Positions 1 through 40,331 of a stretch of DNA of 40,331 nt are shown here, one piece after another. Every line of letters begins with the position of its first letter. Position 1 is the first letter of the stretch. The notes under the pieces were generated by a model, which saw only the letters and a program-made list of their open reading frames with translations, searched no databases and was not told where the DNA came from. Origin of the DNA: a virus; IMG/VR virus record IMGVR_UViG_3300025131_000114, positions 1-40,331 of that record, one strand, 5' to 3'. The position numbers and the translations under genes are program-made.

Positions 1-44
1 ATGTGGTATCCGGTCCGATACCGCTGCCCGAAGATCCGTTCTAA
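1..44 (+). CDS. 3' end of an upstream gene (partial)
   Basis: The first bases read as an open frame (from base 3) that ends in TAA at 42-44, giving a C-terminus of VVSGPIPLPEDPF. The stop overlaps the next start as TAATG, the same tight junction used throughout this late operon, so the window probably opens inside a gene that precedes the terminase. Too little remains to suggest a function. Confidence 0.45.
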   Translation, partial: VVSGPIPLPEDPF

Positions 45-457
45 TGGCTCGTGCCCCTGCACGAACTGTTCTTGCGCGGTTAGCCACCTACGGGCTGTCT
101 CCGTCGACAATCGCAACGATTTTCGACATCGAAGTAGATAAGGTTCGTAAAGCAGTCGACGAAGTTCCCGTAGATTCGGTAGTACGGGACGACGAGGACC
201 TTCGTGTAGGGGTACGTCGCGTCGCGTGGCGTGTCATTGAAGAAACCATGCTGATGCTCGACGAAGGTTCACCACAGGTCAAGCAGAAGATGATCACCAA
301 CTTGTTTACAAAAATGATGACAATGCTTGGTGAAGAATCGTCTGAGGACCTGTCTGTGCTGCGAACCGACATTCAATCTATGCTCAGCGAAATGGCGATC
401 ATGGATGAAACACCTGAAGTGCCGCAGCCTGAACCGGAGCAAGACGGGCCGGGATGA
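44..457 (+). CDS. terS: Putative terminase small subunit
   Basis: A 137-residue protein just upstream of the large terminase, overlapping it as ATGA. Residues 10-40 look like a helix-turn-helix (LARLATYGLSPSTIATIF followed by a second helix), as expected for the DNA-recognition domain that finds the packaging start. Residues 60-120 are predicted helical, fitting the oligomerisation region of TerS rings, and the end is acidic and proline-rich. Reading upstream in frame there is no stop before the window edge, so ATG 44 is chosen from the TAATG junction with the partial upstream gene. Small terminases diverge fast; the call depends mainly on position plus the HTH-like start. Confidence 0.65.
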   Translation: MARAPARTVLARLATYGLSPSTIATIFDIEVDKVRKAVDEVPVDSVVRDDEDLRVGVRRVAWRVIEETMLMLDEGSPQVKQKMITNLFTKMMTMLGEESSEDLSVLRTDIQSMLSEMAIMDETPEVPQPEPEQDGPG

Positions 458-2076
458 ACTTCGACCCGTTTGTTTCCCGGTTGTCGATACGGACGAAGCA
501 GCAAACCGTTGAGGTGCTGAAACCCAACTGGGCGCAATCCCAAGTGCTGGATGCTGTCAACACCCAGTACAGCCAACGCAAACCGGTTCGAGTCATTGTG
601 CTCAAAGCCCGGCAGTTGGGGATTTCAACGATTTCAGAGGCACTCATGTTTGCATGGGTGGTGTTGCACGAACACACGTACGGGTTGGTGATCGCCCACG
701 AAATCGACGCATCCGAATATTTGCTCAACATGACCAAGTTGTATTGGGAAACATTCCCATTCAAAGACTTGTACACAACAAAGTACGTGTCTCGTAAAGA
801 ACTGGCGTGGGAAGAAACCGGTTCCAGTATTCGTATAGCGACAGCGAAAAACATGCGTGCCGGTCGTTCCCGCACCATCAACGCCATGCACGGCTCCGAA
901 ATAGCGTTCTGGGATCGGCCAGACGAAATGATGCTCGGGTTGCGGCAAACGATTCCCAACATGTCGCAGTCGATGATTATTCTCGAATCAACCGCCAACG
1001 GTGTCGGCAACTGGTTTTACGACACATGGCAGAACGCCGTCTCTGGAGACAACGACTACCAGCCACTGTTCTTCCCGTGGTGGGAACACCCCGAATACAC
1101 AGCGTCAGCAGCAAACCTGAAGCAAGAAACGCTGTCGTCTCTCAACGAAGACGAACGGGTTCTGAAACGGGTCGGCGTAGACGACGACCATTTGGTGTGG
1201 CGACGCTGGGCGATCCGCAACCTCGCCGACTCCAACATTGAACGATTCATGCAGGAATACCCGTCGACCCCGGAAGAAGCCTTTATAGCGTCCGGCACCA
1301 ACGTGTTCCCTGTCGAAAACTTGAAAATGGTGTACGAACCCAAAAACGGTGTCAAAGGGTTTCTGCAACGACGCGGCAACTACGTCGAGTTCATACCGGA
1401 CAGGTCTGGTTCTCTCACCATTTTCCGCAAACCGTCATCTGACACGTCGTGGGGAAAATACTTTGTGGGCGCCGACCCCACCCACACCACAATGGGAGAC
1501 AACGCGTGCGCTCAAGTAATAAACCGGCGCACATACGAACAGGTCGCAATATGGAACGGCAAAATCGACCCGATGACGTTCGCTGAAGAACTCGCCAAAC
1601 TTGGTGCCTTCTACAACCACGCAACAATCTCGACTGAAGTGGAAGGACCCGGGTACGCAACCATCGGTCGACTCGTCGAAATCGACTACCCCCATATTTG
1701 GCGCAACCGGTGGGCCGACAAGTCTCCCGGCAAAATCTCTGAGACAATGGGTTGGTCAACAACGTGGAAGCGTAAAGAATGGGCGATTGGTTGGTTGATC
1801 AAACTGATAGCCGACCGCGACATGACAATCCACGACGCGAAAACGTATGACGAGATGCGTACGTACGTCACTCTCCCCAATGGCGGCTACGGCCCCGCAG
1901 ACGGCTCTGGGCGGTCTTTCGACGACTGTGTGATGGCGATGGCCATAGCGTGCATCTGCGCCTCTACAGAGGGTCCTGTGTCGGGCTACGAGGGACCTAT
2001 GGGCAGCGACGAACCCGGCGATTCGTTGCCGATCACCCCTGCTTGGGAGCAATGGGAAGAACAGGTGACAGCATGA
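454..2076 (+). CDS. terL: Terminase large subunit
   Basis: This is the DNA-packaging motor: an N-terminal ATPase drives DNA into the prohead through the portal and a C-terminal RNase H-like nuclease cuts the concatemer. Visible motifs are a Walker A-like loop KARQLGISTI (residues 51-60), a Walker B-like segment HGSEIAFWD (about 146-154), the coupling motif ILESTANG (177-184), and nuclease acidic residues at D341 (FVGADPT), E395 (STEVEG) and D490-D491 (FDDCVMAMA). At 540 residues it is a normal length. Starts at ATG 454 overlapping the terS stop, and its own stop overlaps the HNH gene start, so packaging genes are translationally coupled. Confidence 0.95.
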   Translation: MNFDPFVSRLSIRTKQQTVEVLKPNWAQSQVLDAVNTQYSQRKPVRVIVLKARQLGISTISEALMFAWVVLHEHTYGLVIAHEIDASEYLLNMTKLYWETFPFKDLYTTKYVSRKELAWEETGSSIRIATAKNMRAGRSRTINAMHGSEIAFWDRPDEMMLGLRQTIPNMSQSMIILESTANGVGNWFYDTWQNAVSGDNDYQPLFFPWWEHPEYTASAANLKQETLSSLNEDERVLKRVGVDDDHLVWRRWAIRNLADSNIERFMQEYPSTPEEAFIASGTNVFPVENLKMVYEPKNGVKGFLQRRGNYVEFIPDRSGSLTIFRKPSSDTSWGKYFVGADPTHTTMGDNACAQVINRRTYEQVAIWNGKIDPMTFAEELAKLGAFYNHATISTEVEGPGYATIGRLVEIDYPHIWRNRWADKSPGKISETMGWSTTWKRKEWAIGWLIKLIADRDMTIHDAKTYDEMRTYVTLPNGGYGPADGSGRSFDDCVMAMAIACICASTEGPVSGYEGPMGSDEPGDSLPITPAWEQWEEQVTA

Positions 2077-2453
2077 AACGCAGCAGGCTGACACGTAAAA
2101 CACCGCTACGGCGCGTATCGAAGAAACGATCGTTGCAAAAAAGGAAGCGATCCGAGTTTGTCAAGTGGGAACTTGCCAAACGGCCGTGGTGCGAATCTGG
2201 AGACGCTATACGGCTACACAGAATGCAGACATTCGGATTCGAGTACGGTAAACGACTCGACACCGGATCGTACGCCTGTTCGAGACGGTCCACGGAACTG
2301 CATGAACCGTTGACACGGGCACGCGGCGGCGACATTTTAGACCCGCACAACACGGTCGCGATCTGCCGCAACTGCCATAACTGGATACACGACCATCCCG
2401 AATCAGCGACACGGCTCGGATTGCTAAGATCACAACATGAGCAGGGTCACTAA
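2073..2453 (+). CDS. HNH endonuclease
   Basis: A 126-residue basic protein with a complete HNH signature: H77-E78 (ELHEP), a central N93 (DPHNTV), a zinc knuckle C98xxC101-H102 (ICRNCHNW) and H106. The N-terminal 30 residues are very Lys/Arg-rich, consistent with DNA binding. HNH proteins beside terminases are common and in several phages are needed for specific DNA cutting during packaging; a free-standing homing enzyme is the alternative. ATG 2073 overlaps the terminase stop as ATGA and gives a compact HNH protein. The frame stays open further upstream, but that would run deep into terL. Confidence 0.9.
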   Translation: MKRSRLTRKTPLRRVSKKRSLQKRKRSEFVKWELAKRPWCESGDAIRLHRMQTFGFEYGKRLDTGSYACSRRSTELHEPLTRARGGDILDPHNTVAICRNCHNWIHDHPESATRLGLLRSQHEQGH

Positions 2454-2616
2454 ACTTCTCGTAGCGGTCACCGGGCTCCTTGTAGCGGTCGGCACGCTGG
2501 TCGGCACGATCAGCATGACGATCGGCAGGGGACCGGAACCGTCGGGTGGGGTCACGATTGTCTTGAACAGCCCCGAAGCGTACGAAGATTTCCTTTCCAA
2601 CCATCCAGCAGGCTGA
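2437..2616 (+). CDS. Small single-pass membrane protein
   Basis: A 59-residue protein that starts inside the end of the HNH gene (17-base overlap). Residues 7-28 form one hydrophobic segment (KLLVAVTGLLVAVGTLVGT and on), followed by a short polar tail with several acidic residues. It has the size of phage membrane peptides or a holin-like protein, but the better holin candidate sits at 30879. Position in the packaging operon implies late expression. The family is not recognised. Confidence 0.55.
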   Translation: MSRVTKLLVAVTGLLVAVGTLVGTISMTIGRGPEPSGGVTIVLNSPEAYEDFLSNHPAG

Positions 2617-2618
2617 AC

Positions 2619-3482
2619 ATGGCTGACCTCTACCAGCAGGCGATCTGGGAAGCCGACAAACTTCGCAGGATCGAATGGCTAAGACGGATGGGCTGGGACC
2701 AGTCCGCCATAGACAAGATGTTCGGCATCCACCGGACCGAAGGGGCGACCATCTCAGACCTACGGCCTTTCAGCCAGTCCGGCCGTTCGTCCGCTCCACG
2801 GCGGATTGGGAAACCCACAAAACCGGGGATCGAATCGCTAAAGGACCCGTACCGGTGGAACAACTACGGCCAATGGGACCTTGAAGGTAAATGGGCGCCC
2901 AAGCCGCCTCATGGTTCCGGCATGAGTTATCCGGGGCAACCGGGCGTTCCGACCCCGCCTCCGGGGATTCAGGCGCAGATGGATCTCGCCCGGAGTCTCG
3001 GACAAGAGGTACCTCCGTACGAACCCCCACCTCTCTCCGCTGCCCAGCAGCGGCTGACATCAAGAGTCGGACCGGGGGGCATAGACCCCCGATCGACCCA
3101 TCCGCTCGCAGGCGAGTTCGGCTACGGCAGGACCATCGACCCGAACGCGGTCGACCCGCCAGCCACTAGGAGGCAGCAGAGACGGTTCGTCAAAGGTAAG
3201 GGAGGGTCGAAAGGGTATGGCCCGTCATACGCCGCGGGTGAAACCGTGTCAGCCGGTAAGACGATGGGGAGGATACAGGGTCCAGAGAGCATCTACCATC
3301 AGTTGAAGGACATGCCGGGCGACAAGTTAGGGCGAAAGCCATCACCGGAGATGGCGAAGATGATGATTCAATGGGAGAACATGGTGAAAGGCCCGAAGAC
3401 TCAACTAGCCGGACAGTTGACGAAGTTCGTGTCGAAGTGGGGTATGGCCGGGATCAAGTTGATGGCGAAACTACCCAAATAA
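2619..3482 (+). CDS. Head-region protein with shared C-terminal tail (copy A)
   Basis: A 287-residue protein of unknown function. The N-terminal 45 residues look helical and charged and resemble an HTH (MGWDQSAIDKMFGIHR). The middle is proline/glycine-rich and probably unstructured. The last 37 residues (QWENMVKGPKTQ ... MAKLPK) match 31 of 37 in the next protein, and a weaker version ends the third. The shared amphipathic, Lys-rich tail with FVSKWG suggests a common binding site, perhaps on the capsid, portal or scaffold. Encoded between terminase and portal, so a minor virion or assembly protein is likely. Start ATG 2619 follows the previous stop by two bases. Confidence 0.7.
   Translation: MADLYQQAIWEADKLRRIEWLRRMGWDQSAIDKMFGIHRTEGATISDLRPFSQSGRSSAPRRIGKPTKPGIESLKDPYRWNNYGQWDLEGKWAPKPPHGSGMSYPGQPGVPTPPPGIQAQMDLARSLGQEVPPYEPPPLSAAQQRLTSRVGPGGIDPRSTHPLAGEFGYGRTIDPNAVDPPATRRQQRRFVKGKGGSKGYGPSYAAGETVSAGKTMGRIQGPESIYHQLKDMPGDKLGRKPSPEMAKMMIQWENMVKGPKTQLAGQLTKFVSKWGMAGIKLMAKLPK
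3369..3481 (+). repeat. Duplicated gene-end segment, copy 1
   Basis: This 113-base stretch encodes the C-terminal tail of the first of three tandem genes and recurs at 4201-4313. The first 38 bases (3369-3406 against 4201-4238) are identical, and the remainder differs at scattered positions. The two copies are 832 bases apart, about one gene length, which points to tandem gene duplication or exchange of gene ends. Confidence 0.9.
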
Positions 3483-3483
3483 C

Positions 3484-4314
3484 ATGAGTTTGAAGAGCGT
3501 CCCAACGGGTAAGCCGGAACCCCTCACCCGTCAGGTGTATTCGCACCTCATCCGGCTGTGGGAGCAGGCACTAGGCGCCAGTACGGGCTTCGACGAGGTT
3601 TATGTCCCGACTCGCGCCGAACTGGCGAAGGGGAAACTGCCCTACATGGTTTCCGACAGCGGGTACCTCCCATCGCCCGGGCGAAGCGTTCACGTCGGTG
3701 GGGCCACTGAGGGGGGCAGCCTCACGCTGGGTCAGGTTCTCGACGATGTGAACGCCAAGGGGAATAAGAGCGGTTTGGGTCGACAGTTTATGGCGATGGT
3801 CCGACCATTCTATAAACCAAATAGATGGGACACTACGCATGCGACACCCCCACGCCCGCCAGTTGTTGCCCGGACCGGCATCACCACCGCTTTCCCGTGG
3901 TGGCCGGATGGGTGGGTTGTCCCCGACCCGCCACCGGGAGACCCGGTTTGGCAGAAGTACCACGGGACCTCGTCTCCCGGGTTCACCGATGAGATAGTTC
4001 GTCAGGCGAAAGGGGCCGATCCGAAACCCGGCAGGATCGCAGGCCAGTTGGAGTTCATAAAGGGTGGGCGCAAGGGGAGTCCGCCCGCATCGTGGGCACC
4101 CGGTTGGGGTCAACCTATCCCGTACGAACCACCCCCTGTGGACCCGTTCGGATTCGATACCAGCACCGCCGACAAACTTCGTAAAGCGGAAATGTTCTCC
4201 CAATGGGAGAACATGGTGAAAGGCCCGAAGACTCAACTGGCCAGTCAGTTGACGAAGTTCGTGTCAAAGTGGGGAAAACCCGCGCTCAAGTTGATAGCGA
4301 AACTACCCAAATAG
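3484..4314 (+). CDS. Head-region protein with shared C-terminal tail (copy B)
   Basis: A 276-residue protein, unrecognised apart from its tail. Residues 1-230 are rich in Pro, Gly and Trp with little repeat to copy A. From about residue 240 it carries QWENMVKGPKTQLASQLTK and FVSKWG, ending in IAKLPK, nearly the same as the end of copy A at both protein and DNA level. Thus different N-terminal bodies are attached to one tail. The start ATG 3484 lies one base after the copy A stop with no clear Shine-Dalgarno, so translation probably depends on reinitiation. A virion-associated or assembly role is inferred from its place before the portal gene. Confidence 0.7.
   Translation: MSLKSVPTGKPEPLTRQVYSHLIRLWEQALGASTGFDEVYVPTRAELAKGKLPYMVSDSGYLPSPGRSVHVGGATEGGSLTLGQVLDDVNAKGNKSGLGRQFMAMVRPFYKPNRWDTTHATPPRPPVVARTGITTAFPWWPDGWVVPDPPPGDPVWQKYHGTSSPGFTDEIVRQAKGADPKPGRIAGQLEFIKGGRKGSPPASWAPGWGQPIPYEPPPVDPFGFDTSTADKLRKAEMFSQWENMVKGPKTQLASQLTKFVSKWGKPALKLIAKLPK
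4201..4313 (+). repeat. Duplicated gene-end segment, copy 2
   Basis: Second copy of the segment at 3369-3481, encoding the tail of the second tandem gene. The leading 38 bases are identical to copy 1. Outside this segment the two genes show no obvious DNA similarity, so the repeat has sharp borders matching the protein tail. Confidence 0.9.
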
Positions 4315-5043
4315 ATGGCTTCCGCACCACCCCCCCGAAACTGGAACCACGCCTTTATGGTAGGTAACCAGCCGTCGTTCCCGGCTTCGCTTAGTTGGAG
4401 CACCGGTGGACGGGAGCACGAGAAGCGGCTGTTTGCCGAAGCGACAGCCGATGCCAAAAAGGCGTGGGACTCGTTGTTCTCCAAGTCGGAACAAAAACAG
4501 ATCGCTAAGAAATCTTTTGAAGCGATGCGTAACCCGCAGCAGTTGGCAATGTTCACCCCTGCCGAACAACTCCGCGCCATCGTGCCCGGCGACGCCGAAG
4601 CAGCCAGACGGGCCGGGTTGCTTCGCGCTGACGAGAAGATGTGGGACGACAAGTTGTTCGCATCCAAACATGCGGATTGGCGGAGTCCTTCGGGTTCCAT
4701 TTACCCGGGGGTCGACCGCCGAGGTTCTCATTGGCGGTCACTGTACGACGACATCGCAAAGTCAGGTGTGGAGAAACCCGTCTGGGTGGGTCACCCGCCC
4801 CTTTCGCCTGGTCCGCCGATGATCATCGAAGGGCACCACCGCATAGCCTCCGCCGCGGACATCAACCCCAAGATGGAAGTCCCAGTTCGCCACTACGAAC
4901 GCAACTGGCTGAACGCGTCGTCACCCAAGTTGAACGACATGAAACGGTTCGCGCCGAACCAGAAGATAGCGAAACAGTTGGTGGACTTCGGCACGAAGTG
5001 GGGTCGGCAAGCCCTGTACGCCATGATGAAAGCACCGAAGTAA
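4315..5043 (+). CDS. ParB/sulfiredoxin-like motif protein with related C-terminal tail (copy C)
   Basis: A 242-residue protein that begins immediately after the preceding TAG. Residues 40-110 are helical and charged. Around residues 165-195 the segment MIIEGHHRIASAADINPKM followed by EVPV resembles the conserved GxHR core of ParB-like nuclease/sulfiredoxin-fold domains, which bind nucleotides and in some phage proteins cut or modify DNA. The end (IAKQLVDFGTKWGRQALYAM, then APK) is a diverged form of the tail in the two genes before it. A DNA- or nucleotide-handling protein carried in or on the head is plausible; activity cannot be judged from sequence alone. Confidence 0.65.
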   Translation: MASAPPPRNWNHAFMVGNQPSFPASLSWSTGGREHEKRLFAEATADAKKAWDSLFSKSEQKQIAKKSFEAMRNPQQLAMFTPAEQLRAIVPGDAEAARRAGLLRADEKMWDDKLFASKHADWRSPSGSIYPGVDRRGSHWRSLYDDIAKSGVEKPVWVGHPPLSPGPPMIIEGHHRIASAADINPKMEVPVRHYERNWLNASSPKLNDMKRFAPNQKIAKQLVDFGTKWGRQALYAMMKAPK

Positions 5044-5069
5044 ACTCGACGGCATGGAAGGATTATGAA

Positions 5070-5228
5070 ATGAACAGTCCAGAGGTTGTAGAAGACCCGC
5101 AAAAAAACAAGGCCCGGGTTGTAGGTCACGACCTTGCTGAACATGACCCGCTGTTGGAGCACCGGCCGCACGAATGCGGGATGTGTGGTGACACTTGGTG
5201 CAAGTGTGAGGAACTACACTACCGCTGA
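5070..5228 (+). CDS. Small putative zinc-binding protein
   Basis: A 52-residue protein with a Cys cluster near its end (HECGMCGDTWCKCEE), which could hold one zinc ion. It is acidic overall. The start is ATG 5070, preceded by AAGGA at 5058-5062 with suitable spacing, and its stop overlaps the next start as TGATG. Nothing identifies a family. It sits between head proteins and portal in the same transcript. Confidence 0.6.
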   Translation: MNSPEVVEDPQKNKARVVGHDLAEHDPLLEHRPHECGMCGDTWCKCEELHYR

Positions 5229-5605
5229 TGCCCGTTTACTTGTACCGGTGCCGTGCCTGTCAGGTCCACGGCGAAAAGTTTCAGCACCACAACGACGACC
5301 CGATGTTGGATTGCCCCGATTGTGGTAAACCGATGTTGCGCCGCGTCTACTCGTTCAAACCGGCGAAAGTCATGCACGAACATTTCAACCACACAGTCGG
5401 CAAAGTCATTTCTGACAAGAAACAGTTCGCTGCGGAACTATCCCGCAAGTCTGCTGAGATGACGGAACGCACAGGCGCTCCGCACAACTATGTGCCTGTC
5501 GATTTGTCCGACAAGGAATCGCTTAGAGTAAGCGACGAGGGTATGGATAGTACGCTGAGGCGGCAAACCGAAACCGGTCAACGAGAAGTGAAGCAGTGGC
5601 TGTAG
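5228..5605 (+). CDS. FmdB-like zinc-ribbon protein
   Basis: A 125-residue protein with an N-terminal zinc ribbon: CRAC at residues 8-11 and CPDCG around 29-33, opening with PVYLYRC, as in the FmdB/CxxC_CxxC family of putative regulators. After the ribbon comes a charged helical region (residues 60-125). Such ribbons beside portal genes are common in phages of actinobacteria, but the role is unknown. Starts at ATG 5228 overlapping the previous stop and overlaps the portal start by 10 bases. Confidence 0.75.
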   Translation: MPVYLYRCRACQVHGEKFQHHNDDPMLDCPDCGKPMLRRVYSFKPAKVMHEHFNHTVGKVISDKKQFAAELSRKSAEMTERTGAPHNYVPVDLSDKESLRVSDEGMDSTLRRQTETGQREVKQWL

Positions 5606-7392
5606 CCGAACGAGTAGATCACGCACAGGGTGAAGACCATGTGGTAGCAGGCCGTATCAACGGTTTGTATGGCAACGCCAAAACGGAAATGAACCGTCGC
5701 CACGACAGGTGGCGTAAAGCGTACCGGTTGGTTCACAACCGCGGTTGGTCCAACTCGCGTGATGCGTGGATGCCCTCCCCGACAGCATCCGAGATTTACC
5801 CGATTGTGTCAGCCCTTGTTGGTTGGATGACTGATCAGCGAGTCAAGTTTCAGGCTGTCCCGTCGGCAGACCCACATTCGCAGTACGCCAACTTTCAGCA
5901 GAAACTCGCACAAGACCTCGAAACTGTGCTTGACTCACTTTGGGTCAACCACAACTTCGAAGGTGAAGTAGAGAAAGTTCTGTTCGACGCGTTTATTTAC
6001 GGCACAGGGTTTTTCAAATGCGTCTACGACCCCGGTGCCGACGGCGGGGCGGGCAATGCGTTGATGCGCCGATGCGACCCGTTCTCACTGTTTATCGACC
6101 CGTCGGCGACTTCGCTACACGACGCCAACTACATCATTGAAGCGCGGGAACTGTCGATCACCGAGTTTGAACGCCGGTTCCCCGGACGCGGCGACGTGAT
6201 CGAAGCAGACATGGGTGCAGGGTTTTCTTTGCCGCATCGTGAAAACAATGAAACTGGTGGCAAAGCCCCGATGGCGAACCTTGCAGCCCATTCCGGCGGG
6301 TCGGGGACTGTTCCTCCGATTTACGGCAAACCGGGTCAAAACGGACGGGTTTCGGATTCGGCGTACTACGACGGTTCGATCACTGTGTTCGAAGCGTGGA
6401 TCAAAGAAAACACGTTGTACACACCGGCTGAGGGAGACGAGGAGGACGAACCGTTCAACGTCTCCGAATGGCGTGTCATCATCACCACCGGTTCGCATGT
6501 GTTGGTCAACGAACGTGCAATGGACATGTGGCAGCACGGCAACCATCCGTACGTCCGGTACGTCAACCACGACATTGGAGACATGTGGGGGATCGCGTTG
6601 GTGGATCATCTCGCTGATCCACAAATGGCTATCAACCGTTTGTTGGCTGCGTTGCAGCAGCACGCCGAACTCGTATCCAACCCTATTTTCTTGGAGGATT
6701 CCCGGTCGGGTATTCCTAGAACAAAGATTGTCAACCGTCCCGGTCAACGCATCACGAAGGGTGCAGGGTCGGAAGCGGGTTGGCTTACGCCGCCTCAAAT
6801 GCCGAACGATGTGCAGGAACTCGTCCAGTTTTACATCAACGAAATGGAAAGAATCAGTGGTCTATCAGGAGTGGTACGGGGGTTTTCGCCGACGGGACGA
6901 AACTCGCAGGGTGTCATCGACTCGGTGGCTGAGTCCGCATTTGTGCGGATACGGCTGGCGTTGCGAAACCTTGAAAGAAGTTTGTCGAAGGCGGGGAGCC
7001 TGTTGGCGAACCTTGTCGTGGAAAACTATTCGCTACCCCGTGTCATGTCGATTGTGGGACCCGACGGTGAACGGTCGATGCTGGCTTTGCGGGCACGACA
7101 TTTCTTCGTCCCCAACGACCAAGGCGCAGACCCGATGAGATTCTCGTTGTATGTGCGTGCAGGGTCGGCGATGCCGATTTCCCGTGCGGCACGTATCGCC
7201 GAAGCAGAAACCTTGTTCGCTATGGGTGCTTTGGACGCCCAAGCGGTGCTCGAAGCCCACGATTACCCGAACCGCGAACAGATTCTGCAACGAGTCAACG
7301 CCGGTGGTGTGCTAGGAATAGGCGGCGAGGGGAAACCCAACCCGAACATGGCTTCCAACTCGAATATGGGTTCCCGTAATAGACAACGGTGA
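5596..7392 (+). CDS. Portal protein
   Basis: This 598-residue protein is the best candidate for the dodecameric portal at the capsid vertex, the channel for DNA entry and exit and the nucleation point for head assembly. Features typical of portals are the conserved tract DAFIYGTGFFKCVYDP followed by CDPFSLFIDP (residues about 132-170), a wing region, and later a long helical stem with ERISGLSGVVRG and a Lys/Arg-rich clip. The length is in the range of podovirus-like portals. Start is GTG 5596, inside the end of the zinc-ribbon gene, with a purine-rich GAGAAG upstream. It lies upstream of scaffold and capsid genes, the usual order. Confidence 0.88.
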   Translation: MAVAERVDHAQGEDHVVAGRINGLYGNAKTEMNRRHDRWRKAYRLVHNRGWSNSRDAWMPSPTASEIYPIVSALVGWMTDQRVKFQAVPSADPHSQYANFQQKLAQDLETVLDSLWVNHNFEGEVEKVLFDAFIYGTGFFKCVYDPGADGGAGNALMRRCDPFSLFIDPSATSLHDANYIIEARELSITEFERRFPGRGDVIEADMGAGFSLPHRENNETGGKAPMANLAAHSGGSGTVPPIYGKPGQNGRVSDSAYYDGSITVFEAWIKENTLYTPAEGDEEDEPFNVSEWRVIITTGSHVLVNERAMDMWQHGNHPYVRYVNHDIGDMWGIALVDHLADPQMAINRLLAALQQHAELVSNPIFLEDSRSGIPRTKIVNRPGQRITKGAGSEAGWLTPPQMPNDVQELVQFYINEMERISGLSGVVRGFSPTGRNSQGVIDSVAESAFVRIRLALRNLERSLSKAGSLLANLVVENYSLPRVMSIVGPDGERSMLALRARHFFVPNDQGADPMRFSLYVRAGSAMPISRAARIAEAETLFAMGALDAQAVLEAHDYPNREQILQRVNAGGVLGIGGEGKPNPNMASNSNMGSRNRQR

Positions 7393-7415
7393 CGAAAAGA
7401 GTGTAAGGTAACCAC

Positions 7416-7580
7416 ATGGCCGAGAAGTTCACGTCCAATAACGTCCCAACTCCGAGAGGCTGGAAAGGCCCGTCGGAGAAGGGTTCAGTGGTACGACAAC
7501 TCGACGGTAGGCTTTCTGCGAACAAGGCAGAAGGCGACGACGAAAATCAGAACCAGCGCAGAAACGCGTTGGATCTCTAA
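7416..7580 (+). CDS. Small hydrophilic protein
   Basis: A 54-residue, strongly polar protein with no hydrophobic core (many Asn, Arg, Asp), likely disordered. Start ATG 7416 has GTAAGG upstream. It is one of three small genes between portal and scaffold. The family is not recognised; a minor head or assembly factor is the positional guess. Confidence 0.55.
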   Translation: MAEKFTSNNVPTPRGWKGPSEKGSVVRQLDGRLSANKAEGDDENQNQRRNALDL

Positions 7581-7594
7581 CCAAGGAGCATCAG

Positions 7595-7729
7595 ATGCCC
7601 GGTCCCGCTTCCACTTCGGGGAAGAACATCAAGGTTCACAAGTTGGGTCAGACTGCTGGCCGCGACTACGGAGCCAACGTGTCTTCCAAGAAGTCACAGT
7701 CGCCACGCGATCTGTCAGCAAAGAAGTAA
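7595..7729 (+). CDS. Small basic protein
   Basis: A 44-residue, Lys/Ser-rich protein (ends SPRDLSAKK) with a good Shine-Dalgarno AAGGAG at 7583-7588, which supports translation despite its size. The positive charge would suit DNA or capsid-interior binding. Unrecognised family; gene order places it with head assembly genes. Confidence 0.55.
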   Translation: MPGPASTSGKNIKVHKLGQTAGRDYGANVSSKKSQSPRDLSAKK

Positions 7730-7732
7730 CTC

Positions 7733-8065
7733 ATGGCTGGTGGCACCCGCCAGAACAACACGATGTCGGAGGGGTTGCATCAACTCCTGTCTTCGCTCGC
7801 CCAACTAAAGGCAGCGCCTGACGCCGACCTCGAGTATCTGTCGGCCATTGAGTCCGCCATTTTGCAGAAGTTGAAGGAGCCTCTACAGCAGGCAGCGCAG
7901 GCTCTGGCACAGGCTGGTGGTGTTGTTCCTCCGGGGATGGCCGGGCAGATGGGTGCCGCAGCACAGGGCGGCATGGGTCAATCACCGCCTCAGCAGGCTC
8001 AGGGTGGGGGGATGCCCAACCCTGATGAACTACGGAGATTGGTGGCATCCAGAGGTCTCAGATAA
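7733..8065 (+). CDS. Hypothetical head-assembly region protein
   Basis: A 110-residue protein with a helical N-terminal half (residues 10-60, heptad-like Leu/Ala spacing) and a Gly/Gln/Pro-rich, probably disordered second half (GMAGQMGAAAQGGMGQ). Start ATG 7733 is three bases after the previous stop. Located directly before the putative scaffold; it might assist scaffold or capsid assembly, but no family is recognised. Confidence 0.6.
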   Translation: MAGGTRQNNTMSEGLHQLLSSLAQLKAAPDADLEYLSAIESAILQKLKEPLQQAAQALAQAGGVVPPGMAGQMGAAAQGGMGQSPPQQAQGGGMPNPDELRRLVASRGLR

Positions 8066-8080
8066 TCTGATTATCAGATT
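8064..8080. promoter_or_regulatory. 17-base perfect palindrome before the scaffold gene
   Basis: AATCTGAT-T-ATCAGATT is a perfect inverted repeat with 8-base arms about one centre base (8072). It overlaps the stop codon of the preceding gene and lies in the short gap before the scaffold/capsid block. Its centre is too tight for an RNA hairpin loop, so a dimeric protein operator fits better than a terminator. AT-rich content contrasts with its GC-rich surroundings. Confidence 0.5.
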
Positions 8081-8101
8081 CGATCGGCGGAGATGAGGTA
8101 A

Positions 8102-9037
8102 ATGGCAGAAGAAGAACTTTCTCAGGAACAGGTAGACGATTCCCTAGCAGAACAGGGGTTCGTTGCTGAAGTTGGGTCGGACCGTTGGGTGTCGGATCTT
8201 GAATCACAGTTCGCGACCGACGATGACGAGCCTGTAGAGGCTGAAGAAGTCGCTGAAGAAGTCGCCGTCGGGGGCGGCGATTCCCAAGCCGCCGATGGGG
8301 ATACCCCAGCCTCCGACGGCGACGCTCCCGATTACGTCCAGTTGGGGGATGTGCGTGTCCCGCAGGACGAGGCGGAGCGTGTTGCCCGGTTCTGGGATTG
8401 GATGAACACCAACCCAGATGAGGCGATGCAGTTCGTCGGTTACATGTCGGGCGAATACGACCTTGTGCCAAAGGGTCAGCAACCCGCCCAGCAGTCTGTT
8501 CAGCGTGAGTCAACACCCGTTGACGAGTCTGATCCGTACGAGGATTGGGATTTGTTGCCGGAGACGGTGCAGCAGCGGTTGAAGAAGGTTGACAAACTGG
8601 AGACGTATTTGGCGGCGCAGCACAGGCAGCAGCAGGCTGCTGTGCAGCAGCAAAACATGAAGTCGGTGGAGACGGCTCAGGCGCAGTTTGCGAATACGTA
8701 CGATTTGAACTCGAATGAGGTGGCGCGGCTCGCCGACGAGGCGGCAAGACTAAACATTGTCCCTGCTTTGGTTCAGGATACTGGCGATCCTGTCAGAGCC
8801 GTAGAACGTGCACTTGAGATAGTGTATTTGCAATCAGATCAGGGCAGAGAACGAGAGTTCAATAAGCGCATAGCCCAAACAGAATCCGATAGAGACAAGC
8901 AACGTAAGATGGCTGCTGTCGGGGGTACTGCCGGGTCTGTACCTAGGCAGGAACCCGATGCAGTACCGAGTAACGCTACGGAACGTCGATCCGCGATGGT
9001 CAACGAAATCGCAGCCGCTCTCGGCAAAGTAACGTGA
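8102..9037 (+). CDS. Putative capsid scaffolding protein
   Basis: A 311-residue, very acidic protein (long Glu/Asp runs in residues 1-90) with predicted helical/coiled-coil stretches around residues 150-240 rich in Gln and a mixed-charge C-terminus. This charge pattern, and its place immediately before the major capsid gene, match phage scaffolds, which template prohead assembly and leave before or during packaging. No protease motif is apparent. Start ATG 8102 has GATGAGG just upstream. Confidence 0.75.
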   Translation: MAEEELSQEQVDDSLAEQGFVAEVGSDRWVSDLESQFATDDDEPVEAEEVAEEVAVGGGDSQAADGDTPASDGDAPDYVQLGDVRVPQDEAERVARFWDWMNTNPDEAMQFVGYMSGEYDLVPKGQQPAQQSVQRESTPVDESDPYEDWDLLPETVQQRLKKVDKLETYLAAQHRQQQAAVQQQNMKSVETAQAQFANTYDLNSNEVARLADEAARLNIVPALVQDTGDPVRAVERALEIVYLQSDQGREREFNKRIAQTESDRDKQRKMAAVGGTAGSVPRQEPDAVPSNATERRSAMVNEIAAALGKVT

Positions 9038-9060
9038 CCAACTAACAGGAGACATAACAC

Positions 9061-10044
9061 ATGGCAACGCCAATCGGCTCCGATGTGGTCACCTCTATCG
9101 CACGTCGGTACATCCTCCCGGAAGTTACCGACAACGTCTACAACTCGAACCTTTTGTTGTTCCGACTGAACCAGTCGAACAAGAAGATCGTTCGCGGTGG
9201 GACGCAGATCGAGGTGCCACTCATGCACAGCCGTCTGGCAGCAGGTGGTGCCTACTCGGGATTCGACCTTCTGGACGTAACCCCGTCAGACACCATCAAG
9301 AATGCTGCATGGGACTGGAAACAGTATTACGTCCCAGTGACGGTTGACGGGCTGACCTTGATCAAGACTGATTCCCCGGAAGCGGTCGCCGATTTCATTC
9401 GTCTGTACTTCCAACAGGCTGAGATGGAAATGGCGGAGATTCTCGGAACAGGACTCTGGTCGGACGGGTCAACTGATACCAAACAGATCGACGGCATCGA
9501 AGGTGCTGTCGACGATTCAACGGTTCTCACCACATACGCTGGGATTAGCCGTTCCGCCAACACTTGGTGGCAGTCGCAGTACGACGGCTCAACCACCGCG
9601 TTGACGCTGGCGACCATGCAGACGATGTTCGGCAACTGCACCAATGGTGGCCGACATCCGACGGTGCTGGTGACGACACAGACCAACTACAACAGGTTCT
9701 ACGCGCTGAACCAGTCTGACGTGCAAATCAACGTCGGTCAGGGCGCGGTGGACGAGCAGTTGGCGAACGCAGGGTTCACAAACCTGTTGTTCAACGGTGT
9801 CCCACTGTGCGTCGATTCGCACGTTCCGACAGACGGACCGTCCGGTTCGGGTTCAGGGCATCACATCTACTTCCTCAACGAAGATTTCATCCACTTTGCG
9901 GTTTCGCCAAGGGCTGACTTCTATCTGGAGGATTTCCAGACACCCATCCAGCAGGATGCGATGGTAGCCAAACTCTTCTGGGCTGGTAACCTCGTTATCA
10001 ACAACTGTCAGTTGCAGGGCAAAATGTCTGCCCTGACCTCGTAA
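9061..10044 (+). CDS. Major capsid protein
   Basis: A 327-residue protein in the position and size range of HK97-fold major capsid proteins. Supporting traits are an N-arm (residues 1-40), a conserved early patch with VPLMHSRLAAGG and a spine-helix-like region (residues about 105-130, FIRLYFQQAEMEMAEILGTG). It also has an A-domain-like end (SPRADFYLEDFQTPIQQD, then a hydrophobic close). A strong AGGAGA lies before ATG 9061, as expected for the most abundant virion protein. It follows scaffold and precedes a probable decoration protein. Confidence 0.88.
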   Translation: MATPIGSDVVTSIARRYILPEVTDNVYNSNLLLFRLNQSNKKIVRGGTQIEVPLMHSRLAAGGAYSGFDLLDVTPSDTIKNAAWDWKQYYVPVTVDGLTLIKTDSPEAVADFIRLYFQQAEMEMAEILGTGLWSDGSTDTKQIDGIEGAVDDSTVLTTYAGISRSANTWWQSQYDGSTTALTLATMQTMFGNCTNGGRHPTVLVTTQTNYNRFYALNQSDVQINVGQGAVDEQLANAGFTNLLFNGVPLCVDSHVPTDGPSGSGSGHHIYFLNEDFIHFAVSPRADFYLEDFQTPIQQDAMVAKLFWAGNLVINNCQLQGKMSALTS

Positions 10045-10056
10045 GGAGCAGATGAC

Positions 10057-10512
10057 ATGGCAGGACAAGTTATTACCAACCCACTTGGCGCTTTCGGTCT
10101 TTCGACCGGATCGTCTGTCAACTATCAGGTTGTCGTACCGTTCGAGGCTGCCGCTGCTATTTCAGCGAACGACCTCGTCGCGGTGGCGGCGTCTGTTGAC
10201 ACGGACACCACAATCACGGTGGAACAGTTCGATGTTTCGGACGCATTGCCGGAACTCGTGCTTGGTGTGGCAAAGAACGCGGCCGCTGCTGGCGAGATTG
10301 TGGAGGTCGTAACCTACGGCTTCGCCGTCGTCGCTATCGGCAGCACGTCGCCAGCACTGGGCAACATCGTGATTATCGGCGCAGCCGATGGTCAGGCCGG
10401 GGTGTTGGCACCAGCCGTAGCCGGTACGATCACCGGCGACAACTTCGGTATCTATCTTGGTACTGAGATCGGTTCCACCAACACGGCTTGCATTTGGTTC
10501 TCGAAGTTCTAA
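10057..10512 (+). CDS. Putative capsid decoration or stabilisation protein
   Basis: A 151-residue protein dominated by small beta-branched and Ala/Gly residues with alternating hydrophobicity, suggesting a beta-sandwich. Many phages encode such a protein immediately after the major capsid gene (for example DUF2190-like head decoration proteins), where it binds the outer capsid lattice. The strong AAGGAG at 10043-10048, overlapping the capsid gene stop, predicts high expression. Family assignment is tentative. Confidence 0.6.
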   Translation: MAGQVITNPLGAFGLSTGSSVNYQVVVPFEAAAAISANDLVAVAASVDTDTTITVEQFDVSDALPELVLGVAKNAAAAGEIVEVVTYGFAVVAIGSTSPALGNIVIIGAADGQAGVLAPAVAGTITGDNFGIYLGTEIGSTNTACIWFSKF

Positions 10513-10540
10513 GAACCCCCTATAGAAAGGCAGCGGCGGC

Positions 10541-11047
10541 ATGTCAGTAGTGCGTGTCAAAAACCTCCGAGACGTGGCTTTCGTCGATTCGTTCGACGGA
10601 ACCACGTACTCGGTGAACCCGGCTGGTTCAACCATTATCCCTATCGAAGCAGCGAAACTCTGGTTCGGCAACTGGGATCTGGTTGATAAGCCGTCGAGGG
10701 CGTTGCGGGAACGCAGCGAAGAACTTCGACGGCTGCAAGTCAGGTACGGTTGCAGCGACGATCCTGAACGGTGGGAGGCAACGAAGCCTCTCGTTCAGGT
10801 TTGCGATGTCGACGAAGATACGTGTTTCGTCACCGTGATCGACGATCCAGCCGGGACTGCAATCTCGGAAGCGGAGGTCACGGTGGACGAGCATGAAGAC
10901 ATGCTGTCCATGATCCGTCAGCAGGCCAAAGATTTGGACCGGTTGAAGAAGGATTACCAGAAGCAGATCCGTACGGAACAACCTGATTCTGATGCCGATG
11001 AAGACAAGCCTGAGCCGGTCGCGTCCAAACGCGCTCGGCGACAGTGA
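10541..11047 (+). CDS. Hypothetical structural-region protein
   Basis: A 168-residue protein with a compact N-terminal domain (residues 1-65), a middle acidic beta-like segment, a helical coil (about 125-150) and a very basic C-terminal tail ending SKRARRQ. Start ATG 10541 follows GAAAGGCAG. Located after capsid genes, where head-completion or connector proteins are usual, but no clear match is seen. The basic end could contact DNA. Confidence 0.6.
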   Translation: MSVVRVKNLRDVAFVDSFDGTTYSVNPAGSTIIPIEAAKLWFGNWDLVDKPSRALRERSEELRRLQVRYGCSDDPERWEATKPLVQVCDVDEDTCFVTVIDDPAGTAISEAEVTVDEHEDMLSMIRQQAKDLDRLKKDYQKQIRTEQPDSDADEDKPEPVASKRARRQ

Positions 11048-11373
11048 ACCACGACTTTACTGGTTACCACCTTCTCCCTATAGGGGAACTAACTGCCCTG
11101 TATTGTGCCGTGGCAGGCAACCTCGCCAACCTGCACGAAGAATCAGCGATGGTGTTTTCCACGGAACGCCGCGCCAAAGTCGAAGGGTTTGTGCGTTCGC
11201 AGGAAACTTCTGTTGCCGGACGGGAACGAGAAGCAGATTTCCACGCATTAGAGTCAACTACGACACTGTTCGAGTTGCGGGGCGAAATCTCTGCTCTGCA
11301 AGAAGAACTAGCCACGTTGAAGTTACTACTGGGTGTGAAACATGCCGGAACTGAAATACTTTCAGATAACTGA
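11044..11373 (+). CDS. Hypothetical coiled-coil protein
   Basis: A 109-residue, mostly helical protein with a Leu/Glu heptad pattern in residues 70-100 (FELRGEISALQEELATLK). It begins at GTG 11044 overlapping the preceding TGA, and its last 32 bases overlap the following gene in another frame. Likely a small structural or assembly component expressed with the tail genes; family unknown. Confidence 0.55.
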   Translation: MNHDFTGYHLLPIGELTALYCAVAGNLANLHEESAMVFSTERRAKVEGFVRSQETSVAGREREADFHALESTTTLFELRGEISALQEELATLKLLLGVKHAGTEILSDN

Positions 11374-13192
11374 TTTCAGCCCCGGTATCCGCGACAAGTA
11401 CTCGCCTTCGCAACCTCCGGGCACAGCACAAACCACGGATACGTGGGGGTGTGTGGCTTTGCCGACAACTGGGTTGTCGCCGTTGCCGAAGATGCAAAAG
11501 GTTCGTTCGGCCACTCAGTTGAACCGGGTGTCAGGAACCGACTATTTGTTGGATTCGGCATCGGGGTGGCATTACAACGGCAACGACCCGAAGTCGGGTT
11601 CCAACTTCGAGGTGTGCGGTTTCACAACCCAAGGCGGGTTGGGGGGTCCATCGGAGTCGTATTCGTACCCTGTTGAAATCTATTTGGGGGTTCAATGGTT
11701 GGAGCATGACGGCTCATCTGTGTACCGCCGCAACGTCCGCGTCGAAGCCGTCAATCTGGCCAACGATTTGAACTACGAGATTTTGGACCGCAACATGACT
11801 TCCGGTCCGTCCCCTATTTCGTCTGAACTGTGGCGTCCGATCACGTTTGCGTCGACACGGGAGAAACGATCCGACCCGTTTAGTGAAGACGACCAGTTCC
11901 GCCCCGGCGACCCGGTTGTAGTCGCATCGTGGATGTCCCACGACTTGTCCGATTGGGACACGGTGGCGTACCCAGATTCGGTCGACGGGTCTGGTGGCGC
12001 GTCTCCAAAGTATCTGATGTCGGAAACAACCGGTGTGGGTTCCCCAACGACCAACAAACCCGTCGAGGTTTTGTCGCATCAAAACAGGCTTGTAGCGTTC
12101 GTTGTTTCAGAGTTCACACGGGTCAACGGACCCAACTTGACTTCCAACGAAAACATTTCGTTCTCTACCCCGCCGGGTGTGCTGTTCGATTTCGAGTCGT
12201 CTGCTGCGAACACGTTCGGCGAGCAGGTCACGTTCGAAATCCAAAACGCTACGGGTTACACAGCGTGGGCGTCGATCACCGCCAACCAGTTGCTACTCAT
12301 CAAAGGCCGAGGGGCTGTGCTGATCACTGGTTCGTTGGAATCGCCAACAGTGGTGGCTCTACCAAAGGTGACAGGCAACGCCACTTGCCTTGGCGCTATG
12401 TCAATCCTCGGTTACGTATATCCAACAGCGAAAGGAAGCGTATACGCGTGGCAAGGCGACGACGTTTCAACGAACATGTCCCCGTTTTTGGATACGGGGT
12501 TCGTAGATTACGACGACGCTTCAAAACGCAAGGGCCACACCGGGTCGTGTGCCGCTTGGAACGATTTCGTGCTCATGCCGAACGAATGGGTCCTCGACGA
12601 ACGAACAGCGGCATGGTGGAGAGTTTCAGATCCGGTGCAGGACACCGGGTTTGATAACCGCATCCGGTATTGGGATGTCCCCGCTGGTCAAGTGTTCAAC
12701 AACACCGACGCCGTGTATGGCGCGGTCGGCAAGTATCAAGAACCCCACGAAGGTGTCATCTGCCGGTTGGAATCCGATGTTCTTGCACCGACATTTTATT
12801 GGCGGAGTGCACCAATAGTTTTAGATTCGTCTCAGTATGTACAGTTGCGGGAAATCGGGTTGACGTTCAAGGGCCGCGGAACCGTTCACGTCGACGTGTT
12901 TAGAGACGAAGCAGGAGACGACGACCCGATCGGTTCGTTCGTGTTCGACGCGACTGCTTCCGGCAACGAAACAATCACCCATGTGGTGCGTGAATCCGGT
13001 GGTTTCACGATGCGGTCGTTCAATGTTCGCATCCGATCGTACTCACATGACGGGACTTCGGAAGCACCGACTGTGTATGGGCTAAACTTCGGGTACTTCT
13101 TGAAGCAGCACATACCTAACCACGATGTTTCGCACCGTGGTTTGGTGCTCGACAGGACAGACGACGTACTCGACGAAGCGAAGTTGGGATAA
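11342..13192 (+). CDS. Putative tail nozzle (tail-tube B-like) protein
   Basis: A 616-residue beta-rich protein. Its opening, FSPGIRDKYSPSQ followed by TWGCVALPTTGLSPLPK, resembles in style the start of podovirus nozzle proteins (T7 gp12, P22 gp10), where an N-terminal segment is followed by a beta-propeller that forms the end of the short tail. Many Trp, Gly and Asp turns and repeated WRxx/DTGF segments fit a propeller. Placement before the tail fibre supports this. No tape-measure gene is present nearby, consistent with a short tail. Resemblance is structural in style, not proven homology. Confidence 0.6.
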   Translation: MPELKYFQITDFSPGIRDKYSPSQPPGTAQTTDTWGCVALPTTGLSPLPKMQKVRSATQLNRVSGTDYLLDSASGWHYNGNDPKSGSNFEVCGFTTQGGLGGPSESYSYPVEIYLGVQWLEHDGSSVYRRNVRVEAVNLANDLNYEILDRNMTSGPSPISSELWRPITFASTREKRSDPFSEDDQFRPGDPVVVASWMSHDLSDWDTVAYPDSVDGSGGASPKYLMSETTGVGSPTTNKPVEVLSHQNRLVAFVVSEFTRVNGPNLTSNENISFSTPPGVLFDFESSAANTFGEQVTFEIQNATGYTAWASITANQLLLIKGRGAVLITGSLESPTVVALPKVTGNATCLGAMSILGYVYPTAKGSVYAWQGDDVSTNMSPFLDTGFVDYDDASKRKGHTGSCAAWNDFVLMPNEWVLDERTAAWWRVSDPVQDTGFDNRIRYWDVPAGQVFNNTDAVYGAVGKYQEPHEGVICRLESDVLAPTFYWRSAPIVLDSSQYVQLREIGLTFKGRGTVHVDVFRDEAGDDDPIGSFVFDATASGNETITHVVRESGGFTMRSFNVRIRSYSHDGTSEAPTVYGLNFGYFLKQHIPNHDVSHRGLVLDRTDDVLDEAKLG

Positions 13193-15127
13193 ATGGCAGG
13201 CGCAGGATATAGAACATGGACGGCTTTGCAGTCGGTCCCAGCGGCGACTCTACAAACGTACCTTCAAGATCAGGTTGTGATGGTGTTCACTAATGCGACG
13301 GCACGCGACGCTGCGGTGACTTCGCCTGCCGAGGGGATGATCTGCTACCTGAAAGACATAGATCAAGTACAGTCGTACAACGGTGCTTCATGGGCATCGG
13401 TTACGTCTGTGTTGACTGGCGACGTGTTGACCGAGGATTCCACAAACGACAGGGTCGGCATCAACGAAGCGTCTCCGGGTGCAGCCTTACATGTCGAAGC
13501 GAAGGCTGCTTCGTCGGATCAGATGGTTCGTATCTATTCGTTGACTGGTTCGGAACACGATGCCGATTTGTCGTTTGCGTTGGACAACGGTGCCGGTGAG
13601 ACGTTCACTATCGGTATAGATGATTCCGACTCCGACAAGTTCAAGATTTCAGACAACGCAACACTGGGCGCCAACGACAGGTTGGTGATCGACTCGGCAG
13701 GTGCTGTAACTATCGCAGGCGGTGTCACCGCCGCCGTAACCGGAAATGTAACCGGAAACGTAACCGGAAACGTGACCGGAAACGTGACCGGTGACGTAAC
13801 CGGCGATGTGACGGGCGATGTGACGGGCGACCTGACGGGCGATGTGACAGGCGACCTGACGGGCAACGTAACCGGAAACGTAACCGGCAACGTAACCGGC
13901 AACGTGTCAGGTTCGGCTGGTAGTGCAACCGGTAACGCGGCGACAGCAACAGCCCTTGAAACAGGCCGAACCATTGGCGGCACGTCGTTTGACGGCACCG
14001 CCAACATTGTTCCCGGTTCAGCAGACACGTTGGCTACAGCCAGAGACATCGGCGGAACGGCGTTTGACGGGTCGGCGAATATTACACCCGCGAATATCAC
14101 GGTTGCGGACACAGCCGATTCGACATGCAACGTGGCGTTGTTTGAGTCGGCTACAGGGGATCTACCCCCGAAAACTGATGCGGGTATTACTTACGACGCC
14201 TCATCAGGCACCCTGACCTCTACAGCGTTCTCTGGTCCTCTCACAGGCAACGTAACAGGTAATGCGTCAGGGACTGCTGCGACGGTCACAGGTGCCACCC
14301 AGTCCAACATCACAGCAGTCGGCACCCTCACGTCGCTTGGCGTGACGGGTGCGGTGGTCATGGGAACTGACGGCTCTGGCGTGGATGTCACTTTCCATTC
14401 CGCTACCGCTGGCGACTACGCCATGTGGGACTCATCAGAAGAAAAGTTGATCCTTGAAGGCACCAACGCGGCGACCGTTCTTGATGTCACCGATGGCAAT
14501 GTTTCTATCGGTGACGGGACGCTCGCTGTTAGCGGGGCGGTGACGGTCGGTACTGACGGTGCTGGCGCTGATGTGACTTTCCATTCGGCCACCGCTTCGG
14601 ACAACTTCCTGTGGGATGCCAGCGACGAGAAACTGGTCATTACGGGAACCGACGGGGCGAACGCCTTGGAGGTCGCTGACGGTAATGTTGAGATCACCGA
14701 CACGCTGACCGTCACAGGAACCAGTGCGCTGAACGTCACGGGGTTCAGCGACAGTGTGGTTAGTCAGGCGCAGATGAAGGATTATGCCGAAACGGTGAAC
14801 GCCATCGGGTCGAAGTCTGCTGCGTTCAACATCGACTTTGAGGACGGCAACGTTCAGACGGTCACCATTTCTTCAGGCACGTTCAACATCGGCATCACCA
14901 ACTCGTTGGCTTCGCATTCCAACTCGGTGACGATTCTGGGAACCAACCTCGGAGCGGGGACGCCCTCGTTCGTCGCTGGGGCGCATGACGGCGGCGGCAA
15001 CGCTGTGGTGTGGGCGGGCGGGACTGCACCGACGTACACCGCTTCGGGCACCGACGTTCTCTGCTTCACGACGTTCGACGGTGGCACAACCTTCTACGGC
15101 TTCGCCGCTGGGTTGGACTTCTCGTAA
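13193..15127 (+). CDS. Tail fibre protein with VTG[N/D] repeats
   Basis: A 644-residue fibre. Residues 1-70 (GYRTWTALQSVPAATLQTYL and on, then GMICYLKDIDQVQSYNGASW) match a virion-attachment style seen in many phage fibres. Residues about 182-237 are 14 tandem four-residue units, VTGN, VTGD or LTGD, likely forming a slender trimeric beta shaft. Two copies of a roughly 60-residue unit follow (GTDGxGxDVTFHSATA core). The C-terminal 110 residues, with GGGNAVVWAGGTAPTYTASG and a final GGTTFYG motif, look like a trimerising or head-contact domain. It probably mediates host binding or carries the adhesin encoded next, whose start overlaps as TAATG. Confidence 0.85.
   Translation: MAGAGYRTWTALQSVPAATLQTYLQDQVVMVFTNATARDAAVTSPAEGMICYLKDIDQVQSYNGASWASVTSVLTGDVLTEDSTNDRVGINEASPGAALHVEAKAASSDQMVRIYSLTGSEHDADLSFALDNGAGETFTIGIDDSDSDKFKISDNATLGANDRLVIDSAGAVTIAGGVTAAVTGNVTGNVTGNVTGNVTGDVTGDVTGDVTGDLTGDVTGDLTGNVTGNVTGNVTGNVSGSAGSATGNAATATALETGRTIGGTSFDGTANIVPGSADTLATARDIGGTAFDGSANITPANITVADTADSTCNVALFESATGDLPPKTDAGITYDASSGTLTSTAFSGPLTGNVTGNASGTAATVTGATQSNITAVGTLTSLGVTGAVVMGTDGSGVDVTFHSATAGDYAMWDSSEEKLILEGTNAATVLDVTDGNVSIGDGTLAVSGAVTVGTDGAGADVTFHSATASDNFLWDASDEKLVITGTDGANALEVADGNVEITDTLTVTGTSALNVTGFSDSVVSQAQMKDYAETVNAIGSKSAAFNIDFEDGNVQTVTISSGTFNIGITNSLASHSNSVTILGTNLGAGTPSFVAGAHDGGGNAVVWAGGTAPTYTASGTDVLCFTTFDGGTTFYGFAAGLDFS
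13736..13903 (+). repeat. 14 tandem 12-base repeats in the tail fibre gene
   Basis: Fourteen in-frame units of 12 bases encode xTG[N/D]; a partial fifteenth (VSGS) follows. Units vary at codon third positions and by Asn/Asp and Val/Leu changes, with the Asp type grouped in the middle. Such repeats can gain or lose units by recombination, changing shaft length. Confidence 0.95.
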
Positions 15128-16206
15128 TGGCTCCGCTCGGGGCGGCCAAGGTCGGCCTGTTCGCTGCTGCTGGTGCTGGTGGTGACACAGGCGCAGGCTA
15201 TTTCGGCGGCGGTCAGTTGAGTAGTGGCGTCAAGGTGTCCACGGTGGACAAGTTCGCGTTCCCGAGTGACAGCCGCACCACGCTGGGGACGGGGTTGTCG
15301 GCAATAGGTAAGGCTCAGGGTGCGATGGCGAACAGTGGCACCGCGGGCTATTTCGGCGGCGGCCGCAACGGCAGCACCGAGGACACTGTTGACAAGTTCG
15401 CGTTCCCGAGTGACAGCCGCACCACACTGGGGACGGGCCTATCGTCAGACCGCGAAGGGGTGGCTGGTATGGCGAATAGTGGCACCGCGGGCTATTTCGG
15501 CGGCGGCTCTTACGAGGACACTGTTGACAAGTTCGCGTTCTCCGACGATTCGCGCACCACGCTGGGGACGGGCCTATCGTCAGACCGCGAAGGGGTGGCT
15601 GGTATGGCGAATAGTGGCACCGCGGGCTATTTCGGCGGCGGCTCTTACGAGGACACTGTTGACAAGTTCGCGTTCTCCGACGATTCGCGCACCACGTTGG
15701 CGACGGGGTTGTCCACGGGGCGTCTTTTTCTGGGTGCGATGGCGAACAGTGGCACCGCGGGATACTTCGGCGGCGGCAGGGAAGAAAATCCCACCTACCG
15801 CGTGGACACGGTGGACAAGTTCGACTTCTCTGACGATTCTAGCGCCACGTTGGGAACAGGGTTGTCGGCGGCCCGCCGCTACTTGGCTGGTATGGCGAAC
15901 TCTGGCACCGCGGGCTACTTCGGCGGTGGCAATGAAAGCGGCGGCAGCGTGGACACGGTGGACAAGTTCGCGTTCTCGGATGATTCACGCACCACGCTGG
16001 CGACGGGGTTGTCCGCGGCCAAGTATGAAGTGGCTGGTATGGCTGACTCTGGGACCGCTGGCTACTTCGCAGGCGGCAGGGACCCTTACATGTCAACAGC
16101 GGTGGACAAGTTCGCGTTCTCCGATGATTCGCGCACCTCGCTGGGGACGGGGTTGTCCGCGGGTGTGGCCCTGTTTGCTGGCATGGCGAACTCGGGCGGC
16201 CTGTAA
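15127..16206 (+). CDS. Seven-repeat Kelch-like propeller adhesin (putative receptor-binding protein)
   Basis: A 359-residue protein built of seven tandem units of about 45-51 residues. Each has the frame SGTAGYFGGG ... DTVDKFAFSDDSRTTLGTGLS ending in a variable patch and GMAN. The GYFGGG turn, the conserved VDKF strand and the unit length resemble Kelch/RCC1-like beta-propeller blades, and seven is the classical blade count. Variation concentrates between GGG and DTVDKF and just after TGLS, where loops would project. Exact repeats between blades 2-4 show recent duplication. Gene order after the fibre suggests a tip adhesin. ATG 15127 overlaps the fibre stop; the frame is open further upstream but inside the fibre gene. 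Confidence 0.75.
   Translation: MAPLGAAKVGLFAAAGAGGDTGAGYFGGGQLSSGVKVSTVDKFAFPSDSRTTLGTGLSAIGKAQGAMANSGTAGYFGGGRNGSTEDTVDKFAFPSDSRTTLGTGLSSDREGVAGMANSGTAGYFGGGSYEDTVDKFAFSDDSRTTLGTGLSSDREGVAGMANSGTAGYFGGGSYEDTVDKFAFSDDSRTTLATGLSTGRLFLGAMANSGTAGYFGGGREENPTYRVDTVDKFDFSDDSSATLGTGLSAARRYLAGMANSGTAGYFGGGNESGGSVDTVDKFAFSDDSRTTLATGLSAAKYEVAGMADSGTAGYFAGGRDPYMSTAVDKFAFSDDSRTSLGTGLSAGVALFAGMANSGGL
15427..15696 (+). repeat. Exact 135-base tandem duplication in the adhesin gene
   Basis: Bases 15427-15561 and 15562-15696 are identical over all 135 positions. The unit is 45 codons, one propeller repeat, and keeps frame. Other repeats of this gene differ more, so this pair is the youngest. Confidence 0.95.
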
Positions 16207-16736
16207 TGAACATCCACGACGCCATCGCAGAAATCCAGCAGCCCCGCAGCCGCTACCAGTTGATCCACTTCGTGTTGGGTCAGCACGACACGCCCGAAAT
16301 GCAGTTCTACCAGTTGATGATTGAACTTCAGGACATGGGGTACAAGTTGCGGATGGCTGAACTGAACGTCAAGAAAACCGAGGTGGAGATCACCCGCCTG
16401 CTGGAAACGGGTGACGAACTGGACGCCTTGGAGGCCGAAGAAAAGCAGGTCGGGCTGGAACAGACACTCATTGTGATGAAGGGTGCCCAGCGGGAGATCG
16501 CCATCTTGGAGGACATCTTCAACACCTGCCAGCACTACACCCGTGACGAGATCGAACACGCCCAACCCGAATACTGGCAGGCCCGCCTGACCCGCCAGAC
16601 GAACCTCCAGATGATGTCAGGCAACGTCCAATGGGCGCAGTTGGATTCGATGCGCCAGATCGGCCTACTGGACGATCTCGTTGAGGCCCGCGAAGCCCAA
16701 CTGGCCGAACAAGTGAAACTGGAGTTGGCCGAATGA
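16206..16736 (+). CDS. Hypothetical helical protein
   Basis: A 176-residue, highly helical and charged protein (Glu, Gln, Leu-rich) with coiled-coil-like stretches at residues 45-90 and 150-176. Starts at ATG 16206 overlapping the adhesin stop (TAATG) and ends overlapping the next start (ATGA). Genes of this type often follow fibre genes in marine and freshwater phages; a fibre chaperone or minor tail protein is possible, but no motif proves it. Confidence 0.6.
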   Translation: MNIHDAIAEIQQPRSRYQLIHFVLGQHDTPEMQFYQLMIELQDMGYKLRMAELNVKKTEVEITRLLETGDELDALEAEEKQVGLEQTLIVMKGAQREIAILEDIFNTCQHYTRDEIEHAQPEYWQARLTRQTNLQMMSGNVQWAQLDSMRQIGLLDDLVEAREAQLAEQVKLELAE

Positions 16737-17017
16737 CCTACCTCAAATGGAAACTCTCACAGGGGACTTGGGGTACTGGTCCTGAGGGAACCATCGCGGA
16801 CCGTGGCGGTAAGGCATCAGCGGGTTCGTATGTGGACGCCGCTGGCTACCGCATCGGCTACCTGACCCAGACAGCAGCGTTGACGGGTTTGGAAACGTGG
16901 GATGTCACCGAAGTAACCGAGGCGCAGGCGCTCACCTTCTGCCGACATTTCGATGAGGACGCCGAGGTGCTGCCCGATGGCCGCATCTCAGGGCCACCAC
17001 CAGAGGACATTGAATAA
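16733..17017 (+). CDS. Small hypothetical protein
   Basis: A 94-residue acidic protein with Trp/Gly-rich beginning (YLKWKLSQGTWGTGPEG) and a Pro/Glu-rich end. No known domain recognised. It is coupled to its neighbours by ATGA overlap upstream and TAATGG overlap downstream, within the tail-fibre block. Confidence 0.55.
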   Translation: MTYLKWKLSQGTWGTGPEGTIADRGGKASAGSYVDAAGYRIGYLTQTAALTGLETWDVTEVTEAQALTFCRHFDEDAEVLPDGRISGPPPEDIE

Positions 17018-17244
17018 TGGAATGGATCGGCTTCGCAGGACTGATAGCCGCCGCCCTCATAAGCGGCGTCTTCGCGGTGGCCGCATCCAAGTACCGCCGT
17101 GAGAACACGGCGCAGCACGCAGCGAACCAGGTTCGCCTCGACGCCATCGGCACTGACATATCCGAAATCAGTAAAGATATTCGCTCTGTGCGCGAATGGC
17201 AGCACCGCCATTTGGAGTGGCACGCGGAGCAGGGCAATGTCTGA
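17017..17244 (+). CDS. Single-pass membrane protein with coiled coil (possible holin partner or spanin-like)
   Basis: A 75-residue protein with one membrane segment at residues 4-24 (IGFAGLIAAALISGVFAVAAS) followed by a basic stop-transfer and a helical charged tail. This layout is seen in DUF2746-like and other lysis-cassette proteins of actinophages. It lies about 0.6 kb before the endolysin, so a role in lysis is likely, although the stronger holin candidate is at 30879. Start ATG overlaps the previous stop. Confidence 0.6.
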   Translation: MEWIGFAGLIAAALISGVFAVAASKYRRENTAQHAANQVRLDAIGTDISEISKDIRSVREWQHRHLEWHAEQGNV

Positions 17245-17659
17245 GCGTCAGAGTTTGTCTGAGCGTCAGAGTTTGGCGTCGATTCAGTATTCGAATCCGC
17301 AGCGTGACACGGTTCGGAAAGTTTTTTACCGGGGTAATCTGCCTGCGTCGGACACGTTGTTGTATACGTCTCCGAATCTGCCGGGTGCCCGTTCAGAGGT
17401 TTTGCAACTCATTTTCTGCAACACGTCGTCTGGTGCGGAGACGATCCAGTTGCATTCGGTTCCGAAGGGTGGGTCGTCGGGGATTGCCAACGCCGTGTTT
17501 TACGATTATTCGTTTGCGGCGAAGGCGACGGGGATCACGGATTCGTTGTCGCTGATTTTGGAGGAGGGAGACATGTTGCGTGGGCAGGCGTCTACTACCG
17601 GCAAGTTTTCGGTGATTATCACCGGTCTGGTCGAAATGAGGGCCGGAGGCTTGGCCTAA
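17237..17659 (+). CDS. Putative small beta-structured virion protein
   Basis: A 140-residue protein with alternating polar/hydrophobic beta-type sequence (for example EVLQLIFCNTSSGAETIQLH and FSVIITGLVEM). The first 13 residues are a near-perfect doubled hexapeptide SERQSL, encoded by an 18-base tandem repeat. Start ATG 17237 overlaps the previous gene by eight bases; the frame remains open upstream, but that part overlaps the membrane protein. Family not recognised; a surface or tail accessory protein is inferred from position. Confidence 0.55.
   Translation: MSERQSLSERQSLASIQYSNPQRDTVRKVFYRGNLPASDTLLYTSPNLPGARSEVLQLIFCNTSSGAETIQLHSVPKGGSSGIANAVFYDYSFAAKATGITDSLSLILEEGDMLRGQASTTGKFSVIITGLVEMRAGGLA
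17240..17275 (+). repeat. 18-base tandem repeat at a gene start
   Basis: TCTGAGCGTCAGAGTTTG occurs twice in direct succession (17240-17257 and 17258-17275), immediately after the ATG, adding a second SERQSL to the protein. Confidence 0.95.
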
Positions 17660-17686
17660 ACGCATCCGTAGGTTAGCCTTTGGTGC

Positions 17687-17860
17687 ATGGTAGTAGACCA
17701 CGAAATCAAGACGTTGCCTGTAATGCTGGGTGCCGGACTCGTATCAACCCGTTACGGTGTGTTCGAGAACGGCAACCTCGTTGACCTCGCCTATGAGTAT
17801 GAGTCTGCTAAGATGATCGTCGAGTCCCGTAAGGACATGTGGGCAGATCACGGCGAATAG
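17687..17860 (+). CDS. Small hypothetical protein
   Basis: A 57-residue acidic protein with mixed helix and strand potential (LPVMLGAGLVSTRYGVFENG). It ends eight bases before the endolysin start. The ATG 17687 follows a 27-base gap, and only a weak Shine-Dalgarno is visible. Not recognised. Confidence 0.45.
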   Translation: MVVDHEIKTLPVMLGAGLVSTRYGVFENGNLVDLAYEYESAKMIVESRKDMWADHGE

Positions 17861-17867
17861 GTGGTTG

Positions 17868-18590
17868 ATGATTCCAGTAACTGGCAGCCATGTCGACTTG
17901 AGCCTGTTGCATCCTCGGTTCGAGGAACGGCTCAACCATTTCTTTGCCGATGGCCGGATCGCCAACAAAGTCAAAGTGGTGTCTGCGTGCAGGTCGTATG
18001 CGTCGCAGAAATGGTTATACGAAAGGTATAAAGCAGGCAAAGGCAACCTCGCAGCGAACCCGGATTGGTTGCGTCCCGACGGGTACTTCCGCGGGTCGTT
18101 TCATCAGGAGCAGCCGGATGGTTACTGTTACGCTGTCGACCTGCGTATCACGAAATGGAACAGCATTTCAAAGAAGTCGGTGACAGAGATTGCGAGACGG
18201 TACGGGTTGCGGCCAACGGTGTGGAGCGAGTGGTGGCATTTCCAGCCCCGCGACGCGAAGGAGTGGTTTGCGTGCATGGCGTACCCGGATACGAAACATA
18301 TGTACGCGGAAACCGACTGGGAGCAGATTGTTGCAGCGGTCAGCGACGTGGGTCGCAGAATCGGGTTGGCTCCGCTGCGTAGGGGTTCAAGGGGTGAAGA
18401 TGTTCGTGTGGTGCAGAACCGGTTGAATGCTTTGGATTTCAACTGTGGCACCGCTGATGGTGTGTTCGGCAGGAAAACTAGGCGTGCGGTGAAAGGACTT
18501 CAACGGGCGTGCCTGCTCGTTGTTGATGGTGTGGTGGGTGCTAAGTCATGGTCGGCTATGTGGAAACCGGAGGTGCCGAATGGCATCTAA
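17868..18590 (+). CDS. Endolysin: M15 (VanY-type) peptidase with peptidoglycan-binding domain
   Basis: A 240-residue cell-wall hydrolase that would cleave peptide cross-links at lysis. The N-terminal domain shows the M15 metallopeptidase pattern: SACRSYASQ (about 39-47), zinc ligands H79 (GSFHQ) and D91 (YAVDL), and catalytic/ligand pair E121 and H124 (SEWWHF). Residues about 165-235 form a PG_binding_1 domain (RRGSRGEDVRVVQNRL, DGVFGRKTRRAVKGLQ, DGVVGAKSW). ATG 17868 is preferred over TTG 17865 because AGGTGG lies immediately upstream. No signal peptide is seen, so a holin is needed for release. It could equally act during infection if packaged. Confidence 0.88.
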   Translation: MIPVTGSHVDLSLLHPRFEERLNHFFADGRIANKVKVVSACRSYASQKWLYERYKAGKGNLAANPDWLRPDGYFRGSFHQEQPDGYCYAVDLRITKWNSISKKSVTEIARRYGLRPTVWSEWWHFQPRDAKEWFACMAYPDTKHMYAETDWEQIVAAVSDVGRRIGLAPLRRGSRGEDVRVVQNRLNALDFNCGTADGVFGRKTRRAVKGLQRACLLVVDGVVGAKSWSAMWKPEVPNGI

Positions 18591-18795
18591 GCAGCAGACG
18601 TTAGAGGAGTACGCCAACACGTATCGTCGTCCTACGACGATGTGGGCGGAGTCGGAACTCCCTGACGATGTGAAGGAACAGATTCTCAGCATGAATCATG
18701 TGGGCGCCCGCAAAGTTGTGCGGTGGCTCCACACCCTAGGTTTCGACGCTGCGACGGATGCGAAGATTGAGCACTTCAGACGCCGCCACGCCTGA
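18580..18795 (+). CDS. Small helical, putative DNA-binding protein
   Basis: A 71-residue protein with a helix-turn-helix-like arrangement (EQILSMNHVGARKVVRWLHT then FDAATDAKIEHFRRRH) and an Arg-rich end. A strong GGAGGT at 18569-18574 fixes the start at ATG 18580; the gene overlaps the endolysin end by 11 bases. Similar short HTH proteins occur in many actinophages, but partner DNA is unknown. It overlaps the phosphoesterase start by 38 bases. Confidence 0.6.
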   Translation: MASKQQTLEEYANTYRRPTTMWAESELPDDVKEQILSMNHVGARKVVRWLHTLGFDAATDAKIEHFRRRHA

Positions 18796-19840
18796 TCTAG
18801 CCGACTTTGTTACCGCCACTCAGGTAGCACATGTCCGTGCTGAACGCGACGTTGCGAAGGCAGCGTTGTCTAAGGCGGAAGATGAACTGCTTACGTTGTC
18901 TAAGGAACTACGGGTGTTCCGTGGTTTGCAGTCGAAACTGTCGTCTACTCCGAAGTGGTTGACTCCGCGTCGAGCAAAGAAAGATTCGGTGGGCACGATT
19001 TGTGTCGTGTTGTCTGACTGCCATTTCGACGAGGTGGTGCGTCCTGAGGAAATGAACGACGTAAACGCCTATGACCGCAACATAGCAGTAAAGCGATTAC
19101 GAAGGTTTTTCGACAAGATAGTGGTGTTGACCCGCGAGTATTTGTCGGGGTTGGAATACGACGGTGTGGTGCTGTTTCTCGGGGGAGACATTTTCTCGGG
19201 GGACATCCACGATGAACTAACCGAAACCAACGAGGACACCATGTTGGGGTCGCTGCTGTTTTGGTCGGAACACATCGCTTCCGGTATAGCCATGTTGGCT
19301 GACGAGTTCGGCAAGGTGCATGTGCCGTGCGTTGTCGGTAACCATTCTCGCCGGACCCGTAAGCCACGGTCGAAACTGCGGGCACGCGACAACTTCGACT
19401 GGTTTTTGGCGCATCAGTTGGCTCTCATGTTCAACGACGACGACCATGTATCGTTTCAGATACCAGAGTCGACAGATGCGATTGTTCCGGTGTACGACAC
19501 GACGTATTTGTTGACTCATGGCGATCAGGCGCGGGGCGGTCAGGGGATCGGTGGACTCTGGCCGCCCCTGCTACGAATGCGCGCCAAGAAGTTGCAGAAC
19601 TATGAGGCGATGGGTTCTCCGTTCGACATCATGGTGTGCGGTCATTGGCATCAGTTGATTCAGGCGGCTTCCAACGGGTTGATTGTGAACGGTTCAACGA
19701 AAGGGTTCGACGAGTTTGCCTCGACAATGAACTTCGGGTTTGAGCCACCGCAGCAGGCTCTTTGGATTACAGTTCCGGGCAATGGCGTGGTATGGCAAGC
19801 GCCTATACTCGTTGCTGACCGCAAATCTGAACGCTGGTAA
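18758..19840 (+). CDS. Calcineurin-like metallophosphoesterase
   Basis: A 360-residue protein with the full metallophosphoesterase motif set: SDCHFDE (D87, H89), GGDIFSGD (D144), GNHSRR (N195, H196), THGDQ (H254) and GHWH (295-298), which together bind two metals. The family hydrolyses phosphodiesters in nucleic acids or nucleotides. Residues 1-75 form a separate helical, possibly coiled-coil extension. Phages in several groups carry such an enzyme within the structural operon; substrate is unknown. Start ATG 18758 overlaps the preceding gene; no other in-frame start is better placed. Confidence 0.88.
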   Translation: MRRLSTSDAATPDLADFVTATQVAHVRAERDVAKAALSKAEDELLTLSKELRVFRGLQSKLSSTPKWLTPRRAKKDSVGTICVVLSDCHFDEVVRPEEMNDVNAYDRNIAVKRLRRFFDKIVVLTREYLSGLEYDGVVLFLGGDIFSGDIHDELTETNEDTMLGSLLFWSEHIASGIAMLADEFGKVHVPCVVGNHSRRTRKPRSKLRARDNFDWFLAHQLALMFNDDDHVSFQIPESTDAIVPVYDTTYLLTHGDQARGGQGIGGLWPPLLRMRAKKLQNYEAMGSPFDIMVCGHWHQLIQAASNGLIVNGSTKGFDEFASTMNFGFEPPQQALWITVPGNGVVWQAPILVADRKSERW

Positions 19841-19849
19841 CATGGCTGT

Positions 19850-20536
19850 ATGGCTACCCTCACTTCGCTGCTAACGGACGTACGAAACAAACTCGACGAA
19901 ACGACTTCTGGTCAGTGGACTGACGCCGAGTTGCGTACGTGGATCAACGAGGCTGCACGCGACATGTCGCGCCGGTCTGAAACCCTTCAGTCGTCTTCAA
20001 ACATTTCGGTTGTTGCGGATACGCAGGAGTACACGCTTCCTACTGACACGTTGCGTGTACACAGGGTTGAGTGGCGTCCTACGGCGTCGTCGAATGTGTA
20101 CCCATTGGAGTACCGGGATTTCAACTCGATGGACGCTGTGTGGTGGTCGTCGCAAACCACGTCGAAGGGTTACCCCACCTTTTACACAATGTGGGGGTAT
20201 CCGCCTGCGTTGAAGGTTGTGTTGTATCCGACTCCTTCCGAGGTGGGTGTTTTGAAAGTCTTCTACTATCAGCATTCCACTGATTTGGCGACTGACGGTA
20301 CAGCCGATTCGTCTACCGTTCCTGTTCCTTCTGGTTATGAAGATTTGTGTACGACGTATTGCGAAATGGTTGCGTTGCGTAAGGACCGTGATCCTCGCTG
20401 GCAGGAGGCTCGTGCGTTGTACATGGATTCGTTGACTGAAATGTTGGATCGGACTCGTCGGTGGACTGATCAGGGAGATTTCATTCAGGTTGGTCAGTCG
20501 CATCTGCCGGGTTGGTTGTGGGGTGGCGAATGGTAA
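19850..20536 (+). CDS. Head-tail adaptor (connector) protein
   Basis: A 228-residue protein resembling phage adaptor proteins that bind beneath the portal (gp6/gp4/T7 gp11-like role; DUF6682-like style). The start LTSLLTDVRNKLDETTSGQW-then-TDAELRTWINEAARDM is typical: a helical bundle holding an xxxWINEAxxDM pattern. This is followed by QEYTLPTD and a beta-rich centre, then a C-terminal helix with EMLDRTRRW. Lying among virion genes but after the fibre block is somewhat unusual. Ends overlapping the next gene by seven bases. Confidence 0.75.
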   Translation: MATLTSLLTDVRNKLDETTSGQWTDAELRTWINEAARDMSRRSETLQSSSNISVVADTQEYTLPTDTLRVHRVEWRPTASSNVYPLEYRDFNSMDAVWWSSQTTSKGYPTFYTMWGYPPALKVVLYPTPSEVGVLKVFYYQHSTDLATDGTADSSTVPVPSGYEDLCTTYCEMVALRKDRDPRWQEARALYMDSLTEMLDRTRRWTDQGDFIQVGQSHLPGWLWGGEW

Positions 20537-23193
20537 GACGCAACCTTTTCACGGAGGCGATTCCTCCGGGTCAGTCGGAGCCACCGACTGGCACTTTGCC
20601 TGCTGACTCCGATCCGCCGGGCGGCGGTGACAGAGGCGTGTTACCGGGCGCGCTCGACGTGGGCAGTGAGGGGGGAGCGCTGGCGGGCGAGTGGGCGACC
20701 TCCCCGCCCGGCCAGCAGCGTGCCGCTCCGGGTGTTTTAGGTAAAATAGGCGCGAACATCGTGTCTGGTGCTATGGACTTGGCAAAGCAGGTGTCTACTC
20801 AAGACATTGCCGGTTTGAGTTCGCTGATCGAGTATGAGTCCACGGTGGCGGCGGCGCAGGAACCTGTCGATTTTACAAACTGGGAGGAACGTACACGTCT
20901 TCTCGATAATCGTCAGAAGAACATCATGGAGGCGGCGACAGCCAACATGGATTTGTCGGCGATCACCGGTGAGGAACTGGAGTTGCGGCTTATGCAACTC
21001 GGGTTGGATGAGCAGGAAGCCAACAACTTGTTGGGCCGTGTCGGGTTGGCCCGGGCGGGTCTCGGCATTGACCAGCAACGCATCGACTTGGACGCGGCGG
21101 GTGTCGGCGAGTCAATCGACTTCTTGAACCAGACTCTCAGCGACGTTGATTTGACCGAAGCGTCTCTGGGACGTGATCTGGCGACGATCGCTGATCAACT
21201 GTCGATGACCGATTTGGAGAAGGGAGAAATCGGTTACCAGAAGGAAGACGTGGGGGATTTGGATGAGATTGCCCGCACGTTGTTGGCGGCTCGCGAAGCG
21301 TTGCTGGGTGAGGAGTCCGCTGTCGGCGAGGGGCGCATATCGGTGGAGCGTCAGCGACTCGATTTGGAGAAGGAATCCACCAGCCTTCAGGCTGACCGTG
21401 CCATGAAGGCTGCTTTACGTGACGCTTATGCACGCGGAGCGTCGTTTACTACTGGGATACGGGAAGACGTAACAGACTTGGATCGTTCTCGCGAACTGGC
21501 GTTGGACGAGTTGGCGTTGCGTAACACCGGTCTTGATTTGGCGTCTCGGGAACTGTTGGCGCAAACCGGTTACCAGTCAACGGAGATCGAAGCGGCGAGA
21601 GACAGGGCCGACATCGACTTGGATGCGAACCTGCGTGCGTTGGACATGGACTTTACTGAAATCGAGTTCATGGCGGACCGGTTGGGCCGGTCGGCTGCCG
21701 ATGTTACTGATGCGATCACCCGGTTGGACACCGACCGGTTGGGTATCCAGTTGGAGATTTCCGACCAGACTCGTCGGCTTTCGCAACTCGGTTTGGACAG
21801 CGACGAGATCGCTAATCAACTCGCCGAGTTGGATTACGACGAGGCGGACGTTCAGTTGGCGTTGTCTGCCCTTGAGTTGCAAACCGAGGGTGTCGGTTTG
21901 GAACAACGGACTTTGGCAGCAAACGATTTGTTGAACCAACTCGCTGTTGAGCGTGAAATCGACACGATCGACTTGCAGCGTGTCGGCTACTCGGAGGAAA
22001 AGGCGAAGCAGGCAGCGCAACACGAGGAGTGGCGTAAGATAACCGCCGCGAAGGAAGATTACCGCGCTGATCAAATGGAACAGCAGGAGGCTAGGGGCGG
22101 CATAGCGGCGACGGTGGCTGCGAAACAGGCGATTGAACAGTGGGCGCCTGTGTTGGCTGGCATGACGCAGGCTGACGCTGAGCAGATCACGTCAGCGTTT
22201 CCGACTCTGTTTGACGAAGTTTCGTATCCGGGGGCTACGGAATCTGCGAGCCAAGTCTTTATTCCGCAGTACGAGATCAACCCCGACTTTGATATGGATT
22301 TCAACCCCACCTTTGAGTACGAGTTCAACCCCGAGTTTGACTTTGACATGGGCGGCTTCAACTCCGAGTTTGATTTCGGCGGCGATTTCGGCGGCGGCGA
22401 TTTCGGCGGCGGGGGCGGCGGCGGGGGCGGCGGACCCGGCATGGACGGGGGCGGCATGGGCAGCATGGACGAAGGCCCCCACGAGGGCGACTTCGGGGGC
22501 GACTTCGGCGGCGGCGACGACGGGGGCGGGGTCTTTGAGGAACCTCCAGTCGACGATGGGCCCGGAGATGACACGGGGCTTGGACCTTTTGAGGATTGGG
22601 ACCCGCCGGAAGATCCAGTCGACTCGGGAGCGTTCGACCCGGGAGCGTTCGAAGATTTCGATTTCGGGAGCATGTTCGGAGGTTTGTTCAATGCAGCCCC
22701 GCAGGCGACCGGGTACACGATGGACCCCGGAGGACGGCGAACCACTTCGGAAGATTTGTCCGGTCAGTTGGGTCAGTCCGACGACTTCGCACCAGCGTTG
22801 TTGAACGAACTGGGTGCGCCTGTGTTGGCGAACAATCTGGAAACACTTGGTTCATGGATGGCCGCTGAGGGTACGACAGCAAGGTTCAACCCGTTGGCTA
22901 CCACGAAGCAGGGCGGCAAACCGGGTGATCCGGACCGTGACCAGTACGACCAGTTCAACGAGGTTGGTGTGAAGAACTACCCTGATTTCGCTACGGGCGT
23001 GGATCGTACGGCAGCGACTCTACGTGATTCGTTTGCGTTGCCAGTGTTGGAGGGTTTGATGAACAACGTGCCTGCCGACGTGATGAACACAGACCATTTG
23101 GTAAACGCGGCGCTGTCAACGTGGTCTGGCGGGGGTTACACCGAGTTTCCGAACGTGGCTACACCGGGGCCTGCTTATGGTCCACCGAGATAG
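20530..23193 (+). CDS. Internal virion protein with Gly-rich linker and C-terminal muralytic-like domain
   Basis: An 887-residue protein. Residues 1-75 are Pro/Gly-rich; 80-540 are almost entirely helical, with repeated acidic LDxxxLxLD patterns; 585-690 are Gly/Asp-rich with a ten-Gly run; 750-887 look globular. The last part (TLGSWMAAEGTTARFNPLAT, FNEVGVKNYPDFATGVDRTA) resembles lysozyme/transglycosylase-like domains at the ends of phage tape-measure and ejection proteins, with E in AAEG as the candidate catalytic residue. It probably enters the cell and opens peptidoglycan during DNA entry. ATG 20530 is preferred over TTG 20512 because GGGGTGG precedes it. Confidence 0.72.
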   Translation: MVRRNLFTEAIPPGQSEPPTGTLPADSDPPGGGDRGVLPGALDVGSEGGALAGEWATSPPGQQRAAPGVLGKIGANIVSGAMDLAKQVSTQDIAGLSSLIEYESTVAAAQEPVDFTNWEERTRLLDNRQKNIMEAATANMDLSAITGEELELRLMQLGLDEQEANNLLGRVGLARAGLGIDQQRIDLDAAGVGESIDFLNQTLSDVDLTEASLGRDLATIADQLSMTDLEKGEIGYQKEDVGDLDEIARTLLAAREALLGEESAVGEGRISVERQRLDLEKESTSLQADRAMKAALRDAYARGASFTTGIREDVTDLDRSRELALDELALRNTGLDLASRELLAQTGYQSTEIEAARDRADIDLDANLRALDMDFTEIEFMADRLGRSAADVTDAITRLDTDRLGIQLEISDQTRRLSQLGLDSDEIANQLAELDYDEADVQLALSALELQTEGVGLEQRTLAANDLLNQLAVEREIDTIDLQRVGYSEEKAKQAAQHEEWRKITAAKEDYRADQMEQQEARGGIAATVAAKQAIEQWAPVLAGMTQADAEQITSAFPTLFDEVSYPGATESASQVFIPQYEINPDFDMDFNPTFEYEFNPEFDFDMGGFNSEFDFGGDFGGGDFGGGGGGGGGGPGMDGGGMGSMDEGPHEGDFGGDFGGGDDGGGVFEEPPVDDGPGDDTGLGPFEDWDPPEDPVDSGAFDPGAFEDFDFGSMFGGLFNAAPQATGYTMDPGGRRTTSEDLSGQLGQSDDFAPALLNELGAPVLANNLETLGSWMAAEGTTARFNPLATTKQGGKPGDPDRDQYDQFNEVGVKNYPDFATGVDRTAATLRDSFALPVLEGLMNNVPADVMNTDHLVNAALSTWSGGGYTEFPNVATPGPAYGPPR

Positions 23194-23207
23194 GTTAGGA
23201 TTCTGAC

Positions 23208-24983
23208 ATGGCTACTCCTGCTCAACTGTTAGGTCAGTTGGCGCAACAGTTCGAGGCTGCCGGTAACCCGCAGTTGGCTAACGTGTTCCGAGGCATGGCC
23301 AGCCCTAGCGGCGGCGGTGTACGTCCGGGAACCTCGACGTTCGGCAACGTATCTGTCGGCGCCCGTCCACCGGTTGGCCAGTTGGCGGGCCAGTTGACTT
23401 CTCCGATGATAGGCGGTCGGTCGGCTTCGTCATTTAGGCCGCCGTTGCAGTTGGGTCCAGGTTCACCTTCGGACCTCTGGATCACTAAGGATGCCAGGCG
23501 AACAGCGGGTCAGGCTGCGGCTAGGGCGGCGGCTTCACCTCGTTCGGGTGCTGGCGTGCAGCAGGTGTTGGGCGGCCAGTTGGGTCCGTTCGGGCGGGGT
23601 CCCCGTCCGTGGTCTGAGGCGACGGCGTTTCCTCCGGCTGGCAGTCGGGGGATTCCGATGCCGCGACGTGCTTCGTCGAGTTTGGTGCAGTCGATGGGTT
23701 CACCTCATTTGAATCCGACTGCGGCATTGACCCGTCAGAACGCTGCGATGCGCGGGTTGGCTTCTCAGGTGCCTAGCCGTACGGCTGCTGCTGCTGGCGG
23801 GGCGGGTGCTGGTCGTCCGAGAATCCCAACGTCTGCCGGGGCGGGTGCTAAGGGTCCGTTCCAGATGGGTCCGATTGGTTCAACTGGTCCCGGTCGGCCG
23901 ATGGGGAATCCGCGGTCGGTCAAGGCTGCTGCGTCTGCGTTGAAGGTTTCCCCGACTTCAGCAAAGCCCGGTCTGGCTGCTGCTGGCGCTGGCGCTGCCG
24001 CTGCCGGTGGTGGTGTGGGGCATACAGATTATGCGAAGGCGCGCATAGGGGTGAAGAACTGGGCTAAGACGTTCCGTAACCCGGTGAAGATTTTCGAGTC
24101 TGCTAGGGATGTCGCTAAGGGTAAGGGTGGCCGGATCAGGGGTACTGCGGCTGGTTCGTCGGCTGCTGGTGTGTGGAAGGCTGCGAACCCGGCGATGGCT
24201 GTGGCGAGCGTCGGCTACCTGCTGCGGGTTCACGAATGGTACGACGAGGGAACTCAGGGCGATCAGGTCGCTGAGGGAATGTTGATTGGTGCGTCGTTTG
24301 GTGCGTCGTGGGGCGGGATCGGTGCTTTGGTGGGTGCACCGGTCGGCATGGCGTTGAACGTTTTGACTCAGGGCAAGGCTGCTGATTACATTCAGCAGAT
24401 GCCGGTGCTCGGTGCGTTTTTCGGCGAAGATGTGAAAGAAAAGTTCGACATATCGAAGCACGGCCGTGACATGTTCGCAACGGCAGCGAAGTTGCAGGGG
24501 GTTGAGAACCCCGACGAGGTTGTCGAGGCGGCAACGAAGCAGTTGGAAATGTTCAACTCGATGTTTGAGACGGCAATGCTCGACCCGGAGCAGGCTTTCC
24601 AAATGGTTCTCACGTCGGGTCGTATTGCTGGTTTGACTGGTTTCCCGTGGAACCCGGAGGAACTCACGCCGATCTATTCTGCTGAAGACATTTCTGCGAT
24701 AACCAGCACGATCAGCGACGAGTTGCGTCCGCTGCACGATGTCGCTAACGGTTTGAGAACACAGGATTTCAGCCATATCGCCGACGAGGCCACTCGTGCA
24801 AGGCTGATAGCGGTGGCGCAGCGGGCTGCTGGCGACATCGAAGAAGGGTTTGCTGCGTCGGTGGGTGTTCCGGCGCAGTCAGCGATCTTGGCTGGCGCGC
24901 AGCAGCGTCAAACCTCTCAGTCTTTGGGAGGCCAGTTGCCCGGCTTGGACGACTTTGGGGCGCTTTTGTCCGGCGTGGGTTGA
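23208..24983 (+). CDS. Internal virion (ejection) protein, Gly/Ala-rich
   Basis: A 591-residue protein. Residues 1-270 are low-complexity Ala/Gly/Pro/Ser with repeated GQL motifs (LGQLAQQ, VGQLAGQL, LGGQLG), likely disordered. Residues about 357-390 are a glycine-zipper-like hydrophobic stretch (GASFGASWGGIGALVGAPVG) that could insert in membranes, and a helical acidic C-terminal part follows. Such proteins in podoviruses form a channel for genome entry. It lies between two other large ejection-type genes, separated by short gaps. The assignment relies on context and composition. Confidence 0.62.
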   Translation: MATPAQLLGQLAQQFEAAGNPQLANVFRGMASPSGGGVRPGTSTFGNVSVGARPPVGQLAGQLTSPMIGGRSASSFRPPLQLGPGSPSDLWITKDARRTAGQAAARAAASPRSGAGVQQVLGGQLGPFGRGPRPWSEATAFPPAGSRGIPMPRRASSSLVQSMGSPHLNPTAALTRQNAAMRGLASQVPSRTAAAAGGAGAGRPRIPTSAGAGAKGPFQMGPIGSTGPGRPMGNPRSVKAAASALKVSPTSAKPGLAAAGAGAAAAGGGVGHTDYAKARIGVKNWAKTFRNPVKIFESARDVAKGKGGRIRGTAAGSSAAGVWKAANPAMAVASVGYLLRVHEWYDEGTQGDQVAEGMLIGASFGASWGGIGALVGAPVGMALNVLTQGKAADYIQQMPVLGAFFGEDVKEKFDISKHGRDMFATAAKLQGVENPDEVVEAATKQLEMFNSMFETAMLDPEQAFQMVLTSGRIAGLTGFPWNPEELTPIYSAEDISAITSTISDELRPLHDVANGLRTQDFSHIADEATRARLIAVAQRAAGDIEEGFAASVGVPAQSAILAGAQQRQTSQSLGGQLPGLDDFGALLSGVG

Positions 24984-24989
24984 TGAGTC

Positions 24990-27900
24990 GTGGCGACGTT
25001 CACGACGCCGGTTCTTCCCGGTAGAACCAAGGGTCTCGAAACTTCCAAGGAACGGTGGCGTCGCCGCGCTCAGGTGGCTATGGCGAACAACGTCCCGTTG
25101 GACATTGTTCAACAGGTTTACCTTTACGATCAGGAACGGGTAAACCGGGGCGGCAACCCGATGTCGGACCGCGAGGCTGCGGTGTCGATTCTTGGTGCTC
25201 AGGGTAAGGGTGGTGAAACGGGTCGGGTCGGCGGGTTCTTTGAGAACGCTGCTACCGATTTGCGGGACATTGTTCTCGGGTTGCCGCAACTACCGGGGTT
25301 TATTTTGAAGGAACCTGCGGCGATGGGCGACCCGGAAACCGGGTTGGGTGCTTCAGTTTCGGCTGGTTTGGAAGCCATGTCGGAGGGGGATTTCGGCAAG
25401 GGGATAGCGAAGATCGCTGGTGCTCCCGGTATCCGGTTGGTTCCCGGTTCGTTCACAGCGGAGATGCTGGGTGGTGGCTACGAGGGAGACAAGGGTCCGG
25501 GGGAACTCGCTAAGCATCCGTTGTTCACGTTCTTGGATTTGTTGCCGATCGCATCGAAGGCTGGTTTGACTGACGCGGCGTTGAGTCGTCTCACTGGTTC
25601 CAGCCCGTGGAAGCGTGCCGCTCAGAATCTGGAGAACCGTGGTTGGGGTCGTTCCGCTACGCAAACGGCTCGTGAGTTCCGCAAGGGTCAACGCCTCGCC
25701 GAGGAGGGTGTGATCGGCGAGGCGTCGCTGGGCAGGCCCGGTGTCGGTACTCACACCGAACTTCAGGAACATCTTCTCAACTGGGCCGACACGTTCGACG
25801 ACGCGGAGATGACGGCAACGTGGGATTATTTGGAGCAGGGCCATTGGAAGTCTGGCGGTGCGCCACCTAAGTGGGCGGTCGATTCCAACCGCGGTGATGC
25901 GTGGTCGTCGATGGTTGAGGACGCTAAGGCGATGGGCGACTGGTACGGCAAGCACGGTGAGGTAACTGGTGAAGTGTTGTCGGTCAACGGCGAGTTGTTC
26001 CCGAATACTCCTGCTGTCCGCAAGCATCTGAAAGACATTCAGGAGGCTAAGGGAGGGAAGAAGAAGACCGGCAAGTCGCAGGAAACTACCGAAGCGAGAC
26101 GTGTTCGTGCGGAAACGGTTCATGCTGAAACAACAGCGAAGATCGCCGATTTGGAGTCGTCGTTGTCTGTTGTTGATGCTGTCCGGTTCTCCGATGAGAT
26201 AACAGAAGCGGTTACCAGCACTGAACGGTTGGTGATGCCTGATTTGGGTCAAGCCGATGATGTGGCGAAGGCTGAACGGGTGCTTCAGTCTGACACGGAC
26301 GCTGCGTCTCGGTTGGCTCCAACTAAGAGCCATGTCGTTGAGGAGACGGCGTGGCCTGACGATGTGGCTCCGCTGCGTTCCGGCGAGTCTGCCTATTTGG
26401 CCGGGGAGAGGTCTCCTGCGTTTGAAGGCGAGTCGGTTGTTACGAAGCGTGCTGGCCGGGCGCCTTCAACCGAGGAGGGCCAGTTGTTGCAGGTCCGCCA
26501 GAAGTTGGATGGCGAAGTTGTCGCTGAACGGGCCGCTGAGGTTGTGGATCGGCGTGTCGCTGCTCAGGAACAGTTGAATCGGGTTGTGGTGGAGCGTCGG
26601 TTGACTCCGGCTCAGGCTCGTAACGTGAAAGCGGCTGCTGAGGGGCGGTTGCATCCCGGTTCGTTGGAGGATCGTGTCCGCGCTTTGAACGACCAGATGG
26701 GTGATGCTGCCGTGAATCTAGATGAGACGATCACGGTGCCGCGGTTGGATCGGTTGGGCCGCGATGTCGAGGTGAAGATGACCCGGTTGGCGTACGAGGT
26801 CGACGAGTTGAAGGCGGGGGGTTGGGAAAACAAGGTTGTTGATGGTGAAGCGTTTTCTCGGGAACCGTCGAAGTCTCGTGTAGCAAAGTTGGTTCGCCGG
26901 TCGCTGAAGAAACGTCGTGCGTCGTTGTTGGCTGCTGCCGACGAGGCTGGTGCGTTCCGTGTGGGGACACCGGAGGCTGCTGAGGCTGTCCGGGTTCGCA
27001 TCAGCAGCACCATCAATGATGACATCGCCGATTTGTTGGATCGGCACATAACCGACGAGGCAACTATTCGGGTTGCTAAGGGCCACGACCCGTCTGATTA
27101 CCGCATCGACCCTGTGACGAGTCGTCCACGCCCCGGCGACAGTTATCCAACAAGGTTGACGAGTCGGGAAAAGGACATGATTCGCACGGGTCGTGGAACC
27201 CGACGTGTGGTCGATGAGAAGGGAACTACGTGGGAGGTGTACGAGTTCGACCCGACGATTGAGGTGTCGAGTTGGGGTGCCCGTCGAACCCTTTCGGAAG
27301 AGTTCGCTGCGGCTGAGGGTGAAGTTGTTCACGGCAACACAGCGTTCAGAAACTTTTCCGATGAGGCGTTGGACAAGTTGTCAGCGATTGACGACTGGAC
27401 CGAGTTGGATGCCGCCCAGTTCGTGGAGTCGGAACGCGCCGGGTTGACGGCCGACGCAGTAGATCAGATCACTGTCGATTTGTTGGATGCTGCAACTGTC
27501 GACGCTGCCGAAGCGTTTGTCATGGTGGAGGGGCGGCCTGTGTCGGTGGCTGCGTTGCGTGTGTTGGATCGTGCCGCTGAGATTCTTCCTGAACGGTTGG
27601 CTGAGATGGTGCCCCGTAGCCCTGAGTGGGAACCGATCCGGCAGATGGCCGAAGGAGATTTTGTAAAGCCCGGTGTTTCCATCGTTGAGTCTTCGTCTTC
27701 TCAGGCTGGCCGGTTGGCAGAAAACACTGCCCATTTGGCGCAGATAGACGAACGTATCGCAGCGTTGGAGTCTGGTGCGAAGGCTGCGTCTGTTCCTGCC
27801 GACGATGTGTTGCAGGCGGAACTGGCGTTGAATCGGGCCACGGAGATGGAGTCGCAACTTCAGTCTCGTATCGAGGCGGTGAAGTCGGGGGAGGCGCAGC

Positions 27901-30782
27901 CGGGGTTACGTGAAGTAAAGGAGACTTTGGCCCGCCACCCGGATGAGGCTGCGTTGAGGCAGTTGTACGACCAGTTGGATGACATAGATTCACAGGGCAT
28001 CAGCCACCCGTTGTTTAGTGTCCGTGACGATTTGGCTGCTGCTGCGGCGGAACTGGAATCCGCTGGTATACGTGTGAAGCCGTCGCCGGTGAAGTCGAAG
28101 GCGTTGCTGGCGACACGTAAGGCTCGCACGGTCACCGATCCGGGTGACCCAGCGGGGTACAAGGTTGCTGCGGCGCGTAAAAAGTCAACATCTAAAAAGG
28201 TGGATTCGGCTCGGAAACGCAAGGCACGTATCGACACGGCGTTTTCGAACCTCAAAGCAGGGATGGTTGGAACGGTCGACAATCCCGGTCCGTTGCGTAA
28301 AGCAGAGGTTGCTGCCCGCACCGGCGATTACACAGCGGCCCGGCAGCATCTTCGCACGGCGCGAAACAAACTTGGTTCGAAAACGATGGACGAAGTTCGC
28401 CGTCTCGCTTCCACCAAGTCGCCTGTGTTGGCTGATGAACTGGCCCGCATCGAGTCTCGTATCGAAGCGGTGTATGCAGATATGCCTACAAATCAGTCGC
28501 TCAAAACGGCGCGGAACAGTTTGGCGGGGGCACGTTTGCGGTTGGCGAAGTCCGCTAAGGCTATCGAAACTGGGATGGCTGATGAGTCTCGGTTGGTGGG
28601 GAAGATCGCCGACGAGATGACTGAAGCGGAGATTGCTGCGACGAAGTGGGCTAGCGGCATAAGGAATCTGCCTGCCCGGTTGCAGCCGATGTATAACCGG
28701 GTGTTGAGTTCGTTGCTGGCTAGGCGTTTGTCGTCCCCGTCGGTGTCTGACAATGCCACACGCAAGTTGACGTTCGGCAAGTACAAGGAGGCTGCGAAGG
28801 CTGCTGGTGTTCCTGAAAAAGAGTTCCGGCTTCTGGAACGTGAGGCGTTTGACACGGTGGCGTCGTTGCGGAAAGCGGGTTACGAACCGGTGTGGTTGCC
28901 GCATCGCCAAGTTGGTAACCGTGGCCGCGCTCCGGGGAAACTGTTCGGCCAAAAGATTGTTACTCCGTCGATGTTCAAGCAGCGGTACCTCAACCCGGAG
29001 CCTTACATCCGCAACCTCGCTGTCGCGTTTGAACAGAACTCTGCTGATTTTATTAGACGCACCGCTACCGAGGCTTTGTATTTCGGAGACGAGGCTGCTG
29101 GTTTGACCGGGTTGTTCAACATGTTCGGCAAGACTTGGGACGACTTGATGGACATGTATTCCGACGAGATTGCGTCTCAGCGTGCAAAGCAGCCGCATGT
29201 TCCTCCGGAAAACATTGCTCAACGGGTTATCCGTAAGGACTGGGCCACGGTAAACCCGACGAAATGGGGGCTGAGTGAGAAGTGGGCGCCGCAGTCGAAG
29301 ATCAAGTACCGCCGACGCGGGTTGGGTACCGACCCTGAGGATGCGAAGGTGGCGATCGACAACATTTACATGCCGCGGGGTGTTTCAGCCACGGTCGAGG
29401 GGATGCAGAAAACCGGCGGGTTGATACCGTTTCGCAATACTTACGATCAGGTAATGGACGTGTTTCGTGTGTCTGCGTTGGCGTTGTCTCCCCGGTTCTT
29501 GGTTTACAACGCTGTGGGCGGTATGGCGATGTTGATGGCTCGCACCGATCCGACGGTGCTGCGGCACCTGCAACGTGCGAAGAAGATGGTCGACGACGGT
29601 GAACTGCCGCCCGAGATTTCTACTGGTGCTGCGATGGTCGACCCGGATTTGACGAAGGCGTTCACGCAGGACATTTCAAGGCTCGCTACTGACAAGCGCA
29701 CAGGGTTTATGTGGGGTATCGGCGAGGGTCGTTGGTTGGGGGAAACGCTTCGCAACGTGCAGAAGGCTGCGAACAAGTCGTTTCAAATCAACGAATGGTT
29801 CGACAACGTGTACCGGGCTATGGCTTATCTCGACGAGTCAGACAAGGCGTTGGCGCGGGGTGCTACGGCTACGGAGGCTGCCGAGTCTGGCATCAAGTTG
29901 GCGAACAAGATTCTGCAAGATTGGGATGCGATGCTTCCGTGGGAGCGCACAATCATGCGTCGCGTGTTCCCGTTCTACGGCTGGATGAAGCATGTGTTGA
30001 AGTACACGTTCACGTTGCCGTATGACCATCCGATGCGGGTATCGGTGTTGACCAACTTTGCTGCGAACGAGATGGAAGATTACCGGGAGGGGATTCCTCA
30101 GTGGATGGCGTCCACGTTCTTTATCGGCAAGGAAGGACCAGACACGAAGCAGTGGTCGGTGAACATGCGGTCAGCCAACCCGTGGGCCGATGTGGCCCGG
30201 TACGCCGACTTTGATTCACGCGAGTACGGGTCTGGTGTGGTCCTCGGGTTTTTGACGCAGATGTCTCCGATCGCGTCGAGTGTGATGGAGTCGATGGGTG
30301 TCAGCCCAATGTCTGGTCGTGCCCGGTTGTACCCGGAGATGTCGTATGACCCGGAGACGGGGCGGTTGAGGTCGACGGCTCCCAGCATTCTTCATTCGTT
30401 GCCAAAGGCGATTGTCCCTCAGGTTGAGGGGGTCGCTGGCCTCGTCGAGTTGGCTGGCATCAGTTCAGGTAGTAGAGAACTTCGCAACATGCGGGTCAAC
30501 AACCCGGATGCGTTTGTTGCCCGTATCTGGTCGTCGTTCGGGTTGCCGTTTGCGCCTCGTAGACGGTCGCGTTCGTTCGAGTTGCAGAAGTCTGCGTTGG
30601 CTCGTGAACAGGCTGCTGGTGACGCGGTGAATCGGGCGTTGCGTACAGGCGACTGGGGTGATGCGCTAGGATACGAACAGGCGCGGATACGTGGCCAAGT
30701 GTTCAAGGTCGACAATCTGTATGCGCTGGCAAAACGCAACCCAGAACTATTGGAGGTGATCTTGAGTGCCTCGAGTCGGTGA
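24990..30782 (+). CDS. Giant internal virion protein (1930 residues)
   Basis: The largest protein in the window, mainly helical and charged, with long coiled-coil-like sections (residues about 360-560 and 960-1200). Residues about 1470-1690 contain a hydrophobic, Trp/Pro-rich region (VSALALSPRFLVYNAVGG, then TIMRRVFPFYGWMKHVLKY). Similar C-terminal regions occur in phage polyvalent or internal core proteins (large polyvalent protein associated type). It is probably packed in the head and ejected, like T7 gp16, which it exceeds in length. No catalytic motif is evident. Start GTG 24990, six bases after the prior stop; its end overlaps the small basic gene by 17 bases. Confidence 0.68.
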   Translation: MATFTTPVLPGRTKGLETSKERWRRRAQVAMANNVPLDIVQQVYLYDQERVNRGGNPMSDREAAVSILGAQGKGGETGRVGGFFENAATDLRDIVLGLPQLPGFILKEPAAMGDPETGLGASVSAGLEAMSEGDFGKGIAKIAGAPGIRLVPGSFTAEMLGGGYEGDKGPGELAKHPLFTFLDLLPIASKAGLTDAALSRLTGSSPWKRAAQNLENRGWGRSATQTAREFRKGQRLAEEGVIGEASLGRPGVGTHTELQEHLLNWADTFDDAEMTATWDYLEQGHWKSGGAPPKWAVDSNRGDAWSSMVEDAKAMGDWYGKHGEVTGEVLSVNGELFPNTPAVRKHLKDIQEAKGGKKKTGKSQETTEARRVRAETVHAETTAKIADLESSLSVVDAVRFSDEITEAVTSTERLVMPDLGQADDVAKAERVLQSDTDAASRLAPTKSHVVEETAWPDDVAPLRSGESAYLAGERSPAFEGESVVTKRAGRAPSTEEGQLLQVRQKLDGEVVAERAAEVVDRRVAAQEQLNRVVVERRLTPAQARNVKAAAEGRLHPGSLEDRVRALNDQMGDAAVNLDETITVPRLDRLGRDVEVKMTRLAYEVDELKAGGWENKVVDGEAFSREPSKSRVAKLVRRSLKKRRASLLAAADEAGAFRVGTPEAAEAVRVRISSTINDDIADLLDRHITDEATIRVAKGHDPSDYRIDPVTSRPRPGDSYPTRLTSREKDMIRTGRGTRRVVDEKGTTWEVYEFDPTIEVSSWGARRTLSEEFAAAEGEVVHGNTAFRNFSDEALDKLSAIDDWTELDAAQFVESERAGLTADAVDQITVDLLDAATVDAAEAFVMVEGRPVSVAALRVLDRAAEILPERLAEMVPRSPEWEPIRQMAEGDFVKPGVSIVESSSSQAGRLAENTAHLAQIDERIAALESGAKAASVPADDVLQAELALNRATEMESQLQSRIEAVKSGEAQPGLREVKETLARHPDEAALRQLYDQLDDIDSQGISHPLFSVRDDLAAAAAELESAGIRVKPSPVKSKALLATRKARTVTDPGDPAGYKVAAARKKSTSKKVDSARKRKARIDTAFSNLKAGMVGTVDNPGPLRKAEVAARTGDYTAARQHLRTARNKLGSKTMDEVRRLASTKSPVLADELARIESRIEAVYADMPTNQSLKTARNSLAGARLRLAKSAKAIETGMADESRLVGKIADEMTEAEIAATKWASGIRNLPARLQPMYNRVLSSLLARRLSSPSVSDNATRKLTFGKYKEAAKAAGVPEKEFRLLEREAFDTVASLRKAGYEPVWLPHRQVGNRGRAPGKLFGQKIVTPSMFKQRYLNPEPYIRNLAVAFEQNSADFIRRTATEALYFGDEAAGLTGLFNMFGKTWDDLMDMYSDEIASQRAKQPHVPPENIAQRVIRKDWATVNPTKWGLSEKWAPQSKIKYRRRGLGTDPEDAKVAIDNIYMPRGVSATVEGMQKTGGLIPFRNTYDQVMDVFRVSALALSPRFLVYNAVGGMAMLMARTDPTVLRHLQRAKKMVDDGELPPEISTGAAMVDPDLTKAFTQDISRLATDKRTGFMWGIGEGRWLGETLRNVQKAANKSFQINEWFDNVYRAMAYLDESDKALARGATATEAAESGIKLANKILQDWDAMLPWERTIMRRVFPFYGWMKHVLKYTFTLPYDHPMRVSVLTNFAANEMEDYREGIPQWMASTFFIGKEGPDTKQWSVNMRSANPWADVARYADFDSREYGSGVVLGFLTQMSPIASSVMESMGVSPMSGRARLYPEMSYDPETGRLRSTAPSILHSLPKAIVPQVEGVAGLVELAGISSGSRELRNMRVNNPDAFVARIWSSFGLPFAPRRRSRSFELQKSALAREQAAGDAVNRALRTGDWGDALGYEQARIRGQVFKVDNLYALAKRNPELLEVILSASSR

Positions 30783-30879
30783 TACACACTTCCCGTATAC
30801 GGCTAAGGGACGCAAGCAGGCTAAGTCTGCTGCGAAAAAGTCGGGCAAAAAGGTCGCCCATAAGAGAGGATCGTACTAA
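30766..30879 (+). CDS. 37-residue lysine-rich peptide
   Basis: Encoded from GTG 30766 with GGAGGT at 30752-30757, a strong and well-spaced ribosome site. After HFPYTAKGRK the chain is mostly Lys, Ala, Ser and Gly (AKSAAKKSGKKVAHKRGSY). Very small basic proteins of this type (FPYT followed by Lys-rich tail) occur near the ends of phage structural operons; DNA binding or packing is an obvious but unproven role. Its stop overlaps the holin start as TAATG. Confidence 0.65.
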   Translation: MPRVGDTHFPYTAKGRKQAKSAAKKSGKKVAHKRGSY

Positions 30880-31067
30880 TGAACTACCGAGACATACTTG
30901 AACGGGCTGTTGTCACGTTCGTGCAGGCTTTTCTGAGCGTGTTCGCGGTCGCCGATCTGGCTTCAGCCGAGGCTGCCGCGGTCGCCGGTGCTGCTGCTGT
31001 CCTCAGCCTCATCAAGGGCGTAGCGGCTTCCCAGTTCGGGGACGGTTCCCCATCTGCCCTGTCGTAA
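30879..31067 (+). CDS. Holin (r1t-like)
   Basis: A 62-residue protein with two hydrophobic segments (about residues 8-28 and 31-50, ASAEAAAVAGAAAVLSLIKG) and a short polar end. The pattern RAVVTFVQAFL followed by an Ala-rich helix and LIKGVAAS is typical of the phage r1t holin family, which opens the inner membrane to release endolysin. It is the last late gene; its 3' half overlaps the oppositely directed whiB gene by 105 bases. The endolysin is 12 kb upstream, an unusual separation. Confidence 0.82.
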   Translation: MNYRDILERAVVTFVQAFLSVFAVADLASAEAAAVAGAAAVLSLIKGVAASQFGDGSPSALS

Positions 31068-31334
31068 CTTGGCGGCAGCGTAATGCTTTAGTTCGCGGCG
31101 GTACCTGACTCGTTGACGGGCTGTGTACCCGCCCCATATGCCGAACTCTGATTCGAACTCAAGGGCGTAGTCGAGGCAGCAGTTGTTGACCGGGCATGTC
31201 CGACAGGTCGCGACGGCTTCCTGCTTGGTGTGGATGGAGAAGAACGTCTCCGAGTCCATGTCTTTGCAGGATGCCTGTTCACGCCACCATTCGCCGTCGG
31301 CTATCGCCCTGAGTCGTCGTTCAGAATGGTTCAA
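30963..31334 (-). CDS. whiB: WhiB-family transcriptional regulator
   Basis: A 123-residue protein with the four-cysteine Fe-S signature C23, C44, C47, C53 (C-x20-C-x2-C-x5-C; TCRTCPVNNC) and the family turn GIWGGYT at 65-71, followed by a basic region (RQRVRYRRELK). WhiB-like proteins bind a [4Fe-4S] cluster and the host main sigma factor; phage versions can block host whiB functions or regulate phage genes. Start is TTG 31334, since no ATG precedes C23; it overlaps the recT stop. The final 35 residues lie antisense to holin and may not be essential. Confidence 0.93.
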   Translation of the reverse strand: MNHSERRLRAIADGEWWREQASCKDMDSETFFSIHTKQEAVATCRTCPVNNCCLDYALEFESEFGIWGGYTARQRVRYRRELKHYAAAKLRQGRWGTVPELGSRYALDEAEDSSSTGDRGSLG

Positions 31335-32109
31335 CTTCCGCCGTCTGGTCTTTCACCCATGCGAGGGCGTCGTCTACTAGGGGCCGTTCGAGGTCGTCGA
31401 CGGGTCCAAACTTGTCGCGGAACTCGTCGCGCAGTTCCCGTGTCACTCCGGGTGCCGTCATACGTGACCTGATTTGCATTCGTTCCCCTTCTCCTGCTTT
31501 GATCTTAGTGACCACGGTGCCGGGGTTCAGGGATTCCCTTGCCTTGTCGATCGCTGCTTTAGTGGAAGGTGGAGGGGGTGGAGGGGGTGGTGGTGGTGCG
31601 CTATCCGCTGGTTCCTCGACGATCGGCGGCGACATCGACGACGCCACAGTGTCCCACTGCTCTTCTACGGTGGGGAGCGACACGTCGAACGCACGTCTGA
31701 GCGCCATGACTTCGGCGCATTTGACTGCCATCTCGGGTCCGTACTGTTTGTTCGACCCTGATTTGGCGTACCGGCCTCTGTATCGGAACGGATGCGACAT
31801 GTCCTTTCGGTACACTTCGACAACTGCCCACCATTCTTTGTCGTTATCACCTTCCTCCATGACGGCCAGCCCGTCGAGTTGGTGGGACTGGTGTGCCAGA
31901 TGCAGCAACCCGTCTCGTGTGACGTATGTGCTCTTGCCGGATTTGTTGCCGATGAGTACAACGTGTTTGAGTAGGGGGTCGAAGCCGTACCGGTTGCAGA
32001 CTTCGACGAGTGCATGTGTCGCCGTGTCGTTCGGGTTGAGTCCCAGATATTTGAGGACTTCCTCCTGCTTTTCTGGTGTGATGGCCGGGGCCTTCACTAT
32101 CGCTGTCAT
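31321..32109 (-). CDS. recT: RecT/Bet-family single-strand annealing protein
   Basis: A 262-residue recombinase that would anneal complementary single strands during phage recombination or replication. RecT-family traits are CNRYGFDPLLKHVVLIG (residues about 38-54), YVTRDGLLHLAHQSHQLDG (62-80) and KCAEVMALRRAFD (about 130-142). Then comes an unusual run of ten prolines (about 175-184) linking to a helical C-terminal part. Start ATG 32109 is preceded by GAAGGA and an A-rich tract. No partner exonuclease gene is seen in this window. It faces a divergent regulator gene. Confidence 0.85.
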   Translation of the reverse strand: MTAIVKAPAITPEKQEEVLKYLGLNPNDTATHALVEVCNRYGFDPLLKHVVLIGNKSGKSTYVTRDGLLHLAHQSHQLDGLAVMEEGDNDKEWWAVVEVYRKDMSHPFRYRGRYAKSGSNKQYGPEMAVKCAEVMALRRAFDVSLPTVEEQWDTVASSMSPPIVEEPADSAPPPPPPPPPPSTKAAIDKARESLNPGTVVTKIKAGEGERMQIRSRMTAPGVTRELRDEFRDKFGPVDDLERPLVDDALAWVKDQTAEVEPF

Positions 32110-32128
32110 TTTTTTTCCTTCTTTCCAC

Positions 32129-32165
32129 TTGTTGATCGTCTTGGATGAATGATAGTATCGAGGTG
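32129..32165 (+). promoter_or_regulatory. Possible promoter of the Cro-like gene (leaderless)
   Basis: TTGTTG at 32129-32134 and TAGTAT at 32153-32158 (18-base spacer) form a candidate sigma-70-type promoter pointing right. A transcript would begin near the GTG codon at 32165, seven bases after the -10, so the mRNA could be leaderless, a normal mode in actinobacteria. The same 55-base gap must hold the leftward recT promoter; ATACTA on the other strand offers TACTAT as a possible -10. Only sequence resemblance supports this. Confidence 0.45.
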
Positions 32166-32419
32166 TGACAGAGCCACAGCGTTTAGGTCAAGCCATGCCA
32201 GTTATCGCCACTCGTGGCCGACCGTCTGCTTTGCGGCAGATGATCGCCAAGTCTGGCGCCCCGATGTACTTCGTCGCGGGGGTGTCGGGGATAGACCCGT
32301 CCACGTTGTCGAAGTACGCCAACAGGCGTCTACCGATACGCCACCACCACATGCTCGCTTTATGCGGGGTGTTCGAATGCGACCCGGAAGACTTGATGGA
32401 TGAGGACGACTCCGAGTAG
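32165..32419 (+). CDS. Cro/XRE-like helix-turn-helix regulator
   Basis: An 84-residue protein with an HTH of the Cro/C1 type: ALRQMIAKSGAP, FVAGVSGIDPSTLSKYANR (recognition region about 39-54) and a closing LCGVFECDPEDLMD as in many XRE repressors. It is divergent from recT, the usual place for a phage repressor controlling the intergenic promoters. GTG 32165 is taken as the start; ATG 32194, with AGGT upstream, would remove 10 residues before the HTH. The lack of an integrase in view means lysogeny is not shown. Confidence 0.82.
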   Translation: MTEPQRLGQAMPVIATRGRPSALRQMIAKSGAPMYFVAGVSGIDPSTLSKYANRRLPIRHHHMLALCGVFECDPEDLMDEDDSE

Positions 32420-32783
32420 TTGGGAAGTTGTTCATTGCGAACGGCCGTTTACTCAAAACGGGTTGTACGGCCGGGGCAACCACTACACCCGGGCCAAACT
32501 GGTGAAGCCGTGGCGTGAGGCGTTTGCGTGGCTGGCTAAGAAAGCCCGCATCCCGCACATGGACAGGTGTCTGATTGTTGCCACACCCCACTTGTCTGAC
32601 AACAGGTTGCAGGACACAGGTGCGTGTTTCCCTGCGGTAAAGGCTGCGATCGACGGGTTGGTCGACGCAGGGGTTCTCGACGATGACGGACCCGAGCATG
32701 TCACCGAGTTACGTTTCTTCCGACCAGTCGGCAAGTCCGACCTCGGCAACGCTTTGGTTGTAGAAGTCCACCGACTCGCGTAA
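32400..32783 (+). CDS. RusA-like Holliday junction resolvase (putative)
   Basis: A 127-residue protein resembling RusA-type endonucleases: FTQNGLYGRGNHYTRAKLVK and a Trp-rich helix at the start, then DTGACFPAVKAAIDGLVDAG followed by VLDDDGPEHV, which parallels the RusA D-x-D-N ... K ... DGL ... DD pattern with some differences. Resolvases cut branched recombination and packaging intermediates, which fits its place near recT. It overlaps the Cro-like gene by 20 bases and is the end of the only rightward pair in this arm. Confidence 0.7.
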   Translation: MRTTPSSWEVVHCERPFTQNGLYGRGNHYTRAKLVKPWREAFAWLAKKARIPHMDRCLIVATPHLSDNRLQDTGACFPAVKAAIDGLVDAGVLDDDGPEHVTELRFFRPVGKSDLGNALVVEVHRLA

Positions 32784-32891
32784 CGAGCAGCAGCACTCAC
32801 GTCTGCCTTCGTTGTCGTAGCAGGATCGTTTATGTGCCCACTTCGTGGAGGGCGATTTCCATTCCGAGTCCACAGATTTGTTCTTCGACAC
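32709..32891 (-). CDS. Doubtful small Cys-containing protein
   Basis: A possible 60-residue gene from GTG 32891, with GAAGGAG suitably upstream and a Cys cluster (RRECCCSL). It overlaps the 88-residue gene to its right by 62 bases and the rusA-like gene (opposite strand) by 75 bases, so it may be spurious. Included because the 46 bases between those genes are otherwise empty and the ribosome site is good. Confidence 0.25.
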   Translation of the reverse strand: MSKNKSVDSEWKSPSTKWAHKRSCYDNEGRRECCCSLRESVDFYNQSVAEVGLADWSEET

Positions 32892-33096
32892 TCAACATTG
32901 CTCCTTCGTCGTTGTTCACGTTGCTTATCCATTCCATTTGCTCGAGCATCCACACGGTTTGCACCGCCGCGACCTGGGCTAGTTGGGTGGAGTCAAGTTC
33001 TTCTAACAGGCTGCGTGTACCTGATCGGCTGAACGACTGGTCGTGGTCCCACGCTGCCCGCAGCAGACCTACAGCGATTTTCCCTGCTTGTATCAC
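32830..33096 (-). CDS. Small helical protein
   Basis: An 88-residue acidic helical protein (SLLEELDSTQLAQVAAVQTV, then VWMLEQMEWISNVN). GTG 33096 is chosen because it overlaps the methylase stop as GTGA, matching the other junctions of this operon; ATG 33153, with AGAGGA upstream, would add 19 residues but overlap the methylase by 61 bases. No family is recognised; phage proteins of this form are common in host-takeover regions. Confidence 0.5.
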   Translation of the reverse strand: MIQAGKIAVGLLRAAWDHDQSFSRSGTRSLLEELDSTQLAQVAAVQTVWMLEQMEWISNVNNDEGAMLSVEEQICGLGMEIALHEVGT

Positions 33097-33989
33097 AGGA
33101 TGTCCAGAAGGGTCGGTTCTTCTCGGCTCTCCTGTGCCTTCGGGTTCAGCCATACTACTTCTGTCCTCTTGCCTCGTGGCTTGATGTCACGGGTCCAGTC
33201 GTCTCCCTTGCCCCGTTGACTTGCTGTCATTGTAGTAACCCGGTCGAACTCGACTCGTGCCCAACCTGATGTATCTAACTGGTTGTAAATGGGGTGGTCG
33301 TACCCGGATACTACTGCGTAACCGTTTACGCTGATCAGGGTGTCAACCATCCGCTCGTGGTCCTCGTTGCTCATTTCGTGGGCGTAGTACTCTGTCTCTA
33401 CACGGGTGTCGTGAACATACGGAGGGTCCACGTAAAGCACCGTCGTTGCACCATCCCAATACTCGATGCTCTCAATGGCATCTCGTTGATCTACCTGAAC
33501 GGCGCTGAGGCGGTCGTAGATGCCACCTAATCGGTTTATAATCGATTTCCACCCGGAGATGACCGCCGACTCCCCGGAGACGCTTATAGCGGCTCTGGAC
33601 CAGTTGCCTTGGGTGCGGTAAACGCGGCCTACGACACTCTGGTTCATGTTGACAAACATCGCCCACGCCTGTTCAACAGGGTCGACCGGCTCGATCCCAC
33701 CTTTGACTATGGTCAACGCTTTGACAAACTCCTCCTTGGAGTACAGCGTCGACCTGAGTCGTCGTTCCAGTTCGATGGAGTGTTCGGGGTGTTGGATGAC
33801 CCGGAACAGGTTCACAAGGTTGCCGTCAAGGTCGTTGTACACCTCAACAGGGGAGGGTTTACGGTTGAGCAGCACCGACCCGCCTCCGCCGAACACGTCG
33901 ACAAAGAGTTGATCGTAAGGTATGAGCGGCAACAAGTCGTCCAACATGCCACCTTTACCTCCCGGCCATTTGAGTAGTCGAAGGCTCAA
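33093..33989 (-). CDS. dam: D12-class N6-adenine DNA methyltransferase
   Basis: A 298-residue methylase. Motif X/I region KWPGGKGG (7-14) and DVFGGGGSV (31-39) with YNDLDGNLVN form the SAM site, and the catalytic motif IV is DPPY (188-191). These are typical of Dam/DpnM-type enzymes, which methylate adenine in double-stranded DNA, often GATC. No endonuclease gene is adjacent, so it probably protects phage DNA or marks it for regulation. Start TTG 33989 overlaps the preceding gene stop and leaves the usual LxWPGGK beginning; the frame extends to 34043. Confidence 0.92.
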   Translation of the reverse strand: MSLRLLKWPGGKGGMLDDLLPLIPYDQLFVDVFGGGGSVLLNRKPSPVEVYNDLDGNLVNLFRVIQHPEHSIELERRLRSTLYSKEEFVKALTIVKGGIEPVDPVEQAWAMFVNMNQSVVGRVYRTQGNWSRAAISVSGESAVISGWKSIINRLGGIYDRLSAVQVDQRDAIESIEYWDGATTVLYVDPPYVHDTRVETEYYAHEMSNEDHERMVDTLISVNGYAVVSGYDHPIYNQLDTSGWARVEFDRVTTMTASQRGKGDDWTRDIKPRGKRTEVVWLNPKAQESREEPTLLDIL

Positions 33990-34387
33990 GTTTCTAGTCC
34001 AGAGAGTGCGCCTTCGGCGATCTCCGTCCAGTTGACCCGCCACACGCTACCTACGTCACGAAGTACCATTTCGAAGTTCCCTATGAGCGTGTGCGTGCCC
34101 GAGGATGACAGAAAGTCGGCCATACCATCGAGGTAGTCGTTGAAGACCTGTTCGATCGCATGACCCGTCCCGTACTTGCTGTCGCCTCTAGCGTGCGACT
34201 CGACTACTGCCTCGTCTAAAGACTTACTCCAACCTTCGTCGTTGATCATGTGAAGGTTCGCTGCCCACGTTTCCCGGTTCGACCACCCGTTGTACTCCTC
34301 GTCTTTGCACGCGGAGCAGCAGGGCTTGACAACCGCCGCCTCCACTTTTTCTGTGTGCCCGTGGCCGGGGCATTTCGAGCATTTCAT
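33986..34387 (-). CDS. Hypothetical protein with zinc knuckle and NGWSNRETW motif
   Basis: A 133-residue protein. Its N-terminus has paired Cys motifs (CSKC at 3-6 and CCSAC around 23-27, with HGH between), likely one zinc site. From residue 33, YNGWSNRETWAANLHM matches a motif found in many phage proteins (DUF7249-like), whose function is unknown. The remainder is helical. ATG 34387 follows GGAGAG and overlaps the upstream gene by ATGA. Confidence 0.7.
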   Translation of the reverse strand: MKCSKCPGHGHTEKVEAAVVKPCCSACKDEEYNGWSNRETWAANLHMINDEGWSKSLDEAVVESHARGDSKYGTGHAIEQVFNDYLDGMADFLSSSGTHTLIGNFEMVLRDVGSVWRVNWTEIAEGALSGLET

Positions 34388-34554
34388 GGCTTCTCTCCTT
34401 CCGTACCCCCCAGATGCTGGTATAGGGCTTCAAGGAGCACGCGGATCTTACACAACTCCCGTTCGATGCCACACAGGGCGCGGCCCTCCGTGTTCTGGTA
34501 CTCCAGTGCCCGCTTTTGGCGGGCGTTCCATTCCTCAGCGTCGCTACTCAACAT
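34384..34554 (-). CDS. Small helical protein
   Basis: A 56-residue charged helical protein (WNARQKRALEYQN and ELCKIRVLLEALYQHL). AAGGAG is well placed before ATG 34554, and both ends overlap neighbouring genes, which together support it as real. Function unknown. Confidence 0.6.
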   Translation of the reverse strand: MLSSDAEEWNARQKRALEYQNTEGRALCGIERELCKIRVLLEALYQHLGGTEGEKP

Positions 34555-34756
34555 TGCTTTCCATCTCCTTCATTGCTTCGTCGATCATGTCGTTCAGTAC
34601 TTGTAGTACTTCACCTGTCGGCACGTTCAGGTGTGCGCCTACTTCGTAGATGCAATGTGCCAAGTCTTTTACTTCAGCAAACCGGCCAAAGTAGTCTTGG
34701 ATTTCAGACCCGAGGTGGCACTGTATGTCCAGATGAAGGTCACCCATCTTTGACAT
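34544..34756 (-). CDS. Small acidic helical protein
   Basis: A 70-residue protein rich in Glu/Asp with helices (HLDIQCHLGSEIQDYFGRFA; GEVLQVLNDMIDEAMKEME). AAGGAG precedes ATG 34756. It resembles small nucleotide- or partner-binding helical phage proteins only in general terms; no family recognised. Confidence 0.6.
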   Translation of the reverse strand: MSKMGDLHLDIQCHLGSEIQDYFGRFAEVKDLAHCIYEVGAHLNVPTGEVLQVLNDMIDEAMKEMESNVE

Positions 34757-34774
34757 CGCGTGACTCCTTGTCGT

Positions 34775-35029
34775 TCATTGCGACACACTCCATTCCAGGT
34801 ACTGCCTGTTCATTTCACTTATCTCCGCTCCGTACGTTCGGGCGGTGATCGGCCACTCTGACTGGGGGGTTGCGAATGCGGCGAAGTACTCCTCGAGTCC
34901 TTCGTCCGTTCCGCAGTCGGAGCAGACATACACGGGGTCGTCTTGGATACCCCGTGTTGTCCGACTCAGGGCGTTGATTCCCTGCGGCTCCCGCATGTTT
35001 GCTTCACCGCATCTTGGGCATTTGTTCAC
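34775..35029 (-). CDS. Zinc-ribbon protein
   Basis: An 84-residue protein with two CxxC knuckles, CPRC at 4-7 and CSDC at about 36-39, forming a zinc ribbon, followed by a helical acidic end. Start GTG 35029 has AAAGGAG upstream. Typical of small phage DNA/RNA- or protein-binding ribbons; target unknown. Confidence 0.68.
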   Translation of the reverse strand: MNKCPRCGEANMREPQGINALSRTTRGIQDDPVYVCSDCGTDEGLEEYFAAFATPQSEWPITARTYGAEISEMNRQYLEWSVSQ

Positions 35030-35051
35030 GTAACTCTCCTTTGCTTGTTGT

Positions 35052-35144
35052 TTACCAACCCAAAGCCTCTATGGCGTTGAGAAAACAGGTGAAGACGAAG
35101 CCCCATATGGCGAACCACATGACCGCTCCGTACACCTCATCCAC
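35052..35144 (-). CDS. Tiny membrane peptide
   Basis: A possible 30-residue gene starting at GTG 35144 inside the end of the VWA gene (overlap around its TGA). Nearly the whole chain is one membrane segment (YGAVMWFAIWGFVFTCFLNA). Later starts at GTG 35135 or ATG 35120 would also keep it. If translated it would be coupled to the VWA/ATPase genes. Size limits certainty. Confidence 0.4.
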   Translation of the reverse strand: MDEVYGAVMWFAIWGFVFTCFLNAIEALGW

Positions 35145-37392
35145 TGATCGTGCGGGCTATGCGCTCCGCCAGCCCGTCAACAACTTTGTGCACCCCTTCG
35201 TCGGGTTCGTCGAATGGCACCTCTATGGTGTCCAACCCGTATTGTTTCGGGTCGTCGCATCCCAGCCCGATGCCGACGACGTGGAGTCGCCGATCGGGTA
35301 GTTGCGCCATCGCTTTGACCCGTCTGCATTGGGCTTCCAGAATGGCTCGCTGGTTGGTGAAGTCCTCGGCAGGCATTTGACCGTCTGTGTAGTAGAGCAA
35401 GATCCGGTCGGTTGCCCGTTGCGTGCAAAGCAGGTTGACGTAGGTTCGCATTGTCAACCCGTCGAGGTTTTGATGCGAGGAGTGCAACGCACCTAACCCC
35501 GATTTCGCTGTCTGGTCCCAAGGTTCGGCGAAGTTCTTGACGAGTTGAAGGGTCATCAGCGACCTGCGGGTCAACGACGAATCTAGGTCTCGGGCAATGT
35601 CTTCTCTGAGACCTTCGTCGTCTTCCATATCCGTTTCGTCGAAGTAGTAACTCGAGCCGGTGTGCCCCGATACGGCAAACGGGATACCTAGTTTGTCAAG
35701 CAACGTGGCTTGTGCGTATGCGAGTTGCCGTAGTTGTTTGATGGCTTCGCCGTCGGTGGAACCTGATTGGTCGACGCCGATGAGCACAGCGTAGGAGCGT
35801 TTCCGGGGTTTCTCGATTCTCCGAAACGCCCGCCGGTTACCGGTTGGTACTCGTGCAAGTTTGCTGCCATGCAACCTTCCTCGCACAAGGTTCGGTACCG
35901 ACGCCGACCTCCTGTTCAGACCAAGGGCGTCAGCCAACTTGCGTTGCGCTCCGTGGATCTGCCCTTGAACGTCAACTTCCAACCGGCTGGCTTCGTCGAA
36001 ACCACCTTCAGCAGGGTATTTCCACCCCGGAAGTAGTTTGATCTTGGAACTAACCATCCGCTTGGAGTAGTTGGGTCGCAGGACGACGGCCACGTACTCC
36101 CCTTCACCGGAGTCTCCAACCATTCCTGAACCTCCGGGGAGTTGCATGAGTTCGCTGAGAGTTTCCGATTCTTCTCCGGCTCGGGCTGCATTCATCGCTT
36201 CAGCGATTTCTGCCATGCCGGGTGCGTCAACTCCACCGGGGTCGCTGACCCCTCGATTTGCCCGGTACTTGATTCGACCTTCAGATTCAGCATTAGCGGT
36301 ACGCGAAGCCCGCCTCTGCATATTGCTGCGGGCTTCTTCCATTGTTTTCTTGTCGCGAAGCCGCTGACTTTCTTTCAGTTTGCCGTCGGACTCCATGTCC
36401 TTACCTGATTGCATCGTCTTGGATGCGGCACGACCCGATCCTGTACGCGAGCCGTCTTCGGAGTCGTCTTCGTCGGACTCGGGTCGTCGATGTTCGAACA
36501 ACCCGTATGTTTCCCGGGCATACTCGGTGAGTACCACAGCAGCAGCAACAGAACCCGCTGTCGATTTGGGTTCACCGACTTTGATTATCTTGGCTACAAC
36601 GGGGTCGTTGAGACAGGCCAGCACCGTGTTTGACTTCAGCGTCGGCTTCAGGTCGTATCCGTGTTCGAGTTCAACCTCGACAGCGACTCCGACCTGGTAT
36701 CCGACTGCACCTTCGTTGATGCCTTCTCCGGTGGCTGCCCGCGCTATGAGTTCATGCACGAGTCGTTCCATCTGTTGTCCCAAAGCAGATCGGCTGTCGC
36801 CAACTGCTTTGTTGATCCGGGCATCTTCGAAAGCGTTCGCTATGAACGGTGCTTCCGGGTTGAACCAACTCGCTACTTCCAATGCTGACAACGGGTTCCC
36901 GGTCCGGGCATCAGGGTCGGTGATACACACCAACCCCTCGTAGCAGTTTACTTCGAACTTCTCTTTGAACTCTGGTGGAAGTACCTCCAGAAGGTCTTGT
37001 ATCCCTGTGTAGAGAAGGTCGAAGAACTCCTTGTCGACGGGTTTGGTGGACCCTTGGCTGATGTGGGCTGCTTCGTGCAGCAGGAACCCGACGTTGATGT
37101 GGTAGAGGCAACGATCCGGGTCGTCGTCGCACACACACGGGTTGTCGGGGTCAACACCAGCAAACGAGGGCCACACCGGTAGGTGTATCGTGTCGCCGTC
37201 GGTACAAGGCCCCAACCCGGATGTGTTCAGGCAGACTCTGATTCCGGGGTCTCCCGCCGAGGTTCTCACAATGTCTGTGAACCTCGGCAGGAGCCGTGCC
37301 GCTACCCTCGCCGCTTCGGCATACGCTTCGAATGTTCCGGCTTCACCAGTAACTTCGATGCCGGGATGGTCGAGGTTATCCAACGTCGTCAC
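35137..37392 (-). CDS. HExxH metallopeptidase-like and von Willebrand A domain protein (MoxR partner)
   Basis: A 751-residue protein. The N-terminal part carries a Cys/Asp cluster (C86, C88, C95) and LLHEAAHISQG with HExxH at 106-110, a zinc-peptidase-like helix. Residues about 300-420 are highly charged and probably flexible. From about 530 a VWA domain shows a MIDAS motif, VDQSGSTDG (D541, S543, S545), and later YYTDGQM. COG3864/DUF2201 and CobT proteins combine a VWA domain with a MoxR/CobS AAA+ ATPase, exactly the gene just upstream. The pair may remodel or activate a target complex, with metal binding. GTG 37392 overlaps the ATPase stop; the frame extends to 37446. Confidence 0.78.
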   Translation of the reverse strand: MTTLDNLDHPGIEVTGEAGTFEAYAEAARVAARLLPRFTDIVRTSAGDPGIRVCLNTSGLGPCTDGDTIHLPVWPSFAGVDPDNPCVCDDDPDRCLYHINVGFLLHEAAHISQGSTKPVDKEFFDLLYTGIQDLLEVLPPEFKEKFEVNCYEGLVCITDPDARTGNPLSALEVASWFNPEAPFIANAFEDARINKAVGDSRSALGQQMERLVHELIARAATGEGINEGAVGYQVGVAVEVELEHGYDLKPTLKSNTVLACLNDPVVAKIIKVGEPKSTAGSVAAAVVLTEYARETYGLFEHRRPESDEDDSEDGSRTGSGRAASKTMQSGKDMESDGKLKESQRLRDKKTMEEARSNMQRRASRTANAESEGRIKYRANRGVSDPGGVDAPGMAEIAEAMNAARAGEESETLSELMQLPGGSGMVGDSGEGEYVAVVLRPNYSKRMVSSKIKLLPGWKYPAEGGFDEASRLEVDVQGQIHGAQRKLADALGLNRRSASVPNLVRGRLHGSKLARVPTGNRRAFRRIEKPRKRSYAVLIGVDQSGSTDGEAIKQLRQLAYAQATLLDKLGIPFAVSGHTGSSYYFDETDMEDDEGLREDIARDLDSSLTRRSLMTLQLVKNFAEPWDQTAKSGLGALHSSHQNLDGLTMRTYVNLLCTQRATDRILLYYTDGQMPAEDFTNQRAILEAQCRRVKAMAQLPDRRLHVVGIGLGCDDPKQYGLDTIEVPFDEPDEGVHKVVDGLAERIARTISG

Positions 37393-38467
37393 CTTCTTCC
37401 GGTATGCGAGACAGGAGTTCGACGATCGGGTCGTCCGCTCCGGCAATCAGGTCTGTCGCTGTCGGGTTCTGGTACTTGTCCCAGTTGTGGTGGTCGAGTA
37501 CGTGCATGACTTTGCTGAACGACTGGGAGTCCATTCGTTCGTACACTTTCGACATGGCTTCCCGCACCGGGTGGTATTGGAGTAGTTCCACGAAGTTCAT
37601 CAGTGACCGTGTGCCTGCGGTTATACCGAGGCTGCCGTCGTCGATGTTGCTTCGAAGGTCACTCCATGCCATCAACCCGCATACAACCTGCCACGCTGGA
37701 ACCCTGTCTAGGTTCTTTGACTCGACGTGGTTGAGGAGTATCTCTGCTTCGATCACCGTGTCCGGCCACCCGACTGAGATGTGCGACAACCTGTCGGCAT
37801 CTGCTTCGGATAGTGGCAGCAAACCTGCGTACTGGGGCATCCAGTCCGGGTTCCCTGTTGCGATAACGAAGTTGTGTTCATGCTTGAGCAGGATTCGTCC
37901 GTCGTAGGCATCCAACGCGAGTTGCTCTGAGTCGTCGAGGACGGGTCGTGCCACATGCAGCACAGCGGGTGGTGCAGCGTTCCACTCGTCGATACATATG
38001 ACTCCCGGTCGCCCAAATGATCGGGCTAGACGGGATTGCACCCACTCTGTGGTCGAACCTTTCAGTTCGTAATGCCCGGTCACGTCTTCTCGTTCACTTG
38101 TCTCTCCGAGCGGGATACGCTCGAATGGGACTTGCATCAAGAAGGCCATGTGTCGGGCCAACTGTGTTTTCCCTACCCCGGAGGGACCCCACATCATCGG
38201 CACCTTTCCTCGTTTGAGGTCGACAGCCACCGAGTAAACGAGGCTGTGGTGGTCGATGAAGGTTGATTCCTTCGGGATTTTGACCCGGTCCGCTTCGGGG
38301 AACGATTCGGGGTCGTATTTCGGTAGTTCCACTCCCTTTGGCCCGTATGAGAAGGCGTCAGGGGTTGGTACCTTTACGACACCCGATTGTTTCCCGACCT
38401 TTTCGGGGTGCACAACGATGGGGTCCACGACCTCACGGTGTTCTGGGTGTTCTGATTTTCTTAGCAC
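37376..38467 (-). CDS. MoxR/CobS-like AAA+ ATPase
   Basis: A 363-residue AAA+ protein: Walker A GPSGVGKT (94-101), Walker B VICIDE (156-161), sensor 1 ATGNPD (203-208), and the MoxR-type stretch ETSEREDVTGHYELKG (122-137). Members of this group form hexameric rings that remodel proteins together with VWA partners; CobS inserts cobalt with CobT. The partner gene follows directly with overlap, so they form a functional unit. AAGGAG precedes GTG 38467. Residues 1-60 are an extra charged extension. Target in the phage cycle is unknown. Confidence 0.9.
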   Translation of the reverse strand: MLRKSEHPEHREVVDPIVVHPEKVGKQSGVVKVPTPDAFSYGPKGVELPKYDPESFPEADRVKIPKESTFIDHHSLVYSVAVDLKRGKVPMMWGPSGVGKTQLARHMAFLMQVPFERIPLGETSEREDVTGHYELKGSTTEWVQSRLARSFGRPGVICIDEWNAAPPAVLHVARPVLDDSEQLALDAYDGRILLKHEHNFVIATGNPDWMPQYAGLLPLSEADADRLSHISVGWPDTVIEAEILLNHVESKNLDRVPAWQVVCGLMAWSDLRSNIDDGSLGITAGTRSLMNFVELLQYHPVREAMSKVYERMDSQSFSKVMHVLDHHNWDKYQNPTATDLIAGADDPIVELLSRIPEEGDDVG

Positions 38468-38515
38468 TTGCTCTTGCTCCTTCCAGTCAAGAGTTGGTGG
38501 CTGAAGCCACCCCGA

Positions 38516-38554
38516 ACAGCCCCGCCCTTGGTGGGGAGGGAGGGGCGGGGCTGT
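38516..38554 (-). terminator. GC-rich hairpin between two leftward genes
   Basis: A 12-base perfect stem (38516-38527 with 38543-38554; arm ACAGCCCCGCCC) encloses a 15-base loop. It follows the winged-helix-like gene on the minus strand by about 11 bases. No T-run follows, but actinobacterial terminators often lack one. A second small stem (38496-38501 with 38506-38511) lies just beyond. It may terminate partly and reduce readthrough into the ATPase gene, or protect mRNA ends. Confidence 0.6.
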
Positions 38555-38565
38555 AGGGGCTGGTG

Positions 38566-38952
38566 TCAGAAGTTCTCGACTGTGCGGGCCGAGATCACCA
38601 GCAGGTTGTCGTCGGAGTCGATCGCAAGGACCTTTTCGCCCCTTACGAACACGACTTCCAACAGGTCTCCTGCACGGAGAGTATCGCCTTTGGTGATGCG
38701 TGTCACCTTGCCGACGAGGCCGCTGACCGGTTCGTGTACTTCGTACCGGTACCTTCCCGGTGCCACTCGCGTGACTGGGAATCGCCTCGAGCGGTGCAGG
38801 TCTGACAGCGTGGAGTTGATCGAATCAAGGTTGTTGTGCTTGATTTGCTTCGATATCTCCGTGGCTGCCCAGGCCCGCGACGGGTTGTGCTCGATTACGG
38901 CGAGTACCGAATCACGCAACCAACCCTTCTCGCGCTTCATGGGTGTGTCCAT
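38566..38952 (-). CDS. Putative winged-helix-like regulatory protein
   Basis: A 128-residue protein whose first 70 residues (DSVLAVIEHNPSRAWAATEI, then LDSINSTLSDLHRSRRFPVTRV and PGRYRYE) look like a winged helix that reads DNA; the remainder is beta-rich. ATG 38952 is chosen because GGAGG lies eight bases upstream. However, the frame is open to 39069, and GTG 39063 overlaps the stop of a possible nine-codon leader, so a 166-168-residue form is a real alternative. It is the first gene after the consensus promoter at 39135-39163. Confidence 0.65.
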   Translation of the reverse strand: MDTPMKREKGWLRDSVLAVIEHNPSRAWAATEISKQIKHNNLDSINSTLSDLHRSRRFPVTRVAPGRYRYEVHEPVSGLVGKVTRITKGDTLRAGDLLEVVFVRGEKVLAIDSDDNLLVISARTVENF

Positions 38953-39134
38953 AGTTTCCACCTCCTCTCTGAACTTCAGTCCGCTGCGCTTGTCCCCAGC
39001 GGAACCCGGCAGGTCGGTCAACCCGAACAGCCGGTCAAGTTTGGATTCGAGGTTGACTTTCACGCCCACTCGATCACGTTCTCCTTCAAGGTGCCACCTC
39101 CCAAGGCTGCACAGTATTTCTGTCCACGCCCACT

Positions 39135-39163
39135 ATTATACATGAAGTAGACGGGGTTGTCAA
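39135..39163 (-). promoter_or_regulatory. Consensus sigma-70 promoter driving the leftward operon
   Basis: On the minus strand TTGACA (39163-39158), exactly 17 bases, then TATAAT (39140-39135): both hexamers and the spacer are perfect. Transcription would start near 39128, reading the winged-helix-like gene and perhaps the ATPase/VWA pair. Directly after the -10 comes AGTGGGCGTG, which recurs at 39061-39070 near the first possible start codon; it could be an operator half. Such a strong host-type promoter suggests early expression. Confidence 0.85.
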
Positions 39164-39182
39164 GAGTAGGCCCCGAGGTCTT

Positions 39183-39296
39183 TCATACACCGAAAGGGTT
39201 TGCGTTGTCGAGCAGCCAACCCATTCCGTAGCCGATCAACAACCCAGCCACAGCGAGCATAAACGCCCAGCCCACGTAGGTAGCGAACTTCACCAT
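39183..39296 (-). CDS. Small membrane protein
   Basis: A 37-residue protein with one membrane helix (GWAFMLAVAGLLIGYGMGWL). The start ATG 39296 has AAGGAGG upstream and overlaps the stop of the preceding gene as TGATG, good evidence for translation. Ends 20 bases before the promoter at 39163. Function unknown. Confidence 0.6.
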   Translation of the reverse strand: MVKFATYVGWAFMLAVAGLLIGYGMGWLLDNANPFGV

Positions 39297-39448
39297 CACG
39301 CCTCCTTTCCTTCTAGTACCTGCGTGTTGTGCCTCGCGTTGGCAAGGGTTTCACGCATCGACTCGATCATCATTCTGATGTACTCAGGTGACGCACCTTC
39401 AGGCAGTTCCATGCCTGCGAATACTTGTTGTTCTTCTACTTCCGTCAT
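39296..39448 (-). CDS. Small acidic helical protein
   Basis: A 50-residue protein (EVEEQQVFAGMELPEGASPE then a helix SMRETLANARHN). GGAGG sits six bases before ATG 39448. Coupled to the membrane gene that follows. Not recognised. Confidence 0.58.
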   Translation of the reverse strand: MTEVEEQQVFAGMELPEGASPEYIRMMIESMRETLANARHNTQVLEGKEA

Positions 39449-39466
39449 AGGAGCCTCCGTTCCTTT

Positions 39467-39691
39467 CTAGCCCCCGATTAGGGGTCGCCAATCGGGTCCA
39501 AAACTTGATGCCCGCCTGATTTCTTCTTCGAGTTCCGCTTCTTCCCGCTTAGCGGATAGTGCCACGAGTGCTTCCTGTACTACAGCGGAAGGCGACTCGT
39601 GTTTGAACTCGGCCCACAGCCACTCTGGTACAGAGACTGAGAACCGCCTTGCTGGTGGGGTACGCACAGCCAACCTCCTTTCCTCACTCAT
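39467..39691 (-). CDS. Putative ribbon-helix-helix-like protein
   Basis: A 74-residue protein. Residues 15-50 (RRFSVSVPEWLWAEF then SPSAVVQEALVALSAKREE) fit a short beta strand followed by two helices, as in RHH/CopG regulators and antitoxins, although similarity is loose. ATG 39691 follows GGAAGGAG and overlaps the preceding gene. GTG 39667 is a second possible start with an even stronger AGGAAAGGAGG before it, so two forms may be made. No toxin gene is evident nearby. Confidence 0.55.
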   Translation of the reverse strand: MSEERRLAVRTPPARRFSVSVPEWLWAEFKHESPSAVVQEALVALSAKREEAELEEEIRRASSFGPDWRPLIGG

Positions 39692-39839
39692 CGGTCGACT
39701 CCTTCCGCGAGCACGCGTACTCGGTTGCGGTAACCTTCCCTCCGAAATACGAACTCGAAGGCTTCTCACTAAGAGCCTTCTCGATGAGGAAGGCGGTCAC
39801 CTCCCTCATCATTTCCTCATACTCCGTTCCTTTACTCAT
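39684..39839 (-). CDS. Small hypothetical protein
   Basis: A 51-residue protein with a helical first half (EYEEMMREVTAFLIEKALSE) and a polar second half. GAAGGAG precedes ATG 39839, and both ends overlap neighbours by eight bases. Not recognised. Confidence 0.58.
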   Translation of the reverse strand: MSKGTEYEEMMREVTAFLIEKALSEKPSSSYFGGKVTATEYACSRKESTDE

Positions 39840-39969
39840 CGCCATGCTCCTTCTCGTAGGCGGACCGGAACTCGGCGTTGTACCTGCAGCAATGCCAGCA
39901 CCGGCACCTCGGTGTCGGCACCTCCTTCTTGCGTACCTCTATTGCGTACTTGCCTTGAGTGGCGCTCAT
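39832..39969 (-). CDS. Small Cys-rich protein
   Basis: A 45-residue basic protein with a tight Cys/His group (CRCWHCC), able to bind a metal ion. Starts at ATG 39969 overlapping the previous stop as TGATG, and ends overlapping the next gene. Not recognised. Confidence 0.55.
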   Translation of the reverse strand: MSATQGKYAIEVRKKEVPTPRCRCWHCCRYNAEFRSAYEKEHGDE

Positions 39970-40172
39970 CAGTCCCACACCTCCCCAACCACCTCATACC
40001 AGTTGTTGAGGTCTTCGAGGAGTTCATCGAGTTCGCGCTTGTTCTGCGCCGGGTAGTGCCACACCCCGGCACCGGGGTGTGACTCGGTGGCCTTCCGCCA
40101 GACATCAACTCCCATGTCGGGGTTGGCCTTCCAGTACACCTGTATGTGTACCTTTTCCTTGCCTTCTGTCAT
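39969..40172 (-). CDS. Small hypothetical protein
   Basis: A 67-residue protein with a beta-like start (KVHIQVYWKANPDMGVDVWR) and an acidic helical end (KRELDELLEDLNNWYEVVG). GGAGG eight bases before ATG 40172 sets the start; the frame is open to 40280 but without a better ribosome site. Its Shine-Dalgarno is part of a possible hairpin (next entry). Not recognised. Confidence 0.6.
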   Translation of the reverse strand: MTEGKEKVHIQVYWKANPDMGVDVWRKATESHPGAGVWHYPAQNKRELDELLEDLNNWYEVVGEVWD

Positions 40173-40331
40173 AAATGGAACCTCCAGTCCCGTGGAGGCA
40201 ATCTGCCTCGTCTCCGGTCGAGAATCGAACTCGTCCACTCCCACTCTCGTATCCCGCGAGGCCCGTGGGGGTGTCACCATGCCGAAGGCCGTGGGGTGCC
40301 AAAGCCCTCCTTCCGCTATGACAGTCGGGGC
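40173..40331. other. Right edge of window without a convincing gene
   Basis: This 159-base region upstream of the last small gene has two open frames on the minus strand but no start with a matched ribosome site in a convincing place, except TTG 40302 after GGAAGGAGG, spaced too closely. It contains the hairpin pair above. I see no clear promoter; the leftward operon may start beyond the window. Confidence 0.4.
40181..40209 (-). promoter_or_regulatory. Two competing hairpins over a ribosome-binding site
   Basis: On the minus strand, GAGGCA-GAT-TGCCTC (40209-40195) can pair on itself. The overlapping CCTCC (40198-40194) can instead pair with GGAGG (40185-40181), the Shine-Dalgarno of the gene starting at 40172. 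The two stems share bases, so only one can form at a time, a simple RNA switch design. Stems are short (six and five pairs), so this may be chance. Confidence 0.3.

Follow-up and report, generated by a model that had tools for sequence, protein, structure and literature searches.

Three successive genes in the head region of a marine phage encode proteins (A, B and C) that have unlike bodies and carry one common C-terminal tail of 30-40 residues, and we put the probability at roughly one half that these proteins are a set of accessory cargo with a common C-terminal targeting helix, the most likely purpose of which is loading into the virion. If the tail does load proteins, it would represent a portable C-terminal address for a family of short-tailed phages, the bodies found in the window and its relatives (A, B, C, D and X) would constitute a pool of effectors that marine phages may inject, and the tail itself would be directly usable as a tag to pack proteins of choice into phage shells. 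Should the tail have no such function, the locus still documents cassette exchange clearly, with unlike bodies, one kept tail and a fossil tail.

The shared tail and its genomic setting

The window, i.e. the whole stretch of DNA that was analysed, is a 40.3 kb virus record, and the phage is an Mx8/P22-portal-like podophage. Genes A, B and C are flanked by the genes for TerL and an HNH protein on the 5' side and by those for a Zn-ribbon protein and a P22-type portal on the 3' side. They apparently form one operon, in which the stop of A and the start of B are joined as TAACATG and those of B and C as TAGATG. The features of the region are as follows.

454-2076: TerL, upstream of A, B and C
about 2074-2453: HNH protein, upstream of A, B and C
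2619-3482, + strand: protein A, 287 aa, pI 10.1, no Cys, Pro/Gly-rich body, tail at the C-terminus
3369-3482, + strand: tail-coding repeat of A, 113 nt plus the last base of the stop codon
3451-4320, + strand: recently exchanged B cassette, 96% identical to the related contig L022
3484-4314, + strand: protein B, 276 aa, pI 9.8, no Cys
4201-4314, + strand: tail-coding repeat of B, helical in the AF2 model and the only part of B with pLDDT >50
4315-5043, + strand: protein C, 242 aa, pI 9.9, no Cys, EGHHR motif in mid-protein, tail at the C-terminus
4462-4515, + strand: second short motif in C (AWDSLFSKSEQKQIAKKS), far upstream of the tail and also present in X
4933-5043, + strand: diverged copy of the tail in C, two predicted helices, matched by the A+B profile
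5228-5605: Zn-ribbon (FmdB-like) protein, downstream of A, B and C
5596-7392, + strand: portal protein, P22-type (PF16510, 2.4e-27; phrog_156, 3.3e-41), candidate docking partner
8102-9037, + strand: presumed scaffold, pI 4.2, so named for its acidity and its position before mcp, candidate docking partner
9061-10044, + strand: major capsid protein, Mx8-like, pI 4.6 (phrog_9953, 4.2e-59)

The named relatives of the major capsid protein are Mx8, Mx9 and BUCT555 (about 30% identity), and the presumed scaffold matched no family in Pfam or PHROGs. With regard to the host, scans of genome contigs recovered no TerL or portal relative.

The resemblance between A and B is confined to their ends, as the initial annotation had stated: 31 of the last 37 residues are identical (6 differences), and a BLASTP comparison yields a single significant segment, with 33/42 identities at the C-termini (E=3e-18). 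The same limit is seen at the DNA level, where positions 3369-3481 and 4201-4313 match over 113 nt (90.3% identical, E=4e-40) ending at both stop codons, and the identity is at background level upstream from about 40 codons before the stop. The claim that the third protein, which ends in ...FAPNQKIAKQLVDFGTKWGRQALYAMMKAPK, has a diverged version of the tail was borne out as well. A tail profile built from A and B only retrieves C as its top untrained match among 22,600 six-frame ORFs (E=0.0027), reaching the last residue of C, and the reverse profile (built from C and X) finds B at 0.002 and A at 0.09. With profiles built without D, the tails D2 (E=0.0013) and D1 (E=0.11) are the next matches, each at the last residue of its protein, so that the D link is based on E-values of 0.001-0.1 combined with the coincidence of exact C-terminal placement. 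All tail copies end at a stop codon, i.e. the element is exclusively C-terminal, and the evidence base comprises about seven distinct tail sequences from a narrow clade. Chance similarity or a chimeric assembly is refuted by the DNA match and by the recurrence of the same A-B-C arrangement in L003, L004 and L020, three additional contigs that come from other metagenome sets, which shows that the arrangement is not an assembly error.

Between tail types the third codon positions have diverged: B and D2 are identical at 13, 14 and 5 of 29 first, second and third positions, respectively, and the corresponding identities between C and D1 number 12, 18 and 5. Selection on the peptide, and not shared DNA, therefore explains the similarity. 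For the tails of A and B the dN/dS is about 0.46, which indicates moderate constraint only.

Every tail copy is cationic: its last 30 residues have a net charge of +5 to +7. AF2 models the tails of B and C as helices with a pLDDT of about 70 (residues 216-229 and 231-238 in C) and most of the bodies with values below 50. The C-terminal element has two helices and carries basic residues. Overall model quality is low (mean pLDDT 37 for B and 43 for C), because just two or three relatives exist. The helical moments of the tails are moderately high, but borderline when compared to shuffled sequences (p 0.01-0.15 for most segments). The possibility that the tail is a copy of the C-terminus of the phage's own scaffold was rejected, as hhalign found no similarity between the two; a PDB profile search gave no match to solved structures, and no resemblance to a known targeting peptide could be detected.

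As to the bodies, none of A, B, C, X and D matched a family above cut-off in Pfam, NCBIfam and PADLOC, nor did A, B and C in PHROGs. The six tail proteins (A, B, C, X, D and a B+D fusion) are all basic (pI 9.3-10.1) and have 0 Cys in about 1,680 aa, versus 0.73% Cys in the other listed ORFs of the genome, a reference list that contains some unverified ORFs and thereby makes the expected number of Cys approximate. The Cys-free, Pro/Gly-rich composition may perhaps reflect just disorder.

Outside the tails, similarity is restricted to an 18-residue motif common to C and X (4462-4515 in the window, about 3859-3912 in L011; 11/18 identical, E=9e-5 for the pair) and to a weak N-terminal resemblance between A and X, the remaining bodies of which do not align. 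A full-length homologous domain of which the tail would be a part was looked for among the tail proteins and not found. The C/X motif follows the pattern AWDxxFxKxEQxxIAKxS, with a faint likeness to the WEN..K...QLA start of the A/B tail, and the N-termini of A (2619-2740) and X (3418-3520 in L011) have a common MGWxxxxIxKxxGI stretch that is helix-turn-helix-like. Two candidate functions were rejected: the YHGT stretch that might mark B as an ADP-ribosyltransferase reads YHGQ in L016, and a ParB-like identity of C (EGHHR) found no match with the profiles PF02195, PF18763 and PF08857. The best match of C among phage records is a Gordonia phage ParB-like protein at E=1, a resemblance only.

Gain, loss, fusion and exchange of cassettes among related phages

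Nine close lineages were obtained from capsid and portal scans, and looking for the C-terminal tail motif across them revealed tail proteins in four, with five unlike bodies between them. The lineage of the window has A, B and C. In the second lineage (L011/L022) X takes the place of A and is followed by B (94%) and C (64%). The third (L016/L026/L027) has a single protein of 405 aa that consists of the B body (63% in the L016/L026 fusion), the D body and the tail, and the fourth (L015/L024/L025) has a 210-aa D body plus tail encoded behind the portal gene, i.e. at a different place. The proposed portability of the tail is thereby well supported, since it occurs on five unlike bodies, at two genomic places and in one B+D fusion, and its protein pattern outlives DNA identity.

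The other five close lineages are without tail proteins. These include L010 as well as L009/L021, whose portal is the most similar to that of the window (96%) and which yet lacks any tail protein, implying that the set is dispensable and patchy. When the longest two of the tail-less relatives (41.8 and 42.1 kb) were searched with a profile, no tail was found anywhere, and the same holds for the portal loci of more distant portal relatives. Mapped on the portal tree, the presence of the tail corresponds to about three gains or losses. C-terminal sharing in L034 was rejected as a further case, for it is due to a whole-gene tandem duplication: the two tandem proteins behind the portal (about 5558-7183), which contain a HEMAH metalloprotease-like motif, are 62% identical overall and about 85% over their last 48 residues.

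The exchanged block that spans B starts inside the tail of A and stops where B ends and C starts. When the window is compared with L022, the B body has a dS of 0.05 versus 0.34-0.54 for terL, portal and mcp, from which it follows that the exchange of B is recent; a similarly low dS (0.05) is found for the Zn-ribbon gene. The dN/dS of the B body (about 0.6-0.7) is high compared to that of terL, portal and mcp (0.04-0.09), which indicates that the bodies evolve fast. In L011/L022, a stretch encoding QLMAKLPK-stop, i.e. an A-type tail end, remains between X and B and is a fossil left by the gene whose place X has taken. The lineages have thus acquired, lost, fused and traded cassettes, and the boundaries lie within the tail-coding ends or next to them. 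Behind C, L022 (about 6795-7060) has an inserted ORF of 75 aa that is flanked by two ATGGAAGGATT copies, and the window has one ATGGAAGGATT copy there.

Possible functions of the tail

According to the reading that we prefer, A, B and C would be accessory proteins, small, basic and fast-changing, that are expressed from the head-gene operon and that combine a body of their own with the common cationic helical tail. This tail would be a helix that targets the proteins by binding to a conserved component of head assembly or to the packaged DNA, the likeliest partners being the acidic scaffold or the inner face of the capsid or portal. The unlike bodies would then be loaded into the procapsid via the tail, and on ejection they would enter the host together with the DNA and act there, as the internal proteins of T4 do. 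The scaffold is the first candidate partner, because the ejection proteins of P22 require the scaffold for their incorporation (PMC4992974). At the DNA level, the tail-coding ends of successive genes might serve as a homology handle by which cassettes swap with their reading frames intact. More doubtful is the extension in which the tail is a C-terminal virion-loading tag and its coding DNA serves in addition as the site of recombination through which a stock of delivered proteins is interchanged; a cassette would then be a new body plus the tag, the tandem tags would be direct repeats, and cassettes would move from phage to phage and also from one place to the other within the head operon. 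The docking to scaffold, portal or capsid interior that was originally suggested has circumstantial support only (location, basic character, absence of Cys, rapid turnover), and what speaks against it is the lack of likeness to the scaffold or to solved structures and the occurrence of the tail in one narrow clade only.

The internal proteins of T4 are basic, dispensable and variable and have a common targeting peptide, which in IPI, IPII, IPIII and Alt comprises 10-19 N-terminal residues that are removed by the prohead protease gp21 (PMC9026906). The proteins of the window are likewise small and basic, with unlike bodies and one short peptide (one address, many cargos), and as a set they are similarly dispensable and variable among close relatives. 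Unlike in T4, the tail has 30-40 residues and is C-terminal, and the phage is podovirus-like with a P22-type portal; no protease family was encountered among the scanned window proteins, a set without the small ORFs at 7416-8065. In P1, DarB has an N-terminal packaging signal that was tested with a reporter fusion, and the N-termini of the Dar proteins have no consensus among them (PMC9024508). The Dar proteins are comparable to those of the window as accessory proteins with a terminal signal, where head loading is shown for the former and inferred for the latter, but the tail described here is clearly common to its proteins and is C-terminal. Capsid-targeting sequences, with which the tail was initially compared, are therefore an apt parallel in general terms but differ in the details, since the best-studied examples (T4 and P1 DarB) are N-terminal: the tail may well work like such a sequence, but as it lies at the C-terminus we do not class it as one.

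The scaffolding protein of P22 carries a C-terminal coat-binding helix-turn-helix (PMC9965877). The tail resembles this domain in being C-terminal, in its size (about 30 residues), in its two helices and basic residues and in occurring in a phage with a portal of the same Pfam family, but no sequence similarity was detected and the tail is absent from the phage's own scaffold. Encapsulin cargo peptides are C-terminal too and bind an encapsulin shell that is encoded nearby; the window has a tailed-phage capsid gene. Polyvalent and MuF-fused effectors are variable, probably delivered and encoded beside portal and terminase genes (PMC5512222). The tail proteins are variable as well, have the same type of neighbourhood and are probably delivered, but their bodies are small and without profile match and the shared part is a short C-terminal tail; at the Pfam cut-off none of the polyvalent/MuF domains (MuF, DdrB-ParB, MPTase, ART, PBECR and others) was found in A, B, C, X or D.

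The main rival reading, a tentative one that deserves to be taken seriously, holds that the tail is a cationic amphipathic helix that, within infected cells, addresses the bodies to the inner membrane or nucleic acid, and that the proteins are non-virion proteins of the takeover, replication or lysis stage. The charge and helical moments of the tails, their AF2 helices and the lack of similarity to the scaffold are all in line with this, and basic amphipathic helices equally fit membrane or nucleic-acid binding. Nevertheless, the genes lie inside the head operon in all carriers, the moments are borderline for most segments relative to shuffled sequences, and the pattern of a conserved Gly and a terminal Pro-Lys goes beyond what a generic membrane helix needs.

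It is unlikely that the tails bind each other within one accessory assembly (e.g. a small neck, inner-core or decoration complex) and thus constitute an oligomerisation element and no address: the three tail proteins are encoded in tandem in both the window and L022, apparently in one operon, but the L015 and L026 lineages have one tail protein each and wholesale replacement of bodies would be unusual for interlocking subunits. Still less probable is that the tail is devoid of a common function and arose merely because the ends of neighbouring genes recombined or underwent gene conversion. Although the tail DNA of A and B, 90% identical, bounds the exchanged cassette, a fossil tail end persists in L011/L022 and the constraint on the A/B tail is moderate, the tails of C, D1 and D2 keep the protein pattern with third codon positions that are near random relative to A/B, and D2 resides at another genomic place.

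Elsewhere in the window, three consecutive large proteins with zero cysteine (893, 591 and 1930 aa; 20512-30782), a feature in common with the tail proteins that agrees with the preferred reading, match no family and are presumed, from position and composition only, to be ejection proteins. The minus strand at 35137-38467 carries a pair of CobT-like and CobS/AAA-like genes (phrog_5298, 1.6e-55; phrog_5424, 4.6e-49). Between the HNH gene and A lies another small mobile gene (2437-2616), encoding a 59-aa protein with a hydrophobic N-terminal stretch, which recurs at the same place in L015 (4115-4294) and at a distant locus in L014 (18325-18501).
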